This document shows, piece by piece, positions 1 through 64,000 of a stretch of DNA of 64,000 nt (the stretch's first letter is position 1; every line of letters begins with the position of its first letter). Made by a program: the position numbers and the translations under genes. The notes beneath the pieces are model-generated. The model was not told the DNA's origin. It searched no databases and saw only the letters and a list, made by a program, of their open reading frames with translations. The DNA comes from Geothrix sp. (GTDB lineage: Bacteria > Acidobacteriota > Holophagae > Holophagales > Holophagaceae), in contig JAUXSE010000016.1 of the NCBI GenBank assembly GCA_030681515.1, forward strand, positions 62,001 to 126,000, read 5' to 3'.

Positions 1-1
1 C

Positions 2-103
2 AAGCTGAGCCAAGCCGACAATCAGGAAGCAGGAAACCACGGAAGCCGCATGAAGGTATATCTCCGTGCCTTCCGCGACCAGCTGGTGGTGCTGGATGGC
101 TAG
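2..103 (+). CDS. C-terminal end of an unidentified gene cut by the left edge
   Basis: An open frame enters from the left edge and encodes 33 residues before a TAG at 101-103; it ends in the residues RAFRDQLVVLDG. It converges on the M14 peptidase gene, the two stop codons overlapping, which is the usual arrangement for two real convergent genes here. Nothing in these residues identifies a family, and a chance open frame cannot be excluded. Confidence 0.35.
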   Translation, partial: KLSQADNQEAGNHGSRMKVYLRAFRDQLVVLDG

Positions 104-1632
104 CCCAGGCTCGGCACCCGCCAGAGGGCCAGTTCCTCGCCCAGGGCAGGGCCTGGCAGCAGGCCGTTCTCCACGGCGCCATCGTCGCTTTCGGGTTCGC
201 ACAGGTAGACGGCGATGGCCCCCAGGGGCTGGTCCGTGGGCACCAGGGCCCAGCCCGCTGGCACCGCCCGGGGGCCGCGGCGCCAGGACACGGACAGATC
301 CCCCACGGTGGCGGCCTCCAGGATGGCGCGGCCACCCATGGAGCCCAGGCCCTCCACCACGGGCACCTCCACCTCGAAGATCCCCACGGCCTCCCGCAGC
401 GCGAGGCCGTGCAGACGCAGGTGGGCCGCCATGGACGCGGGCACCAGGTAGGCCTCCGGGCGAGCCACCACCGTGGTGCCCACGAAGCGGCCAAGGTGGG
501 GGATCGTCACGCGCGTGGGCGCGCCCTCCAGGGTGCGGGGCGCGCGGGTGAGGATCTCGATGGGTGTTTCGAAGCGCTCCAGGCCGTAGCGCACGGCGAT
601 GCGTTCGGGGGGCATGCGGCTTTCCGCCACGGTCTGCACCACTTCGTCCCGGTGGGCGGCCACGTACTTCAGCGTCTCCAGCATGAAGGCGTAGGCCGTG
701 CGCACGCGCTCGGCGAAGCTGATGTAGGAATAGCACTCCAGCAGCAGATCCATGCGGCCGGTGAGGCCCCGGTAGTTGCTGCCGAAGCGCGGGTGGTGCG
801 GATAGGTCATCCAGCCTTCGCGCACGGCCGCGCCGGGCTCGGCATCGCGGTGCGCGTCCAGGGCCCGCTCGTCTTCCACGAAATTGCCGTACCAGCCCGC
901 GTCCAGGCCGTGGTTGGCCTTCAGGGCCGCGGTGACGGGCGGCAGCAGCCGGTGCCGCATGTACTCGATGGGCTCGCTCCGGCCGCTTCCCACCGTGTGG
1001 GGGATGTCGTAGGTCATGGAGAAGCGATGCACCGAACCGTTGGTGGCGTGGTTGTCAATCGTCAGATCCGGGGCCCAGGGCTGGCAGACGCGGGTCTGCA
1101 GCAGGCGCATTTCCTCGCCTTCCATGCGCAGGTAGTCGCGGTTCAGGTTGATCTGGGCGGCGTTCACGCGGGTGCCCACGCCGCTCTCCGGCCCCAGCTG
1201 GCCCGTGAGCCTGGGCAGGTGCAGCTTCCGGTTGCCGGGGTGGATGGCGTCGTTGCCATCGGGATTGAAGAGGGGCGCCACCACCAGGGTGAGGTCCGCC
1301 AGAATCGCGCCCGCGTCCAGGCCGGGCCTGCCCTCCAGCAGATCGCGCACCAGCATCAGGCAGCCCTCCTTGCCCTCCACTTCGCCCGCGTGGATGCCGC
1401 TGATGACCAGCACCACGGGCCGCCCCAGGCTGCGGGCCTCCTCCGGGGTCTTCACCCCGTGGGCCGATAGCACCAGCAGGGGCAGGTCCCGGCCTTCCGG
1501 GCTCGCTCCGAAGCCGGTGACGTGCAGGCGCTTGTCGCCCTTGGCCTGAAGCCCCGCGATGAAGGCCATCACGTCCGCGTGGCGGCTGGTTTCCTCGTAG
1601 TGCGTGGCTTCGGCGCGGGTGAGCAGGGGCAC
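100..1632 (-). CDS. M14-family zinc carboxypeptidase-like protein
   Basis: The 510-residue product has the M14 zinc-binding signature HAGE at residues 81-84 (GIHAGEVEG), then NPDGND and INLNRD segments typical of the family and a DNHATNG stretch. M14 enzymes remove C-terminal residues from peptides or hydrolyse related amide bonds with one zinc ion. No signal peptide is evident (start MPLLTRAEATHYEE), so it is probably cytoplasmic, or the start is misjudged. It is much longer than a bare M14 domain (about 300 residues); the C-terminal third may form an extra beta domain. The substrate is unknown. Confidence 0.85.
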   Translation of the reverse strand: MPLLTRAEATHYEETSRHADVMAFIAGLQAKGDKRLHVTGFGASPEGRDLPLLVLSAHGVKTPEEARSLGRPVVLVISGIHAGEVEGKEGCLMLVRDLLEGRPGLDAGAILADLTLVVAPLFNPDGNDAIHPGNRKLHLPRLTGQLGPESGVGTRVNAAQINLNRDYLRMEGEEMRLLQTRVCQPWAPDLTIDNHATNGSVHRFSMTYDIPHTVGSGRSEPIEYMRHRLLPPVTAALKANHGLDAGWYGNFVEDERALDAHRDAEPGAAVREGWMTYPHHPRFGSNYRGLTGRMDLLLECYSYISFAERVRTAYAFMLETLKYVAAHRDEVVQTVAESRMPPERIAVRYGLERFETPIEILTRAPRTLEGAPTRVTIPHLGRFVGTTVVARPEAYLVPASMAAHLRLHGLALREAVGIFEVEVPVVEGLGSMGGRAILEAATVGDLSVSWRRGPRAVPAGWALVPTDQPLGAIAVYLCEPESDDGAVENGLLPGPALGEELALWRVPSLG

Positions 1633-1663
1633 GGGTTCCTCCGATCGGGGTTCAGCGGTGGCC

Positions 1664-1870
1664 TCACAGGCTCCGCTTCAGCACTTCCAGGCCCATGTGG
1701 GACACGCGGTAGCGTCCGATGGCCCGCTCGCGGATGAGGTCGTGGCGCTCCAGGTAGGTCAGGTCGGCGTCCGTGGCCCCGGCCTTCACCAGATGGTCCC
1801 GCGGCACATCCGGATGCTTGGCCACCACCTGGAGCAGGGTGAGCTGGCGGGGGGTGATGGGTTCGGCCAC
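1664..1870 (-). CDS. Small winged-helix-like protein
   Basis: A GTG start at 1870 is preceded by AGGAGC at good spacing and gives a 68-residue protein beginning MAEPITPRQLTLLQVVAKH. The pattern of helices followed by DLTYLERHDLIRERAIGRYRVSHMGLEVL resembles a winged-helix DNA-binding fold of the MarR/ArsR size class, with a recognition helix and a beta wing. A longer start upstream would overlap the isomerase gene. It lies 14 bp after that gene and is probably cotranscribed. The target is unknown. Confidence 0.65.
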   Translation of the reverse strand: MAEPITPRQLTLLQVVAKHPDVPRDHLVKAGATDADLTYLERHDLIRERAIGRYRVSHMGLEVLKRSL

Positions 1871-1884
1871 GGGGGCTCCTGATT

Positions 1885-2250
1885 TCAGTAACTGATATGC
1901 CGGCGGTAGCTGGGGCGGTGGATGTCCGTGATCTGGACCGTGAGGCTGCACTTCATCCGCGCCAAGGTCTGGGGGAAGGCCCGGACAAGCGCCGGGAGCA
2001 GGGCTTCGCTGAGCTGGGCCTTCACGCCGTCCGCGCGACCCCCGAGGATCTGGATGTTCAACGTGACGAAGGCCTGGTCCGCCGCGCCATCACCGATGGC
2101 GAACAGCTCATGCCGAAGGACCCGGCTCTTGATGTCGGCCGCCACGAAAAGATCCGTGGCCACCAGGATCCCGTTGATCTCGCGCAGCAGCCCCATCCAG
2201 TCGGGCTGGTCGAGCAGGTTGTCCGAGGCTTCGAGGAGGCAGTGGGGCAT
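1885..2250 (-). CDS. 5-carboxymethyl-2-hydroxymuconate isomerase (CHMI) family protein
   Basis: The 121-residue product begins MPHCLLEASDNL, matching the CHMI/HpaF family start in which Pro2 is the catalytic general base of the tautomerase fold. Length fits the family (about 115-130). CHMI isomerises an intermediate of homoprotocatechuate degradation, but no other genes of that pathway are nearby, so the true substrate may differ. It is followed closely by a small winged-helix gene on the same strand. Confidence 0.8.
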   Translation of the reverse strand: MPHCLLEASDNLLDQPDWMGLLREINGILVATDLFVAADIKSRVLRHELFAIGDGAADQAFVTLNIQILGGRADGVKAQLSEALLPALVRAFPQTLARMKCSLTVQITDIHRPSYRRHISY

Positions 2251-2366
2251 GGCGGGGACCTGTTCCGGGAGAAAAGGCGGTACCGGATGCTACCGCCGAT
2301 GAGCCGGCTTGCGCGGGACAGCCTGCTCCGAACCCTGGTCCCAGCAGCTGGTTTCCTCCGCCCCGC

Positions 2367-2762
2367 TCACCGCTTGTCGGGATCCAGGCCGTTGACGATC
2401 CAGTCCAGGGCCGCCTGTTCCCAGGCCGGGTTCGCGGTGGCGCTGATGTAGCGCTCCCAGGCGTAGATCCCCGTCTTCTTGGCGATGTTCTTGAATTGCA
2501 GGGTGACCAGCATGGATTCCAGGATCACGGCCGAGCGCTGCATTCCCGCGGCCCGGTAGATCCGCTGGCCTTCCTGCATGATGGCCGTGCTTTCGTCCGA
2601 GAGGAGCTGCAGGGCGCGCATGTCCACCAGGACGCCGAAGGCCCCGGGCGCCTGGGCCAGGGCGGCCTTGGAGTCGTTGACCCAGGCGGCCAGCTCTTCC
2701 TTCTGGAGGAGGCCCGCGAAAGTGATCCGGAACCCATGGGGCTGAGCTTCGATCTGGTAGAT
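2367..2762 (-). CDS. STAS/SpoIIAA-like domain protein with an apparent ATC start
   Basis: The frame is open well upstream of the first ATG (at 2627) and the extra residues (YQIEAQPHGFRITFAGLL) look like the first strand of a STAS-like fold, so the 86-residue ATG version is too short. No ATG, GTG or TTG is available in the extension. An ATC at 2762 lies four bases after GGGAGG and would give 131 residues. The body (VLVDMRALQLL, then a helical end) resembles SpoIIAA-like proteins, often linked to membranes or regulation. Function is unknown and the start needs proof. Confidence 0.6.
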   Translation of the reverse strand: MYQIEAQPHGFRITFAGLLQKEELAAWVNDSKAALAQAPGAFGVLVDMRALQLLSDESTAIMQEGQRIYRAAGMQRSAVILESMLVTLQFKNIAKKTGIYAWERYISATANPAWEQAALDWIVNGLDPDKR

Positions 2763-2861
2763 GGGGCCTCCCGTCCGCTGGTCAACAGGGCTGAATCGGC
2801 CCCTGGGCCCCAGGACTGAAGAATCCGCCCAGGCGATTTCGGAACGGCCCCCCGGCCCCGG

Positions 2862-3422
2862 TCAGAGGGCCTCGCCGGATCCGGGCTTTTGCTCCGGTTC
2901 GGGCCCCGGTTCGGCCTTGGCGAAGCGCTGGGCCCTCAGGTGGAAGTCGTCGGTGAAGGTCCGGCGCACGGGCGGGGGCGGGGCGGCTTCGGCCTTCTGC
3001 CGGGCCTTGCGCACGCGCCACAGGCCGAAGGCGGCGGGCAGCAGCAGCAGGACCGGGTACTCCAGCAGCAGGCGCAGGGGGGTCAGGCGGAACTGGGCGG
3101 GCCGCAGGCCGTCCGCGTACCAGGCGTCCAGGATCCACACCTGGTCATCCGTGCGCAGGTCCGCCGCCTCGGCCTTGGCCAGGGTCAGCACCTGCTCCTC
3201 CTCGCCGTGTTTCACCGTGACGAAGTCCGTGATCTGGCTCTGGGGATCCCGGTCCACGGCCACCACCAGCACCCGCGCGATGCCTGGCCGCCGCAGGTGG
3301 CAGAAGGGGTTCAGGACGAGGAGGAAGGCCTGCACCGCCAGGATCCACAGCACCGCGCCCACCAGGGCCCAGAGGCCGATGAGGGCGGACCAGCGAAGCT
3401 CGGGGCGGGCGAGGAGCGGCAT
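2862..3422 (-). CDS. Two-helix membrane protein of unknown function (DUF3592-like)
   Basis: The 186-residue product has a hydrophobic segment near residues 10-35, an extracytoplasmic domain of about 90 residues rich in short beta-like stretches (VLVVAVDRDPQSQITDFVTVKHG), a second hydrophobic segment (LLLEYPVLLLLPAAFGLW) and a basic then Pro/Glu-rich tail. This two-helix layout resembles DUF3592 proteins, an assignment made by layout only. The ATG at 3422 was chosen because the longer start at 3572 would run into the divergent MFS gene. Confidence 0.7.
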   Translation of the reverse strand: MPLLARPELRWSALIGLWALVGAVLWILAVQAFLLVLNPFCHLRRPGIARVLVVAVDRDPQSQITDFVTVKHGEEEQVLTLAKAEAADLRTDDQVWILDAWYADGLRPAQFRLTPLRLLLEYPVLLLLPAAFGLWRVRKARQKAEAAPPPPVRRTFTDDFHLRAQRFAKAEPGPEPEQKPGSGEAL

Positions 3423-3495
3423 GGGGCGAGTATCCCAGGTTCCGGGTCCGCTGGCCGGGGACTGAATGAACCACCACGGGGTACCATGAAAGCCC

Positions 3496-4734
3496 ATGCC
3501 CCTGAAGAACGGATCCGCCCCGCCCCTCGGCCCCGATGGCCGGCTGCTCTTCGTGACGCGGGCGGCTCGCATGTTCTCGTACGGCTTCCTGTCCGTGGTG
3601 CTGGTGCTCTACCTCGCGGGGCTGGGCTTCAGCGAAGGTCGCATCGGCCTGCTGCTGACCCTCACCCTGGTGGGCGATACGCTCATCTCGCTGGGGATCA
3701 CCCTCCGCGCCGACCGCCTGGGCCGCAGGCGGATGCTGATCCTGGGCGCGGCGCTCATGGTGATGGCGGGCGTGCCCTTCGCCCTCAGCGGCGATTTCGG
3801 GGTGCTGGTGCTGGCGGCCACCTTCGGCGTCATCAGCCCCTCGGGCCACGAGGTGGGCCCCTTCCTGGCCATCGAGCAGGCGGCCCTTTCCCAGGTGCTG
3901 CCCGAGGACCGCCGCACCGGCGTCTTCGCCTGGTACCACCTGGCGGGCTCCTTCGCCACGGCCACCGGCGCCCTGGCCGGGGGCTGGACCGCCCAGGTCC
4001 TCCAGGCCTCGGGCCTGGCCCCCGTGGCCAGCTACCGCGTGCTGGTCTTCGCCTATGCCGCCGTGGGGCTGATCCTCGCGCTGCTCTTCGCCCGGCTGTC
4101 GGGGGAGGTGGAGGCCCCGCCCTCCGCGGCCGCCGCCGGGCCCCTGGGCCTGCACGCGTCGAAAGGCGTGGTGCTGCGGCTGTCGGCCCTCTTTTCGCTG
4201 GATGCCTTCGCCGGGGGCTTCGTCATCCAAAGCCTCGTGGCCTACTGGTTCCACCAGAAGTTCGGCGTGGCGCCGGGGATGCTGGGGTCCATCTTCTTCG
4301 TGGCGAACATCCTGGCGGGCCTTTCGGCCCTCTACGCCGTGCGGCTGGCCGGACGGATCGGCCTCATCCGCACCATGGTCTACACCCACGTCCCGTCGAA
4401 CCTGCTGCTGATCCTGGTGCCCCTCATGCCCAGCCTGCCCCTGGCCATCGGCGTGCTGCTGCTGCGCTTCAGCATCTCGCAGATGGATGTCCCCACGCGC
4501 CAGGCCTACACCATGCAGGTGGTGGCGCCCGACGAGCGTTCCGCCGCCGCCGGCGTCACCGGCATCGCCCGCACCACCGGCGCCGCCATCTCCCCGGTGC
4601 TGGCCGGGCCCCTGCTGGCCGTCCCCGCCCTCGCCGGACTCCCCTTCTTCATCGCTGGAAGCCTCAAGCTCCTCTACGATCTGCTGCTCTACCGGAGCTT
4701 CAAGGCCTCGGATGCCGGGGCGCCGGAAAAGTAG
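3496..4734 (+). CDS. MFS transporter
   Basis: The 412-residue protein has about twelve hydrophobic segments in two halves joined by a hydrophilic loop near residues 195-215. A loop reading DRLGRRRM after the second helix matches the conserved MFS loop 2-3 signature. Many small residues and a GxxSGHE stretch in the fourth helix region suggest a drug- or metabolite-efflux type carrier in the inner membrane. There is no adjacent regulator to suggest a substrate. Confidence 0.9.
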   Translation: MPLKNGSAPPLGPDGRLLFVTRAARMFSYGFLSVVLVLYLAGLGFSEGRIGLLLTLTLVGDTLISLGITLRADRLGRRRMLILGAALMVMAGVPFALSGDFGVLVLAATFGVISPSGHEVGPFLAIEQAALSQVLPEDRRTGVFAWYHLAGSFATATGALAGGWTAQVLQASGLAPVASYRVLVFAYAAVGLILALLFARLSGEVEAPPSAAAAGPLGLHASKGVVLRLSALFSLDAFAGGFVIQSLVAYWFHQKFGVAPGMLGSIFFVANILAGLSALYAVRLAGRIGLIRTMVYTHVPSNLLLILVPLMPSLPLAIGVLLLRFSISQMDVPTRQAYTMQVVAPDERSAAAGVTGIARTTGAAISPVLAGPLLAVPALAGLPFFIAGSLKLLYDLLLYRSFKASDAGAPEK

Positions 4735-4799
4735 AGGGGACACGCCCGGGAAATGGCACAATCGGGCCATCAATCCACCCTGCCTACGGAGGATCCAGC

Positions 4800-5888
4800 A
4801 TGAGCACGCGCGATCTCGTTCGTACCATCCTCGGGGGCGTGGCCCTTCTGGCGGCCCCGGCCCTGATCGGCGCTCCGCCCCAGGCACCGGTCAAGGTCGG
4901 GTTCGTCTATGTCGGACCCGTGGGCGATTCGGGCTGGACCTTCCAGCACGATCTCGGGCGCAAGCAGATGGAAGCCGCCCTCAAGGGCAAGGTGACCACC
5001 CAGTTCGTGGAAAGCGTGCCCGAGGGCGCCGATTCCGAGCGCGTCATCCGCGAAATGGCCCAGGGCGGCGCCAAGGTCATCTTCGCCACCTCCTTCGGCT
5101 ACATGAACCCGGCCCTCAACGTGGCCAGGAACTATCCCAACACCATCTTCATGCACGCCACGGGCTACAAGACCGCCCCCAACCTCGGCCAGTACAACGG
5201 CCGCTTCTACGAGGGCCGCTACCTGAACGGCGTCGTGGCCGGGAAGCTGACCCGGTCGAACATCGTGGGCTATGTGGGCTCGTACCCCATCCCCGAAGTG
5301 GTCATGGCCATCAACGCGTTCACGCAGGGCATGCGGAGCGTCAATCCCAAGGCCGAAATGCGCGTGGTCTGGGTGAACTCGTGGTTCGACCCCGGCAAGG
5401 AGCGCGAGGCGGCCCTGACCCTCATCTCCCAGGGCGCGGACCTGTTGAGCCACGAGACCGATTCCGCCGCCGCCAACCAGGCCGCGGAGGAGAAGGGCGT
5501 CAAGGTGTTCTGCTACAACACCGACGAGCTCAAGTACGCGCCCAGGGCCCAGGTCGGCGGCATCATCCTCACCTGGGGCGACTACTACACCCAGGTCGTG
5601 AGCGATGTGCTGGCGGGCCGATGGAAGTCCGGCAGCGTCTGGGGCGGCCTCAAGGACGGCTTCCTCAAGATGGCGCCCATGAGCGCGGCGGTGCCCAAGG
5701 ATGTCCAGGAGCTGGCCAAGAAACTCGAAGCCCAGATCGTCGCCGGGAAGCTCCATCCCTTCACGGGCCCCGTGGTGGATCAGGACGGCCAGGTGCGCGT
5801 GCCCGCCGGGCAGACCATCTCCGACCACGATCTGGAGAAGATGGACTACTACGTGAAGGGCGTGGCGTCCAGGCTGCCCGGGAAGTAA
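4800..5888 (+). CDS. BMP-family (Med/PnrA-like) ABC transporter substrate-binding protein
   Basis: GGAGG at 4788-4792 sets the ATG at 4800. The 362-residue product has a signal peptide (RTILGGVALLAAPALIGA) and a BMP-type periplasmic-binding fold: KVGFVYVGPVGDSGWTF, an ATSFGYM loop, and a late YNTDELKYAP segment. Family members bind nucleosides or related compounds for ABC importers. Two oddities are seen: there is no lipobox cysteine, so it should be a soluble periplasmic protein, and no ABC ATPase or permease gene is adjacent. The permease may be encoded elsewhere. Confidence 0.88.
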   Translation: MSTRDLVRTILGGVALLAAPALIGAPPQAPVKVGFVYVGPVGDSGWTFQHDLGRKQMEAALKGKVTTQFVESVPEGADSERVIREMAQGGAKVIFATSFGYMNPALNVARNYPNTIFMHATGYKTAPNLGQYNGRFYEGRYLNGVVAGKLTRSNIVGYVGSYPIPEVVMAINAFTQGMRSVNPKAEMRVVWVNSWFDPGKEREAALTLISQGADLLSHETDSAAANQAAEEKGVKVFCYNTDELKYAPRAQVGGIILTWGDYYTQVVSDVLAGRWKSGSVWGGLKDGFLKMAPMSAAVPKDVQELAKKLEAQIVAGKLHPFTGPVVDQDGQVRVPAGQTISDHDLEKMDYYVKGVASRLPGK

Positions 5889-6137
5889 TCCCGGGCGCGG
5901 TCCATGGAAGATCCGGACCCGCTGGCGCGGCTGACCCGCGAACGAGGGCCCTCCCCTTCGCCCGCGCTCCAGCGTGAAGCTCCGCGTCCTCCCGGCGCGG
6001 CAGTGTCCAGGCGGTTTTCCCATTGATGCAAAAATTTGGATTAATTCGACCACCTAAGGTTGTTACAACAATATTTTCACTGTCGCCGCCGGGGGTCTGG
6101 GGCTACCTTCAGGACCGCCCTCTGGAGGTGGGCCGCC

Positions 6138-6974
6138 ATGCGCCATGCACCCTTGTCTTCCCTGCTCCCCAGGCTGGCCTTCATCGTGGCCCCGGCCCTG
6201 CTCGCCCAGAGCGGCCCCATGCCGCCGCCGCCGCTGATGCTGTTCATCCGCGAGGAGGTCAAGCCCGGCCATGGGGCGGCCCACGGGGCCACGGAGGCCG
6301 CCTGGGCCCGGGCCCTCGCCAAGGGCAAGTCCACGGATCACTACCTGGGCCTGAACGCCCTGACCGGGCCCTCGGAGGCCTGGTTCCTCGTGGGCTATGG
6401 CAGCTACGCGGAGTGGGAAGCCAGGCAGAACGAAATGGACAAGCACCCGGCCATCAAGAAGGAGATAGACACGATCTCCCGGCAGGATGGTGAACACCTC
6501 GACGGCTCCCGCAGCTTCCTGGGGGCCTACCGCAAGGATCTGAGCTTCGGTCCAGCCCTGGAGATCGGCAAGATGCGGTACATGCGCATCCGCACCTTCC
6601 GCGTCAAGCAGGGGCAGAACAAGGCCTTCGAGGAGGGCGTGAAGCTGGCCCTGGACGGCTACGCAAAGAGCCACTACGCGGCCTCCTTCGCCTTCTATGA
6701 AGTCGCCGCCGGCATGGGAACGCCCACCTACGTCGCGCTGCGTCCCATGAAATCCCTGGCGGACATGGACGCCCTGGAGGCCAGCGACAAGGCCTTCCAG
6801 GAGGTCCTGGGCGAGGACGGCCGCAAGGCCATGGCCAAGGTCTTCGCCGATACCGTCAACGCCGTGGAAAACCAGCTTCTGGCCTTCAACCCCAAGCTGA
6901 GCTTCCCGGCCCCCTATGTCGTGGCCAGCGATCCGGGCTTCTGGACGGTCAAGGCCGAAAAGGCCGCGAAGTAG
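6138..6974 (+). CDS. Secreted protein of unknown function, NIPSNAP/ABM-like alpha-beta fold suspected
   Basis: GGAGG at 6124-6128 supports the ATG at 6138, giving 278 residues with a signal peptide (MRHAPLSSLLPRLAFIVAPALLAQ). The mature part has two similar-looking sections, each with a strand followed by a helix (LMLFIREEVKPGHGAAH near residue 35; RYMRIRTFRVKQGQNKAFEEG near residue 150), like tandem dimeric alpha-beta barrel (NIPSNAP or antibiotic-biosynthesis-monooxygenase) domains. That reading is inferred from pattern alone. The upstream 250 bp is AT-rich around 6020-6080 and probably holds the promoter. Confidence 0.75.
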   Translation: MRHAPLSSLLPRLAFIVAPALLAQSGPMPPPPLMLFIREEVKPGHGAAHGATEAAWARALAKGKSTDHYLGLNALTGPSEAWFLVGYGSYAEWEARQNEMDKHPAIKKEIDTISRQDGEHLDGSRSFLGAYRKDLSFGPALEIGKMRYMRIRTFRVKQGQNKAFEEGVKLALDGYAKSHYAASFAFYEVAAGMGTPTYVALRPMKSLADMDALEASDKAFQEVLGEDGRKAMAKVFADTVNAVENQLLAFNPKLSFPAPYVVASDPGFWTVKAEKAAK

Positions 6975-7022
6975 CAACGGGAACCGCAGATGGCGTAGAT
7001 AAGGCCTTGGGTCCACAGATTC

Positions 7023-7076
7023 CTCAGCGCGGCCGGGGCCGCAACCAATTCGAGAGGTTTCGAGAGCCGCGCTGAG
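7023..7076. terminator. Inverted repeat, possible terminator
   Basis: CTCAGCGCGGC at 7023-7033 pairs with GCCGCGCTGAG at 7066-7076 around a 32-base loop, about 50 bp after the stop of the secreted-protein gene. There is no clear T-run, so factor-independent termination is uncertain. Confidence 0.4.
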
Positions 7077-7204
7077 AGAGAGAAAAGTGGGCCTTCCCGG
7101 CCGATTCAGGGCGGCAGAAATTCCCCCGCTTGTCACACGGCCACAACACCTCCCCTTCCATTGTTGGAGAGGCAATCCAACCCACCCAGAGACGAGGCCC
7201 CGCC

Positions 7205-9022
7205 ATGCGAAACAACCTTCTGACCGCTTTGTTCCTGCTCCTGCTGGGCGTGTTCCTGCAGGCCCAGGATCTGAAGATCCACCACATCAACGTGGGCCAG
7301 GGGGACTGCACCCTCATCGTGTCGCCCACCGGGAGGACGGTGCTGATTGATGCCGGGAACAACGGCCTCGGCACCTCCAAGGTGCTGCCCTACCTCCAGA
7401 GCCTCGGGGTGGCCACCCTGGACTATGTGGTGACGACCCACTACCACGCCGATCATATGGGGGGGTCGGACGAGGTGATCAACGGGATCACGGGCCCACG
7501 GGTCGGCATGGTCTACGACCGGGGAACGGTCCACACCGTGCCCACCACGGCCGTCTACACCGCCTATGTCCCCGCCGCGAACTCGGCGGTCGGCGGGCGC
7601 CAGCCCCTGACCACCGGGCAGGTCATTGATCTGGGCGGCGGCGCGACCCTCACCTGCCTCGCCACCGACGGCTCGGTGCTGGGCACCGGGGTCGTTCCCT
7701 CCGCCACCAGCTCCGAGAACGATCTGAGCAATGCCTGGCTCCTCAGCTTCAACGAGTTCCGCTACTTCACCGGCGGCGACAGCGGGGGCGAAACGACCTA
7801 CTACGCCGACCTCGAAACCCCCATCTCCCTGGTCGTCGGAAAGGTGGACGCCTTCAAGGTCAACCATCACGGGTCGAAGTATTCCACCAACCAGACCTTC
7901 ATGAACGCGCTCAACCCCACCTCCGCCGTGATCATGGTGGGCAACGGCAACACCTATGGCCACCCCGTCCAGACGGTCCTGGACCGGTTGGCCACCGCCA
8001 ACTGCTACACCTACCTCACCGAGGCCGGCGCCGGTGGCACCCTGGCGGCCGGTCGCGGGGCCGTCGCCAACGGGAACGTCGTCATCGCCACCACGGGCCA
8101 TAACACCTACACCGTGTCCTACGGCAGCCAGACCGATACCTATCCCCTGCACACCGTCGTGCCCAGCGTCGCGGTCAGCGTCAGCCCCGCCACGGCCTCC
8201 CTGGCGACCGGGGGGACGGCCCAATTCACCGCCACCGTCACCGGGTCCACGACCACCACGGTCACCTGGACCTCCACGGGGGGCACCATCAGCGCCGCCG
8301 GACTCTACACGGCCCCCGCCACCGCGGGCACCTACACGGTGAAGGCCACCGCCACCGCCGATGCCACCAAGTCCGCCTCGGCCACCGTCACCGTGACGGC
8401 TGCCGCGCCCGTGAGCGTGGCCATCACCCCGGCGACCGCCACCCTGGCGACCGGCGGAACCCAGGCCTTCACCGCCACCGTGAGCAACACCACCAACACC
8501 GCCGTGACCTGGACCACCACCGGGGGAACGGTCAGCACCGCCGGACTCTACACGGCCCCCGCCACCGCCGGCACCTACGCGGTGACCGCCGCCAGCGTGG
8601 CCGATGCCACCAAGAGCGCCTCGGCCACCGTGACCGTGACGGCCCCCACCGCCACGACCTTCAACGAAGTCGAGCCGAACAACACCCTCGCGACCGGCAA
8701 CGTGGCCGGAACGGCCGTCACGAAGATCGTCGGCTACTTCCCCAGCGCCTCGGACAACGATGACTACTTCGCCGTGACCCTGCTCGCGGGCCGTACCCTC
8801 GTGGTGGACATGACCGGCCCCACGGCGTCCAGCCAGGACTACGATCTGTACCTCTACAGCAGCGGCGGGACCAAGCTGGCCTCCTCCGTCAAGGCCGGCA
8901 CCACCGAGCACGTGAGCTACAAGAACACCAACGTCGCCGCCGCCAAGACCATCTCCATCAAGGTCCACCGCAGCGCCAGCTACAGCTACGTCACCCCGTA
9001 CACCCTGACGCTCAGCCGCTAA
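7205..9022 (+). CDS. Secreted ComEC/Rec2-type metallo-beta-lactamase-fold hydrolase with two Ig-like repeats and a PPC domain
   Basis: The ATG at 7205 gives 605 residues starting with a signal peptide (LLTALFLLLLGVFLQAQ). Residues about 20-310 form an MBL-fold domain with the metal motif THYHADH (His79, His81, Asp83, His84), like the hydrolase part of ComEC that degrades DNA strands or other phosphodiesters. Two near-identical Ig-like (BIG2-type) repeats follow at about 319-398 and 401-482, and a bacterial pre-peptidase C-terminal domain (EVEPNNTLATGN onwards) at about 487-605. The protein is therefore free and exported rather than a membrane DNA channel. Its substrate is not shown; an extracellular nuclease or phosphodiesterase is plausible. 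A classic terminator follows. Confidence 0.87.
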   Translation: MRNNLLTALFLLLLGVFLQAQDLKIHHINVGQGDCTLIVSPTGRTVLIDAGNNGLGTSKVLPYLQSLGVATLDYVVTTHYHADHMGGSDEVINGITGPRVGMVYDRGTVHTVPTTAVYTAYVPAANSAVGGRQPLTTGQVIDLGGGATLTCLATDGSVLGTGVVPSATSSENDLSNAWLLSFNEFRYFTGGDSGGETTYYADLETPISLVVGKVDAFKVNHHGSKYSTNQTFMNALNPTSAVIMVGNGNTYGHPVQTVLDRLATANCYTYLTEAGAGGTLAAGRGAVANGNVVIATTGHNTYTVSYGSQTDTYPLHTVVPSVAVSVSPATASLATGGTAQFTATVTGSTTTTVTWTSTGGTISAAGLYTAPATAGTYTVKATATADATKSASATVTVTAAAPVSVAITPATATLATGGTQAFTATVSNTTNTAVTWTTTGGTVSTAGLYTAPATAGTYAVTAASVADATKSASATVTVTAPTATTFNEVEPNNTLATGNVAGTAVTKIVGYFPSASDNDDYFAVTLLAGRTLVVDMTGPTASSQDYDLYLYSSGGTKLASSVKAGTTEHVSYKNTNVAAAKTISIKVHRSASYSYVTPYTLTLSR

Positions 9023-9038
9023 GGCTGGTCCAACCCGA

Positions 9039-9074
9039 GCCAGGGCCGCCCCCGGGTGGCCCTGGCTTTTTCTT
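9039..9074 (+). terminator. Rho-independent terminator after the MBL-fold gene
   Basis: GCCAGGGCC at 9039-9047 pairs with GGCCCTGGC at 9058-9066 and is followed at once by TTTTTCTT, 17 bp after the stop codon. This is the clearest intrinsic terminator in the window. Confidence 0.85.
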
Positions 9075-9164
9075 CGCGATGGCCTTCCGGACCGTGGGTC
9101 GGCGCTACAGCCCGCGCTGCCATCGCCTGTACATCGAGCCCTTCAACCGGGATGAAAAGCATCT

Positions 9165-9730
9165 GCCGGTGATGGACAGCGATGGACGGTGATCGGAAGA
9201 ACGGCCATCTCTATCCCGCTTCATCACCGGTGAAAGAGATTTGGAACCACCGATGAACACCACGTAAGATCCCCGACAACGCACGCGTTGGCCGGGGGGA
9301 TGAACACCGATAAAAGAATGATTGAAAAACGGCAGTCGGGAATCTGTTGGGGGTGTCGCTTCGCAGGCATGGGCTTCAGTGGGGGCGCCGGGGCCGCGCC
9401 TTTTGGGGGGCTCGGCCCCGGCGCCCCCACTGACCTCCGGCTACGCCGGAGGCCGCCTGCGGCGGGCCCATGCCCGTTGAGACGGCGCCCATCTGCGCCC
9501 TCTGCGACATCTGCGGTTCCAGCTTTTGACCCGCGCTCTTGATCTTTCATCAGCTTTAAATCGGTGTTCATCGGCGTTCATCGGCGGCAAATAGCGCTTT
9601 CCCGTGGCCCCTTCCACCCAAGCAGCGTCGAGATCGGCGCCCCACAGCGGGTGCAACGACCCGTGAAACCCAGCAAGACCCGCGAGATAGCGGCCTGCCC
9701 CATCACCGTTCATCACCGTTCATCACCGGC
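9165..9730. repeat. Composite of nested inverted repeats with GCCGGTGAT-type ends and a GC-rich hairpin core
   Basis: The outer ends are GCCGGTGATGGAC (9165-9177) and GTTCATCACCGGC (9718-9730), inverted with one mismatch. Inside lie further CCGATGAACACC/GGTGTTCATCGG inverted copies. The core has a perfect 20-bp stem (9377-9396 with 9413-9432) followed by CCTCCGGC-TAC-GCCGGAGG (9434-9452) and a third small hairpin ending in GGGCCCATGC. The same core layout occurs at 13070-13266 and, inverted, at 40171-40373. No gene is seen between 9075 and 9790. Confidence 0.8.
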
Positions 9731-9790
9731 GAAAGAGATCTTTCTCTGTGCCTGGGGACTCCAGCCTGCCCGGAGGCAGGCTCCCGGGCC

Positions 9791-9861
9791 CTACATGTCC
9801 ACGAGCCGGGGGTGGACCAGGCGCTCGAAATCCTGGTAGGCCATGCGGATCAGCTCGGTGT
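9791..9861 (-). repeat. Duplicate of the ybaK-like 3' end (left copy, 71 bp)
   Basis: Matches 11762-11832 with one mismatch (at 9853). Read on the minus strand it encodes the last 22 residues and TAG of the YbaK-like protein. It forms, with the 3' end of the intact gene, a pair of direct repeats around the AbiE genes. Confidence 0.92.
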
Positions 9862-9944
9862 CCCCGAGATGCGTGCCTCGGTGATCCTCTGCCTGCATCT
9901 TTTTGGCGTCGGGAGTAAGGACTCCGGTACCAGGGTCAAGTGAA

Positions 9945-10967
9945 TCATGGGTGGTTGAAGCGTCGTTCCCATTGGGCGACCACTTCGACCACCTCGCTCC
10001 AGGCTGGGGGCGTCCCGTAGAACATCTCCCGCTGCATGGCGTCGTAGTCCTGAGCCCAGGCGGTCATCCGGGATTCATGGGGAACAAGGCATATGGAGCC
10101 CCGGACCATGGTGTCGTAATCCACCCAGGTCTGTTTGAAGTAGACCCGGCGATGGGCCACCACCCGCTCGAACAGACCTGGGGAGGCCAAGGCCCGTTGG
10201 CCCACGCCTGCCTGGATTAACCGGGCCACATCGTAGTAGTGGCGGGCCAGTTTCTGGGCGCGGGGTTTGTCGGGAGGCCGGAAGGATTCCTCATGGAGCA
10301 GCATCGCCTTTTCAAGAAAGGTCCGTTCAGGTTCAAGAGCACGCAGCTTCACCGCAGGTTCATCGAATAACTGCGGAAAGGCAGCCGCCACCTCAGACCG
10401 GACCGTCCCCTCACGGGCTGGATCTATATCGGATCGGGCCCCCAACTCGATCTTCACCCAGGGCCCCAGATACCCCGTCGTATCCGTGGCGAGGCGCGGG
10501 TAGCTGAAGAGGAGTGTCTGCTGGTCCTTGTCATCTGGATCCATGGCCAGTTCCCACTCGCGTCCTGTCGGAAGGGCGGCTTGAAAAGCCGCGCGCAATG
10601 CGGCCTGGATGGAGCCCCTGACGGCACTGCCACAGGCCGTTTTGAGAGCCTTCAGACGCTCCTTCCGGCTCTCGTTGCTGGGGGCCGACTCGGGATCCTT
10701 TTCACCGCCGAACCCCAGCCAGCCCTTGTCCACCACCAGGTCAATGTCCTCAGAGAAGCGCTCGATGAGTTCCCAGACCTTGGAAAGAGAGGTGCCGCCT
10801 TTGAAGGTGAGGTGACCGCCGATCTCAGGGAGTAGGAAGAGCTGCTCCAGGGTCCAGCACACCCAGAAATCTTTCTCCACGGCCACGAATGCCAGCCCTT
10901 TGGCCGCAGCCGCCTGCTCCATGGCCAGACGTTGCGTTTTCAGATCCAGGGTCAGGAATCGCTGCAT
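9945..10967 (-). CDS. AbiEii-family nucleotidyltransferase toxin
   Basis: The 340-residue product carries the AbiEii/DUF1814 signature: GGTSLSK at residues 57-63 and the metal-binding pair in SEDIDLV (Asp74, Asp76). AbiEii toxins transfer nucleotides to RNA targets and stop growth, giving phage abortive infection or plasmid stability. The ATG at 10967 is one base after the stop of the antitoxin gene, which implies translational coupling. A late LARHYYDVARL motif also fits the family. It stands downstream of its antitoxin, the standard type IV AbiE order. Confidence 0.92.
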   Translation of the reverse strand: MQRFLTLDLKTQRLAMEQAAAAKGLAFVAVEKDFWVCWTLEQLFLLPEIGGHLTFKGGTSLSKVWELIERFSEDIDLVVDKGWLGFGGEKDPESAPSNESRKERLKALKTACGSAVRGSIQAALRAAFQAALPTGREWELAMDPDDKDQQTLLFSYPRLATDTTGYLGPWVKIELGARSDIDPAREGTVRSEVAAAFPQLFDEPAVKLRALEPERTFLEKAMLLHEESFRPPDKPRAQKLARHYYDVARLIQAGVGQRALASPGLFERVVAHRRVYFKQTWVDYDTMVRGSICLVPHESRMTAWAQDYDAMQREMFYGTPPAWSEVVEVVAQWERRFNHP

Positions 10968-10968
10968 C

Positions 10969-11601
10969 TCAATCTTTCGCGAGGTCTTGCAGGATCTTGG
11001 CAATCCAGGCAGGCGCGTAGCCCGCATCCTGGCGGAGGCAGGCCTTGTCCTTGGGGGTGAGGCGATTCCGGAGCGTGGCCAAAGCCCCTTCATCCAGATG
11101 GGCTTTCCCCAAGTGGCGCAGCGCCTGGATCACCAGGCCGCTGATCCTTCCAGCCGTGGCCATGTTCCGGGGCGTGGTCTGCCGCAGCACGATCTCCTGC
11201 GCACCCACCTTCACCTTGCGCGAAGCACCATCCGTCAAGAACACGACCCGGGTAGGCACCTGCTCTGACAGGCCCATTAGGTTAGCGGCGTAAGCGCCTG
11301 AGGGTTGCAATCGCAGCGCCGACCCCTTCCCCTCCAGAGCCTTGCGAATGGCGTCAAGCGTGGGCAGCAGAGGCCCGAGCATCGCGTGGACCTGGGGCCG
11401 GTCGTACAACCCACGGCCCAGGCGGCGAAGGAGCCCCTTGATGACCAGACGCGAAAGGCCTTGGTCTATGGCATTTCGATTCGCAAGATCCATGAAATCG
11501 GCGGGCTTGAACACCTTTCCAGGTTTCGATCGGCGAACGCGCCCCAGGATGGCCGCCTCGGTGGGGGCTAGCGCTGGAGTCGTTGCGGCCCGGGAGGTCA
11601 T
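10969..11601 (-). CDS. AbiEi-family antitoxin (DUF6088-like) and likely autoregulator
   Basis: The 210-residue protein has an N-terminal winged-helix-like part (ILGRVRRSKPGKVFKPADF, then a KGLLRRLGRGLYDRP wing around residues 55-70) and a longer C-terminal domain, as in AbiEi/DUF6088 antitoxins that repress their own operon and counter the downstream toxin. The ATG at 11601 sits at the edge of a perfect palindrome. An upstream TTG at 11643 in the same frame would run through the palindrome. No Shine-Dalgarno sequence precedes the ATG, so a leaderless or alternative start is possible. Confidence 0.88.
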   Translation of the reverse strand: MTSRAATTPALAPTEAAILGRVRRSKPGKVFKPADFMDLANRNAIDQGLSRLVIKGLLRRLGRGLYDRPQVHAMLGPLLPTLDAIRKALEGKGSALRLQPSGAYAANLMGLSEQVPTRVVFLTDGASRKVKVGAQEIVLRQTTPRNMATAGRISGLVIQALRHLGKAHLDEGALATLRNRLTPKDKACLRQDAGYAPAWIAKILQDLAKD

Positions 11602-11630
11602 GTCAGAAAAACTACCCTGTTTTTCTGACA
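11601..11630. promoter_or_regulatory. Perfect palindrome, probable AbiEi operator
   Basis: TGTCAGAAAAAC (11601-11612) and GTTTTTCTGACA (11619-11630) are perfect inverted copies around a six-base spacer. The site touches the start codon of abiEi. AbiEi proteins are known to bind inverted repeats in their own promoter, so negative autoregulation at this site is the likely role. Confidence 0.75.
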
Positions 11631-11761
11631 GGCGTAAAGCCAAAAGTGCATAGAATTTGGGCCACCTTGGTCCAGGTTCGTCATCCCCGTCTATCCCCGG
11701 CGAAAGGGGGCTTTGCCCTGGGTCATGGGGCTCGGCGGCGTGGCGACCTGCTCCCGCAGCG

Positions 11762-11832
11762 CTACATGTCCACGAGCCGGGGGTGGACCAGGCGCTCGAA
11801 ATCCTGGTAGGCCATGCGGATCACCTCGGTGT
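11762..11832 (-). repeat. Right copy of the 71-bp ybaK-like 3'-end repeat
   Basis: This is the true 3' end of the intact YbaK-like gene. The matching copy lies 1.97 kb away at 9791-9861, in the same orientation, so everything between them (the AbiE operon) sits between direct repeats. Confidence 0.92.
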
Positions 11833-12217
11833 GCGTGCCGGCATTGAAGGCGATCTCCGGGTCCGCCGCCAGGTGCGGCTCCACGAAGACCCGCAGGCCG
11901 TAGAGGTTGCCGAAGGGCGGCATGGCGCCGGGCTCGCATTCGGGGAAGTCCGCGAGGAAGGCCCGCTCGTCCGCCAGCTCGGCGGTGAGGGCCCCCGTGG
12001 CCTGGCGCAGGCGCTCCAGATCCACCTTCCGGGTGGCGGGCACCACGGCCAGGACGTGCTGCCCGTCCAGGTCCACCACCACCGTCTTGGCCATCTCCTT
12101 GCCGGGGATATGGGCGGCCCCAGCCACCGAGGTGGCGGTGAAGGCCACCGGGTGCGGAATGATCTGGTGGGGCACCCCGTTCGTGTTGAGGAATTCCTTT
12201 ACCTTGGTCGTGGGCAT
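11762..12217 (-). CDS. YbaK/ProX-type aminoacyl-tRNA deacylase domain protein
   Basis: AGGAGG just ahead of the ATG at 12217 fixes the start, giving 151 residues. The sequence (KTVVVDLDGQHVLAVVPATRKVDLERL, then PGAMPPFG) matches the single-domain YbaK/EbsC family, which hydrolyses mischarged tRNAs such as Cys- or Ala-tRNA(Pro). The last 22 codons are duplicated at 9791-9861, on the far side of the AbiE operon, suggesting that the operon entered at this gene's 3' end. Confidence 0.88.
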   Translation of the reverse strand: MPTTKVKEFLNTNGVPHQIIPHPVAFTATSVAGAAHIPGKEMAKTVVVDLDGQHVLAVVPATRKVDLERLRQATGALTAELADERAFLADFPECEPGAMPPFGNLYGLRVFVEPHLAADPEIAFNAGTHTEVIRMAYQDFERLVHPRLVDM

Positions 12218-12419
12218 GGCAGCCTCCTCGGGCAGAAAGCGACCCAAGGATGGGTTCCTGGGCGGAAGGGCGCCAAGGAATCCCCTGGCCACCGGGATGC
12301 AAGAGCGCCAGGGCCGCGCCTGGATCCCAGTCATCCTCTGAATCCTGTTCATCCTGGCTGAAAAAGAAAAGGACTCAGGAAGCCAGGATGAAGGGGATGG
12401 TAGGGATAAGAAATATCTG

Positions 12420-12491
12420 CCGGTGAGGAACGGTGAGGAACGGTGAGAAGGCAGTCCGCTTTTCTCACCGTTCCTCACCGTTCCTCACCGG
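12420..12491. repeat. Perfect 30-bp stem made of GGTGAGGAAC ten-mers
   Basis: Bases 12420-12449 are perfectly complementary to 12462-12491 around a 12-base loop. Each arm is three near-exact copies of a ten-base unit (GGTGAGGAAC). Related arms occur at 9165-9177, 9701-9730, 26342-26370, 26420-26448, 40171-40200 and 40350-40373. Confidence 0.85.
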
Positions 12492-12517
12492 TTCATTCAT
12501 CTTTTTCATTGGTTCCA

Positions 12518-12956
12518 GGAGATGCCTCCCAGCCCCAACAGGTACCGGAACAGGTCGCCGAAGCCAAGAGCGCCTCACAAAACCCGACGATGCCGCGATG
12601 AAGCCAGCCGGGATGCACCGCCAGGAAGGGCCCGCAGGGCAACGTGGTTCGTTGTTCAAGGGCCCTGACGCCGCGGGGCGCCCGGCTGGCTTCATCCCTC
12701 TGGGCGGGGGGTGACGGGCGTCGCCATGCTGCGTCAGGCTCGTTTCGCGTAGTCCCCGCTACGCTGCCACTCGCCTTCCTTGCCTGGCTCGCCCGGCACC
12801 CCCCGCGCGGCGACGTGGGGTTTTGTGAGGCGCTCTGCAGGCCCCGGGCGTCGGCGCCCATTCCAGGTCCTCCGGCTCCAGCGCCTCCAGCACCCGCACC
12901 GTGCGCGACCGGGCATTGCGCCAGTAGGCGAGGAAGGAGGGAGTGTCCTGGAGCAT
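12518..12956 (-). pseudogene. dinB-family pseudogene, truncated and split by a 270-bp element
   Basis: The first 40 residues read from ATG 12956 (MLQDTPSFLAYWRNARSRT onwards) are almost identical to the intact DinB protein encoded at 13368-13901. The match stops at 12837, where the 270-bp element begins, and resumes beyond it at 12519-12566 (GDLFRYLLGL, matching GDLFRHLAGV of the intact copy). The remaining two-thirds of the gene is missing. It is a tandem dinB duplicate inactivated by insertion and deletion. Confidence 0.85.
12567..12836. mobile_element. 270-bp non-autonomous element with perfect 19-bp terminal inverted repeats
   Basis: The ends are AGAGCGCCTCACAAAACCC (12567-12585) and its exact reverse complement (12818-12836). 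The similarity extends to about 33 bp with three mismatches. Inside, GGATGAAGCCAGCCGGG-type arms form a second inverted repeat. No transposase is encoded. It interrupts the dinB pseudogene relative to the intact paralogue, which gives an independent view of its boundaries. A target duplication is not clear: at most two or three bases. Open frames within it are judged to be chance. Confidence 0.82.
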
Positions 12957-13069
12957 GGGGAGAGTATTTCAGGGGTCGGCTTGGCGGTCGAAAAACGTAT
13001 TGGGAGCCACGGATGAATACGGATTCCTGAACGGGCGTGGAGCGGGACTGCTGCTCTCAACTGCTTTTC

Positions 13070-13266
13070 GCCGGTGATTTCAGTGATTCCCGTGATTCTC
13101 AGCCACCACGCAGCAGGGGCGGAGCCGGGGGTGCCGCCGCCGTGCCTTTTGGGAGCGCGGCTACGGCGCCCCCGGCTCCCTTCCGGCTCGGCCGGAAGCC
13201 GCCTCCGGCGGGCCCATGCGGGAAGCTCGCGGCGCGCCATCACCGTCCATCACCGAAATCACCGGC
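13070..13266. repeat. 197-bp inverted-repeat element with GC-rich hairpin core
   Basis: Ends GCCGGTGATTTC (13070-13081) and GAAATCACCGGC (13255-13266) are perfect inverted copies. The core has GGAGCCGGGGG/CCCCCGGCTCC arms (13121-13131, 13169-13179), then CTTCCGGC-TCG-GCCGGAAG (13180-13198) and a GGCCCATGC end, as in the other two copies. The rest of the 410-bp space between the two dinB genes holds ACACCGATRAA-type short repeats and no gene. Confidence 0.82.
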
Positions 13267-13367
13267 AAAAGAAGAACACCGATAAACACCGAGAACTGAA
13301 TGATGAACACCGATGAAAACCAGTGAGCGCCCGCCCACGCTTTGGCTTGATCGGTGTTTATCAGCTT

Positions 13368-13901
13368 TTATCGGTGTTCATCGGTGGTTGGCTTTTGGCT
13401 TTCCCCGGGTTTCGAGGCGGCGGCGAGCTGTTCTTCGGTGAGGCCGAAGAGGGGCGACACGGCGCGGCCCCGCAGGCTGGCCATGAGGTAGAGCTGGCCG
13501 CGATGGTGGGCTTCGTGCTCGGTCATGGCGCGGAGCCACTTCCAAGTCGGCATGGAGGAACCAGAGGGGTTCTGGCAGGGGGCCAGCAGGTCCGCGTCGC
13601 TGAGGCCGCCGAAGATCGCGAGGGAGTCGGCGTGGCAGCGGTCCAGGTAGGCGCGCACGCCCGCCAGGCCCGTGGCCAGATCCGCCCCGTGTCCCAGGTA
13701 CGCGCTGGGGCGGCCCTGCACGTTCTCCGCCCACATGAACCGCTCCACCCCCGCCAGGTGCCGGAACAGGTCGCCAAAGCTGAAAGCCCCCGGCGCCGGC
13801 GCCCATTCCAGATCCTCCGGTTCCAGCGAATCCAGCACCCGCACCGTGCGGGACCGGGCGTTCCGCCAGTAGGCGAGGAAGGAGGGGGTGTCCTGGAGCA
13901 T
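13368..13901 (-). CDS. DinB-family putative metalloprotein
   Basis: From ATG 13901 the product is 177 residues, the usual DinB/YfiT size, a four-helix bundle. Candidate metal-binding histidines are in FRHLAGVERFMW (near residue 50) and the late EHEAHHRGQLYL motif (near residue 135), both typical. Family members are often thiol-transferase-like or stress-related; no specific role can be assigned. The last residues (PTTDEHR) are encoded by an intergenic ATCGGTG-type repeat that also supplies the stop codon, so the C-terminus looks altered by repeat insertion. A broken duplicate lies just downstream. Confidence 0.88.
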   Translation of the reverse strand: MLQDTPSFLAYWRNARSRTVRVLDSLEPEDLEWAPAPGAFSFGDLFRHLAGVERFMWAENVQGRPSAYLGHGADLATGLAGVRAYLDRCHADSLAIFGGLSDADLLAPCQNPSGSSMPTWKWLRAMTEHEAHHRGQLYLMASLRGRAVSPLFGLTEEQLAAASKPGESQKPTTDEHR

Positions 13902-14007
13902 GGGGGAGTATCCCAGGAAAGGAGACGGACGTTGTAAGGCCTTGGATGAGGGACGGCTACACCAATGGCGGATAAGCTGGGTGATCATCTAAAAACGTCG
14001 TTCTGGC

Positions 14008-14727
14008 ATGGAGCCTGGTGTGACCCTTGCCTTCAACATTTACTGCGATGAAAGCTGCCACCTGGAGCACGACCACTCAAAGGTGATGGTGCTTGGAGCG
14101 GTTTGGTGCCCCACGGACAAGGTGCGGGAGATCGCGGTGCGCCTGCGTGAGATCAAAGCCGCACACGGCCTTTCGACTACGTTCGAGTTGAAGTGGACGA
14201 AGGTCGGCCCTGCCAAGCTCGCGTATTACCGCGAGGTGCTCGACTATTTCTTCGACGATGACGATCTCCACTTCCGCGCCCTGGTGGTGCCCGATAAGGG
14301 AAAGCTCGATCACACGGCCCATCACCAGGACCACGATACCTTCTACTACAAGATGTACTTCGATCTGTTGAAGGTGCTCTTCGATCCCAAGGCGCAATAC
14401 CAGATCTACCTGGACATCAAGGACACGCGCAGCCAGCGCAAAGTGGATTACCTCAAAGAGGTGCTTCGCAACGCCCACTACGATTTCCAGAAAAGCATGA
14501 TCCAGAAGGTGCAGCAGATTCGCAGCCATGAGGCTGAACTATTGCAGGTGGCGGATCTGCTCATCGGCGCGGTGGGCTATGCGAACCGGGGCCTGGAAAG
14601 CAGTTCGGCGAAGCTGGCGCTGGTAAAGCGCTTACGGGGCAGATCGGGCTATTCCTTGACTCGAAACACCTACCTGCGTGAAGAGAAGGTGAATATTTTC
14701 ACCTGGAATGCACGGGAGGCCCGGTGA
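14008..14727 (+). CDS. DUF3800 domain protein
   Basis: The 239-residue product has the DUF3800 features: an early acidic YCDESC motif (Asp14, Glu15), an ELKWTKV stretch near residue 55, YLDIKDTRS near residue 135 and a C-terminal LLQVADLLIGAV motif. The family has an RNase H-like fold with conserved acidic residues and is common in phages, plasmids and defence islands; a nuclease role is suspected but not proven. The ATG at 14008 lacks a clear ribosome-binding site; a GTG at 14020 preceded by GGAG is an alternative. It overlaps the next gene (TGATG). Confidence 0.85.
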   Translation: MEPGVTLAFNIYCDESCHLEHDHSKVMVLGAVWCPTDKVREIAVRLREIKAAHGLSTTFELKWTKVGPAKLAYYREVLDYFFDDDDLHFRALVVPDKGKLDHTAHHQDHDTFYYKMYFDLLKVLFDPKAQYQIYLDIKDTRSQRKVDYLKEVLRNAHYDFQKSMIQKVQQIRSHEAELLQVADLLIGAVGYANRGLESSSAKLALVKRLRGRSGYSLTRNTYLREEKVNIFTWNAREAR

Positions 14728-15245
14728 TGCCGGAAGATCTGGTCCCCTCCTGGCTCCCACCATTGATGCCCTTCGAGGCTTACGGCGGGAACTGGACGAG
14801 CTATCTGGACGCGTTGTACGCGGTGTTCCAGCGGGACTTCTGCGGCCAACTACCCCCCTTCCGGGGGCGGCGATTGGCCTTGAAGCGGTTCCCCTTGGAT
14901 CAGGGCAAGGAAGCGACGTTCTGGCACTTCATCCAGGAAGGAAAGGTGGAAGCGGACAGGACGCCGGACCTCCGGCGCTGCGAGCGAATCCGCTGGCCGC
15001 GTCCCGTGATTGAGGCCCATGCGGTGGCTGGGCGGATCCACCTCTGGTGCGAGCGTCGCAGCGTGAAGGGAAAAGGCCAGGAGTCCAGGTGGCAGCTTGC
15101 TCTGCCCGATTTCAGTTACCTGGTAGTGCTCGCGGATCGGGGCACTTTTCTACTACCCTGGACGGCCTATTCCCTGGAGCGCCCGCATGAACGCAGAAAA
15201 CTGGAGCAGCGCTGGAAGGCCTGCCAAGGGCCGGATGGCCCCTAA
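14727..15245 (+). CDS. Unknown protein translationally coupled to the DUF3800 gene
   Basis: GGGAGG at 14714-14719 and a TGATG overlap fix the start. The 172-residue product begins MPEDLVPSWLPPLMPFEAY. It has aromatic-rich segments (RIRWPRPVIEAH, RIHLWCERRS, RWQLALPDFSYLVVLADRGTFLLPWTAYSLE) and a basic end. The late RHE-like pattern (PHERRKLEQRW) recalls small BECR-fold phage or toxin nucleases, but this is a guess. Coupling to a DUF3800 gene and position just before a type III restriction system suggest a defence or mobile-element role. Confidence 0.75.
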   Translation: MPEDLVPSWLPPLMPFEAYGGNWTSYLDALYAVFQRDFCGQLPPFRGRRLALKRFPLDQGKEATFWHFIQEGKVEADRTPDLRRCERIRWPRPVIEAHAVAGRIHLWCERRSVKGKGQESRWQLALPDFSYLVVLADRGTFLLPWTAYSLERPHERRKLEQRWKACQGPDGP

Positions 15246-15488
15246 AAAGGCTGGGGCCGCCTTCCAGTGGATGACGGCCCCGTAACTCCTGCGCACACAT
15301 GGTGGCTGAGCTGACACCAGAATAGGTCGTAGGAGAGGCGGTATCAAGGCGATTCAGACAAGGGTGGGCAGGCGATTCCAACCAATTGTGGCCAAGTTCA
15401 ATTCTCCTATGATTTCCCCTCTTCCGGGGAAACAGGATGGCCCTCCGTTTCCGGTAAGGTGAAGGATCCTCCTTGCTGAAGGTGCGCG

Positions 15489-17022
15489 ATGCCGATACTT
15501 GATTGGTTGGGAAAGGCCGAGGCCCTGAAGGCTGCGCAGAAGGTACCGTTCCGGCTGCTGGAACCGGTGCCTGAGCTAAGTGTTGGAAATGCGGGGGGGG
15601 GGGAATTCCAACCTTCTGATCCAGGGGGACAACCTGGAGGCTCTGAAGGCGCTGCTGCCCTTCTACGCCGGTCAGGTGAAGTGCATCTTCATTGATCCGC
15701 CCTACAACACCGGCAGCGCCTTCGAGCACTACGACGACAACCTGGAGCACAGCACCTGGCTGAACCTCATGTATCCCCGCCTTGAACTGTTGCGGGAGCT
15801 GCTGCATGAGGATGGAAGCATCTGGGTGACCATCGACGACAACGAGGCCCACTACCTCAAGGTGGTGATGGATGAAGTTTTTGGCCGCAACAACTTTGTA
15901 GCAAATGTGTTTTGGCAAAAGACACCAACTAGAGAGAACCGGACAGACGTGTCCACCGTTCACGATCATGTATTGCTCTATGCGCGGAATCGCGAGACCT
16001 GGAAGGAAGTTAGAAATCCTTTACCTGCCTCAGAGAGTCAAATTGAGCGATTTACTAATCCTGATAACGATGAGCGTGGTCCTTGGGCTTCATTGCCAGC
16101 CCATGCAAAGGCCGAGAAGGGCCGCAGAAAGGAACAATTCTTTACGATAAGAACCCCCTCTGGGCGAAATGTCGATCCCCCTGCAGGTCGCTGCTGGCTC
16201 TACACGGAGCCTCGATTCCACGAGATGGTCAGGGATAAAAGAATCTGGTTCGGCGCAGACGGAGGCAACGTGCCGCGCGTGAAAAAATTTCTATCTGAAG
16301 TTCAGGCTGGGTTGGTTCCTTCGACGCTATGGCTTTACCAAGAAGTTGGAACCAATGGACAGGCCAAATTAGAAATCACTCGACTGTTCCCCGGAGAAAC
16401 CCCGTTCTCAACGCCCAAACCAGAAGGCCTCCTGGCGAGAATTCTTCAAATCGCCAGCAACCCCGGCGACCTTGTCCTCGACTCCTTCCTCGGTTCGGGC
16501 ACCACGGCCGCAGTCGCACACAAGATGGGTCGCCGCTACATCGGCATCGAGATGGGGGAGCACGCGGAAACCCATTGCGCGCCCCGCCTGCGAAAGGTGA
16601 TCGAGGGCGAACAAGGCGGCATCTCGGAGGCCGTGGGCTGGAAGGGCGGTGGCGGCTTCCGCTTCCTGCGCCTGGGGGAACCCCTGTTCGATCCCATGGG
16701 CCTCATCAACCCGGCGGTGCGCTTTCCCCAGCTTGCGGCCTTCGTATGGTTCAGTGAAACGCGCACGCCGCTGGAGGCCGCGCCGGGATCGCCTCTGTTG
16801 GGCATCCACGAAGGCGTGGCCACCTACCTGCTCTACAACGGCATCCTGGGGGACCGTCGGCCCGCAGGTGGCAATGTGCTGACCACCAAGGTGCTGGAGG
16901 CACTGCCGCCCTTCGACGGGCCGAAGGTGATCTTCGGCGAGGCCACGCGCCTGGGGCCGGATCGCCTGCGGGCGTTGGGCATCACCTTCAAGCAGACCCC
17001 TTTCGACCTCAAGGCTCGGTGA
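15489..17022 (+). CDS. mod: Type III DNA methyltransferase Mod, out of frame at an 11-G tract (phase-variable)
   Basis: The natural start is ATG 15489 after AAGGTG. It reads MPILDWLGKAEALKAAQKV and reaches the G tract at 15593-15603, where the frame breaks. With one G fewer (10) the same frame continues through NLLIQGDNLEALKALLPFY to a complete Mod of about 510 residues. Beta-class methylase motifs follow: DPPYNTG (motif IV) and DSFLGSGTT (motif I/FxGxG), with the target-recognition region between them. As given, the gene is OFF unless translation restarts at ATG 15589. The recognition region (about 15890-16400) is clearly more AT-rich than the rest. res follows after three bases. Confidence 0.9.
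15593..15603 (+). repeat. Homopolymer tract of eleven G, candidate phase-variation switch
   Basis: Eleven consecutive G lie 35 codons into mod. Ten or thirteen G would restore the full reading frame. Slipped-strand mispairing in such tracts is the known switch mechanism for phase-variable type III mod genes. A homopolymer sequencing error of one base is the main alternative. Confidence 0.85.
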
Positions 17023-17025
17023 CCC

Positions 17026-19647
17026 ATGTTCGAACTGAAGACCTACCAAAGCGATGCCATGGATGCGCTGGAGCGTTTTCTCAAGGAGGCCCGGGCGGAC
17101 AGTTGCGCTCCAGCCTTTGAAGCCGCACTGGACCGCCAGGGGCGCATGCGGGAGAGTTACGACACCCATGGCCTGGGCGAGATTCCTTATGTCTGCCTGC
17201 GCCTGCCCACCGGGGGCGGCAAGACGCTGCTGGCCTCTCACTCGGTGAAGCGCATCGCCCAGCACTACCTCTCGGAGGACGCGCCGGTCGTGCTGTGGCT
17301 GGTGCCCAGCAATGCCATCCGGAACCAGACGCTGGAAGCCCTGCGAAATCCGGCCCATCCCTACCGAGAGGTATTGGATCAGCACTTCCGGGGGCGGGTG
17401 GCCGTCTACGATATCGGTGAAGTGGCGCAAATCCGGCCCCACGACCTGGCGACGAAGGCTTGCATCGTGGTGGGCACACTGGCGACTCTGCGGGTTGAAG
17501 ACACGGATGGTCGCCGCATCTACGCCCACAACGAGGCCTTCGAGGCACATCTGAAGCAGGTGCCCGTCAAGGACGGGTTCGAGCGGGATGAGAAGGGGCA
17601 GGTGAAGTATTCCTTCGCCAATGTGCTGAACCACCACCGCCCCATCGTTATCCTCGACGAGGCGCACAAGGCGCGGACCAAGCTGAGCTTCGAGACGCTG
17701 AAACGCGTTCATCCAGCCTGCGTCCTGGAGTTCACGGCGACACCCAAAGCCGAACAAGGCAGCAATGTTTTGTACCATGTATCCGCCTCTGTCTTGAAGG
17801 CAGAGGACATGATCAAGCTGCCCCTGATGCTCACTGCCCATCAGGACTGGCGCGATGCCGTTCGGGATGCGCTGCTGACCCGCAAGCAGCTCGAAGATGA
17901 CGCCAAAGGCGAGTCGGATTACATCCGGCCCATCGTGTTGTTCCAGGCTCAGGACAAGGATCAGGCGGTGACGGTGGAGGTGCTCAAGCAGCACCTCGTC
18001 GATTTCGAGAAGGTGCCGGAAGCATCCATCGCCATCGTCACGGGCGGTCAGCGAGAGCTGGATGGTGTGGATCTGTTCAAGCGGGGCTGTCCCATCACCT
18101 GCGTCATTACCATTGAGGCCCTGAAGGAAGGCTGGGATTGCAGCTTCGCCTATGTCTTCTGCTCCGTGGCGAAGGTCCGCTCCAGCACCGATGTGGAGCA
18201 GTTGCTGGGCCGGGTGCTGCGGATGCCCTATGCCAAGCGGCGCAAGCACGAATCCCTGAATCGCGCCTATGCCCATGTCTCCTCGGACGAGTTCTACCAG
18301 GCGGCCACCAGCTTGCGCGATTGCCTGATCGACATGGGATTCGAGGAAATGGAAGCAGATGCTTTCCTCCAGCAGGGGCAGCCACTCTTTGACCCAGATG
18401 CGTTCTCCGGAGAGAAGGCACCACGTCCGATCTCTCTTCCCTTGGATCTGGTGCTGCAACACATGCCCGATCTCAGTGCCTTGAGCCCCGATGAGCAGGG
18501 GCGGATCAAGGTGACGCCCACAGAATCGGGCGTGGCCATTCGCGTGGAAGGAACCACCACGGAAGCCATGGAAACGGCCCTTCTTACTGGCGCGGACAGC
18601 AAATCCAAGGCAGATGTGAAGCACCGCATTCAAGGCCACCGGGCCAGGCAGAGCGCCATGGAATCGCCTGCGATGAAGGGCGTTTCCTTTGCGCCACTGC
18701 CGCGGTTGGCGTCCTGGGTCCAAGGCGAACTCGTGCTCGCCGAGCGGGAGGCATTCCTTTCGGCCGGCGCCCAGGATCTTCTAGACCAACCCTACGACCT
18801 TACGGCCGGGAATCTGAAACCCTTGGAAACCACTGAGCAATACCTGGTGGACATGGACGAGCAGAAGGTGCGCATCACCTTCGCTGATGAGTCCCAAGCG
18901 CTCGACCTCGATCATGTAGACCTGGGTTGGTCCGAAAATGATCTGATCTTCTGGCTGCTCCACCACACGCGCAGTGAGCAGATCACGGCCGCTAAGCAAC
19001 TGGAGTGCATCCGGCGCCATATCGCGCATTTGCTCGAAGAGAAGGACGCCAGCATCCCTGTGCTGGTCCGCCGCCGCCACCGACTAAGCCGCCTTCTTGC
19101 GGAGCGCATCCAGGCCTTCAACAAGGATGTCCTCGCCCGTGGTTTTGAGACCCTTCTATTCGCGGATGGGGCCGAGCCCAGGGTCGATTTCGATCGTGCC
19201 TTCACCTTCCAGCCTGGGATCTATCCGACCTCCAATCCCTACAAGGGATCCCACCGGTTCAAGAAGCATTACTTTCCAATCATCGGGGACATGAAGGCCG
19301 ATGGAGAGGAGTTCCGGTGTGCGCTCGAACTGGAGCGACTTGCAGATGTGAAGCACTGGGTTCGCAACTTGTCGAACCAGCCGCAGCACTCCTTCTGGCT
19401 TCCCACCAGCAGCGACCGGTTCTACCCAGATTTCGTCGCTGAACTTACGGACGGACGCACGCTGGTGGTCGAGTACAAGGGGGAACCCTACAAGACCAAC
19501 GATGACTCCAAGGAGAAGCGGCTCGTGGGTGCCTTGTGGGAAAGCCTCACCGAAGGGAATGGCCTGTTTCTCATGGCGGTCGAAAAGGATGAGCAGGGGC
19601 GGGGGGTTGCCGAGCAGCTGCGCGCGAAGGTCATTGCAGCGCCGTGA
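17026..19647 (+). CDS. res: Type III restriction enzyme Res subunit (helicase-nuclease)
   Basis: The 873-residue product has the superfamily-2 helicase motifs: Walker A PTGGGKT near residue 64, the DEAH-type box ILDEAHKA near residue 210, a TATP motif shortly after, and a later LLGRVLRMP (motif VI) near residue 395. The C-terminus carries a PD-(D/E)xK nuclease: FYPDFVAEL then LVVEYKGE near residues 800-820. Res needs Mod for target recognition and cuts after ATP-driven contact of two sites. It is in frame and appears intact, starting three bases after mod, so restriction would be gated by the mod switch. Confidence 0.93.
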   Translation: MFELKTYQSDAMDALERFLKEARADSCAPAFEAALDRQGRMRESYDTHGLGEIPYVCLRLPTGGGKTLLASHSVKRIAQHYLSEDAPVVLWLVPSNAIRNQTLEALRNPAHPYREVLDQHFRGRVAVYDIGEVAQIRPHDLATKACIVVGTLATLRVEDTDGRRIYAHNEAFEAHLKQVPVKDGFERDEKGQVKYSFANVLNHHRPIVILDEAHKARTKLSFETLKRVHPACVLEFTATPKAEQGSNVLYHVSASVLKAEDMIKLPLMLTAHQDWRDAVRDALLTRKQLEDDAKGESDYIRPIVLFQAQDKDQAVTVEVLKQHLVDFEKVPEASIAIVTGGQRELDGVDLFKRGCPITCVITIEALKEGWDCSFAYVFCSVAKVRSSTDVEQLLGRVLRMPYAKRRKHESLNRAYAHVSSDEFYQAATSLRDCLIDMGFEEMEADAFLQQGQPLFDPDAFSGEKAPRPISLPLDLVLQHMPDLSALSPDEQGRIKVTPTESGVAIRVEGTTTEAMETALLTGADSKSKADVKHRIQGHRARQSAMESPAMKGVSFAPLPRLASWVQGELVLAEREAFLSAGAQDLLDQPYDLTAGNLKPLETTEQYLVDMDEQKVRITFADESQALDLDHVDLGWSENDLIFWLLHHTRSEQITAAKQLECIRRHIAHLLEEKDASIPVLVRRRHRLSRLLAERIQAFNKDVLARGFETLLFADGAEPRVDFDRAFTFQPGIYPTSNPYKGSHRFKKHYFPIIGDMKADGEEFRCALELERLADVKHWVRNLSNQPQHSFWLPTSSDRFYPDFVAELTDGRTLVVEYKGEPYKTNDDSKEKRLVGALWESLTEGNGLFLMAVEKDEQGRGVAEQLRAKVIAAP

Positions 19648-19668
19648 CCGGCCCCTGACTACGGTGAT

Positions 19669-19917
19669 TTACGGCGCGTAATCCACGGATCGCATTTCCG
19701 CCACCAGGGTTTCGGGGGCGATGTCCTGTTCGTGGGGCCAGGTCACGGCGCCTAGCAGGGTGCCGACCTGATTGAAGTAGGACACCTCGCGTAGCTCCCG
19801 GAAGACGCCGAAATCCAGGTAGGGCTTCAGGTCGAAGATCCCCTTCCGTCCGTCCTCGATCTCCACGTAGATCTGATAGTCGGGGAGCGGCTTGACCTTC
19901 TTTACATCCGAATTCAT
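19669..19917 (-). CDS. DUF2442 domain protein
   Basis: An 82-residue protein with a strong GGAGGG ribosome site, reading VKKVKPLPDYQIYVEIEDGRK then GIFDLKPYL, the DUF2442 pattern. Such proteins often act as the antitoxin-like partner of a DUF4160 protein, but no DUF4160 gene is adjacent here. It converges on res with a 21-bp gap and may belong to the defence region or be a leftover of it. Confidence 0.85.
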   Translation of the reverse strand: MNSDVKKVKPLPDYQIYVEIEDGRKGIFDLKPYLDFGVFRELREVSYFNQVGTLLGAVTWPHEQDIAPETLVAEMRSVDYAP

Positions 19918-19955
19918 GCCGCCCTCCTTTCCCTAGATGCGTTCGCCAGAACGCC

Positions 19956-22496
19956 TCAGCCCATTGGCTCTTCATGTTTGCAGTTGGGGCAGACGAGGAC
20001 CTGGATGGGATCCTTGCCGCGGGGCTTCTTGGTCTTTTCGCCCATGGTGGGGTTCTTGCAGGCGGGGCAGGTGACGGGGACGGGTTTGTCCCAGGCGGTG
20101 TAGTCGCACTTGGGGTAGTTGGTGCAGCCGTAGAAGACCTTGCCGAAGCGGCTCTTGCGGGGGCTGAGGCCGCCGCCGCACTTGGGGCAGGGGACCGGCA
20201 GGATCTCTTTCTTCACGGTCTTGCAGGCGGGGTAGTCCACGCAGCAAACGAACTCGCCGTAGCGGCCGTGCCGCTTCACGAAGCCCTTGCCGCAGTTGGG
20301 GCACTTCTCCCCGGTGGGTTCGTCGGGCGGCACGGGGATGCCCTTGGGATCGGCCTTCACGATGCCCTTGCAGGCGGGGTAGTTGGGGCAGGCCCAGAAG
20401 GGGCCCCACTGGCCCTTGCGCAGGTTCATGGGCGTGGTGCCGCAGAGCGGGCATTCCGGCGCATCCCCGGGCTCCTCCATCTTTTCCAGGTCCGCCGTGT
20501 AGTCGCACTTGTCCTTTTCGGCTTCGGCGCTGTAGTTGGTGCAGCCCACGAAGAGGCCGTTGCGGCCGATGCGCTTGAGCAGGGTGCCCGGGTGCTTCTT
20601 CCGGTCGCCGCACTTGGGGCACTTCTCCCCCGTGGGCACGCCGGCCTTGAGGTTCTGCATGTCCTGCCCGGCGGCGGCCAGGGCCTGCTCGAAGGGGCCG
20701 TAGAAGTCGGTCATGGCCTTCTTGAAGGTGAGCTTGCCCTCTTCGATGCGGTCGAGGTTGGCCTCCATGCCCGAGGTGTACTTGGGATCCATCAGATCCT
20801 GGAAGCCCTGCAGCAGCAGCTCGGTGACCGTCATGCCCAGGTCCGTGGGCTTGAAGCGGCCCTCGTGCTTCTTCACGTAGTCGCGGTCCTGGATGGTGCT
20901 GATGATGCTGGCGTAGGTGGACGGCCGGCCGATGCCATCCTCCTCCAGCTCCTTCACCAGCGTGGCTTCGTTGAAGCGGGCGGGGGGCTTGGTGTGCTGC
21001 TGGTCGGCGTCGAGCTGGTCCAGCTTCAGGGCCTCGCCCAGCTTCAGGGCGGGGAGCTGGGTGTCGTCCTCGTCCTCGTCGTCGTCGGGCCCCTTGGTGG
21101 CGTCGGCGATGGCTTCCGCCGCCACTTCCGTCTTGTCGGTGCGGTAGACCGCCAGCCAGCCGGCGAAGCGCTCGATCTCGCCCTTGGCCTCGAAGATGGC
21201 CGTATCCTTGCCCGCTTCCGCTTCGGTCTGGACCACCGTCTCGTCGAAGCGGGCGGCCTCCATCTGACTGGCCATGGTCCGCCGCCAGATCAGCGCGTAG
21301 AGCCGGAACTGATCGGGCTCCAGGTGGCCGCGCAGGCTTTCGGGCGTGCGGGTGATATCTGTGGGACGGATGGCTTCGTGCGCATCCTGGGCCCCGGCCT
21401 TGCCCGTGTAGACGCGGGCCTTGGCGGGCAGGAACTCCTGGCCGTACTTGGCCGCGATGAACTCGCGGGTGGCCTCCACGGCCTCGGGGGCCATGCGGGG
21501 CGAATCCGTGCGCATGTAGGTGATGAGGCCCACGGGGCCTTCGCCGAAATCGGCGCCCTCGTAGAGCCGCTGGGCGTTCTGCATGGTGCGGCTGACGCTC
21601 ATCTTGAGCTTCTGGGCCGATTCCTGCTGCAGCTTGGCGGTGGTGAAGGGCGCGGCGGGGTTGCGCTTCTTTTCCTTGGTTTCCAGGCCGGTCACCTTGT
21701 AGTCGGCCTTCTCCAGCTTGGCCTTCAGGTCGGCCGCCTGCTTGGCGTCGGAGACGCGGCGCTTGGTTTCCTTGTTGCCCAGCTGCAGGGGCTGGCCCCC
21801 CAGCTTGACGAGCTTCATCCAGAAAGAGGGGGGCAGCTTGGCGGCGAACCTGCCCTTCAGCACCCAGTATTCGACGGGATTGAAAGCCTGGATCTCCAGT
21901 TCGCGGTCCACGATGATGCGCACGGCCACGCTCTGCACCCGGCCCGCGCTGAGGCCGCGCCGCACCTTGTCCCAGAGCACCTGGCTGACCTTGTAGCCCA
22001 CCAGCCGGTCCAGCACGCGGCGGGCCCGCTGGGCATCCACCAGCTTCTTGTTGATGACCGTGGGCGCGGCCATGGCCTTGGCGATGCCCGCCGGGGTGAT
22101 CTCGTTGAACAGCACCCGGCTCACGGGCAGGCCCTTGGGGGGCTTGATGGCCTCCAGCAGGTGCCAGCTGATGGCCTCCCCCTCGCGGTCAGGGTCCGTG
22201 GCCAGCACAAGCTCGGTGGCGGTCTTGGCGGCGGCGCGCAGTTCCCGCACCACCTTCTCCTTGGCCGGGCTGATTTCGTATTCCTCCTGGAACCCGTTCT
22301 CGATATCCACGCCCAGCTTCTTGGGCAGATCCCGGATGTGGCCCACGGAGGCCATGACCTTGTACCCCTTGCCGAGGTACTTGGTGATGGTCTTCGCCTT
22401 GGAGGGACTTTCGACGATCACGAGCTTCTGACCCTGCTTCGCAGGCTCAGAACGTTCCGCCACGCTCGAATCGCTTTCGTTTGGCTTCCTGGTCAC
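19956..22496 (-). CDS. topA: DNA topoisomerase I with five C-terminal zinc ribbons
   Basis: GTG 22496, preceded by GGGAG, gives 846 residues. The Toprim domain opens with KLVIVESPSKAKTITKYLG, and the active-site tyrosine lies in LITYMRTDSPR. The C-terminal third has five Cys4-type ribbons (CPKCG, CPLCG, CPNCG, CPKCG, CPACK starts), more than the three usual in Escherichia coli TopA. The enzyme relaxes negative supercoils through a 5'-phosphotyrosine link. A stretch of acidic residues (GPDDDEDEDD) lies mid-protein. The ATG-less longer frame upstream is rejected because it crosses a hairpin. Confidence 0.96.
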   Translation of the reverse strand: MTRKPNESDSSVAERSEPAKQGQKLVIVESPSKAKTITKYLGKGYKVMASVGHIRDLPKKLGVDIENGFQEEYEISPAKEKVVRELRAAAKTATELVLATDPDREGEAISWHLLEAIKPPKGLPVSRVLFNEITPAGIAKAMAAPTVINKKLVDAQRARRVLDRLVGYKVSQVLWDKVRRGLSAGRVQSVAVRIIVDRELEIQAFNPVEYWVLKGRFAAKLPPSFWMKLVKLGGQPLQLGNKETKRRVSDAKQAADLKAKLEKADYKVTGLETKEKKRNPAAPFTTAKLQQESAQKLKMSVSRTMQNAQRLYEGADFGEGPVGLITYMRTDSPRMAPEAVEATREFIAAKYGQEFLPAKARVYTGKAGAQDAHEAIRPTDITRTPESLRGHLEPDQFRLYALIWRRTMASQMEAARFDETVVQTEAEAGKDTAIFEAKGEIERFAGWLAVYRTDKTEVAAEAIADATKGPDDDEDEDDTQLPALKLGEALKLDQLDADQQHTKPPARFNEATLVKELEEDGIGRPSTYASIISTIQDRDYVKKHEGRFKPTDLGMTVTELLLQGFQDLMDPKYTSGMEANLDRIEEGKLTFKKAMTDFYGPFEQALAAAGQDMQNLKAGVPTGEKCPKCGDRKKHPGTLLKRIGRNGLFVGCTNYSAEAEKDKCDYTADLEKMEEPGDAPECPLCGTTPMNLRKGQWGPFWACPNYPACKGIVKADPKGIPVPPDEPTGEKCPNCGKGFVKRHGRYGEFVCCVDYPACKTVKKEILPVPCPKCGGGLSPRKSRFGKVFYGCTNYPKCDYTAWDKPVPVTCPACKNPTMGEKTKKPRGKDPIQVLVCPNCKHEEPMG

Positions 22497-22567
22497 CAGA
22501 TCATCTCCCTTGGGCCTAAGCCGCCATTGCAAAACAACTATTTCGTCTCGAGGGTAAGAGCGGCATA

Positions 22568-22619
22568 AGGGGCCGTAACAGGGCCGCCAGAAAAGTGCTG
22601 TCTGCCCTGAACGGCCCCT
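22568..22619 (-). terminator. Hairpin between dprA and topA
   Basis: AGGGGCCGT (22568-22576) pairs with ACGGCCCCT (22611-22619), and inner CAGGGC/GCCCTG segments extend the pairing. It stands 29 bp after the dprA stop on the same strand and ahead of topA, so it could end dprA transcripts or shape the topA leader. There is no T-run. Confidence 0.4.
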
Positions 22620-22647
22620 AAGGATGGAACCTGGACCGGTCGGGTTG

Positions 22648-23502
22648 TCAAGTCCCCGGGTTCGACCCAAGGTCCTCTAAAAGGTCGGCCGGGGATAGAC
22701 AAATCCGTGCCGCGCCCTCTCTTAGCAAGGAATTGGGGCCCTCAGCGGAAGGATCTTCGGGGGATCCGGGGCAGACCCACAGCTCCTTGCCCAGGTCCAG
22801 GGCGAGGCGGGCGGTGACCAGGGAGCCGGACTTCAGCCGGGCCTCGGTGACGAGCACGCCGTCGGTCCAGGCCGCCAGCAGCCAGTTGCGCCGGGGGAAG
22901 TGCCATTTCAGGGGCGGGGCCTCGGGCGGAAAGGGGGTGATGACGCCGCCCCCGGCGGCGACGATGCGGTCCATGAGGGGCCGGTGTTCGGGCGGGTAGG
23001 GATGATCCAGCCCCGAGCCCAGGATGCCCCAGGTGGCGGCCACGCCAGAGGCACCCGGATCAGCGTCCAGGGCCCCCAGGTGGGCGGCGCCATCAATGCC
23101 GCGGGCCAGGCCGGAAAGGACCGCCACGCCCGCTTCCGTGAACGCCTTCGCCCAGGCCCGGGTGCGGGCCTTCCCCCGGGAGCTGGCCTGGCGGCTGCCC
23201 ACGATGGCGATGCGACGGCCCTCGGGCGGCAGCGTCCCCCGCACCCACAGGGCCACGGGGTAGGGCAGGGGCGCCAGCAGGGCATCCACCCCGGGATCAC
23301 CCGGCAGCAGCAGGCGGGCGCCGCGGTCCTGGGCCTCCCGGTGGCGGCGGGGCAGATCGGCTTCGAGCCGGGCCAGGGCCTGGGACTGTCCGGGTGAAAG
23401 GGCCGGCCGCGCCCCCGCCTGGAGGGCGGCCCAGGCTTCGGCCTTCTGGCGCTCGGGCCAGTCCAGTACGGTGAAGGCGAGGGCCCAGAGGCGAAGGTCC
23501 AT
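22648..23502 (-). CDS. dprA: DNA-processing protein DprA
   Basis: From ATG 23502 the product is 284 residues with the DprA/Smf Rossmann-like core: IAIVGSRQAS, LSGLARGIDGAAH, GSGLDHPYPPEH, FPRRNWLLAAW and VTEARLKSGSLVTA. DprA loads RecA onto incoming single-stranded DNA in natural transformation. The usual C-terminal winged-helix domain seems to be missing, as the protein ends shortly after the core. The longer upstream start would overlap the rpmB promoter region. Confidence 0.92.
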   Translation of the reverse strand: MDLRLWALAFTVLDWPERQKAEAWAALQAGARPALSPGQSQALARLEADLPRRHREAQDRGARLLLPGDPGVDALLAPLPYPVALWVRGTLPPEGRRIAIVGSRQASSRGKARTRAWAKAFTEAGVAVLSGLARGIDGAAHLGALDADPGASGVAATWGILGSGLDHPYPPEHRPLMDRIVAAGGGVITPFPPEAPPLKWHFPRRNWLLAAWTDGVLVTEARLKSGSLVTARLALDLGKELWVCPGSPEDPSAEGPNSLLREGAARICLSPADLLEDLGSNPGT

Positions 23503-23567
23503 GGGGGTTCCCGGGGGAGTGAGGCTATCCTGGGCAAGTCGCCTGGCGCTGTGCAAGGGCTTTCCCC

Positions 23568-23595
23568 TTGCGTTATGCATACGCCTAGCTACACT
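23568..23595 (+). promoter_or_regulatory. Candidate sigma-70-type promoter for rpmB
   Basis: TTGCGT (23568-23573) and TACACT (23590-23595) are separated by 16 bp and lie about 40 bp before the rpmB start. The match to consensus is fair only; no experimental support is visible. Confidence 0.45.
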
Positions 23596-23636
23596 GGTTC
23601 TCTTGGCTGTTTTCATCTTTGGTTCGTGAGGTTCCC

Positions 23637-23828
23637 ATGTCCCGTCAGTGCGAAATTTGCGGCAAGAAGCCTCAGTTCGGGAACAACGTCTCCCACTCCA
23701 ACAACATCACCAAGCGCCGGTGGAATCCCAATATCCAGCGCGTCCGCGCCCTGGTGAACGGCGCCGCGAAGCGCATGCGCGTCTGCACCTCCTGCATCCA
23801 GGCCGGCAAGGTCCTCAAGGCCTGCTAG
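23637..23828 (+). CDS. rpmB: 50S ribosomal protein L28, zinc-binding form
   Basis: The 63-residue protein begins [20 protein letters not shown], the L28 signature. Two CxxC pairs (Cys5/Cys8 and Cys50/Cys53) mark the C+ form that binds zinc. GTGAGG lies five bases before the ATG. It is a single-gene unit ending at a strong hairpin. Confidence 0.97.
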
Positions 23829-23843
23829 GCAGCAGTTCCCTGC

Positions 23844-23877
23844 GCAGAACGGCGGCCCGGTGGGGCCGCCGTTCTGC
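23844..23877 (+). terminator. Terminator hairpin after rpmB
   Basis: A perfect 15-bp stem (23844-23858 with 23863-23877) with a GGTG loop begins 15 bp after the rpmB stop. The T-run is poor (GTT), which is common in GC-rich genomes. Confidence 0.7.
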
Positions 23878-23918
23878 GTTAGCAAGGGGACCAGGCTTAG
23901 CCCCGCTAGACTGCTTGA

Positions 23919-24614
23919 ATGCTGCTCGCCCTCGACACCACCACGGAAATCCTGCATCTGGCGCTGCTCCAGGGCGACCGCGTGTGGGCGCGGCGGGTGC
24001 TGTCGGGCGTGGGGCGGGGGCACAGCGAGCGGCTGATCCCCACGCTGGACGCCTTGATGACGGAGGCCGGGGCCGTGCCGATGGACCTGTCCGGGGTGGC
24101 GGCCTGCCTGGGGCCCGGCGGCTTCACCAGCCTGCGCATCGGCGTGGCCACGGCGGAGGGTCTGGGTCTCACGGGCCTGCCCACCTGGGGCTTCTCCGCC
24201 TTCGAGTTGCGGGCCGAGGCCCTGCGCCAGGCGGGCGTGACCGGGCCGTTCTGGATCCTGCTGGATGGCCAGCGCAGCGAAGCCTTCCATCAGCGCTGGG
24301 ATGTTGGCCCCAGTTCGGCCGCCGCCAAGCAGCCCCTGGCTACCCTGCCGGAGCGGGTGGGCGGCGAGGCCTGGTGGGCACCGGAGGCCTTCGTGCCCAG
24401 GGTGGAGACCGTCCTGCCCGCGCACCGGATCCCCCTGGCGGACGAGGGCGAGGCCACCCTGGCGGGCCTGGTGGCCCTGGCGCGGCGCGTGTCCCAGGGG
24501 CCGCCGGAAGCCCCCCTGGTGCCCTTCTACCTGCGGGAGACGGACGCCGAAGTGAACTTCCCCCTCGCCGCCGCCCACCTGTCCGAGGCCCTGCGGAAGG
24601 GCGTGGCAAGGTGA
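23919..24614 (+). CDS. tsaB: tRNA threonylcarbamoyladenosine modification protein TsaB
   Basis: The 231-residue product has the ASKHA-fold start MLLALDTTTEILHLALLQ and the GRGHSERLIPTLDALM and CLGPGGFTSLRIGVATAEGL stretches typical of TsaB (YeaZ). TsaB supports TsaD in making t6A37 on tRNAs that read ANN codons. It overlaps the acetyltransferase gene by one base (TGATG), the common tsaB-rimI pairing. Confidence 0.95.
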   Translation: MLLALDTTTEILHLALLQGDRVWARRVLSGVGRGHSERLIPTLDALMTEAGAVPMDLSGVAACLGPGGFTSLRIGVATAEGLGLTGLPTWGFSAFELRAEALRQAGVTGPFWILLDGQRSEAFHQRWDVGPSSAAAKQPLATLPERVGGEAWWAPEAFVPRVETVLPAHRIPLADEGEATLAGLVALARRVSQGPPEAPLVPFYLRETDAEVNFPLAAAHLSEALRKGVAR

Positions 24615-25081
24615 TGGAGACTCCCGACTCCAACCCCAGTCCCGGGGCTCGGGAAACGCAGGCGTTTCCCGAGGGAGTGAAAAGACTGGAGGCGGGGGCG
24701 TTGGTTCCGGACTGGGTGACACGGCTGGATCGCACGGCCTTCGGCGCAGCGTGGAAACATCCGGCGGAACACGAGGCGCTGTGGCTCCTTCCCGAGGTGG
24801 CCTTCGCCCGCTGGGCCTGCATTCCCGCCGCGGGCGAGGCGGAGCTGCTGCGCATCGCGGTGGATCCGGCCCACCGGGGCGGGGGCCTGGGACGGATCCT
24901 GCTGGAGGCCTGCCAGCGGGAGCTGGCGGAGGAGGGAATGCTCCGTCTCTACCTGGAGGTCCGTGCCTCCAACGCCGCGGCCATCCGCCTCTATGGCGCC
25001 TGCGGGTGGGAACGCTGCGGCCTGCGGCCCGGCTACTACCCCGATGGCGAGGACGCGGCGCTGTACCAGCGGATGAGCTAG
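24614..25081 (+). CDS. rimI: GNAT-family N-acetyltransferase, RimI-like
   Basis: The start overlaps the tsaB stop and gives 155 residues. The acetyl-CoA site reads LLRIAVDPAHRGGGLGRILLEA (motif A, Q/RxxGxG/A), followed by LYLEVRASNAAAIRLYGACGW (motif B), as in RimI, which acetylates the N-terminus of ribosomal protein S18. About 30 residues at the N-terminus before the domain are unusual. The pairing with tsaB supports the RimI call. It ends convergently on a DNA methyltransferase gene. Confidence 0.88.
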   Translation: METPDSNPSPGARETQAFPEGVKRLEAGALVPDWVTRLDRTAFGAAWKHPAEHEALWLLPEVAFARWACIPAAGEAELLRIAVDPAHRGGGLGRILLEACQRELAEEGMLRLYLEVRASNAAAIRLYGACGWERCGLRPGYYPDGEDAALYQRMS

Positions 25082-26295
25082 GCCCGTTCGAACAGCACCA
25101 CGCGGTTGCTGTTGGTGCCCTTGTCGTTGTTGCCCACGCCCCAGATGTGGGCGGTCTTGGTGAAGGTCTGGCTGTTCACGAGGACGCCGTGGGCCTTGAA
25201 ACCGGCCTTCAGGCCCAGGGGTAGCACCACTTCATCGAGCTTGATCTTCCCGCGCCGGATCTCGCCCACTTCGAAGGCCACGAAGCCGCCGCGCCGCGTG
25301 ACGCGGTGCAGTTCCGCGAAGACCGCGCCCATGGTCTCGGACCAGGCCCCCACCGTGCGGGGTGTGCTGATGCCCCGGCCGATGGCTTCGGCGTCCAGGC
25401 CGGTGAACCAGCAGCGCAGCCAGTTGTCGGCGGTGTAATCCACCACGTCCAGGAAGGGCGGCGAAGTGACCGTGAGGGCCATGCATCCATCCAGCAGCGT
25501 ACGGGTTTCCCGGGCATCGGCGGTGAGAAACCGGGCATCAAAGGCCGCGACCGCCAGGTTCCGAAGCTGGGTGGGTGCCAGTCCCGACAGCAGCTGCTTC
25601 GTCTTCTTCAGGATCAGGGCGTGGGTATCCCGGTAGGTGGGGACCTGGTCCCGCTGGGCATTGATCTGGCGCTGCTTTTCCGCCGTGAGGGCCTGATTGG
25701 GGGGCAGGGAGTAGACCGAGAAGAAGCCAGGGCTGTGCCCCGTGAGCCGGTTGGTGGCCACCATGCGGATCCAGGCGTCGAGGCCGTCCAGTTCGCCACT
25801 GGACGCGCGGGCCAGGCACCAGTCGCGGAGGCCCCGGATCTCAGCCTCGGTCTCGGGATGGAAGAACATGCCCAGGTCCAGGCCATCCGGCCTGCCCTGC
25901 CGCGGGATCTCCTTCAGGCGCGCGGCCACCGCCGCGGGCTCCGGGGGCGTCAGGCGCGGTTCCGCCAGCATCCGGGAGAGCGGGTTCACATCGTTGGCCG
26001 CGACGCGCCGTCCCAGGAGGGCCGCTTCCAGAGCCGTGGTGCCCCGCCCGCTGAAGGGGTCGTAGACCCGATCGCCGGGCTCGGTCAGTCGCTCGATGAA
26101 ATGGCGCGGCAGCTGCGGCTTGTAGCAGGCGCGGTAGGAGATCTCGTGGAGGTTGGCGGCCTGGCGCTGCTTCGAGGTCCAGAATTCCAGCGCCAGGCGC
26201 GGGTAGGTTCCGCCCTCCGCCGCCACCGTGTCCCAGGCCACCTCAGGCGGGGGCGGATCGAGCATGGGGAGGCCGCTGCCGGGGACGAAGCCCAT
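25078..26295 (-). CDS. Solitary DNA methyltransferase, probably N4-cytosine type
   Basis: From ATG 26295 (GGAG seven bases upstream) the product is 405 residues. Motif I reads YDPFSGRGTTALEAALLG and the later catalytic motif IV is TSPPFLDVVDY, the SPP(F/Y) form usual for N4-cytosine methylases, in the order I to IV. The GRGTT and ANDVNPLS segments hold AdoMet. No restriction endonuclease lies beside it. A longer start at 26313 is possible; the one at 26355 would read into the inverted repeat. It could act in epigenetic marking or be a relic of a restriction system. Confidence 0.88.
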   Translation of the reverse strand: MGFVPGSGLPMLDPPPPEVAWDTVAAEGGTYPRLALEFWTSKQRQAANLHEISYRACYKPQLPRHFIERLTEPGDRVYDPFSGRGTTALEAALLGRRVAANDVNPLSRMLAEPRLTPPEPAAVAARLKEIPRQGRPDGLDLGMFFHPETEAEIRGLRDWCLARASSGELDGLDAWIRMVATNRLTGHSPGFFSVYSLPPNQALTAEKQRQINAQRDQVPTYRDTHALILKKTKQLLSGLAPTQLRNLAVAAFDARFLTADARETRTLLDGCMALTVTSPPFLDVVDYTADNWLRCWFTGLDAEAIGRGISTPRTVGAWSETMGAVFAELHRVTRRGGFVAFEVGEIRRGKIKLDEVVLPLGLKAGFKAHGVLVNSQTFTKTAHIWGVGNNDKGTNSNRVVLFERA

Positions 26296-26341
26296 GAGGA
26301 AGCTCCGCCGCATCGCCTCTGCATTAAGGCTGTTGTCTTTT

Positions 26342-26448
26342 TCACCGTTTCTCACTGTTCATCACCGGTTGAGCTTTCTTTTTTGGATGAGGCACCACAG
26401 AGAAAAAACGGAGAAAAGGAACCGGTGATAAACGGTGATGAACGGTGA
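26342..26448. repeat. Imperfect 29-bp inverted repeat of GGTGANGAAC units
   Basis: Bases 26342-26370 pair with 26420-26448 with four mismatches, enclosing a 49-bp A-rich centre. It fills most of the space between the divergent methyltransferase and kinase genes and belongs to the same ten-mer family as 12420-12491. Confidence 0.75.
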
Positions 26449-26523
26449 GAAAAGCAATCCGGCTGAGCCTTCTACCACCATCCAGGCTGCCCTTCCGGAA
26501 ACATCCAGGATAGCCTGCTGAGG

Positions 26524-28635
26524 ATGAATCCAACGCCCAAGCGCCATCCCGAGCTGACGCGCCTCTATGTGGCGGTGGGGCTGGTCGTGATGATCCTCAT
26601 GATCATCCTGGTCTACAAGGCCGTGGGCAACCGGGTGGCGGTGGGCGGGCTGGATGCGCCCTCCCGCTGGGCGCTGCTGGCGGTGGGCGTGCTCAATGCG
26701 CTGGCCATCGGGACGCTGCTCTTCATCGTGGCCCGCAGCGTGGCCAAGCTCTACTTCGAGCGCCGCAGCGGCATCCTGGGGGCCCGGCTGCGCACCCGCC
26801 TGGTGCTGACGCTGTTCGTGGTGGGCATCGTGCCGAGCCTGATCCTCTTCGGGGTGGGCCGGAACTTCATCAACAAGAACGTGGAACGCTGGTTCAGCCC
26901 CGAGACCGAGGTCGCGATCCGGGACGGCCAGAAGGCCGCGGAGGATCTGCGGGCCGCCTCCAGGGCCCGCCTGGAGTTCGGCGCGGGCCGCCTGCGGGTG
27001 TCCGCCTCCGCCGAAGCGCCCGAGATCCGCGCCGCTTCGGGCCTGGATCTGGTGGCCTTCCTGGGGGCCCGGGCCGGCGAAGGCGTGAAGGCCCTGGACC
27101 TGGGGGCGGGCCTGGAACCCCCGGATCTGTCGTCCCTGGGGGTCGAGGCCTCGCAGGAATCGAAGGCGGGCCTCTGGATGCTGCGGGCCGTGCCCCGGGG
27201 GGACGGCCTCTGGGTCGTGGGTGTCTTTCTGCCCCGGGAAAGCCTCGACCGGATGCTGGCGCTGGAGCAGCGGTTCCGGGAAAGCCAGCAGATCCGCGCG
27301 GCCAAGGATACGCTCCAGACCCTGCCCCAGAGCACCTTCCTCTTCCTCACCCTGCTGACCCTCTTCTTCGCCGTGTGGTCGGGCCTGGCCCTGGCCAAGT
27401 CCCTGAGTGAGCCCATCCGGGCCCTGGCCAAGGCCGCCCAGCGGGTGGGCAGCGGCGATCTGGAGGTGCAGCTGCCGGAGCTGGGCGAAGACGAACTGGC
27501 CTTCCTGGCCCGCACCTTCAACGCCATGACCCGCGATCTGAAAACCAACCGGGCGGCCATCGAGGCCCAGGCCAGCCGCCTGGAGCAGCAGCGGGCCTAC
27601 CTGGATCAACTGCTGGCCGCGCTGCCCGTGGGGGTCATGAGCTGGCGGGCCGATGGCGAACTGCGCACCTTCAACGCCGCCGCCCGCAGCTGGCTGGGGC
27701 TGGAATCCTTTGATCCCACCGAGGCCCGCTGGGCGACGGTGGAAGCCCTGCCGCGCCTGGGGCGCCTGCCGGAGCTGCTGGCCGCCGTGCGCGAATCGAA
27801 GCGGGGCGCCCAGGAGGAACTGCGCCTGGGTGGGGAAGGCGAAGGGCGCCCCGTGCGCGCCATGCTCGAACCGATCCAGGGCGGGGGCGTGCTGGCGGTG
27901 CTGGAGGATCTGTCTCTGCTGGCCCAGGCCGAGAAACGCGCCGCCTGGCAGGAGGTGGCCCGCCGCATGGCCCACGAAGTGAAGAACCCACTCACGCCCA
28001 TCCAGCTCACGGCCCAGCGGCTGCTGCGCCGGACCCGCGAAGGCCGCCTGGACCCGGAGACAGTGCAGGAGGGCGCGGAGACCATCCTGGCGGAGGTCTC
28101 CAGCCTGTCGCGGCTGGTGGACAGCTTCAGCCGCTTCGCGCGCCTGCCCGTCCCGCAGTTCTCACCCTGCGATCCGGCGGATCTGCTGCGCCAGGTGGCG
28201 GCGCTCTACGGGCCGAATCATCCGGAGATCCAGTGGGAGCTGCGCCTGCCGGAGGCGCCGGTCGCGGCGCTGTGGGACGGCGACATGGTGAAGCGGGCCC
28301 TCATCAACTTCGTGGACAACGCGCTGGCAGCCATGGAAGGCCGGAGCGCCGAAGCCGTGGTGGACGGCCGGGGCGCCATCCACCTGTCGCTGTCCGCGGA
28401 GGGCGAGGTCCTGCGCTTTGATGTGGTGGACGGGGGCGTGGGCGTACCGGAAGCGGATCGTCCCCGCCTCTTCGAACCCTACTTCTCCACCAAGCGGAAG
28501 GGCACCGGCCTGGGCCTCGCCATCGTCCGCCGCATCGCCCAGGATCACGGCGGCGACGCCCGCTACGAGCCCCTGGACCCCGGCAGCCGGTTCAGCCTGG
28601 TGCTGCCGAAGGCGTCCCGCACTTCACCGGGTTGA
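26524..28635 (+). CDS. NtrY-like sensor histidine kinase
   Basis: The 703-residue protein has three N-terminal hydrophobic segments (about 17-37, 50-72 and 93-112), an extracytoplasmic sensor part to about 272, a fourth membrane helix (TFLFLTLLTLFFAVWSG), HAMP (about 298-345), PAS (about 360-465), the H-box RMAHEVKNPLTPIQ with phospho-accepting His484, and an ATPase domain with NFVDNALAAME and GTGLGLAIVRRI. This order matches NtrY, which pairs with NtrX in nitrogen or redox control. No response regulator gene is adjacent. The 3' end overlaps the convergent M14 gene by 44 bp. A broken partial copy lies at 31555-32035. Confidence 0.9.
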   Translation: MNPTPKRHPELTRLYVAVGLVVMILMIILVYKAVGNRVAVGGLDAPSRWALLAVGVLNALAIGTLLFIVARSVAKLYFERRSGILGARLRTRLVLTLFVVGIVPSLILFGVGRNFINKNVERWFSPETEVAIRDGQKAAEDLRAASRARLEFGAGRLRVSASAEAPEIRAASGLDLVAFLGARAGEGVKALDLGAGLEPPDLSSLGVEASQESKAGLWMLRAVPRGDGLWVVGVFLPRESLDRMLALEQRFRESQQIRAAKDTLQTLPQSTFLFLTLLTLFFAVWSGLALAKSLSEPIRALAKAAQRVGSGDLEVQLPELGEDELAFLARTFNAMTRDLKTNRAAIEAQASRLEQQRAYLDQLLAALPVGVMSWRADGELRTFNAAARSWLGLESFDPTEARWATVEALPRLGRLPELLAAVRESKRGAQEELRLGGEGEGRPVRAMLEPIQGGGVLAVLEDLSLLAQAEKRAAWQEVARRMAHEVKNPLTPIQLTAQRLLRRTREGRLDPETVQEGAETILAEVSSLSRLVDSFSRFARLPVPQFSPCDPADLLRQVAALYGPNHPEIQWELRLPEAPVAALWDGDMVKRALINFVDNALAAMEGRSAEAVVDGRGAIHLSLSAEGEVLRFDVVDGGVGVPEADRPRLFEPYFSTKRKGTGLGLAIVRRIAQDHGGDARYEPLDPGSRFSLVLPKASRTSPG

Positions 28636-30106
28636 CGTCAGGCTGGTTGCCACCGTTCAGCCCCAGCGACGGCTTGGACACGCCCTGGCGCGGGGTCGGG
28701 AGCCCGGCCAGCTGGCCCCGGAGGACCGCGCCTTCAAGCTTCAGCCTGCCGGTGGCCAGGGTCCGGTAGAGCAGCACGGCCCCGGTGAAGCCGGACCGGG
28801 CGACCGCGGCTTCACCCAGGGCCCGGGCGGCCGCGAGGAGGGTGGCTTCGTCCGTTTCCACCAGGCCCCGGGCCTGGAGCGCCTCCCGCAGGGAGGCCCA
28901 GCCGGTTTCGGGCTGGGTGGGCCAGGGCACGGCGAGCATCCCGGCGGCGTCGAATTCGTCCACGCCCTTGAAGTCGGCGAGATCGCCGAGTTCCACGAGG
29001 CCGGGTTCCAGGCGGCGGATCGCCTCCCCGGCGAAGGCGCCGGGAATGACGAAGGACAGGTCCGCCACGAACGGAGGGAACCCCCGTCCGCTGGCGAGGC
29101 GGGTGTTCCGGACCACGAGGGTGCCGAGCGCGTCCCGCTGGTTCAGGGGGATCCGGCCGTAGTCGGCGGGATCCATGGCTTCGAAGGATCCATCGGCCAC
29201 GGCGGCCAGGGAACCCAGCAGGGCCACGAAGTTCAGCCGCACGAGGCGCCCGGCTTCGCCGGGCCCGCCCCAGCCGCCGGTTTCGATCAGCAGGGTGGGG
29301 GTTCCCCAGCGGGTCATGGAATCGCCGAAGGCCCGGGCCGTGTAGTCGGTGTCGTAGCGGGCAACGCGGCCGGGGGCCAGGGCCTGGACGAGGCGCTGCA
29401 CCTCCAAGGCGAGCTGCCTGGTCTTCCGGGTCCCCAGCGCCCCGGAGTCGGCTTCGTCACCGGGCACCGACAGCACCGAGATGGCCGCCTGGCTTCCCGC
29501 CCTGCCCGCCCGGAGCAGGGGGTTCTGGTTGTGGAGGTTGTAGCCCAGGGCGGGCCGCAGCCGGTCCCGGACGGCCTTCAGGTAGCGCCCCTCCGGAGTG
29601 GACAGCCTCAGCGCATCCCGGTTGATGTCAATGCCCTGAGCGTTCCAGCGCTGGGTGCGCTCGGCGCCATCGGGGTTCAGCATGGGAATGATCCAGAGCG
29701 TCACCCGGGACAGGAACTGCTTCACGGCCGCGTCCTGCCGGTGCGTTCCGAGCCAGTTCAGGGCATCGAGGAGCGCGGCGGTGGCGGTGGGCTCGTCCCC
29801 GTGCATCTGCGACCAGAGCAGGATTCCCGTGGGCCCCGTCCCGACGCGGAGGAGGGGAATCTTCCGGCCCTCGGCGGACAGGCCTTCCTCCACGAGGGTG
29901 AGCAGGCCCGGATGACGGGCCTGCAGGCCGTCCAGGGTTTGGCGGAGCCCCGCGTGCTTGAGGGACCAGGGATCGGCTGGCGCCACCCGGGCCTGGGGCC
30001 AGGCGTCCCAGAGCGACTGGGCCCCCCAGGGTGCGCCGGGGGCCGGGGCGGACGCGGGGAGGGAAGCGCAAAGGACGAGGAGGCAGAGGGGCAGGCGAAG
30101 GGTCAC
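28592..30106 (-). CDS. Secreted M14-family carboxypeptidase
   Basis: The GTG at 30106 follows GGAAGG at good spacing and gives 504 residues with a signal peptide (LPLCLLVLCASLPASAPAPG). Zinc-site residues are seen in SQMHGDEPTATA (HxxE) and later NLHNQNP; INRDALRL and an IETGG glutamate near residue 275 complete the M14 site. M14 enzymes in this setting may trim peptides or murein stems. It is followed upstream by an S66 LD-carboxypeptidase on the same strand (62-bp gap), suggesting a shared wall or peptide role. Confidence 0.9.
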   Translation of the reverse strand: MTLRLPLCLLVLCASLPASAPAPGAPWGAQSLWDAWPQARVAPADPWSLKHAGLRQTLDGLQARHPGLLTLVEEGLSAEGRKIPLLRVGTGPTGILLWSQMHGDEPTATAALLDALNWLGTHRQDAAVKQFLSRVTLWIIPMLNPDGAERTQRWNAQGIDINRDALRLSTPEGRYLKAVRDRLRPALGYNLHNQNPLLRAGRAGSQAAISVLSVPGDEADSGALGTRKTRQLALEVQRLVQALAPGRVARYDTDYTARAFGDSMTRWGTPTLLIETGGWGGPGEAGRLVRLNFVALLGSLAAVADGSFEAMDPADYGRIPLNQRDALGTLVVRNTRLASGRGFPPFVADLSFVIPGAFAGEAIRRLEPGLVELGDLADFKGVDEFDAAGMLAVPWPTQPETGWASLREALQARGLVETDEATLLAAARALGEAAVARSGFTGAVLLYRTLATGRLKLEGAVLRGQLAGLPTPRQGVSKPSLGLNGGNQPDVNPVKCGTPSAAPG

Positions 30107-30168
30107 GGCACATTCCTTCCTGGGCGGGACGGACCCATTCCATGGCCGTCCTGGGATGCGGTGGGGGG

Positions 30169-31230
30169 CTACCTGACGGCCGGTTCCAGCAGGGTGATGG
30201 TTCCCAGGTCCGCGTCTATTTCCGCGCGGATCCCCACCGGCACGGTGAACTGGCTGTCAATGTGCCCGATCATCGCGCCCTGCCAGGCGGGGATCCTGAG
30301 AGGCTTGATGTGGTCGTTCAGCACCTCATCAAGGGTGAGAGATCCGTGGCCTTCGCCCGGGGCGCACTTGGTGCATTTGCCCCACACCAGGCCCGAGATC
30401 TTGTCCAGCACGCCTGCGAGCTTCAGCTGGGTGAGCATCCGGTCTATGCGGTAGACGTTCTCGTTGGTGTCCTCCAGGAACAGGATGGCGCCCGTCCAGT
30501 CCGGCAGATAGTCCGACCCGAGCATGGCGGAGAGGACCGTGAGGTTGCCGCCCAGCAGGCGTCCTCGGGCCTTGCCGGGGGTGAGGGTTTGGATGCGGTC
30601 CCGGGTCACCACCAGGCCGTCGTCCATCATCCTGGGATTCTCCATGGTCAGGGCTTCCCCGTTGAACAGGATCCGGCGCATGGCATCCAGGGAGAAGGGG
30701 GTCCAGGTGGAGACCCCCACAGGGCCGTGGAAGGTCACGAGCCCGGTCCTGGCATGGATGGCGTTCAGCAGCGCGGTGATGTCGCTGTAGCCCAGGAGGA
30801 TCTTCGGATGGGCGGCGATGGCCTTGTAGTCGAGGCGGGAGAGGATGCGGTTCGAGCCCCAGCCGCCGCGCACGCACAGGATGGCGTCCACCGAGCCGTC
30901 GGCGAACATCGCGTTGATGTCGGCGGCCCGGTTCGCGTCCGGTCCGGCCAGGTAGCCGTAGCGGTCCAGCACGTGCTGGCCCACTTTGACCTTCAGGCTG
31001 AGGGCCGCGAGGAGCTCCTTGATGAGGGTGATTTCATCGGTCTGCCAAGTGGCGCTCGCGGGACTCACGAGTCCCACCGTGGCGCCGGGGGTGAGCCGGC
31101 GGGGTTTCACCACGCTCCCGGAGGCCTGGCCGGCCCAGAGCCACGGCCCGGCCTGGGTGGCGAGGGTGGCCAGCAGGGTGGACTGGAGGAACGAGCGTCG
31201 ATCGTGGGTCATGGGGGCCGCCGTGGACAT
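30169..31230 (-). CDS. S66-family LD-carboxypeptidase (LdcA/MccF-like), Tat-exported
   Basis: The 353-residue product begins with a twin-arginine type signal (DRRSFLQSTLLATLA). The serine peptidase S66 core shows ATVGLVSPAS, an LCVRGGWGSNRIL stretch, the nucleophile motif GYSDITALLNAI, and the late charge-relay glutamate and histidine in LFLEDTNENVYR and IGH. LdcA removes the terminal D-Ala from murein tetrapeptides, while MccF cleaves other L-amide bonds. Export is unlike the cytoplasmic LdcA of E. coli and fits outside murein digestion. Confidence 0.88.
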   Translation of the reverse strand: MSTAAPMTHDRRSFLQSTLLATLATQAGPWLWAGQASGSVVKPRRLTPGATVGLVSPASATWQTDEITLIKELLAALSLKVKVGQHVLDRYGYLAGPDANRAADINAMFADGSVDAILCVRGGWGSNRILSRLDYKAIAAHPKILLGYSDITALLNAIHARTGLVTFHGPVGVSTWTPFSLDAMRRILFNGEALTMENPRMMDDGLVVTRDRIQTLTPGKARGRLLGGNLTVLSAMLGSDYLPDWTGAILFLEDTNENVYRIDRMLTQLKLAGVLDKISGLVWGKCTKCAPGEGHGSLTLDEVLNDHIKPLRIPAWQGAMIGHIDSQFTVPVGIRAEIDADLGTITLLEPAVR

Positions 31231-31351
31231 GGAAAGGGGAGACGGGACACCCCGGGGCCGCTGCTCGTGGGTTGGGGGGCTGGAATTCAGCCAGAAGTAT
31301 ACGGCCAGGCCGATCCAGGATCGCCCTCCGCCCCGGGGGCCACCGGGCCGT

Positions 31352-31462
31352 TCAGGAGGGCCAGGGCCCTTTGGCGGCGGAGCCCCGTCGCCGCCTCAAC
31401 CAGATCCCCACCGGCCCCAGCACCAGCCAGGCCAGCAGCACGAGCTTGAACAGTGGGCTCAC
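31352..31462 (-). CDS. Small membrane protein, duplicate copy B of the apt-linked microprotein
   Basis: GTG 31462 overlaps the TAG of an apt 3'-end fragment, exactly as in the intact locus. The 36 residues (VSPLFKLVLLAWLVLGPVG, then IWLRRRRGSAAKGPWPS) hold one hydrophobic helix and an Arg-rich tail. Against copy A at 35764-35856, the helix differs only by V/F, V/L and L/I changes, while most base changes are silent, suggesting that the peptide matters. It sits in a rearranged segment and may no longer be expressed. Confidence 0.5.
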   Translation of the reverse strand: MSPLFKLVLLAWLVLGPVGIWLRRRRGSAAKGPWPS

Positions 31463-31556
31463 TAGTACCGCAGGACGCTGAACACCGGCAGGCCCTCGAC
31501 TTTTTCGCGGCCGGGCAGGGAGGTCAGCTCAATGAAGACCGTGAGGGCCACGGGCT
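31462..31556 (-). pseudogene. Duplicate fragment of the apt 3' end
   Basis: The last 30 or so codons of apt (35856-35953) are repeated here at high identity, through ALTVFIELTSLPGREK to the stop. At about 31556 the match switches abruptly to the kinase fragment, where both parents share GGGCTGG and a CGCCG-GCGC stretch. No start or PRPP-binding part is present. Confidence 0.85.
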
Positions 31557-32040
31557 GGCCGCCGTGCGCGAATCGAAGCGGGGCGCCCAGGAGGAACTGC
31601 GCCTGGGTGGCGAAGGCGAAGGCCGCCCCGTGCGCGCCCTGTTCGAACCCATCCAGGGCGGGGGCGTGCTGGCGGTGCTGGAGGATCTGTCTCTGCTGGC
31701 CCAGGCCGAGAAACGCGCCGCCTGGCAGGAGGTGGCCCGCCGCATGGCCCACGAAGTGAAGAACCCCCTCACGCCCATCCAGCTCACGGCCCGGCGGCTG
31801 CTGCGCCGGACCCGCGAAGGCCGCCTGGATCTGGAGGCCGTCAAGGAGGGCGCGGAAACCATCCTGGCGGAGGTCTCCAGCCTGTCGCGCCTGGTGGACA
31901 GCTTCAGCCGTTTCGCGCGCCTGCCCGTTCCGCAGTTCTCGCCCTGCGATCCGGCGGATCTGCTGCGCCAGGTGGCGACGCCCGCTACGAGCCCCTGGAC
32001 CCCGGCAGCCGGTTCAGCCTGGTGCTGCCGAAGGCTGTGA
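31555..32040 (+). pseudogene. Internally deleted duplicate of the NtrY-like kinase gene
   Basis: Bases 31555-31977 match the kinase gene at about 27778-28200 (PAS end through the H-box). The match then jumps to 28552-28613, skipping 355 bp that encode most of the ATPase domain, at a GGCG shared by both sides. The jump also puts the last part out of frame. It lacks the sensor and the catalytic domain and should be inactive. Confidence 0.88.
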
Positions 32041-32297
32041 AGGGCTGAACCCTCTGGCACCCGCTGTCCCACGTTGGCGGCAAAGGTTCACATCAAGGGC
32101 ATCCGGGCGTCACTTCCGCTCGGGAATATGGCTTCATCCATCGCCTTTTTCTGGGTGTGGCAGGGGAGTTCTGGGGCGAGTCTAAGCCTCGCTTGTTCGA
32201 TTAAATTTCGTCTTAAGTGTTAAAAAACAATATCTTTATTAAAAATAACCTTAGGGTAATTTTTAAATTCCAACCCTTCCCCTATTCAGGAGTTCCC

Positions 32298-35200
32298 ATG
32301 CGAAATCTCAGACCCTCCTTCAAGTGGAGCCTTTGCCTGGCGCTGCTCGGCGGCCTGGCCCTCTCACCACTGGCCCACGCGCGCGTCGCTGCGGTTGACA
32401 GCAACCCTGCTGGGCATGGGCAAACCCACGAGCGCAAGGCCGCCTCTCACGGTGAGCCGCAGAACCACCGACCCGCCCACATCACCATCCTCTCTCAGCC
32501 CGTCAGCCAGACGGTCGTGGTCGGGCAGCCCACCACCTTCAGTGTGGCGGCCACGGGCAAACCCCCTCACCTTCATTACCAATGGCGGCAGGATGGCCGC
32601 CGGGTCGGCTGGGATGCCCCGAGCTACACGATCCCTGCGACCCAGGCCTGGCATGCCGGGATCTACACCGTGGTGGTGAGCAACGTCGTGGACAGTGTGG
32701 TCAGCGAGCCTGCCCGCCTGACGGTCAATCTTCCACCCAGGATCCTGACCCAACCGGTGGGACAGACCGTGGTCGAGGGCGGACCGGTCAGCTTCTCGGT
32801 GGTGGCGTCCGGCTCTGGGACCTTGAGCTACCAGTGGCGCAAGGCGGGTGCCCCGATCACGGGTGCCAACGACGCGACCCTGAGCTTGCCCTCTGTGGTC
32901 GGTGCCGATGCGGGCAGCTACGACGTGGTGGTGACCAACACCCTGAATGGAACCCTCACCACCACCACCTCCCACGCGGCCCTGCTGCTGGTGAACGTGC
33001 CCCCGGTCATCAGCCAGCAGCCCATGAGCCAAACCCGGGCCCTGGGGAGTTCGGTGTCCTTCTCGGTCATGGCCAACCTGCTGAGCGACGGGACGCTTGG
33101 GTACCAGTGGCGCAAGGAGGGCCTCGCGATCCCGGGAGCCGTCTCCGCCACGTACGCGATCACCAGCCTTTCGGGGGCGGATGCCGGCACCTATGACGTC
33201 CTGGTCACCAACACCCTGAATGGAACGGTCACCACCACGGTTTCCGCGTCGGCGTTCCTGGCGATCAACTTCCCTCCCGTCATCAGCGTCCAGCCCCTGG
33301 CGCAGACCGTTGATCAGGGAAGTGGCGTGACCTTCAGCGTCGTGGCCTCGGCGGAAGGGGGGGGAACCCTGAGCTACCAGTGGCGGAAGGATGGCGCTTC
33401 CATCCTGGGCGCCACGCAGGACACCTTCAGCATCCCGAGCGTCACTGCGGCTGATGCCGGAAGCTACGATGTGGTGATCACCCACACCTTGAACGGCACG
33501 ACCACGGCGACCACTTCACTCTCCGTGGTGCTGGACGTCCACACGCCCCCGACCATCCTGATCCAGCCCCAGAGCCAGACCGTCCAGCCACCGGACGCGG
33601 TGACGTTCACCGTGTCGGCGCAGGCGAACAACGGCGGGTCGCTGACCTACGTCTGGAAGAAGAACGGCACGGATATCCCCGGCGCCACGGCCTCGTCGTA
33701 CTCGGTGCCTTCCACCGAATTCGCCACCAACCCGGACGCCTACTGGGCCACCGTGAGCGAAGGCAGCCTGAGCACCGACACCGCCACGGTCTACGCCACG
33801 GCTTCCGTTCCTTCTCCCTCCTATGCCGGCGACCCCGTCCCCGTGCCGAGCCGTCCCCTGACGGTGCTGCCTTCCTTCCATGTGGACGCCGTGACTTTTC
33901 CCAATGGCGCCTTCCGGCTCGGCTACGACGAGACCCTCAAGAACCCGGTGTGGACGGCCTATGTGAATTTCCCGGTGAACGCCCCTTATCCGAACTCCAC
34001 GGCGGACTACCAGGCGGATCCCAGGCTGGAAGTGCCCCAGGTCGGCAAGAACGACTACACCGGCATCTACACGGGGGGCGCCAGCTACCCCGACAGCTAT
34101 GACCGTGGGCATCAGGTCCCCCGGGCTGACGTGTCCTACCGCTACACCCCGGTGGCCGGTGACGACGCCACGATCATGAGCAACCTGGTTCCGCAGATTT
34201 CCCAGTTCAACCAGCAGACCTGGCAGAAGCTGGAGGAAGCCATCGGCGGCACCCAGGGCGGCACCACGAACGGTTTGACCTCCTTCAAGGGCCGGATCTG
34301 GGTCTATACCGGTTCCGTGTTCCCCGCCTCCCCGGCCTGGTGGGACTCCAGAATCACGCCCGGGCTCCGGATCGCGATTCCCGAGGCCTGCTACAAGATC
34401 GTCGTCCACGAGACGGTCCCGGGGCACCCCGAAGTGCTAGCCATGCTCATGCCCAATGTCTGGGGACTGACCAACAGCACCTCCACGCTGACCTGGTATG
34501 TGACCTCCCTGGCCCGGATCGAGGCCCTGACAGGGTTGGAGTTCTTCCCCAACCTGGCCACGGTCGCCCCTGGCCTGGACATCCCCACCTGGAAGGCCAC
34601 CGTGGACGTGCGCGGCTGGCGGGCGCCTTTTGAGCAGGCGATCGGCCCCAATGTCCACATGATCCAGCCCAGCTATGACACCACCATCGACCTGGGCACT
34701 TCGGTGGCCTTCGATGGTGCCGCCACGCCCCATTCGGCGGCGGATGCCGGTACCACCATCGCCTCGGCGACCTGGACTTTCGGGGACGGAAGTCCCACCA
34801 GCACCGGGTTCTCGACGGCCCACCAGTACCCGAGCGCGGGTTCCTTCAACGCGACCTTTACCGCCCAGGACAGCCTGGGGACGAGCAACACGATCACCCG
34901 GGTGATCCGCGTCATTCCGCCGGTCGCCAGCAACGTGGCTCCCACCACCAATCCATCCGTGCTGGGAAACCAGACCAGCACGGCGGGACAGAGTGTCACC
35001 GTGACGTTCACGGTGGCCGATGACCGCACCCTGGCCAGCTTGATCAAGGTGGCCGCCACGTCCGACAATGCCGCCCTGCTTCCGGACAGCGGGATCCAGA
35101 CCACCAATGCGGCCGGAGCCGTCACGCTCGTGATGGCCCCGGTGGCAGGCCTGGACGGCACGGCCACCATCACCGTGACCCTCACGGATGGGGACGGGGC

Positions 35201-35687
35201 GGTGGCGACCCGCAGCTTCCTCCTCAGCGTCACCGCGGCGGCCACCACGGTTCTGGCCGAAGGCTTCGAAGCCGGGAGCAAGACCGCCTATGCCATCGCA
35301 AACGTGGCCTTCGCTTCGGGCACCTGGACCCTGAACGATGCCCTGGTGGGAACCAGCACCAGCGATCCCAAGACCGGCCTCAAGAGCCTGCGTGTGCGGA
35401 ATGGCATCGTGACCATGGCCTTCGACTGGTCGAAGGGGGCCCAGACGGTCACGGTGAACCATGCGAAGTATGGGACGGACGCTGCCTCCACTTGGGCGCT
35501 GTACTACTCCACGGACAGCGGCAGCACCTGGACCCTCGCGGGACCTGCCGTCACCAGCACCACCACCACGCTGACGCCGGCCACGTTCAACCTGAACCTG
35601 GTGGGACCGATCCGCTTCGAGTTCCGGAAGGTCGGTGGCACCACCACCCGCTTCAACCTGGATGACTTCCAGATCATCGGCTACTGA
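32298..35687 (+). CDS. Secreted multidomain DNA/RNA non-specific endonuclease (Ig-NUC-PKD)
   Basis: AGGAG at 32288-32292 sets ATG 32298, giving 1129 residues. After a signal peptide (SLCLALLGGLALSPLAHA) there are five Ig-like repeats (about 65-510), each with the YQWRKDG-type core and an ADAGxYDVV end. The NUC domain (about 520-770) carries DRGHQVPRAD with catalytic His605 and a later NLVPQISQFNQ metal-binding Asn. A PKD domain (WTFGDGSP, about 785-875) and a C-terminal jelly-roll-like domain follow. The likely role is outside digestion of nucleic acids. The upstream 250 bp is very AT-rich and probably holds the promoter. Confidence 0.9.
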   Translation: MRNLRPSFKWSLCLALLGGLALSPLAHARVAAVDSNPAGHGQTHERKAASHGEPQNHRPAHITILSQPVSQTVVVGQPTTFSVAATGKPPHLHYQWRQDGRRVGWDAPSYTIPATQAWHAGIYTVVVSNVVDSVVSEPARLTVNLPPRILTQPVGQTVVEGGPVSFSVVASGSGTLSYQWRKAGAPITGANDATLSLPSVVGADAGSYDVVVTNTLNGTLTTTTSHAALLLVNVPPVISQQPMSQTRALGSSVSFSVMANLLSDGTLGYQWRKEGLAIPGAVSATYAITSLSGADAGTYDVLVTNTLNGTVTTTVSASAFLAINFPPVISVQPLAQTVDQGSGVTFSVVASAEGGGTLSYQWRKDGASILGATQDTFSIPSVTAADAGSYDVVITHTLNGTTTATTSLSVVLDVHTPPTILIQPQSQTVQPPDAVTFTVSAQANNGGSLTYVWKKNGTDIPGATASSYSVPSTEFATNPDAYWATVSEGSLSTDTATVYATASVPSPSYAGDPVPVPSRPLTVLPSFHVDAVTFPNGAFRLGYDETLKNPVWTAYVNFPVNAPYPNSTADYQADPRLEVPQVGKNDYTGIYTGGASYPDSYDRGHQVPRADVSYRYTPVAGDDATIMSNLVPQISQFNQQTWQKLEEAIGGTQGGTTNGLTSFKGRIWVYTGSVFPASPAWWDSRITPGLRIAIPEACYKIVVHETVPGHPEVLAMLMPNVWGLTNSTSTLTWYVTSLARIEALTGLEFFPNLATVAPGLDIPTWKATVDVRGWRAPFEQAIGPNVHMIQPSYDTTIDLGTSVAFDGAATPHSAADAGTTIASATWTFGDGSPTSTGFSTAHQYPSAGSFNATFTAQDSLGTSNTITRVIRVIPPVASNVAPTTNPSVLGNQTSTAGQSVTVTFTVADDRTLASLIKVAATSDNAALLPDSGIQTTNAAGAVTLVMAPVAGLDGTATITVTLTDGDGAVATRSFLLSVTAAATTVLAEGFEAGSKTAYAIANVAFASGTWTLNDALVGTSTSDPKTGLKSLRVRNGIVTMAFDWSKGAQTVTVNHAKYGTDAASTWALYYSTDSGSTWTLAGPAVTSTTTTLTPATFNLNLVGPIRFEFRKVGGTTTRFNLDDFQIIGY

Positions 35688-35700
35688 TCCGCCAGGGCAT

Positions 35701-35740
35701 GACAAGAAAGAGCGGCCCGTCTGGGCCGCTCTTTCTTGTC
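35701..35740. terminator. Bidirectional terminator between the nuclease and apt genes
   Basis: A perfect 18-bp stem (35701-35718 with 35723-35740) with loop GTCT has A-rich and T-rich flanks of the stem (GACAAGAAAGAG / CTCTTTCTTGTC). It serves the nuclease gene on one side and the apt/microprotein unit on the other. Confidence 0.8.
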
Positions 35741-35763
35741 GCCATTCTTTCTTGTCATGGGTG

Positions 35764-35856
35764 CTAGGTGGGCCGACGCCGACGCCGCCTCAGCCACAGC
35801 CCCACCGGTCCCAGCACCAGCCAGGCCAGCAGCACCACCTTGACCAGCGGGCTCAC
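35764..35856 (-). CDS. Small single-helix membrane protein coupled to apt (copy A)
   Basis: A 30-residue frame starts with a GTG that shares its first base with the last base of the apt TAG (TAGTG). The product, VSPLVKVVLLAWLVLGPVG then LWLRRRRRRPT, is one hydrophobic helix with a six-arginine tail. It is too short for routine gene calling. The related copy B at 31352-31462 keeps the same helix with mostly silent changes. The function is unknown; a membrane microprotein is the simplest reading. Confidence 0.6.
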   Translation of the reverse strand: MSPLVKVVLLAWLVLGPVGLWLRRRRRRPT

Positions 35857-36380
35857 TAGTACCTGAGCACGCTGAACACGGGCAGGCCCTCGACTTTTTC
35901 GCGGCCGGGCAGGGAGGTCAGCTCGATGAAGACCGTGAGGGCCACGGGCTGGGCGCCGGTGCGCTGGATGAGGCGCTGGGCGGCCGCGGCGGTGCCGCCG
36001 GTGGCCATGACGTCGTCCACGATGAGCACCCGGTCGCCGGGCTTGAAGGCATCCCGGTGGATCTCCAGGGCATCGGTGCCGTATTCGAGGCCGTAGCTCT
36101 CCGAATGGGTCGGCAGGGGCAGCTTGCCGGGCTTGCGGGCGGGCACGAAGCCCACGCCCAGCTTCTGGGCCAGGGCGCTGCCGAAGATGAACCCGCGGGA
36201 TTCCAGGCCCAGCACGTGGGTGGGCTGCAGGGCGAGCACGGGCTGGGCCATGGCCTCCACGGCCTCGCTGAAGGCCTCGGCGTTGGCCAGCAGGGGTGTG
36301 ATATCGCGGAAGAGGATGCCCGCTTTCGGGAAATCCGGCACATCGCGGACGAAGAAGGTGAGGGGGGCGGAAAGGGGCAT
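35856..36380 (-). CDS. apt: Adenine phosphoribosyltransferase
   Basis: From ATG 36380 the product is 174 residues, the family length. The PRPP-binding loop reads VLIVDDVMATGGTAAAA, with LGLESRGFIFG and VPARKPGKLP segments typical of APRT. The enzyme salvages adenine to AMP. A tiny membrane-protein frame is coupled to its stop, and surE lies upstream on the same strand. The last 30 codons were copied into the scar at 31.4 kb. Confidence 0.95.
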   Translation of the reverse strand: MPLSAPLTFFVRDVPDFPKAGILFRDITPLLANAEAFSEAVEAMAQPVLALQPTHVLGLESRGFIFGSALAQKLGVGFVPARKPGKLPLPTHSESYGLEYGTDALEIHRDAFKPGDRVLIVDDVMATGGTAAAAQRLIQRTGAQPVALTVFIELTSLPGREKVEGLPVFSVLRY

Positions 36381-36453
36381 GGCTACCTGCGGATCTCGGG
36401 TGGATGGGGAGGCGAGGATCGCATATCCAGGCCGTTCGAGTCCAGCCGGGGGC

Positions 36454-37203
36454 CTATCCGTTGAAGGCCGAATCGAAATCGGCCTGCCGCGCCAGGGTCT
36501 CGGGACAGCCCAGATCCAGACGCAGGGGGGTGACGCTGGCGAAGCCGTCGAACACGGCCTCGGCATCGCTGCCCGGGGCCTTGGCATAGGTGGGGCCCGC
36601 ATCGCCGCCGATCCAGAAATAGGGCGTGTTGCGGGGATCGCTGCGTCGTTCCACCAGATCGTGGTAGTCGCGGGTGTCCTGGCTGGTGAGGCGGAAGCCC
36701 TTCGGCTCGCCCTGGGGCAGGTTCACGTTCCAGATGCGGTTGGCGGGCAGGTCCATGGCCTCCCAGCGCTCCAGAAAGCGGGCGATCCAGGGCTCGGCCT
36801 GGTCCAGCGATCCCGACGGATGGATGGAGAAGGCCGCCGCCCGGGCGCCCTGGATCCGGCCCTCGAAGGCCGCCCCCACGGTGCCGGAGTAGAACACGTC
36901 CTCGCCCAGGTTGAAGCCGTGGTTGATGCCCGAAAGCACCCAGTCCGGCCGGCGCCCCAGCACCTCGCAGACGCCCAGCAGCACGCAGTCCACGGGGGTT
37001 CCATCGCAGGCGAACCGGCCCGGTCCCACCTCGTTCAGCCGCAGGATGTTGTGCAGGCTCAGGGCCGAGGAAATGGCCGAGCGGTTGCGGTCGGGGGCCA
37101 CGGTGACCAGGTCGCCGAACCGGGAGGCGGCCCGGGCCAGGGCGGCGAGGCCCGGGGCCCAGAGGCCGTCATCGTTGGTGAGCAGGATCAGGCGTTCGGA
37201 CAT
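36454..37203 (-). CDS. surE: 5'/3'-nucleotidase SurE
   Basis: The 249-residue product begins MSERLILLTNDDGLWAPGLAAL with the metal-binding Asp pair (NDDG), and continues with VAPDRNRSAISSALSL and LSGINHGFNLGEDVFYSGTVGAA, all SurE signatures. SurE dephosphorylates nucleoside monophosphates. It is followed by apt 73 bp downstream on the same strand, forming a purine-salvage pair. Confidence 0.95.
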   Translation of the reverse strand: MSERLILLTNDDGLWAPGLAALARAASRFGDLVTVAPDRNRSAISSALSLHNILRLNEVGPGRFACDGTPVDCVLLGVCEVLGRRPDWVLSGINHGFNLGEDVFYSGTVGAAFEGRIQGARAAAFSIHPSGSLDQAEPWIARFLERWEAMDLPANRIWNVNLPQGEPKGFRLTSQDTRDYHDLVERRSDPRNTPYFWIGGDAGPTYAKAPGSDAEAVFDGFASVTPLRLDLGCPETLARQADFDSAFNG

Positions 37204-37233
37204 GGGACCAGTGTACCTGGCCCGGCCCCGGAA

Positions 37234-38367
37234 TCAGGATTCCGCCAGATGCTTGAAGAAACGGCGATCCCAGGCCATGAGGTGCCCTTTCACCAGATCG
37301 AGGGCGAGGAAGTTGAGCAGGGCGGGGAGGTCGGTGCTCACGCCGCCCATATCCTTTTGAAGGAGCTTGGCCTGGGCGATGAGCCGGTTGTGTTCCTTCG
37401 CGTGGACCGCCAGCGCCGGGTAGCCCGTGCGGGCGAGGATGGCCTCCTCGTCGTGGAAATGCTGGGCCACGTGGGCGATGAGCAGCTGCATCTGGAGTTT
37501 CGCGTCCTCGGGGTAGCGGCCGCTGGTGATGGAGGCCAGCAGGCTGTTGGACAGGTGGTAGAGCTGCTGGTGCTGGTGATCAATCTCCGGGTTGCCGCAT
37601 TCCAGGGCCGGATCCCAGATGAGGGCGAGGATGGAGGGTGATTCGTCCCCATGGGTCTCCACCATCTCCAGGGAGGCTTCGGTGCGGTTCCGCCCCCGAA
37701 CCTTGGCCCGGTAGAGGGCCCCGTCCGCCCGGGTGACCCAGGCATCGAGGGCCTCCGCGTTCTGGTGCTGCGCCACTCCGAGGCTGATGGTCACCATGCC
37801 CACCTGGGGGATGGATTGGGCCTCCACGGCCCGGCGGATCTTCTCGGCCAGGATGGTGGCCCCGGCCAGGGTGGTGGCGGGACAGAGCACGATGAACTCC
37901 TCGCCACCCCAGCGCACGAAGGCATCCGAGGCCCGGAGCTGATCGCGGACGGTGCCGGCGACCGACTTCAGCACCGCGTCCCCCACACCATGGCCGAAGG
38001 TGTCGTTGACCCGCTTGAACCGGTCCAGATCGAGGAGGATGAGGCTGAGGGCGTCCCCCCGGCGGCTGGACAGGGCCATGAGCTGGATGGCCCCATCCTC
38101 GAAGCGGCGGCGGTTCCAGGCCCCGGTGAGCCGGTCCGTGCCGGCGGCCTGCTCCATCTGGTCCAGCGCCTGCTTGAGTTCCCCATTGGCTTGCTCGCTG
38201 GCTTCCCGGGCGCGGGCCAGGGTTTCCAACTGGTCGTGACAGTCGGGGTCCGGCGGGGCCGCGGCGCGGGGCCGCCGGACCGTCCAGCGCCCCAGGACCG
38301 TGCCCACCGCCAAACCAGCCACGAGGATGGCCAGGAGCGTCAGATCGGGATGAGCGGTCAGGGACAT
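37234..38367 (-). CDS. Membrane diguanylate cyclase fused to bacteriohemerythrin
   Basis: GAGG six bases before ATG 38367 supports the start; 377 residues. One N-terminal membrane helix (about 9-28) and a short coiled coil lead to a GGDEF domain with GGEEF at 154-158 and an inhibitory RxxD at 145-148 (RASD), so product feedback is likely. The C-terminal hemerythrin domain (about 248-375) has His264, an HxxxE around 303-307, HxxxH at 322/326 and HxxxxD at 362/367, the ligands of a di-iron, oxygen-binding centre. It should tie c-di-GMP level to oxygen or redox state. It is divergent from the ECF sigma gene. Confidence 0.93.
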   Translation of the reverse strand: MSLTAHPDLTLLAILVAGLAVGTVLGRWTVRRPRAAAPPDPDCHDQLETLARAREASEQANGELKQALDQMEQAAGTDRLTGAWNRRRFEDGAIQLMALSSRRGDALSLILLDLDRFKRVNDTFGHGVGDAVLKSVAGTVRDQLRASDAFVRWGGEEFIVLCPATTLAGATILAEKIRRAVEAQSIPQVGMVTISLGVAQHQNAEALDAWVTRADGALYRAKVRGRNRTEASLEMVETHGDESPSILALIWDPALECGNPEIDHQHQQLYHLSNSLLASITSGRYPEDAKLQMQLLIAHVAQHFHDEEAILARTGYPALAVHAKEHNRLIAQAKLLQKDMGGVSTDLPALLNFLALDLVKGHLMAWDRRFFKHLAES

Positions 38368-38530
38368 GGGAAACCTCAAACCCTCCTTTCGGCCAGGAAG
38401 CCCGCGACCTTGGGTTTCTGGGCCGAGGCTGGAGGTCCTCCATGATGACTCAACGGCGTTTCCGGCCCAGGCCTTCCTGGAGGCCTGAGCCGCATTCCTG
38501 CCAGGATGGAATCCACCCAAAGCCCGCCCC

Positions 38531-39124
38531 ATGGATCCCGACCTTTCGATGACCTCCGCCCTGCCGATCCCCGATGGGGAGGCCGGGGCCGCGGCGGTTT
38601 CAGACCGCCATGCCGGGGACCTGGCCCGCCTCCGTGAAAGGATCGTCGCCTTCGCGGCATCCCGGTATGCAGGCGCCCATGCGGAAGATCTGGCGCAGGA
38701 GGTGCTGGTGCTGCTCCACGAAAAGTACGGGCATCTCGACCGGATGGAGGATCTGGTTCCCCTGGCCTTCCAGATCCTGCGCTTCAAGCTGGCGGCCCAC
38801 CGCCGCAAGGCCGCCCGCCGGGGGGAGTACGACGCCGTGGACGTGGATGCCTTCCCGCCGCCCTCGGACGCGCCGGATCCCGCCACGGTGCTGGAGCGGA
38901 AGGAACTGCTGGCGCGGCTCATGGGCGGCATCGCCCGCCTGGGGGACCGCTGCCGCGAGCTGTTCCGCCTCAAGCTGCAGGGGCGCGGCTTCGCCGAAAT
39001 CCAGGGGCTCATGGGCGCCGCCAGCCTCAACACCGTCTACACCTGGGACCACCGCTGCCGGAAGCAGCTGCTCGAATCCTTGGGCGGACGCTGGGAAGGG
39101 TCAGCCGGAAGGGGGGCGCCATGA
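38531..39124 (+). CDS. ECF-type sigma-70 family RNA polymerase sigma factor
   Basis: The 197-residue protein has a region-2-like part (AEDLAQEVLVLLHEKYGHLDRM, then LVPLAFQILRFKLAAHRRKA) and a region-4-like part (LLARLMGGIARLGDRCRELFRLKLQGRGFAEI, NTVYTWDHRCRKQLLE). This fits an ECF sigma factor. Its stop overlaps the start of the next gene by four bases (ATGA), the usual layout with a membrane anti-sigma protein. No clear ribosome site precedes the ATG; an ATG at 38549 is an alternative. Confidence 0.88.
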   Translation: MDPDLSMTSALPIPDGEAGAAAVSDRHAGDLARLRERIVAFAASRYAGAHAEDLAQEVLVLLHEKYGHLDRMEDLVPLAFQILRFKLAAHRRKAARRGEYDAVDVDAFPPPSDAPDPATVLERKELLARLMGGIARLGDRCRELFRLKLQGRGFAEIQGLMGAASLNTVYTWDHRCRKQLLESLGGRWEGSAGRGAP

Positions 39125-40116
39125 AACGCGTTGACGCCGAGCAGCTGCTGGGGGGCCACGCCACGGGGACGCTCACCGAAGGCGAGCGGCAGATTCTGTT
39201 CGCAGCGGCCCTGGAACACCAGGACCTCTTCGATGCCCTGGTGGATGAAGAAGCCCTGCGGGACCTGCTGACGGATCCCGAGGCGAGGGCCCAGCTGCTC
39301 GTGGCGCTCGCACCCGCGGCGCCGAAGGTGGTGCCCTTCTGGCGCCGCACGGGTGTCCTCGGCGCCGCGGCCAGCCTGATCGTGGCGGCCACCGCGGGTT
39401 TGGCCTATTGGCGCAGCCCCGGCCCGATGCCTCCCCCGGTGCAAGAGGAGGCCGCGAAGGTCCCGGCGGCGAAGGCCGTGGAAGCGCCGCCCGGGGCACC
39501 GGTTCCAGCGCGGAAGGTGGCCCCACCCGCTCCGGCGAAAGTGGCAGCCGCGCCGCTCCGGATCATGGCGACGGAGGCCCCCGCAGCACCAGCGCCGCAG
39601 AGCGCCGCGGCCGGAGCCCCCATCCCCGTCCTGGCGGATGCAGCCCGGGAACGGAACCAGGCGGAGTACCGCAGGGCGGATGTCCAGGACAGCATGGCCA
39701 AGAAGGCCGAGGCCCCCCGTCCCGTTCCTGCCGCTGTGATGGAGGTGATCGGGGCGATCTCCCCGCCACCGGAACCGAAGGCGAAGGCCCTCGGCGGGGC
39801 CGGGCTGAGTGATCTGGTTCCGGTCTGGAGCCTGGATCTCCAGCCCGATGGAAGCACCCGCGTGAGGGTGGCTGCCCCCCGGGGACCGCAGGCCATTCTT
39901 TTGAAGCGCGGGGCCTCCGGCATCGAGGTGTTGCGGCTCCAGGCCATCGAGGACCGCCCGGGCGCCTCCGTCCAGTGGCGCGGCCGGGTCCGCCTGGCCG
40001 CCGGGGATGTGCTGGACCTGTACCTGATGAACGGTCCCGTGGCGGATCCGGCGCGGTTGCCGGAGACGGGCCCCGTGGACGGGTTCCGGGCCCGGATCCA
40101 TCCGGCCGCGAAGTAG
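39121..40116 (+). CDS. Probable membrane anti-sigma factor
   Basis: The 331-residue product has a cytoplasmic N-terminal part of about 75 residues (ending LLVALAPAAPKVVPFWRRTG), one membrane helix (VLGAAASLIVAATAGLAYW, about 78-98), an Ala/Pro-rich linker of about 130 residues and a beta-rich outer domain. Coupling to the sigma gene and this layout point to an anti-sigma factor that senses an envelope signal. The usual zinc-binding HxxxCxxC is not seen, though a GTLTEGERQ stretch resembles the first helices of such proteins. The VIT-VWA gene downstream may be a target. Confidence 0.75.
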   Translation: MKRVDAEQLLGGHATGTLTEGERQILFAAALEHQDLFDALVDEEALRDLLTDPEARAQLLVALAPAAPKVVPFWRRTGVLGAAASLIVAATAGLAYWRSPGPMPPPVQEEAAKVPAAKAVEAPPGAPVPARKVAPPAPAKVAAAPLRIMATEAPAAPAPQSAAAGAPIPVLADAARERNQAEYRRADVQDSMAKKAEAPRPVPAAVMEVIGAISPPPEPKAKALGGAGLSDLVPVWSLDLQPDGSTRVRVAAPRGPQAILLKRGASGIEVLRLQAIEDRPGASVQWRGRVRLAAGDVLDLYLMNGPVADPARLPETGPVDGFRARIHPAAK

Positions 40117-40170
40117 TTTTTTTGTAGGCGCCGCAGTTGTTTTTCCGAGAGACGGATGGAAGTTGTTTTT

Positions 40171-40373
40171 GCCGGTGATGAACGGCGATGGACGGTGATA
40201 AGGCGGGGATCATTTCCGCAAGGGCCCGCCTTTGGCGGCTTCCGGCTTGGCCGGAAGTCACCCGGGGGCACCGCCGCTGTGCCCCCCTAAAGGCGCAGTG
40301 GCGGTGCCCCCGGGTGGAGCCCATGCTGCATGGCAAACGGCCCCATCACTGCGAATCACTGTTCATCACCGGC
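40171..40373. repeat. 203-bp inverted-repeat element with GC-rich hairpin core (third copy, inverted)
   Basis: Ends GCCGGTGATGAAC (40171-40183) and GTTCATCACCGGC (40361-40373) are perfect inverted copies. The core has CTTCCGGC-TT-GGCCGGAAG (from 40239) and a perfect 16-bp stem (40260-40275 with 40300-40315). Its order is reversed relative to the copies at 9.4 and 13.1 kb. The 356-bp space from 40117 to 40472 contains this element and the leader of the VIT-VWA gene, and no other gene. Confidence 0.85.
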
Positions 40374-40472
40374 AGAACCCAAAAAAGTCGTGCCCGAATG
40401 AAAGGAACCTCATCCCTGCGGCATTCCCTCCTGAACCGCGCCCTTCCGGCGCGGCCCATCCGGGAGGAACCC

Positions 40473-42827
40473 ATGTCGCTGCGCCGGTCCACCACCATCC
40501 TGTTCGCCTGCTGTGCGGGGCTCGCTCCCCTGGCCCTCGGTCAGTCCGCCTCCCGCAGCCGTCCCCTGCCGGTCCGCCTGGATCCACCGCCAGGGGGCGA
40601 GTCTGCGGACGCCACGCTCTCGCCGTACTTCTTCGTGAAGGGTGGCGATAGCGCCCTGGACCAGCTGCCACTGAAATCCACCTCCGCCAGGGTGGCCATC
40701 GCGGGCGTCATCGCCGATGTGAAGGTGGTGCAGGTCTACAAGAACACCGGCACCAAGGCCATCGAGGCCATCTACGTCTTCCCAGGCTCCACGCGCTCGG
40801 CGGTCTACGGCATGACCATGACCATTGGCCAGCGGGTGCTGAAGGCCCAGATCAAGGAGCGCGGCCAGGCCCGGGCCGACTACGAGCGGGCCAGGCAGCA
40901 GGGCCGCAGCGCCTCGCTGCTGGAACAGCACCGGCCCAACGTGTTCCAGATGAACGTGGCGAACATCCTGCCCGGCGACGAGATCCGCGTGGAGCTGTCC
41001 TATACGGAACTGCTGGTGCCCACCGACGGCACCTACGCCTTCGTCTATCCCACGGTGGTGGGACCGCGCTACGCGGGGAAGGCCGGGACGGAATCGTCCA
41101 CCGGCGAACCCTGGGTGGCCAATCCCTACACCCATGCGGGGGAGAAGCCCGCCACCACCTTCGATCTGGAGGTGAAGTTGTCGGCGGGCCTGCCCATCCA
41201 GCGCATGGCCTGCGACACGCACAAGACCGCCATCGCCTTCGACGGCAAGGCGGAGGCCACGCTGCGCCTGGATCCCAGTGAGTCCCAGGGCGGCAACCGC
41301 GACCTCATCGTGAAGTACCAGCTGGCCGGAAACGCCGTGCAATCGGGCCTGCTGCTGGATCAGGGCCAGGGTGAGAACACCTTCCTGCTCATGGCCCAGC
41401 CCCCCAAGCGCGTGACGCCGAAGGATCTGCCGCCTCGGGAATTCGTGTTCATCATGGACGTCTCCGGCAGCCAGATGGGCTTCCCCATCGAGGTCTCCAA
41501 GGTGCTCATGAAGGAGATGATCCAGGGCCTGCGGCCCCAGGATCTCTTCAACGTGATGGTCTTCGAAGGCAGCTCGGCCCTCTGGTCGCCCTCGGGATCC
41601 CAGCACGCCACGCCCGAGAACGCCCAGGCGGCCCTGGCCTTCGTGCGAGCGCAGAATGGCGGCGGCGGCACGGAACTGGGCAGCGCCATGCGGCGGGCCC
41701 TGGGCCTGCCCCGGGTGCCCGGCATCTCCCGCACCTTCGTGGTGTCCACGGATGGCTACATCAGCGCCGACGGCCAGATCTTCGACCTCATCCGGAAGAA
41801 CCTGGGCTCCGCGAATCTCTTCACCTTCGGCATCGGCTCCTCCGTGAACCGCCACCTCATCGAAGGCATGGCCCACGCGGGGCAGGGCGAGGCCTTTGTC
41901 ATCACCAGGCCCGAACAGGCCGCCGCTGAAGCCGAGCGCTTCCGCGCCTATGTGTCCTCGCCGGTGCTCACGAACCTCAAGCTCACCACGAATGGATTCC
42001 AGATCCAGGATCTCGAACCCAGGCAGCTGCCCGACGTGCTGGCGGACCGGCCGGTGATCTGCCTTGGCAAGTGGACCGGCGAGACCCGGGGCACGGTCAC
42101 TTTGTCCGGCATGAGCGGCAGCGGCCCCTGGAGCCAGACCTTCGAGGTGGGGAAGGTGAAGGACCGCGACCACGGCGCCCTGCGCCAGCTCTGGGCCCGC
42201 CAGCGCATCCAGATGCTGTCGGACTACGACCAGTTCGGCCAGGACTCGGACCGCAAGGCCGAAGTCACGCGGCTGGGCCTTGCCTACCACCTGCTCACGG
42301 CCTACACCTCCTTCGTGGCCGTGGACACCCAGGTGCGGAACACCGGTGGCTCCACCACCGTCACCCAGCCCCTGCCCATGCCCGAAGGCGTGTCCGATGC
42401 GGCCGTGGGCGGCATGAACGGCCAGGTCATGGCCCATGCAGCTTCGCCGATGGTGAAGCGCATGGCCCCGGCCTCCGCGGCCGCCGAAGCGGTGGCCCAG
42501 GATGGGTCCCTGCGAGGGGAGAAGGCGAAAGTCCACTCAGGCCTCCGCATCCTGGCCTTCTCCGGCATCACGGGCACCTCGGACCTGCCCTCCCTCCGCC
42601 GCGAACTGGACGCGCGGTGGATGGATCCCGCCCTGGTGGCGGCCTTGGCGGCCCTTCCCTCCGGCACGGTGCTGGAGCTGAAGGTGAACCCATCCGGGCA
42701 GGTGGTATCGGCGACCTTCAGCCAGGCCTTCCCCGGATCGGCCAGGGCCAAGGCCCTCATCGAAGCCTGGCGCCTGCGGAACTGGACCGGCGGGATGTCG
42801 GGATTCCTCGAACTCAGGCTTGGATGA
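40473..42827 (+). CDS. Secreted VIT and von Willebrand factor A domain protein
   Basis: GGGAGG at 40462-40467 sets ATG 40473; 784 residues with a signal peptide ([17 protein letters not shown]). A VIT domain (about 50-180, with the [16 protein letters not shown] and RARADYERA-like stretches) precedes a VWA domain whose metal-ion-dependent adhesion site starts DVSGS at 329-333. A C-terminal domain of about 150 residues ends in a TonB-C-like stretch ([28 protein letters not shown]). Such proteins resemble inter-alpha-trypsin inhibitor heavy chains and probably act in surface binding or envelope homeostasis. It follows an ECF sigma/anti-sigma pair. Confidence 0.9.
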
Positions 42828-42853
42828 AGGACAGCGCCCTTCTGCTTGCATCC

Positions 42854-42877
42854 CGCGCCTCCCACCCGGGAGGCGCG
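42854..42877 (+). terminator. Terminator-like hairpin after the VIT-VWA gene
   Basis: CGCGCCTCCC (42854-42863) pairs perfectly with GGGAGGCGCG (42868-42877) around ACCC, 27 bp after the stop codon. It argues that the next gene starts at 42914 rather than at the overlapping ATG 42824. Confidence 0.6.
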
Positions 42878-42913
42878 CTGGCGTCTGGCTGGGATGGGAG
42901 TACCTTCATAGCC

Positions 42914-43642
42914 ATGCTCAGGCATCTGGGAGTGACCTTGATGCTCACCTTCGGGGGCTGTGATCCGGAACCCGCCCGCCTGGCCCCCGGCGCGGAGGAA
43001 GCGGCCTTCGCCGCCGCCCGGGCGCGCATGGTGAAGGAGCAGATCGCGGCCCGGGGCATCACGAAGGCCCGCGTGCTCTCGGCCATGGCCCAGGTGCCCC
43101 GCCATGAATTCATCCCGAAGGCAGCCCGGGCGCAGGCCTACGAGGACTGGCCCCTGCCCATCGGCCACGGGCAGACCATCTCCCAGCCCTACATCGTGGC
43201 CTTCATGACCGCCGCGCTGGATCCGGAACCCGGGGACCGCGTACTGGAGATCGGCACGGGTTCGGGCTACCAGGCCGCGGTGCTCTCGGGCCTGGTGGCG
43301 GAGGTCTTCAGCATCGAGATCGTGGCGCCCCTGGCCCGGCGCGCCGAGGCCGACCTCCAGCGGCTGGGCTACGGCAACGTGAGGGTCCGCGCGGGCGATG
43401 GCCACCTCGGCTGGCCCGAGGCGGCGCCCTTCGACGCCATCATCGTCACCTGCGCTCCAGAACAGGTGCCCCCGGCCCTGGTGGACCAGCTCAAGGCGGG
43501 GGGCCGGATGATCGTGCCCGTGGGCAGCACCTGGGGCGCCCAGGAGCTCTACCTGCTGCGGAAGACGCCCGGGGGCCTGGAAAGGCAGGCGGTGCTGCCG
43601 GTGCGGTTCGTGCCGATGGTTACGGCCCCTAAGGGGAAGTGA
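42914..43642 (+). CDS. pcm: Exported protein-L-isoaspartate O-methyltransferase
   Basis: From ATG 42914 the product is 242 residues with an N-terminal hydrophobic segment ending in GGC ([17 protein letters not shown]), which looks like a lipoprotein signal. The PIMT core shows [35 protein letters not shown] and the AdoMet loop [16 protein letters not shown]. The enzyme repairs isoaspartyl residues in aged proteins; an envelope-located form is less usual. ATG 42824 would overlap the previous stop (ATGA) but run through a terminator hairpin. The 3' end overlaps the convergent amidase gene by 94 bp. Confidence 0.88.
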
Positions 43643-44400
43643 AGGCCCAGGTATTTCGTCTGGAGACTGAACAGGATCCGGCGATCCTGGTCATCCATCT
43701 CGACGGATTCCGTAGGGTGGTAGTGCAGGTGGAAGGCCCGCAGGGCGGCGGCAGGATCCTTCAGTGGATAGCCGAGGGTCTTCATGGCCATCCAGGGATC
43801 GAACCCCGTGGGCGGGTCCGCCAGGGTGTCCTCGGGCCAGAGGCCGAATCCACGCTCCGCCAGCAGCTTCCAGGGGAAGTGGCCACTGGGATCCTGTTTG
43901 CGGGTCGGATCCACATCGGCATGCCCAAGGATCTGGGTGGGGGAAATGTTGAACCGCCGGGTCAGGTCTTCGAGGAGCATGAGCAGCGCGTCAATCTGGG
44001 CCTGGGCGAAGGGTTCGAACCCGTTGTTGTCGAGCTCGATGCCGATGGAGATGGCGTTGATGTCCCGATAGGGCCCCCAGGCGCCACCGCCCGCGTGGTA
44101 GGCGCGATGATCGTCCGATACCAGCTGGGCGAGACGGCCATCCCGGCCGATCAGGTAGTGGGAGCTCACCGGCCCACCGCTGTTCTGGGTCTGCAGGATC
44201 CTGAGGGCCGCCTCGAAGGACGCCTCGGCCGTATGGTGGATGATCACCATCTGGGGACGGCGGGCATTGTAGTTGGGTGACGGCATCCATTCCGCGAGGC
44301 CGTTCCGTGGGGGATGGCAGGCCGTGGCCGCCAGCAGCAGGGCGATGCCCAGGGCCCATCGGCTCAGGACCGGCCGGGGGTGGCGGGGTTCCGGGGCCAT
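43549..44400 (-). CDS. N-acetylmuramoyl-L-alanine amidase (AmiD-like), lipoprotein
   Basis: The 283-residue product has a lipobox LAATAC within the first 28 residues and an Amidase_2 domain: [15 protein letters not shown] (first zinc His), [16 protein letters not shown], an RAYHAGGG loop, [30 protein letters not shown] (second zinc His), then a peptidoglycan-binding-like C-terminal helix region (LQTKYLGL near the end). It cleaves the bond between MurNAc and L-Ala. It lies two bases after lysA and is the last gene of a four-gene minus-strand unit. The C-terminal part overlaps pcm. Confidence 0.92.
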
Positions 44401-44402
44401 GG

Positions 44403-45779
44403 CTACCGGCCTGGGGCAGGAGCCGGTCCGGCGCTCCGGAAGAGATCCGGGAGGCTGCCGCGGCGGCGGATGACGCGGGCGGCATCGCCGTCCACCATCA
44501 GTTCAGCGGGGAGGGGGCGGGCGTTGTACTCGCTGGACATGGAGAATCCGTAGGCGCCGGCATCGAGGATCACCAGCAGATCGCCGGCCTGGGCCCTGGG
44601 CAGCAGGCGCCCCTCGGCCAGGATGTCCCCGGTTTCGCAGACGTCGCCGGCGATATCCACCTTGAGCGGATCCTTGGTTCTGCCGAGCACGCGCACGCGG
44701 TGGTAGGCCTGGTACATGGCGGGGCGCATGAGGGTATTGAACCCGGCGTCCACGTTCACGAAGGTCTTCAGCGGGGTCTCCTTGACCGTATTCACGCGAA
44801 CCACGAGGAAGCCTGCGCCGCCCACGAAGAAACGCCCCGGCTCCAGCCAGAGGGCCGGCTCATAGCCTGCCGCCGCGACCCCTTCCTTCCAGACCGGTTC
44901 AAGGGCCCTGGCGAGATCCTCGGGCGACATGACGATCTGTCCATCCTGGTAGGGGATGCCCAGCCCGCCGCCCAGATCCAGGAAGTCCAGCCGGAGCCCA
45001 AGCTTTTCCTTGAGATCTTTGACGAGCCCCATCATCTTGCGGGCCGTCAGCAGGTAGCCCTCGGTCTCGGTGATCTGGGATCCGATGTGGCAGTGGGCGC
45101 CCTCGACGCGGACCTCGGGCATGGCCAGGGCTCTTTCGTAGGCCCTGAACGCGATTCCCCCCTGGAGATGGAGGCCGAACTTCGATTCGGCGATGCCGGT
45201 ATTGATCTGGTGGATGGTGTGGGGATCCACGCCGGGATTGATGCGGAAGGAAATGTGCGCCAGCTTCTTCTGCCGGCGGGCCTCGGCCTGGATCTGATCC
45301 AGTTCGTCGAGGGAATCCACGTTCAGCATGGTGCCCAGTTCGATGGATCGCCGGATCTCTTCCGGGCCCTTGGAGGACGAAGTGAACATGATCTCGGGGC
45401 CTGTGTACCCCACCCTCAGCGCCGTTTCGATCTCCCCTCGGGACACGACCTCGGCTCCCAGCCCTTCGGCTTTGAGCAGTCCAATGACGGCGGGGTTGGT
45501 GTTGGCCTTCAGGGCGTACAGGATCCGCAGCTTGGGGAAGCGCGGCGCGAAGGCGGACCGGAGGGCGGCCACCTGGCCTCGGATGTGGGCCTGATCATAG
45601 ACGTAGAGTGGCGTCCCATGGGCGTCGGCCAGGCGCTGGAAGGCCGCGGCCACGCCAGGCTCCCCCGCGCGATCCGCGCGGGCGGCCATCAGCGCTTCGT
45701 GGAGCGTGGGTTTGGCGGCCTGGGCCTGGAGGATCGGGGCCAGCAGAAGCAGGGCGAAACTGAGGCGGCGGATGGGCAC
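44403..45779 (-). CDS. Diaminopimelate decarboxylase-like enzyme with a signal peptide
   Basis: GTG 45779 has GGAG six bases upstream and gives 458 residues opening with a clear signal peptide (MPIRRLSFALLLLAPILQAQA); ATG 45809 adds ten residues and has a poor ribosome site. The fold-III PLP enzyme core shows the Schiff-base lysine in YALKANTNP (Lys91), GAHCHIGSQI, DLGGGLGIPY and the catalytic cysteine in DVCETGDIL, all as in LysA. LysA makes lysine from meso-DAP. Export is unusual, because LysA is normally cytoplasmic. The setting suggests attack on DAP released from murein; another basic amino acid is possible. Confidence 0.88.
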   Translation of the reverse strand: MPIRRLSFALLLLAPILQAQAAKPTLHEALMAARADRAGEPGVAAAFQRLADAHGTPLYVYDQAHIRGQVAALRSAFAPRFPKLRILYALKANTNPAVIGLLKAEGLGAEVVSRGEIETALRVGYTGPEIMFTSSSKGPEEIRRSIELGTMLNVDSLDELDQIQAEARRQKKLAHISFRINPGVDPHTIHQINTGIAESKFGLHLQGGIAFRAYERALAMPEVRVEGAHCHIGSQITETEGYLLTARKMMGLVKDLKEKLGLRLDFLDLGGGLGIPYQDGQIVMSPEDLARALEPVWKEGVAAAGYEPALWLEPGRFFVGGAGFLVVRVNTVKETPLKTFVNVDAGFNTLMRPAMYQAYHRVRVLGRTKDPLKVDIAGDVCETGDILAEGRLLPRAQAGDLLVILDAGAYGFSMSSEYNARPLPAELMVDGDAARVIRRRGSLPDLFRSAGPAPAPGR

Positions 45780-45848
45780 AGGGAGCTCCGGTCGGGATGG
45801 GGAATGCATCCAGGATAGGGTGGGACGGGGGGGCTGTCCCGCAACGGT

Positions 45849-47285
45849 TCAGCGGCCCAGTGGACGGATCTCGGCGGGCAGCTTCCAGGCCCCTCGGGCC
45901 GCGTCGAGCAGGGGCTCGGGAACCTGGACGAGCACGGGATTCTGGGCGGGATCCATCCATCGCAGAAGGGTGAGCAGATCCTCGGTGGCCAGGGCGGTGC
46001 AGCCCGCGGTGCCCCTTCCGGGCGGCGGGGCCACGTGGAGGAAGATGCAGCTTCCCGCGGCCTTGCGGGGGCGCAGATCGTTGTAGTGGATCACGACGAG
46101 GTAGCGGTAGTGGTCCGTGTCGAGGCGCAGATGCTCGGCGGAACGCCAGGTCACGGGCGCCTTCGGGGAATCCAGCCTGAGGATGCGCCCGTAATCGGCG
46201 TGGCCGGGATCATCCACGCAGCGATCAAGCTCCGTGGACATGCGGTAGGGGAACCGCACGCCTTCCGGAGCGGCGGGCGCGTAGCCCCACATATCCCCGA
46301 AGGTCAGGATGCCCGCGGGAGAACGGCCGTCCCCCTCGCGTTTCATGGGGCCGGGCGCCGGCGGGAAGGGGGCCCCATCATCATTCCGCCAGGCCATGCC
46401 GGCCTGTCCGACCCATACGGAAAGGGGGGTGCCCACGGGCACGAGGGTTCCCGCGCGCCGTTCGAACCGCTGCAGGTGTCCCTGCGATCCGTTCCAGCCG
46501 GGCGTGGTGACCAGCAGGATCTGTCCGGATCGGGCCAGATCGGCGGATCTGTCGCGGATGGATTCGAAGGGCAGGTTCATGATCGCGTAATCGGGGCTGG
46601 AGGCATGGTCGAAGTGCCACCACTCCTCCTTCAGCACCTTGAAGCCTTCGGCTTCCATGGCGGACCGGAGCAGATCCCGGTGCCGCCGCGCCTCCGCGTC
46701 ACCGCCCGTGTAGCCGGCGTGGGATCGAGTGGACATCTCGTCGTACTCGCTGGGCATGGTGGCCGGAGCCCCATTCGCGAGGTGGATCAGATCCAGATCC
46801 ACGGCACAGCCCCGGTTGTGCACGGAGCCCTTGGCGGGATCCGCGACATAGTCCCGGTTCACGGGGGCCGTGGCCTCCCAGAAGACCTTGGTGACCCACC
46901 AGGGCCGGTAGGCATCGAGGATGCGCAGCGCATAGCCCGACCGCTGGAGGGCGCGGTTCACCCGCGCCAGAGCTTCGGCCACGGGACGCTGAAGGAAGGC
47001 CTTGGCCTCCCCATAGACCGGGGTGTGAAGGAAGTTGTCCCTGGTCGCATAGCGGAGGTCGAGCCGGATCGTCGGATCGAGCGTGGGGACTTCCACCAGG
47101 TCCGGCGCGCGGCGGGTCCTGGGGAAAACGGGCGGGACGGCCACCTGAGCCTCGGCGATCAACTGCTCCAGGGGGCGATCCGGACTACTCTGCGCGGGGG
47201 CGCTAGGGGCCTGGGAGGCCAAGGCCGTCGCAACCAACAGGAAGATGAGCTTGAGGACAGGGTTCGGCATGGAGATCAGTCCCAT
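45849..47285 (-). CDS. D-Ala-D-Ala dipeptidase (VanX-like) fused to a YkuD-like L,D-transpeptidase domain
   Basis: The start overlaps the alr stop (TGATG); 478 residues with a signal peptide (LKLIFLLVATALASQA). The M15D dipeptidase part (about 60-260) has RILDAYRPWW, the zinc motif SVHNRGCAVD (SxHxxGxAxD) and EWWHFDH. The C-terminal part (about 265-478) has the YkuD features SPAGILTFGDMWG, YLVVIHYND, and GSCIFLHxxxxPGRGTAGCTAL with the catalytic cysteine. It should release D-Ala from D-Ala-D-Ala and cut or form L,D bonds. I know of no common protein with this domain order, so the fusion is notable. Confidence 0.87.
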   Translation of the reverse strand: MGLISMPNPVLKLIFLLVATALASQAPSAPAQSSPDRPLEQLIAEAQVAVPPVFPRTRRAPDLVEVPTLDPTIRLDLRYATRDNFLHTPVYGEAKAFLQRPVAEALARVNRALQRSGYALRILDAYRPWWVTKVFWEATAPVNRDYVADPAKGSVHNRGCAVDLDLIHLANGAPATMPSEYDEMSTRSHAGYTGGDAEARRHRDLLRSAMEAEGFKVLKEEWWHFDHASSPDYAIMNLPFESIRDRSADLARSGQILLVTTPGWNGSQGHLQRFERRAGTLVPVGTPLSVWVGQAGMAWRNDDGAPFPPAPGPMKREGDGRSPAGILTFGDMWGYAPAAPEGVRFPYRMSTELDRCVDDPGHADYGRILRLDSPKAPVTWRSAEHLRLDTDHYRYLVVIHYNDLRPRKAAGSCIFLHVAPPPGRGTAGCTALATEDLLTLLRWMDPAQNPVLVQVPEPLLDAARGAWKLPAEIRPLGR

Positions 47286-48430
47286 CAGGTGGGGTCGCGG
47301 AGAACCCGCCGGTTCAGGGCGCAGGTCACTTCGTAGGGAATCGTGGAAAGCAGCCGGGCGGTAGCCTGGACGGAATGAGGATCCTCTGGATTCCGGCTCA
47401 GCAGGGTCATGCGGTCGCCGGGGCGGATGCTGATGGCCTCCGGAAGAACCACCGTCAGCATGTCCATGGAGACCTGGCCCACCACGGGGTAGGTGCGGCC
47501 CTTGAAGCCCGCCTGGGCGCGATTGGAAAGGGCGCGGGGGTAGCCATCGGCGTATCCACAGTTCAGCGTCACGAGCTTCACCGGGTGGGGCGCGACATAG
47601 GTGCTTCCGTACCCCACGGTGCTGCCGGCGGGGATGCGCACGGCCCGCATGACCTCGGCCGTGAGTTCGAGGATCGGTTTCAGGCCGGCCTCCCGGGCCT
47701 CTTCGACTTCTGACAGGCCGTAGAGGGCGATGCCACAACGGGCGTGGGTATCGCCTTCCACGAAGCCGCGGAGGCAGCCGGCGCTGTTGGCGTGGTGCGC
47801 CATGGGAACCGCGATGCCCGCATCCCGGAGCTGGGCGAGGGCGCCCTGGAACCTCTTCCGCTGGAGGTGGGCGCACCGGGCATCGGGCGCTTCCGAGGCC
47901 GAGAAGTGGCCCATGACGCCGCGGATCCGGGGCTGGAGGGCGCGGATCCCATCGAGGCAGGCCCCCAAATCGTCGAGCAGAATGCCCGACCTGCCCATGC
48001 CCGTATCCAGCTTGAGGTGCAGGCCGACGGGATGTTCCGGCACCAGCGGGGCCAATTCGAGGAGGTGATCCGCGGAGACCACCGTGAGGTCGAGGTGGTT
48101 CGCCGAAGCCACGGGGAGCGACTCGGGACGGATGCTTCCGAGCACGAGGATGGGGGAAAGGATGCCCCCGCGCCGGAGGTCGAGGGCCTCCGGCAGGGTG
48201 GCCACGCAGAAACCCTCGATGCCCGCCGACTCCAGGGCCCGCGCGACAGGAACCGCGCCGTGGCCGTAGGCATCCGCCTTCACGACCGCGAGCAGGCCCA
48301 GCTCGCGGGAAACGCGCCTCAGGCCGGCGAGATTCCGGGCCAGCTGCCCGAGATCCACATGGGCCGTCAGGGTGCGCCCTTCCTGGAGGGAACAGGCTGT
48401 CGCGGCCTCAGTGGCGTTGTCGGGGGACAT
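47285..48430 (-). CDS. alr: Alanine racemase
   Basis: The 381-residue product has the PLP lysine motif AVVKADAYGHGA (Lys51), LHLKLDTGMGRSGI, MAHHANSAG and the second-domain catalytic tyrosine region STVGYGSTYVAP, and VSMDMLTV. It interconverts L- and D-Ala; here it likely turns D-Ala from murein stems into L-Ala, besides feeding wall synthesis. It is first of a four-gene unit (alr, VanX-YkuD, DAP decarboxylase, amidase) and divergent from the NlpC/P60 gene across 98 bp. Confidence 0.95.
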   Translation of the reverse strand: MSPDNATEAATACSLQEGRTLTAHVDLGQLARNLAGLRRVSRELGLLAVVKADAYGHGAVPVARALESAGIEGFCVATLPEALDLRRGGILSPILVLGSIRPESLPVASANHLDLTVVSADHLLELAPLVPEHPVGLHLKLDTGMGRSGILLDDLGACLDGIRALQPRIRGVMGHFSASEAPDARCAHLQRKRFQGALAQLRDAGIAVPMAHHANSAGCLRGFVEGDTHARCGIALYGLSEVEEAREAGLKPILELTAEVMRAVRIPAGSTVGYGSTYVAPHPVKLVTLNCGYADGYPRALSNRAQAGFKGRTYPVVGQVSMDMLTVVLPEAISIRPGDRMTLLSRNPEDPHSVQATARLLSTIPYEVTCALNRRVLRDPT

Positions 48431-48528
48431 GACGCAAGGGTAGCGGAATCTTTCTGGGGGCGATTCGGCAATTCGGATCTGCGAAGATGAAATGGATCTC
48501 CACCCGGATCCATGCGTGAGGTTTCCCC

Positions 48529-49422
48529 ATGAGCGCTGCTCGCGTCCGTGGCCTGCTGGCCAGCCTGCTGATGGCACTCTCCTGTTCGCCGGGATGGGCC
48601 AAGGATCCGGTGGCTCACGTGGTCATCAAGCCCGTCATCAACTTCCATTCGGGTCCCCGGGAGGACAGCGACGTGGTTTCCCAGGCCGTGCTTGGCGCCA
48701 GGCTGGTGGAAGTGGATCGCAAGGATGGCTGGGTCCGGGTGAAGGGGGATGACGGCTATCCCGGCTGGGCCCGGATTTCCACCCTCCGGACACTGAACCA
48801 TCCAGAGATCTATCCGGCCTCCCTGGAACCCGGCAAGGTGGTGGAAGCGGACGCCCTCGGCGCGAACCTCTACTTCGAACCCGATGTGACCAGGCGCGCC
48901 CCGGTGATGACCATTCCCCATGGCGTGCGCCTCGAACGGGTCAACGGCGGGAAGGATACCCCGCGCTGGATCGAAGTGAGGCTTCCCGACCGGCGCGTGG
49001 CGTGGATCCAGAGTGGCGATGTGCGCACGGACCTCAAGCCGCTCGGCATCGAGGCCTCGCTCGGCCTGGCCAGGCGGTTCCTGGGGATCACCTACACCTG
49101 GGGCGGCAACTCCACCTTCGGATTCGATTGCTCCGGGTTCACCCAGACGATCCTCCGGAGCCGGGGGGCGGTCATGCCCAGAGATGCCAATATCCAGGCG
49201 GCCTGGCCTGGACTGGCCACCGTGGGGGATGGCGCGGATCTCCAACCCGGCGATCTGCTGTTCTTCGGCAAGGACACGGATCACATCACCCACACGGGGA
49301 TGTATCTCGGCAAGGGCTCCTTCATCCACGACACACCCAGGGACCGCCCTGGCGTCCAGGTTTCAGATCTGGGAGATCCCTACTGGTCCAAGCTCCTGGT
49401 GGCGATGCGGAGGCTGAAATGA
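48529..49422 (+). CDS. Secreted SH3-NlpC/P60 endopeptidase
   Basis: The 297-residue product has a signal peptide (MSAARVRGLLASLLMALSCSPGWA), two bacterial SH3-like domains (about 28-90 and 100-170) and an NlpC/P60 catalytic domain with Cys201 (FGFDCSGF) and His255 (HTGMYLG), and third residue His267. Such enzymes, like YkfC, cleave gamma-D-Glu-DAP or L-Ala-D-Glu-containing peptides from murein. It overlaps the epimerase gene by four bases (ATGA), matching the ykfC-ykfB pairing in Bacillus. Confidence 0.93.
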   Translation: MSAARVRGLLASLLMALSCSPGWAKDPVAHVVIKPVINFHSGPREDSDVVSQAVLGARLVEVDRKDGWVRVKGDDGYPGWARISTLRTLNHPEIYPASLEPGKVVEADALGANLYFEPDVTRRAPVMTIPHGVRLERVNGGKDTPRWIEVRLPDRRVAWIQSGDVRTDLKPLGIEASLGLARRFLGITYTWGGNSTFGFDCSGFTQTILRSRGAVMPRDANIQAAWPGLATVGDGADLQPGDLLFFGKDTDHITHTGMYLGKGSFIHDTPRDRPGVQVSDLGDPYWSKLLVAMRRLK

Positions 49423-50564
49423 AGCGACGGGAGCTCTTCCAGGCACTGGCCGCGGCCACGGCAGGGGCCACGCTCCTCGGCCGGGACGCATTCGACCAGC
49501 CGGACCCCGGGGCTGGAAGACGAGGGGCAGGCACCACCTTCTCGACCCAGGTCCGGCGGCTGGAACTGCGGCATACCTGGACCACCACCATGTCCTCCAG
49601 TGCCTACCGGGACACGCTGCACGCGCAGTACCGCCGGGACGGGATCACGGGATACGGCGAGGGCGCGGGCATCGTCCGCTATCAGCAGAGCGCCCTGGGC
49701 GGGCAGAAGGCCCTGGAGGCGGTGCAGTCGCTGATCACCTCCGCCGATCCCTGGTGCTTCGAGAAGCTGCTGGCCGGACTGGACCGCCGTCTTCCGGGCC
49801 AGCGGGCCGCCCTGGCGGCCGTGGACCTGGCCCTCATGGACTGGATGGGCAAGCGGCTCGGTGTGCCCATCTACCGCCATTTCGGCCTGGATCCCGCGGA
49901 TACCCCCATCACCACCATGTCCATCGGCATGGATACGCCGGAAGTGACGCGCCAGAAGGTGCGGGAGGCCGAGGCCTTCCCTTTCCTCAAGATCAAAGTC
50001 GGTCTGGCTTCGGACGAGGCCACCCTTGATGCGGTGCGCAGCGTCACGAAGAAACCGCTGCGGGTGGACGCCAATGAAGGCTGGACCAGCAAGGAAGAGG
50101 CCGTCCGGAAGATCAACTGGCTGGAATCGCAGGGAGTGCAGCTCATCGAGCAACCCCTGCCGGCCCACCTGATCGAGGAAGCGCGTTGGGTCCGCAGCCG
50201 CGTTCACATCCCCATCTTTGCCGACGAGGCCTGCCATTCCGCCGATGAGATTCCGAAGCTGCGCGAAGCCTTCGACGGCATCGTCATCAAGCTGGACAAG
50301 GCGGGCGGCCTGATTGAAGCGTACCGCCAGATCACCGTGGCCAAGGCCCTGGGCATGAAGACCATGATCGGATGCATGGTGTCCAGCTCCTGCACCATCA
50401 CGGCCGCCGCGCACCTGTCGCCCCTGGTGGATTACGCCGATCTGGACGGCCACCTGCTGATCGCCAACGATCCCTTCATGGGCGTGACCGTCGAGAAGGG
50501 CAAGCTCATGCTTTCGGACGCCCCAGGCCTTGGGATCCGCCCTGCGCCTGGCGCGAAGGGCTGA
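49419..50564 (+). CDS. L-Ala-D/L-Glu epimerase (dipeptide epimerase), Tat-exported
   Basis: The 381-residue product starts MKRRELFQALAAATAGATLLG, a twin-arginine-like signal. The enolase-superfamily barrel carries KIK (Lys191, Lys193), metal ligands Asp217 (RVDANEGW), Glu244 (LIEQPL) and Asp269 (FADEAC), and the second-half lysine in VIKLDK (Lys291/294), as in YcjG/YkfB. It converts L-Ala-D-Glu into L-Ala-L-Glu so that common dipeptidases can split it. The E. coli enzyme is cytoplasmic; an exported one fits periplasmic processing. Confidence 0.93.
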   Translation: MKRRELFQALAAATAGATLLGRDAFDQPDPGAGRRGAGTTFSTQVRRLELRHTWTTTMSSSAYRDTLHAQYRRDGITGYGEGAGIVRYQQSALGGQKALEAVQSLITSADPWCFEKLLAGLDRRLPGQRAALAAVDLALMDWMGKRLGVPIYRHFGLDPADTPITTMSIGMDTPEVTRQKVREAEAFPFLKIKVGLASDEATLDAVRSVTKKPLRVDANEGWTSKEEAVRKINWLESQGVQLIEQPLPAHLIEEARWVRSRVHIPIFADEACHSADEIPKLREAFDGIVIKLDKAGGLIEAYRQITVAKALGMKTMIGCMVSSSCTITAAAHLSPLVDYADLDGHLLIANDPFMGVTVEKGKLMLSDAPGLGIRPAPGAKG

Positions 50565-50598
50565 TCCCGGGAACCTCCACAACGGCAGGGGAGTGCGC

Positions 50599-51741
50599 AT
50601 GATCCTGAAAACGATCCTGAATGGCCTGAAAACCATGGGCATCTGCCTGGCCATGGGCCTTGCGCTTCCGGCCCAGCCACTGGAACGGTACCTGGACCCG
50701 CCGCGACCGGCCCCGGACGGAATCCGCCTCGTCGTCTTCAACCCCACGGTCTACAACATCCGGTGCCTGGCGACGTTGCGGAGCAAGGGGATCCTTGATG
50801 TCCCCGGACTGACGGTCGTCGGCGTCTACCATGTCAAGCAGACGGAGAACTTCGAGGCTTCCCGAAAATTCATCGGCGACAACAGCCTCGGCTGGTTCAA
50901 GCTGCACGCCGTCTCCGCCGAGATCAGCGAGCCCGTCCTTTTCAAGAAGAACGCCTGCACGCCCGAATTCGAGGCCATCGTCGGAAAGGCTGACGGCGTC
51001 ATTTTCTTCGGTGGCTCGGATATTCCACCGTCCATCTTCGGCCAGAAGACGGATCTCCTTTCGGAGGTCGAGGATCCTTTCCGGAACTACCTCGAGCTCT
51101 CCGCGATCTTCCATCTGCTGGGGGGATCCCAGGACGCTGCCAGCCAGGCGCTCCTCGCGTCACGCCCGGGGTTTCCAGTGCTGGGGATCTGCCTCGGCTT
51201 CCAGAGCCTGAACGTGGGAACCGGTGGCACGCTCATCCAGGACATCTGGACCGGGATCTACCGGAAATTCAATGTGGAGGACGTGATCGCCCTGGGCCCC
51301 GAACAGTGGCACAACAATCCGTACCGGCGCCTGTTCCCCCTGGACAAGCTCATGGGCTACAACTTCCATTCCCTCCAGCTGAAGGGCCGAGGCAAGTTCA
51401 CGAAAGACATGGGCTTCAAGGCCGCGGATCATCCGCGGGTGCTCAGTTCCCATCACCAGGCCCTCGGAAGGCTGGGCAGCGGATGGGCCATCAGCGCCAC
51501 CTCCCGGGACGGGAAGGTGGTGGAGGCCATCGAGCACACGCGCTTCCCCCATGTCCTCGGCGTCCAGTTCCATCCCGAGCACCAGCTCCTATGGGATGTC
51601 GAACCTCGCTTCCGGCAGAAGCCGGAAGACCTACCCACCAGCTACCACGCCATCCTCGCGGGAACGCCGCCCAGCCTGGAATTCAACAAGGCGATCTGGA
51701 AGTGGTTCGGCGAAAAGCTCCAAGCCTCACCTGGGCGGTGA
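50599..51741 (+). CDS. Class I glutamine amidotransferase-like peptidase C26 (gamma-glutamyl hydrolase type)
   Basis: ATG 50599 has GGGGAG six bases upstream; 380 residues with a hydrophobic N-terminal segment (LKTMGICLAMGLALPA) that may be a signal peptide. The triad residues are in VLGICLGFQSLN (Cys) and LGVQFHPEHQ (His, Glu), with VIFFGGSDIPPS before, as in PuuD-like gamma-glutamyl hydrolases. It follows the epimerase in a three-gene plus-strand unit, so a role on gamma-D-Glu linked murein peptides is suggested. An unusual insert lies near residues 105-185. The 3' end meets the racemase remnant. Confidence 0.87.
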   Translation: MILKTILNGLKTMGICLAMGLALPAQPLERYLDPPRPAPDGIRLVVFNPTVYNIRCLATLRSKGILDVPGLTVVGVYHVKQTENFEASRKFIGDNSLGWFKLHAVSAEISEPVLFKKNACTPEFEAIVGKADGVIFFGGSDIPPSIFGQKTDLLSEVEDPFRNYLELSAIFHLLGGSQDAASQALLASRPGFPVLGICLGFQSLNVGTGGTLIQDIWTGIYRKFNVEDVIALGPEQWHNNPYRRLFPLDKLMGYNFHSLQLKGRGKFTKDMGFKAADHPRVLSSHHQALGRLGSGWAISATSRDGKVVEAIEHTRFPHVLGVQFHPEHQLLWDVEPRFRQKPEDLPTSYHAILAGTPPSLEFNKAIWKWFGEKLQASPGR

Positions 51742-52173
51742 GACGGCCACCGTGGCACTGCCGGTCTTGTACCAGCGCGGCTGGGTGTGGGGCCGAGGCG
51801 CCTCCTCCGTGATCGGGGCGCCGTAGCGGGAGGCGAGCTGCCTCGGGTACACCATGCTCCTGACGGTGGCCGGGGTCGCCAGGATGGCGAAGGTCGCGGA
51901 TGCTTTCCGTGACAGGGATAGGTCCAGCAGTCGCCTGGCCTCGTCCGTGGAGGCATCAATGATGGATACGACCGGTCTGCTTTGGCCCGGATAGGCCTGG
52001 TCAACGGCGTGGCGGATGCGCTCGTACTGGGTCGAGGCCGTGTTGCAGGCGATGAAGACCATATCCGCCCCCTGCGCGAAGGCCTTCAGGACGCCGGCAC
52101 TGCCCCGGCAAGGGCCCTGCGCCGGAATTTCAAAAGGGATCCCCCGCCTGATACTCGCGCTTGTTCCATCCAT
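51727..52173 (-). pseudogene. Truncated aspartate/glutamate racemase (MurI-like) remnant
   Basis: The 148-residue frame contains the first catalytic-cysteine motif of glutamate racemase (MVFIACNTASTQYERI) and the following VVSIIDASTDEARRLL and FAILATPATVRSMVYPRQL segments. The N-terminal DSGxGG part and the second-cysteine GCTHYP part are missing, leaving about half of the normal 260 residues. It converges on the amidotransferase gene with a 15-bp overlap, and its original 3' half seems lost there. It may be inactive; a ribosome site (GGGAGG) is still present. Confidence 0.7.
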
Positions 52174-52231
52174 CGCATATGCCCCTCCCTGATTCAGCCT
52201 CTCCGCTGGAAACCTCGATGCAACGGCAGCG

Positions 52232-53023
52232 CTAGGGCGCCTTGGCCGGCGGCGTGGTCATGACGTCCAGGAGCGCCGCCGTCTCCGCATCGGGAATGCC
52301 GTCGTAGCGCGAGGGGCGGTACTTCATCTGGAAGGCGGCGAGGATCTGCTGCGTCGCAGCGTCGAGTTCGCCGGTCTCCTGGATGGCGAAGCCGTGCTGG
52401 GCGAGCCTGGACTGGAACCAGGCGGCATCGGGAAGGGCAGTCTCGTAGCGGCCGTGCCGCTCGGCCACGGCCGCCGCGTCGGGCCAGGGGATGAGCCCCT
52501 CCTCGGCGAGGCGCTTCCATGGGAACGTCGGGCCGGGATCCACCTTGCGCATCGGCGCGATGTCGCTGTGGCCGAGGATCCGCTCGGGAAGGATCCCGTG
52601 GCGCGCGACGATCCCCTTCACGAGGTGAATCACGGCGTCCATCTGCTCCTTCGGGTAGGCGTGGTACTCGATCCCGTCCGGGCCCTCCGTATCGCCGGGG
52701 TTCTGGATCTCGATGCCGATGGAGGCGGCATTGAGCTGCGTCTGCCCCTTCCACGAGCTCTGCCCGGCGTGGTAGGCGCGCTGGTTCTCGTCCACGAGCT
52801 GGTACACCTGCACCGGGTTGTCGCGCACGAGGTAGTGGCTGCTCACGGGGCCCTCGGTGAGGATGTTGAGCGAGGTCTCCCAGGTGCCCCCGGTGAAATG
52901 CAGGATGAGGAACTGGGCGCGGCTGTCCTGGCTCTTGGCCCGGTAGGAATGGTTGATGGATGGGCGGTGGACGCAGCCGGTGGCGGCAAGGAGCAGCAGC
53001 AGGCCCCAAAGGTTTCGTCTCAT
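52232..53023 (-). CDS. Second N-acetylmuramoyl-L-alanine amidase (AmiD-like), lipoprotein
   Basis: AGGAG and an ATGA overlap with the kinase gene fix ATG 53023; 263 residues. The lipobox is LAATGC at about 12-17. The Amidase_2 domain shows ILHFTGGTWETSLNIL, SSHYLV, RAYHAG, IGIEIQNPG and ILGHSDIAPMRKVDPGPTFPW, and a short peptidoglycan-binding-like C-terminus (ILAAFQMKYRPSRYDG). It is clearly related to the amidase at 43549-44400 but only partly similar, so the two may differ in substrate (for example polymer or soluble anhydro-muropeptide). Confidence 0.92.
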   Translation of the reverse strand: MRRNLWGLLLLLAATGCVHRPSINHSYRAKSQDSRAQFLILHFTGGTWETSLNILTEGPVSSHYLVRDNPVQVYQLVDENQRAYHAGQSSWKGQTQLNAASIGIEIQNPGDTEGPDGIEYHAYPKEQMDAVIHLVKGIVARHGILPERILGHSDIAPMRKVDPGPTFPWKRLAEEGLIPWPDAAAVAERHGRYETALPDAAWFQSRLAQHGFAIQETGELDAATQQILAAFQMKYRPSRYDGIPDAETAALLDVMTTPPAKAP

Positions 53024-53991
53024 GGTTCACGCTCCTGAAGGGCGGGGTGAGGCGTGCCGGTCGCGGCGCGAAGGGCGAGGCGCGCGGCAGCGTGGTCGCC
53101 GTGGCAGGGACGCGACGCGAAGGGCGTGCCGGAGGGCAGCGCCTCGCGCATCGTTTCCGGAATGAGCGGATGCAAGGTGGCAGCGCGGCCACTGAGCGCC
53201 ACGGGGCGCGGGCCGTGGCGGCCGATCATGGCGCGGGCGAGGCGGGCCAATTCGCTCCCCGCCGCGCCGAGGATGGCTCTGGCGGCCGGATCGCGATCGG
53301 CGGCCCGGGCCACCGCGAGGGCGAGCCGGCCGATGTCGCCGCGGCTGCCGCCGTACACGTACTGCCTCGTGTGGGCCCAGTCCGCGCCACCGACGAGATC
53401 GAAGATTTCCTGGGCCATCGGCGAATCGCGCCAGCACCCCGGCCGCTCGTCCTCGGCGCGCCAGACCTGGCGAAGCGCCTCGCGGGCGATCCAGTAGCCG
53501 CCTCCACCATCGTCAATGAGGCCGCCGCGTCCGCCGGCCCGGTGCAGCGTTCCATCTCCGTCCATGAAGGCCGCGACCGAGCCGGTGCCCGCGTAGACCA
53601 GGTAGCCCTGGCCCGGAGCGAAGAGATCGAGGTAGGCCATTTCGATATCGCTTCCCAGCGTGACCATCTGGGCAGGAAGCCCCAGCGGATCGGCGATGAG
53701 CTGGATGAGATCCCCGCTCGCCTTCCCGAAGCCCGTCAGGCCGGCATGGACGCGCACCGGGCGGCCGGCGGACCGGACGGCGCGGGCGAGGTCCTCCAGG
53801 ATGGCGGCGACCTGGGCCGTGCCGGGCCCGTCGAGATCGAGCGCGCTGAACCCTCGCACGTGACCTTCGGCCACGATTTCCCCCGGAGGTTTCGCGAGCG
53901 CCCAGCGGGTTTCCGTGCCCCCGGCATCAATGCCCAGGGCGAGGAGGCCCTCCGGTCCTGGAACATCCTGCTGCATACCGCCCCCGAACAT
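53020..53991 (-). CDS. BadF/BcrA-type amino-sugar kinase (N-acetylglucosamine kinase-like)
   Basis: The 323-residue product has the ASKHA phosphate-1 motif LALGIDAGGTETRWAL and a YLVYAGTGSVAAFM phosphate-2 motif, with GGRGGLIDDGGGGYWIAREAL typical of GlcNAc kinases of the BadF/BcrA group (NagK or MurK types). It would phosphorylate GlcNAc and/or MurNAc for NagA and MurQ encoded in the same operon. Its ATG follows the glycosidase stop directly (TGAATG); a second ATG at 53976 is possible. Confidence 0.9.
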   Translation of the reverse strand: MFGGGMQQDVPGPEGLLALGIDAGGTETRWALAKPPGEIVAEGHVRGFSALDLDGPGTAQVAAILEDLARAVRSAGRPVRVHAGLTGFGKASGDLIQLIADPLGLPAQMVTLGSDIEMAYLDLFAPGQGYLVYAGTGSVAAFMDGDGTLHRAGGRGGLIDDGGGGYWIAREALRQVWRAEDERPGCWRDSPMAQEIFDLVGGADWAHTRQYVYGGSRGDIGRLALAVARAADRDPAARAILGAAGSELARLARAMIGRHGPRPVALSGRAATLHPLIPETMREALPSGTPFASRPCHGDHAAARLALRAATGTPHPALQEREP

Positions 53992-55551
53992 TCAGTTTCG
54001 CTCATCCCTGGCGGCCACGCGCGGGCTTTCGAGCCCCGTGCGACCCACCGACGAGGCGAAGGCGAGATCGAGAGGCTTCCCTCCGGACTGGGCGGGAAGG
54101 GTGCCCGTCCCCCCCGGCAGGGTGAAGAAACGCCACACAGGGCCATAGCGGCCCCATAGGGCCAGAAGGCAGGATCCGTCGCCGGTGGTCAGCTCCACCC
54201 TCACGGCCGTGGGATCGGCGGCCACCTTCAGAAGGCGCACCGAGGGCGCGGGTGGCGCCGTGCCGCCAAGCCATGTGGTGGCGGGCACGAGGGCTGGGCC
54301 GTCATAGATATCGGCGAGACGGGCAGTGATGCCGCCGTGGTTCTGCTTCAGCGCGATCATGCTGAAGTGGGCGTGACCCGTACTCCCGCCGTGGGTGCGC
54401 GTGAGCTGGATCTGTCCCGTGATCTCTTCGGCCGGCCAGGGATCGGAGGAGCCGGTGCGGCTCGTGAACAACCCGGGCCATACATGCCGGCCTTCAGGAT
54501 TCTGAGTGAGCCAGTAGTCGAGCAGGGTGCTGAAGGACTGGCCTGCGGAATCCCTTTTCCAGTAGAGCTGGGGCGCCAGGTAATCCATCCAGCCCTGTTC
54601 AAGCCACAGCTCGACATCGGCATAGAGTCCATCGTACTGGCTGAACCCCGTGATGCCCGGCGGACGCCGGTCCGGCCGTCCGATGCCGAAGGGACTCACG
54701 CCCACGCGCACGTGGGGTTTCTCGCGGTGGACCTCCCGGTAGACCCGTTCGACGAACCGGTCCACCTGGCGTCGCCGCCAGTCCGCGCGGGAGAGGGTGC
54801 CGCCCCCGGCCAGGAAGATCCGCCAGGAGGGTTCGTCCGGGAAATCCACTTGCTGACCGGCGGCATCCAGGATGGGATACGGATAGAAATAGTCGTCGAA
54901 GTGCACGCCGTCCACATCGTAGCGGCGCACGACGTCCAGGATGACGGCGAGCACGTGCTCGACGGCTCCAGGAGCCCCGGGGTCCAGCCAGAGCTGGTCG
55001 CCATAGGCCCTCACCAGATCCGGCCGGGTGTTCGCCACATGACCGGGCGCCAGGGGAGCTGGCGAGGAGGTCTGCCGCGCCCGGTAGGGGTTGAACCATG
55101 CGTGCAGTTCGAGGCCCGCGCGATGGGCCTCCTCGATCCAGAAGGCGAGCGGGTCATAGAGAGGTTCGGGGGGCTGGCCCTGGGTGCCCGTGAGGTATTC
55201 GGACCAGGGTTCCAGCCGCGAGGGGTACAGGGCGTCGGCCGCGGGCCGGACCTGCAGAATCAGGGCATTGAGCCCCAGGGCGCGCGCCTGGGAGATGATG
55301 TTTCGGGCCTCGGTTTTCTGGATGTCGGCAGAAAGCCCACGGGCGCTGGGCCAGTCTATGTTGGCCACCGTCGCGACCCAGGCGGCCCGGAACTCTCGGG
55401 GCGCGGCGGGCGGCAGGGCCGAGGACGCCGGGTTCCCTCCGGCCTGGAAGAGAGTCGACGACGGAGGCTTCACGCAGCCCAGGAGGCCGGCCAAGGCCAG
55501 CCCGGCGAGGAAGGCGAGGTCACGGAGGTCCTTCAGACTGTGACGAACCAC
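53992..55551 (-). CDS. DigH-like GHL10-family glycosidase, lipoprotein
   Basis: GTG 55551, preceded by GGGGAGGAAG, gives 519 residues with a lipobox LAGLLGC. The GHL10/DUF187 barrel (about 52-390) shows EFRAAWVATVANIDWP, LILQVRPAADALYPS, ELHAWFNPYRA, VDGVHFDDYFYPYP and the YLAPQLYWKR stretch. E. coli DigH of this family cuts denuded (peptide-free) murein glycan, which amidases generate. The surrounding amidase, kinase, MurQ and NagA genes support the same role here. A C-terminal beta domain of about 100 residues follows. Confidence 0.9.
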   Translation of the reverse strand: MVRHSLKDLRDLAFLAGLALAGLLGCVKPPSSTLFQAGGNPASSALPPAAPREFRAAWVATVANIDWPSARGLSADIQKTEARNIISQARALGLNALILQVRPAADALYPSRLEPWSEYLTGTQGQPPEPLYDPLAFWIEEAHRAGLELHAWFNPYRARQTSSPAPLAPGHVANTRPDLVRAYGDQLWLDPGAPGAVEHVLAVILDVVRRYDVDGVHFDDYFYPYPILDAAGQQVDFPDEPSWRIFLAGGGTLSRADWRRRQVDRFVERVYREVHREKPHVRVGVSPFGIGRPDRRPPGITGFSQYDGLYADVELWLEQGWMDYLAPQLYWKRDSAGQSFSTLLDYWLTQNPEGRHVWPGLFTSRTGSSDPWPAEEITGQIQLTRTHGGSTGHAHFSMIALKQNHGGITARLADIYDGPALVPATTWLGGTAPPAPSVRLLKVAADPTAVRVELTTGDGSCLLALWGRYGPVWRFFTLPGGTGTLPAQSGGKPLDLAFASSVGRTGLESPRVAARDERN

Positions 55552-55634
55552 TTCTTCCTCCCCATCACCCAGGCCACGGCAAACCTCGCCAGGTTGAAAA
55601 GCGTCGCAAAGGTGAGTCGCTGGGAGCCCATCAT
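55533..55634 (-). CDS. Possible 33-residue coupling ORF between permease and glycosidase
   Basis: A frame with ATG 55634 overlaps the permease stop (ATGA) and ends 18 bases inside the glycosidase gene. It encodes MMGSQRLTFATLFNLARFA then VAWVMGRKKWFVTV, one hydrophobic stretch with basic ends, and its third-base GC is high. It could be a true membrane peptide, or simply a leader that carries ribosomes to the next gene. Confidence 0.3.
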   Translation of the reverse strand: MMGSQRLTFATLFNLARFAVAWVMGRKKWFVTV

Positions 55635-56926
55635 GCCTGTTCCCTCTGGCCGAAGGCGGGGTGGATGCGCAGGAACGCCGTGAGGAGGATGGATGGCAGC
55701 GTCGCGCAGCACACCCAGATGAAGAAATTCAGGTACCCCAGCTTCTCCTGGATCCAGCCGCTCGCCATGCCCGGAAGCATCATTCCCATCGCCATGAATC
55801 CGGTGGCGATCGCATAGTGGGCCGTCTTGTGGGGTCCATCCGAGATCATGACCATGAACATGATGTACGCGGTGAACCCGAAGCCGTAGCCGAACTGCTC
55901 GATGGCGATGGCGGTGGCGACGGTCGCAAGGTCGCCTGGGCGGAAGGCGGCGAGATACACGAACGCCAGGTTCGGGACGTGTACGGCCACGGTCATGGGC
56001 CACAGCCAGCGTTTGAGGCCCATGCGCGAGATGGTGTAGCCGCCCAGGAGTCCGCCGGCCGTGAGAAAGATCGTCCCGACGGTGCCGTAGGCGAGCCCCA
56101 CCTGGGCGGTGGTCATTCCGAGTCCGCCCTTCGCGGCCGGATCCAGCAGGAACGGCGTCACCATCTTGATCGCCTGGGCCTCGCCCAGACGGAAGGTGAG
56201 CAGGAAACCCAGGACGAGGGCGATGTCCCGGCGCCCGAAGAAGCTCTTGAAGGTGGCCAGGAACCCTGCGGAGAGGCCGGCCCCTGCTTCGGTGGGTCCA
56301 TCCGCCTCTGGACGCGGCAGGACGACGCGATGCCACGAAAAGAGGCCGAAGAAGAACAATGCGAGCGCGCCGAAAACGGCCATCCATGCGTGCCGCGGAT
56401 CCCCGGTCCGTTCGGTCAACGTCCCGGCCACCAGGACGAGCCCGCCCTGGCCAGCGATCATGGCCGCGCGGTAGAAGACGCTCCGCAGGCCGACGAAGGC
56501 AGCCTGCTGTCGCTCGGTGAGCGCCAGCAAGTAGAAACCGTCCGCGGCGATGTCGTGCGTGGCCGACGCGAAGGCCAGGATCCAGAACATGGCAAGGGTG
56601 AGCCTGAAGAAGGCAGGGGCCGGCACCGTGAGCGCCAGCAGGGCGAAGGCCGCGCCCACCGCGCCCTGGGCGAGGGTGATCCAGATCCGCTTGGTGGCCA
56701 GGAGGTCCACGACGGGTGACCAGAGGGGCTTGATCACCCACGGCAGGTACAGCCAGCTCGTGTAGAGCGCGATGTCCGTGTTGGGCACACCGAGGTTCTT
56801 GTAGAACACCACCGACAGGACCATCACCGTGACGTAGGGCAGGCCCTGCCCGAAGTACAGGGAGGGTACCCATGCCCAGGGGGACGAGGACCAGCTCGTG
56901 GCGCGCGTTCGGGGTTCTCCGTCCAC
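55631..56926 (-). CDS. AmpG-like MFS muropeptide/sugar permease
   Basis: GTG 56926 (AGGGA six bases ahead) gives 431 residues; a TTG at 56932 is possible. About twelve membrane helices are seen, with AmpG-family features: an early SLYFGQGLPYVTV, YTSWLYLPWVIKPLWSPVVD and an ASATHDIAADGFYLLAL loop. AmpG imports GlcNAc-anhydroMurNAc muropeptides. Its place between murQ and the glycosidase supports uptake of murein sugars or muropeptides through the inner membrane. Confidence 0.9.
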   Translation of the reverse strand: MDGEPRTRATSWSSSPWAWVPSLYFGQGLPYVTVMVLSVVFYKNLGVPNTDIALYTSWLYLPWVIKPLWSPVVDLLATKRIWITLAQGAVGAAFALLALTVPAPAFFRLTLAMFWILAFASATHDIAADGFYLLALTERQQAAFVGLRSVFYRAAMIAGQGGLVLVAGTLTERTGDPRHAWMAVFGALALFFFGLFSWHRVVLPRPEADGPTEAGAGLSAGFLATFKSFFGRRDIALVLGFLLTFRLGEAQAIKMVTPFLLDPAAKGGLGMTTAQVGLAYGTVGTIFLTAGGLLGGYTISRMGLKRWLWPMTVAVHVPNLAFVYLAAFRPGDLATVATAIAIEQFGYGFGFTAYIMFMVMISDGPHKTAHYAIATGFMAMGMMLPGMASGWIQEKLGYLNFFIWVCCATLPSILLTAFLRIHPAFGQREQA

Positions 56927-56928
56927 GG

Positions 56929-57825
56929 TCAATCCCTGAGCGCGGCGCGCACGCTGCCCCGTGCCGCCGAGAGCCGCTCCCGCGCCTGGCCGGGTCCGAT
57001 GGCCTTCAGGAGGGAGACGATCGCCGGCTTGATCTGGGAATCGCAGGCCTCGAAGGCTTCCCGGGCCCGGGCTTCGTCCGTGCCCGCGGCCAGGGCGATG
57101 AGCCGGATCGCGCGCAGGACCAGCTTCGAATTGGTGGGCCGCAGATCCACCATGAGGTTTCCGAACACTTTGTTGAGCCTCACCATCACGGCCGAAGAGA
57201 AGGTGTTCAGCGCGATTTTCTGGGAAGTGCCGGCCTTGAGGCGCGTGCTTCCGGAAATGACCTCCGGACCGGTGTCGAGGATGATTCCCACCTCGGCGCC
57301 TTCCGCGAGAGGGGCGCCTGGATTGTTGGCGATGCCGATGGTGAGGGCCCCCGCGGCCCGCGCGGCCGCGAGCGCGCCCAGCGTGTAGGGCGTGGCACCG
57401 GAGGCTGCGAGCAGCAGTACCACGTCGTGGGGGCCGGGCCGGAGCCCGGCGAGATCCTGGGCGCCCCTTGCATGGTCATCCTCCGCGCCTTCGACGGCTT
57501 CATGGATCGCGGCAGGACCTCCGGCGAGGAGCGCCACCGAGCGATCCCGGGGCCAGGAGAAGGTCGGATGAAGTTCGACGCTGTCGAGCAGGCCGAGCCG
57601 CCCCGAGGTCCCGGCGCCCACGTAGATGATCCGGCCTCCGTTTTCGAGGCGGGGAACGGCGGCCTCGACCGCCAGGGCGATCTGCGCCGATGCCGTTCGC
57701 ACCGCGCCGGCCGCGCAGGCCTGGTCGTCAATGAATGCGTCCACAAGCTCGCGGGTCCCGTACTCATCGAGATGCCCGTGTCCGGGGTGGGGTTGTTCCG
57801 TGCGGGGCGGGATCATGGCATTCAC
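56929..57825 (-). CDS. murQ: N-acetylmuramic acid 6-phosphate etherase
   Basis: GTG 57825 overlaps the previous stop (GTGA) with AGGA upstream; 298 residues. The SIS-fold core shows the signature YVGAGTSGRLGLLDSVELHPTF, LLAASGATPYTLGAL, GTSQKIALNTFSSAVMVRL and FGNLMVDLRPTNSKL. MurQ splits the lactyl ether of MurNAc-6-P to give GlcNAc-6-P and D-lactate, the defining step of MurNAc salvage. It is part of a tight operon with NagA, kinase, permease and glycosidase. Confidence 0.96.
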   Translation of the reverse strand: MNAMIPPRTEQPHPGHGHLDEYGTRELVDAFIDDQACAAGAVRTASAQIALAVEAAVPRLENGGRIIYVGAGTSGRLGLLDSVELHPTFSWPRDRSVALLAGGPAAIHEAVEGAEDDHARGAQDLAGLRPGPHDVVLLLAASGATPYTLGALAAARAAGALTIGIANNPGAPLAEGAEVGIILDTGPEVISGSTRLKAGTSQKIALNTFSSAVMVRLNKVFGNLMVDLRPTNSKLVLRAIRLIALAAGTDEARAREAFEACDSQIKPAIVSLLKAIGPGQARERLSAARGSVRAALRD

Positions 57826-58841
57826 CGGGTCCTGGTCACTTTGGAGAGGTGGGGCGGATGGTCCGGGTCATGGCCTCTGGCCCGGGAAAGGGCCTCGACC
57901 ATGGGGTAGAAGCTCTGGATCGCGGTCACGGTATCCAGTTCCGGATGGGGGGCTGGGATCAACGGGAGATTCGCGCCCGGAATGTCCGGGGGAGCGGCGA
58001 GCAGCACCCGCGCGCCCCGCGCCTGGAGATCCTGGGCCACGGAGATCAGGCCGGCCTGGGCCGGGCCGCGCGGGGCGAAGACGATGAGCGGGAAACCCTC
58101 ATCCACGATCGCCATGGGGCCATGCCGGACTTCCGCTCCCGAAAAGGCCTCCGCCTGGATCCCGCAGGTCTCCTTCAGCTTGAGCGCCGCCTCCATGGCG
58201 ATCGCGAGCCCAGTGCCCCTTCCCAGGATGAACAGCCGCTCCACTCCGGCCAGAGCCTGGACGCCGGCGGACCAGTCGGCGCGGGCCGCGGATTCCAGGG
58301 CGCCAGGCAGCAGGGCGAGGCCCGCCTCGAAGGCCGGGTCCTGCTCCCAGGCGGAAACGATCCTGGCCCCCGCGGCGAGTTGCCCGATGAACGACTTGGT
58401 GGCGGCGACGCTGCGCTCCTCGCCAGAGCGGAGCGGGAAGATCCGCGAGGCCTCGCGGGCCAGGGGCGATTCGGCATCGTTCACGAGGGCCACGGTGGTG
58501 GCGCCGTTTGCCGTGAAATAGCGCATGGGATCCACGAGGTCCGGGCTCTGCCCGGACTGGGAGAAGGCCATCACGAGCAGGCCCGGCTGGGCCAGGTTCG
58601 CGTGGTAGAGCGTCACGAGGGACATGGGCAGCGAGGTCACGAGCCGGCCCAGGCGCGCCATGATGAGATAGGCCGTGTGCTGGGCCGCATGGTCCGAGCT
58701 GCCGCGCGCCAGCGTGAGGATCCCCGTGGGGGGATCCGCCCGCAGGAAGGCGCCGAGCTCGTCGTAGCTGCGGTCGCCGGGGTCCAGCAACCGGGCGACG
58801 GCGGCCGACGCCTCCCGGGCTTCATCAAGCATGCGGGTCAA
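57822..58841 (-). CDS. SIS-domain amino-sugar phosphate deaminase/isomerase (NagB-II/AgaS-like)
   Basis: A TTG at 58841 has AGGAG seven bases upstream, while ATG 58832 is about 16 bases from it, so the TTG start (339 residues) is preferred. Two SIS domains are seen: LTLARGSSDHAAQHTAYL with MAFSQSGQSPDLVDPM, and FILGRGTGLAIAMEAALKLKET with EAFSGAEVRHGPMAIV, as in the isomerase half of GlmS and in NagB-II. It probably converts glucosamine-6-P to fructose-6-P and ammonia, the step after NagA. It overlaps nagA by 17 bases. Confidence 0.9.
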   Translation of the reverse strand: MTRMLDEAREASAAVARLLDPGDRSYDELGAFLRADPPTGILTLARGSSDHAAQHTAYLIMARLGRLVTSLPMSLVTLYHANLAQPGLLVMAFSQSGQSPDLVDPMRYFTANGATTVALVNDAESPLAREASRIFPLRSGEERSVAATKSFIGQLAAGARIVSAWEQDPAFEAGLALLPGALESAARADWSAGVQALAGVERLFILGRGTGLAIAMEAALKLKETCGIQAEAFSGAEVRHGPMAIVDEGFPLIVFAPRGPAQAGLISVAQDLQARGARVLLAAPPDIPGANLPLIPAPHPELDTVTAIQSFYPMVEALSRARGHDPDHPPHLSKVTRTR

Positions 58842-59949
58842 GCCATTCTCCTTCCAGGATGACTCCGAGAAGCGCGAGGTCGCGATCCAGGACCACGGCA
58901 TCGGCCCAGGCGCCCGGGATCAGGCGGCCCCGTTCCTGCAGGCCCAGGTGATCCGCGGCGTTCGCAGAGAGGCACCGGGAGGCCTCGGCCAGCCCCAGGC
59001 CCAGCACATCCACGAGGTTGCGCAGCGCCTGGTCCATCGTCAGCGCGGAACCCGCCAAGGTCCCATCGGGCAGGCGCACGCCCCCGAGGCATTTCGTGAC
59101 CGTGTGGCGTCCCAGCCGGTAGTCGCCATCGGGCATGCCCGCGGCGGAGGTCGAATCCGTCACGCAGTACAGCCGCGGAATCGCGCGCAGCGCCGCGAGA
59201 ATCGCGCCGGGGTGCACGTGCAGCAGATCCGGGATGATCTCGGCATACTCCGCCTTGGCCAGCGCCGCTCCCACGATCCCGGGGGCGCGGTGGTGCAGCC
59301 CGGACATGGCGTTGAAGAGGTGCGTGAAGCCACTGGCGCCGAGGCTGAGCGCCTCCACCGCATCCTCGTAGGATCCCTGGGTGTGGCCCAGCTGCACGCG
59401 GATGCCTGCCTCCAGCAACTCGCGGATGGCCAACCGGTTGGCGGGGATCTCCGGCGCCAGCGTGAGGAGCCGGATGGGGGCGATGGCGTGCAGGAGGCGA
59501 AGCTCATCGAGGGCCATGGGACGGGTGTGATCCGGTTGCGCCCCCAGGCGTTCGCGGCTGATGTAGGGCCCTTCCAGATGGACGCCCAGGATCCTCGCGC
59601 CTCCCGTGGGGCGGTGGCGGATGAAAGGGGACAAGCCCCTGAAGGCGGCTTCCAGATCCTCGGCCGGAGCCGTCATGGTCGTCGCGGCGAGGGAGGTGGT
59701 GCCGTGGAGGGCGTGGAACCGCGCCACATGGGCGGCCGCATCCCCCCCATCCATGATGTCGTGGCCTGCGCCGCCATGCACGTGCAGGTCCATGAAGCCC
59801 GGCAGGATGATCCGGGCATCCGCCTTCCGCACATCGCCTTCCGCCACCGGGGATCCGGTCACCTGGGCGATCCGGCCATCCCCGGCGATATCCATGGTCC
59901 CCGAAAGGAATCCTCCCGGGGTGAGCACCTGGCCCTCGATGCGCCTCAT
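58825..59949 (-). CDS. nagA: N-acetylglucosamine-6-phosphate deacetylase
   Basis: From ATG 59949 the product is 374 residues. Amidohydrolase motifs are LPGFMDLHVHGGAGHDIMDG, GVHLEGPYISRERLGAQP, LGHTQGSYEDAVEAL, FTHLFNAMSGLHHRAPG and CVTDSTSAAGMPDG, matching NagA metal and substrate sites. It removes acetate from GlcNAc-6-P. It is the first gene of the long minus-strand operon running to about 51.7 kb. An ATG at 60018 lacks a ribosome site. Confidence 0.95.
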   Translation of the reverse strand: MRRIEGQVLTPGGFLSGTMDIAGDGRIAQVTGSPVAEGDVRKADARIILPGFMDLHVHGGAGHDIMDGGDAAAHVARFHALHGTTSLAATTMTAPAEDLEAAFRGLSPFIRHRPTGGARILGVHLEGPYISRERLGAQPDHTRPMALDELRLLHAIAPIRLLTLAPEIPANRLAIRELLEAGIRVQLGHTQGSYEDAVEALSLGASGFTHLFNAMSGLHHRAPGIVGAALAKAEYAEIIPDLLHVHPGAILAALRAIPRLYCVTDSTSAAGMPDGDYRLGRHTVTKCLGGVRLPDGTLAGSALTMDQALRNLVDVLGLGLAEASRCLSANAADHLGLQERGRLIPGAWADAVVLDRDLALLGVILEGEWLDPHA

Positions 59950-60290
59950 TCCCGGCTCAGGGGCCGCGATGAACCTTTCCCGTGCCGCGCGGGCGCTGGC
60001 AGGGGGCCCGGAAGCCATGGGCCGGGGAGGACGGCCCCGGCGATCACGGATCTGAACGGGGCAGGGTCAAGGGGCATAAAAAAATACTACAGGCGTTCCA
60101 AACCATAGGCGAGCGGCGTTTGAGGCCTTCCAATCACGCTCCTGCCGCGGCCTCCAGGAGGTGCCTGCGTTGAGGCTCGGGTTCGATCCTTGTACGCTGC
60201 GGAAAGCAATCAGCCTGTACATGCGCCGCTCCAGAGCCCTTGATCCCGGCCCGGCGCGCCGTGCCCCCCCAACACCCGACTGCCACAAGG
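59950..60290. promoter_or_regulatory. Divergent control region between nagA operon and sodium symporter
   Basis: No gene is seen in these 341 bases. The A/T-rich run at 60075-60090 stands out from the GC-rich surroundings and is the best place for a promoter of the murein operon. No clear -35/-10 pair or known operator could be assigned. Two arms (GGCGTT at 60093, AGGCG at 60106) are too short to call. Confidence 0.4.
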
Positions 60291-61775
60291 ATGTCCCCCG
60301 TGGGTTTCGCGCCACTGGATTATGTGATCGTCAGCGTGTACCTCATCGGCGTGACGGTCGCCGGCATCCTGATCTCCGGCCGCCAGCGATCCTCGCGCGA
60401 CTACTTCCTTGGCGGGAAGGAGATGTCCTGGTGGTCGGTCGGATTTTCCATCGTCGCCAGCGAAACGAGCACGCTGACGTTCATCAGCATTCCCGGCCTG
60501 GCCTTCAAGGGGAATCTGTTCTTCATGCAGCTGGTGGCCGGGTATTTCATCGGCCGCCTGATCGTGAGCCTGGTGTTCATCCCGGCGTACTACCGCGGTG
60601 ATCTGGAGACGGCCTACGACTTCATCGGCAAGCGGTTCGGCCTGCCGCTCCGCAAGTACACGTCCACGGTGTTCATCATCACGCGTGTGCTGGCCTCTGG
60701 CGTGCGGCTGTTCGCCACGGCGATCCCCGTGCATCTCATCACGGGCTTCGGCTACCCCGCCTGCATCCTGCTCATCGGCGGGTTCACGCTGGTGTACACC
60801 TATCTGGGCGGGTTGAAGGCGGTGGTCGCGATGGACGTGGTCCAGCTGTTCATCTACCTGGGCGGCGCCGTGGCCGCGATGGCCCTCATCCTGCACCGAT
60901 TGCCGAACGGCTGGTCGGACGTGGTGGCCTTCGCCACGTCGAATGGCCAGGACAAGTTCGCCTTCATCAATGGCCACACGGGGACCAGCCTCGCGTCCTT
61001 CCTGATGGCGCCCTACACGCTGCTGGGCGGACTGCTCGGGGGAACCTTCCTGACCATGGCCTCCCACGGCACCGACCAGATGCTCGTCCAGCGGCTGCTG
61101 GCCTGCCGGACCCGCTGGGATAGCCAGCGCGCCCTGATGCTTGACGCGACCTTCATCCTGCTTCAGTTCGGCTTCTTCCTGGTGCTGGGGCTGTGCCTCT
61201 ATGCCTTCTATGGCGGTGCGTCCTTCCAGGAGCTGGGGCTCTCGACCTCGGACGAGGTCTTCCCGAAATTCATCGTGGAAAACCTCCCCACCGGGCTTGC
61301 GGGGCTGGTGGTGGCCGGTGTGCTCGCCTCGGCCATGGGCACCCTTTCCTCCTCGATCAGCTCGCTGGCCTCCTCGACCTACCTCGACCTTTTCAAGTTC
61401 ACGGCGCGCGGGCGCTCGCTGGATGAACGGGGCGAGATCCGCTGGTCGCGCATCTTCACGCTCATCTGGGGCGTCCTCCTCATCGGCGGCGCCATGCTCT
61501 TCACGGACACGAAGCACCCGGTGGTCGAACTCGGACTGAAGATCGCCTCCCTCACCTATGGCGGGCTGCTTGGAACCTTTTTTCTCGGGTTGTTTTTCAA
61601 GAGGACGATCCAGGTGGATGCGACCATCGGCTTCGCGTGCGGATTGCTCGCCATGCTCGCGATCCTGACCTTCACGAAGGTGGACTTCACCTGGCACACG
61701 CTCATCGGCAGCGGGGTGACGGTCCTCGTGGGGAATGCGAGCTGCTTCCTGCGCGAGCGGATGGGTCCCCCGTAA
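60291..61775 (+). CDS. Sodium:solute symporter (SSS family)
   Basis: The 494-residue membrane protein has about thirteen helices with SSS features: an early YVIVSVYLIGVTVAGILISG, a DYFLGGKEMSWWSVGFSIVASETS stretch, YTYLGGLKAVVAMDVVQLF and an LASAMGTLSSSISSLASSTYLDL helix. GTG 60300 with AAGGA upstream is an alternative start. Divergence from the nagA operon and the TonB-type receptor downstream suggest uptake of a murein sugar, peptide or amino acid. The substrate cannot be read from sequence. Confidence 0.9.
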   Translation: MSPVGFAPLDYVIVSVYLIGVTVAGILISGRQRSSRDYFLGGKEMSWWSVGFSIVASETSTLTFISIPGLAFKGNLFFMQLVAGYFIGRLIVSLVFIPAYYRGDLETAYDFIGKRFGLPLRKYTSTVFIITRVLASGVRLFATAIPVHLITGFGYPACILLIGGFTLVYTYLGGLKAVVAMDVVQLFIYLGGAVAAMALILHRLPNGWSDVVAFATSNGQDKFAFINGHTGTSLASFLMAPYTLLGGLLGGTFLTMASHGTDQMLVQRLLACRTRWDSQRALMLDATFILLQFGFFLVLGLCLYAFYGGASFQELGLSTSDEVFPKFIVENLPTGLAGLVVAGVLASAMGTLSSSISSLASSTYLDLFKFTARGRSLDERGEIRWSRIFTLIWGVLLIGGAMLFTDTKHPVVELGLKIASLTYGGLLGTFFLGLFFKRTIQVDATIGFACGLLAMLAILTFTKVDFTWHTLIGSGVTVLVGNASCFLRERMGPP

Positions 61776-61971
61776 AACCCACCTCCGGGGCGCCTGAAAG
61801 TCGTTCAGGGTCAACAGTATGGCGAGGGAGAAAAAAATGACATGCGTGATTGAATTTTTTCCAGGCCTCGTCAACCACTTGCTAGAAACCGTTGTAGACT
61901 TCTGACCAGCCTTCAAAAACAGCCAATCCACGCGGGAACTTTTGTTCCCCCTTTTCCACTTAGGAGAACAC

Positions 61972-64000
61972 ATGAACATGCGGCAGCTGGGTTCTGTGGC
62001 ACTGGTGCTGATCGCCCTGCCGGCGGCGGCTCAGCAGGCCGGAGCCATCGTCGGCAAGGTGGCGATGAAAGATGGCAAAGGACTGGCGGGTGTCCGCATC
62101 GAGGCGACCTCCAACGTGCTGCCCCAGCCCCGGCGGGTGGTCTCGGGCGAGACGGGCGACTTCAGGATGCCCTTCCTGCCGCCCGGCGACTACGTGTTGA
62201 CCTTCACCCATCCTTCCAAGGCCACCGAGAAACGCGGCGTCTCCGTGGCGCTGCAGCAGAACACCAGCGTCAATGTGGCCATGGCTGACGCGGCCATCGC
62301 GGGCGCTCAGGTCGAGGTCGTGGCCCAGGCCAGCATGATGGATCCCGCCTCGGCGGAGCTCAAGACCTCCATCACCTCCGATGTCATCAACAGCCTGCCG
62401 ACCGGCCAGAGTTACCGTGATCTGGTGAAGCTCATCCCGGGCGTCCAGTACTCCCAGGACACGACGCGCAGTCCGAGCGCAGGCGGCAGCGGCCAGGACA
62501 ATGTCCACATGTTCGACGGCGTGAACGTGAACCTGCCGCTGTTCGGCACCATGTCGGCCGAACCCTCATCCCACGATGTGGATCAGATCGCCATCTCCAA
62601 GGGCGGTGCCGATGCCACGGGCTTCAACCGCTCCGCGGGCTACTCCATCAACTCCATCAGCAAGTCCGGCACCAATGCCTTCACGGGCGAGCTCTCCTAT
62701 CAATGGCTGCCCACCAGCCTGTTTGAACGGCGTGTTTCGCCCACCGCCGCGAAGTACGAGCAGGAGCAGGACTACACGGTCGCCAATGTGGGCGGCCCCA
62801 TCGTGAAGGAGAGGTTGTTCTTCTTCGCGTCCTACTACCGGCCGACGGCCAGCCGGAAGAACGGCACCAACCTCTACGGGGCCGCCCCCGACTACAAGAG
62901 CACCCGCGACGAGTTCTTCGGCAAGCTCACCTACGCCCCCACGACCAACCTCCTGATCCACGGGAGCTACCGCACCTCGGATAAAACAGAGACCGCATCC
63001 ACCATCCCTCTGGCCACGGTGGCCCCCACCACTCTGGCTGGCAGCAAAATCAAGATGGATATCGCCACCCTGGAGGCCTCCTGGGCCATCACGCCCTCCA
63101 GCTTCCTGAACTTCAAGGCCACCGATTTCACCCTCAAGACCCAGGACCGCCCCGACTACATCTCCAGCGCCGTCCCGGCGCTGGATGGCACCGCCACGCT
63201 CAACGTGGGCGCCCTGGCCACCCAGGGACTCTTCTTCGTTCCGGCCCCCAGGGTGGGCACCACGGCTCCCATTCTCGCCTATAACGCGTTCATCCAACCG
63301 CTCATCAACCAGTACGGCTACATCGGCCCCACGACTGGCCTCCCGACGGGGGGCGGCACCGTGGGCGGCGCCTCCCAGTTCAACAACCAGGATTTCTACC
63401 GCCAGAGCTACCAGCTCGCCTACGACGCCACCTTCGGGTCCAGCGTGACCCACGAAGTGCATGTGGGCTACCAGTGGTCCAAGGAATGGGAGGATCTGCT
63501 GCGGACCTCCAACGGCTGGGGCTCGATCACGGCCCCCTACAACGTCCCGGTTCCGGTGGGTCTTCCCAACGCCGGCGCGCCGATCATCTTCCAGGCCGCC
63601 GTGCAGCAGCAGGGCATCCTGGGGGTGCCCACCCTCCGCTCCGAATATGTTTCGCAGACCATCGAGGTCAACGACAAGATCAAGTGGCGGAACTTCACCT
63701 TCAACGTGGGCGTGATGATCAGCAACGACAAGCTCTATGGCCAGGGGCTGCGGGAGAATCCGGGCACCCTCTCCGGCTACGAGCTGGCCCCCGGGAACAA
63801 GTACCTGGAGAAGGAGATCAAGTTCTCGGAGACCCTCCAGCCCCGTCTGGGCGTCACCTGGAACTACCACGCCGAGGATACGGTGTATGCCAACTACGCC
63901 CGCTACGTGCCGGCCGTTTCCTCGCTGCCCCGGGCCGCCTCCTGGGCCCGCAACAAGGCCGCGACCGTCAATGTCTACTTCGACGCCGCCGGCAATATGC
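61972..64000 (+). CDS. Oar-like TonB-dependent receptor, cut by the right edge
   Basis: AGGAG at 61962-61966 sets ATG 61972; 676 codons are visible without a stop. A signal peptide (GSVALVLIALPAAAQQ) leads to a carboxypeptidase-regulatory-like domain (about 25-100: GAIVGKVAMKDGKGLAGVRIEA, GDFRMPFLPPGDYVLTF), a plug (about 125-235: NSLPTGQSYRDLVKLIPGV) and the start of the beta-barrel. Such receptors are abundant in Acidobacteriota and import large substrates across the outer membrane. It follows the symporter by 196 bp. That space is AT-rich and probably has its own promoter. Confidence 0.93.
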   Translation, partial: MNMRQLGSVALVLIALPAAAQQAGAIVGKVAMKDGKGLAGVRIEATSNVLPQPRRVVSGETGDFRMPFLPPGDYVLTFTHPSKATEKRGVSVALQQNTSVNVAMADAAIAGAQVEVVAQASMMDPASAELKTSITSDVINSLPTGQSYRDLVKLIPGVQYSQDTTRSPSAGGSGQDNVHMFDGVNVNLPLFGTMSAEPSSHDVDQIAISKGGADATGFNRSAGYSINSISKSGTNAFTGELSYQWLPTSLFERRVSPTAAKYEQEQDYTVANVGGPIVKERLFFFASYYRPTASRKNGTNLYGAAPDYKSTRDEFFGKLTYAPTTNLLIHGSYRTSDKTETASTIPLATVAPTTLAGSKIKMDIATLEASWAITPSSFLNFKATDFTLKTQDRPDYISSAVPALDGTATLNVGALATQGLFFVPAPRVGTTAPILAYNAFIQPLINQYGYIGPTTGLPTGGGTVGGASQFNNQDFYRQSYQLAYDATFGSSVTHEVHVGYQWSKEWEDLLRTSNGWGSITAPYNVPVPVGLPNAGAPIIFQAAVQQQGILGVPTLRSEYVSQTIEVNDKIKWRNFTFNVGVMISNDKLYGQGLRENPGTLSGYELAPGNKYLEKEIKFSETLQPRLGVTWNYHAEDTVYANYARYVPAVSSLPRAASWARNKAATVNVYFDAAGNM

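Follow-up and report, generated by a model that had tools for sequence, protein, structure and literature searches.

Background

Many chromosomal defense genes are found without any integrase or transposase, and the route by which they arrived is an open question. A described mode that dispenses with such enzymes is insertion with long target duplication, a name first given to the arrangement of restriction-modification (RM) genes in Helicobacter (Nobusato et al. 2000, as cited in PMC1643837); this work and that of Furuta et al. 2010 are described in PMC3874152, PMC1643837 and PMC3031569. The duplications at these genes are long and variable, about 100 bp (PMC3874152). AbiE is a type IV toxin-antitoxin (TA) system, for which the papers describe plasmid or ICE stabilization (PMC3985639, PMC11062541) and not flanking target duplications, and we found no paper reporting insertion with long target duplication for AbiE.

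Here, we analyze an AbiE operon of Geothrix that has a copy of a ybaK-like gene's 3' end on each side. The locus resembles the RM cases in comprising a small addictive defense unit with no linked mobile element, a long, variable duplication and an empty site for comparison, although what it carries is an operon for type IV toxin-antitoxin, or abortive-infection, functions and the arrangement extends to several phyla. With cis-mobilizable or integrase-less islands between attL and attR (PMC5704250), it shares a pair of direct repeats around cargo genes alone, the lack of a recombinase and a location at a gene 3' end; unlike those elements, it has no autonomous relative with the same attachment site that we could find, and repeat length and target vary. 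Foreign DNA beside a homologous anchor and tandem duplications are also features of homology-facilitated illegitimate recombination and of transformation merodiploids (PMC2884548, PMC3784515), but those duplications span 100-900 kb (PMC3784515) or were made in the laboratory, whereas at the present locus we infer the corresponding step.

The AbiE operon and the duplicated ybaK end

The window, a 64-kb stretch of a Geothrix genome (hereafter G000), contains an intact ybaK-like gene (11762..12217, minus strand) with an aminoacyl-tRNA editing domain (PF04073, E 5.5e-26), the protein scoring below the family cut-off of TIGR00011. On the same strand, 120-160 bp downstream of ybaK, there are two adjacent genes, of which abiEi (10969..11601, minus; ATG start, with an upstream TTG at 11643 as a possible alternative) encodes a predicted antitoxin and autorepressor of the DUF6088/AbiEi families (PF19570, E 6.7e-42; PADLOC AbiEi, E 2e-62; just short of the cut-off for PF13338). 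The product of abiEii (9945..10967, minus; PF08843, E 3.1e-37; PADLOC AbiEii, E 4e-99) is a predicted nucleotidyltransferase (NTase) toxin, and its open reading frame contains GG-x15-DID, which conforms to the NTase motif hG[G/S]x15DhD of known AbiEii toxins (PMC3985639). A perfect 12-bp inverted repeat, TGTCAGAAAAAC-N6-GTTTTTCTGACA, is located upstream of abiEi (11601..11630) and is the probable AbiEi operator, by analogy with the role described in PMC3985639; in two other Geothrix genomes (G036 and G040), the AbiEi palindrome is present twice, the copies being 185 bp apart. By its toxin gene, the adjacent upstream abiEi and the inverted repeat, the operon classifies as a predicted AbiE type IV TA system and would have the described composition of a winged-helix repressor/antitoxin, an NTase and an inverted-repeat operator (PMC3985639), except that AbiEi is of the DUF6088-type subfamily.

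A sequence-only reading of this stretch had noted a 71-bp direct repeat of the ybaK-like 3' end around the operon, and this repeat is real: in the coding tail, 9791-9861 and 11762-11832 are identical at 70 of 71 positions, with a single mismatch. Traced slightly further, the copies at 9788..9861 and 11759..11832 (both minus) agree at 72 of 74 positions, the right one being the functional ybaK 3' end and the left one a remnant of the ybaK tail, beyond which, from 9862, the sequence is not that of ybaK. With the noncoding 3' flank of ybaK included, the repeat extends to 9710..9861 and 11681..11832 (minus; ~82% identity over 152-154 columns, E ~1e-33), the identity between the copies being 97% in the coding tail but only ~70% in the flank. 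Thus, a direct repeat on the ~100-bp scale of long target duplications brackets the operon on both sides (74 bp at 97%; 152 bp at 82%). The same reading had placed the operon right after the ybaK stop codon, which proved inaccurate: a spacer of ~120 bp between the stop and the predicted operator (11641..11761) and the 12-bp inverted repeat intervene. On the other side, 83 bp (9862..9944) separate the abiEii stop from the left copy.

As the reading had also stated, no integrase is encoded between the repeats, the inserted stretch containing abiEi and abiEii only, with no linked recombinase, transposase or mobile element. Our genome-wide search, which was for tyrosine recombinases, detected none on the contig of the window and five in G000, all on other contigs. 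Two trivial origins of the repeat were ruled out. A second full ybaK gene, which the reading had named as a possible source of the left copy, does not account for it because no further ybaK-like DNA was found in the G000 genome, and an assembly artifact is excluded given that an independent assembly, that of Geothrix sp. GS30, agrees and that the repeat copies are not identical.

Empty and occupied sites in Geothrix

Among the 47 Geothrix genomes searched, 6 encode relatives of AbiEii, and only 2 have the AbiE cassette at ybaK, namely, G000 and G031 (Geothrix sp. GS30, contig JAVBYJ010000020.1), with the same junctions. The arrangement is, accordingly, not fixed among the relatives, and the empty site that the sequence-only reading had suggested looking for exists, the ybaK end being single-copy in the other genomes where it was found. 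Two genomes (G012 and G034) contain two full ybaK genes each. The other search it had suggested, for the same ybaK end beside other cargo, gave no such case in the 47 genomes, and the ybaK-tail pattern had no match in viral contigs; a ybaK-specific island family is thus not supported. Of the mobile cassette originally proposed, what stands is an inserted defense cassette with a duplicated gene end, which may or may not move with a helper. A search of the literature returned no relevant paper on ybaK as an integration site. Because the repeats around AbiE elsewhere derive from unrelated targets and range from 22 to 265 bp (see below), a long target duplication fits better than a fixed attachment site.

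The neighborhood of the distal repeat copy, that is, the one on the far side of the operon from ybaK, points to its origin. In GS30, the distal tail is 26 bp from the stop codon of a hybrid histidine kinase gene, and in another genome (G028), the kinase orthologue is accompanied by an isolated ybaK tail of 40 bp (L230, G028:C98, 519-557), no other ybaK DNA match having been found in that genome. Therefore, the distal copy is probably the resident ybaK end, next to its ancestral kinase neighbor. The simple reading is that there was an ancestral convergent ybaK-kinase pair and that the cassette was inserted between ybaK and the resident end; the kinase region has since been lost in G000, which complicates the history of the left flank in this genome.

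The content of the interval between ybaK and topA (12218-19950 of the window) is hypervariable. In G000, it includes a DUF3800 gene, an open reading frame that by eye resembles site-specific methyltransferases and a type III restriction-subunit gene (15580-19647), and in GS30, a D12 methyltransferase gene and another gene, so that the interval looks like a defense hotspot.

Foreign composition and age of the cassette

The abiE genes have a foreign composition, with GC3 of 0.74-0.75 compared to 0.93-0.94 in the neighboring genes. They have also diverged less between G000 and GS30 than the surrounding genes, with dS of 0.055-0.073 against 0.144 for an MBL gene, 0.209 for ybaK and 0.258 for topA; changes were counted at 26 of 417 synonymous sites in abiE compared with 21 of 115 in ybaK (p 0.0003, G000 vs GS30). 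Along the locus, the divergence between the two genomes is ~3% over 9883-11582, rises sharply at ~11600 and reaches 6-16% in the spacer and ybaK; the spacer at 11641..11761 differs by 14% plus gaps, which is the host level, and the spacer on the opposite side shares 78 of its 83 bases with GS30. Given the low GC3 and the lower dS and divergence than in the surroundings, the cassette is foreign and appears to be younger at ybaK than the split between G000 and GS30, or else was exchanged later. Both of the base differences between G000 and GS30 in the left tail are repeated in the right tail (9839/11810 and 9847/11818). Such co-varying tails reflect either conversion between the copies or a cassette that was inserted twice at one and the same base; a double insertion would favor a site-specific enzyme.

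Elsewhere in the genus, G036 and G040 encode AbiE that is 75% identical and adjoins tRNA-Phe. The AbiE segments of these two genomes are 97% identical to each other, compared to 82% for the adjoining chromosome, which indicates a recent move. The G036 element (L052, G036:C197) additionally contains primase/helicase and helix-turn-helix genes, which are absent in G040. In G040 (L051, G040:C11), the 3' end of the tRNA is repeated between tRNA-Phe and AbiE, an arrangement resembling tandem or stripped integrative elements.

Direct repeats around AbiE in other bacteria

We examined 89 AbiE loci, picked by similarity to the AbiEii of the window, for direct repeats of at least 35 bits within 700 bp on either side of the operon. 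Direct repeats of 22-265 bp bracket AbiE in 16 of the 89 loci, the remaining 73 having no detectable repeat, whereas the controls yielded 0/89 for inverted repeats, 0/267 for mismatched flanks and 1/225 for slid windows. The excess is highly significant (p 8e-9, or 9e-8 against slid windows without the present locus and one sister), with the qualification that the test came after a first scan of overlapping loci. These three controls rule out chance or generic repeats as the explanation. A small additional AbiE set contained repeats in none of its 3 usable loci. The inserts between the repeats consist of the operon alone and are of uniform size across phyla, 1.8-2.3 kb, with most at 1.8-2.1 kb and a median of 1896 bp. 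Consistent with an operon-sized unit, L109 and L111 are 97.4% identical over only 1709 bp and have unrelated flanks, and several other pairs of AbiE loci have 1.70-1.86 kb in common, the operon only.

Most of the repeats that we could identify come from the tails of unrelated genes, and one from a tRNA end, the gene identities given here having been read from the sequence. The repeat of L160 measures 265 bp and takes in the tails of two convergent genes with all of the intergenic DNA between them, and that of L119 comprises 254 bp of intergenic DNA and the tail of a FecR-like gene. Others are a nuoN-like tail of 140 bp that runs up to the stop codon (L154), the tail of a phosphoribosyltransferase-like gene of the ComF type (L125) and the 22-bp 3' end of tRNA-Ser around AbiE alone (L138). 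The two nuoN-like copies differ mainly by synonymous changes (16 synonymous vs 7 nonsynonymous codon differences, p ~1e-5 to 1e-4), which indicates that one of the two came from another lineage as a functional allele; this locus departs from the RM precedent in that it holds two diverged functional alleles and not simply a duplicated sequence. In two deltaproteobacterial loci (L120 and L139), a near-identical 120-bp repeat is found on both sides of AbiE while the outer right flanks differ, and this repeat may travel with the cassette.

For comparison, 1 of 24 HipBA loci had a repeat of at least 35 bits and none of the 24 reached 50 bits (p 0.11 vs AbiE). Among D12 methyltransferase loci, 1 of 15 had a repeat, as the RM literature predicts: in this case (L316), a gene for a D12-class DNA adenine methyltransferase lies between 137-bp, 89% identical copies of the preceding gene tail and the next start codon. 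Flanking repeats recur around AbiE in several phyla on statistical evidence, the control sets being too small to set AbiE apart from other cassettes.

Flanking duplications around AbiE, far above chance in many unrelated bacteria, suggest that such cassettes need to bring neither an integrase nor a transposase when they enter a genome, and the long duplications in several phyla, together with the uniform operon-size inserts, suggest a shared recombinase-free route for small addictive defense units. Judged by its architecture, the Geothrix locus matches what would be a TA example of a known, little-studied insertion mode. The duplicated gene tail provides a sequence mark that makes it possible to count and test such arrivals.

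Possible routes of insertion

With somewhat better than even confidence, we propose that the ~1.8-kb AbiE operon entered beside ybaK as foreign DNA by host-driven recombination, with no recombinase of its own. In a transformation-like event, one end of the cassette would carry a homologous gene tail or pair with one, while its opposite end would join illegitimately or to the sister chromosome, so that the inserted operon would have the ybaK 3' end with its flank on either side and ybaK itself would stay intact. RecA-type recombination between the repeats should be able to remove the cassette precisely, and toxin addiction along with phage defense would select against the cells that lose it, so that addiction could explain the persistence of the cassette between the repeats; we infer the recombination route, this cause of retention and the excision alike. 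Host recombination, for example, during transformation, is favored over one site-specific enzyme because of the variable repeat length, the diverse targets, the imported tail of L154 and the other partial-gene duplications within the 64 kb.

The tRNA 3'-end repeat of L138 and the location of AbiE at tRNA-Phe among phage-like genes in G036 and G040 speak against the host route, each being a setting typical of integrases, and so do the 73 AbiE loci with no detectable repeat. The tRNA cases fit, instead, a non-autonomous, cis-mobilizable-like cassette that integrates at the ybaK 3' end through a tyrosine integrase acting in trans, the repeats being attL and attR. A cassette that inserts at the 3' end of a gene and restores that end is as expected under this scheme, five tyrosine recombinases are encoded elsewhere in G000, G040 resembles a tRNA-Phe element that has been stripped in comparison with G036, and two same-base insertions would account for the identical junctions in two species, the co-varying tails and a cassette younger than its hosts. 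Yet, the cassette lacks an integrase, we found no ybaK end with other cargo in the 47 Geothrix genomes and no match to its tail pattern in viral contigs, and the repeats vary widely in length and target, that of L160 even spanning two tails and an intergenic region, so that we regard this scheme as rather unlikely. The comparison of G036, where AbiE at tRNA-Phe is accompanied by primase and excisionase-like genes, with G040, where there is little else, equally exemplifies gene loss, and a larger element at ybaK might have been deleted down to the addictive TA operon. Random erosion, however, would leave variable remnants, whereas the inserts are uniform across phyla, and this cassette retains no remnants of other genes; we consider such erosion improbable. 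Improbable, too, is that AbiE of this subfamily forms mobile units of ~1.8 kb without a recombinase gene that repeatedly enter gene or tRNA 3' ends by a dedicated, hitherto unrecognized process, in this case twice and independently at the same ybaK base in two Geothrix species. Finally, an independent local rearrangement, of a kind common in this genome, could have duplicated the ybaK tail, with abiE merely lying between the copies. The window does contain three or more further duplications of parts of genes, spaced 1-4 kb; but the copies are only 83 bp and ~120 bp from the operon, and the same arrangement is found at AbiE in other phyla far above the controls, making a coincidence of this kind very improbable.

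Other repeats in the window

Pieces of a histidine-kinase gene at 27777-28214 and 28549-28613 are repeated at 31554-31993 and 31971-32035 (95-98% identity), and this duplication (26524-28635/31453-32040) is a further partial-gene duplication around inserted genes, here for an M14 peptidase and an LD-carboxypeptidase. A phosphoribosyltransferase gene (35856-36602, minus) has its tail present twice with 91% identity (31385-31569 vs 35779-35964), and between the copies lies an Ig/PKD-domain protein that also contains a DNA/RNA non-specific endonuclease domain (32217-35687). A DinB-superfamily gene (13368-13988, minus) is likewise duplicated in part, just downstream (12835-12973 vs 13780-13917, 89%). 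In addition, a short intergenic repeat based on ATCACCGTTCATCACCGG occurs at 9550-9730, 12420-12491 and 13234-13397, and many copies of it, often as inverted pairs, are scattered in G000 and other Geothrix genomes.
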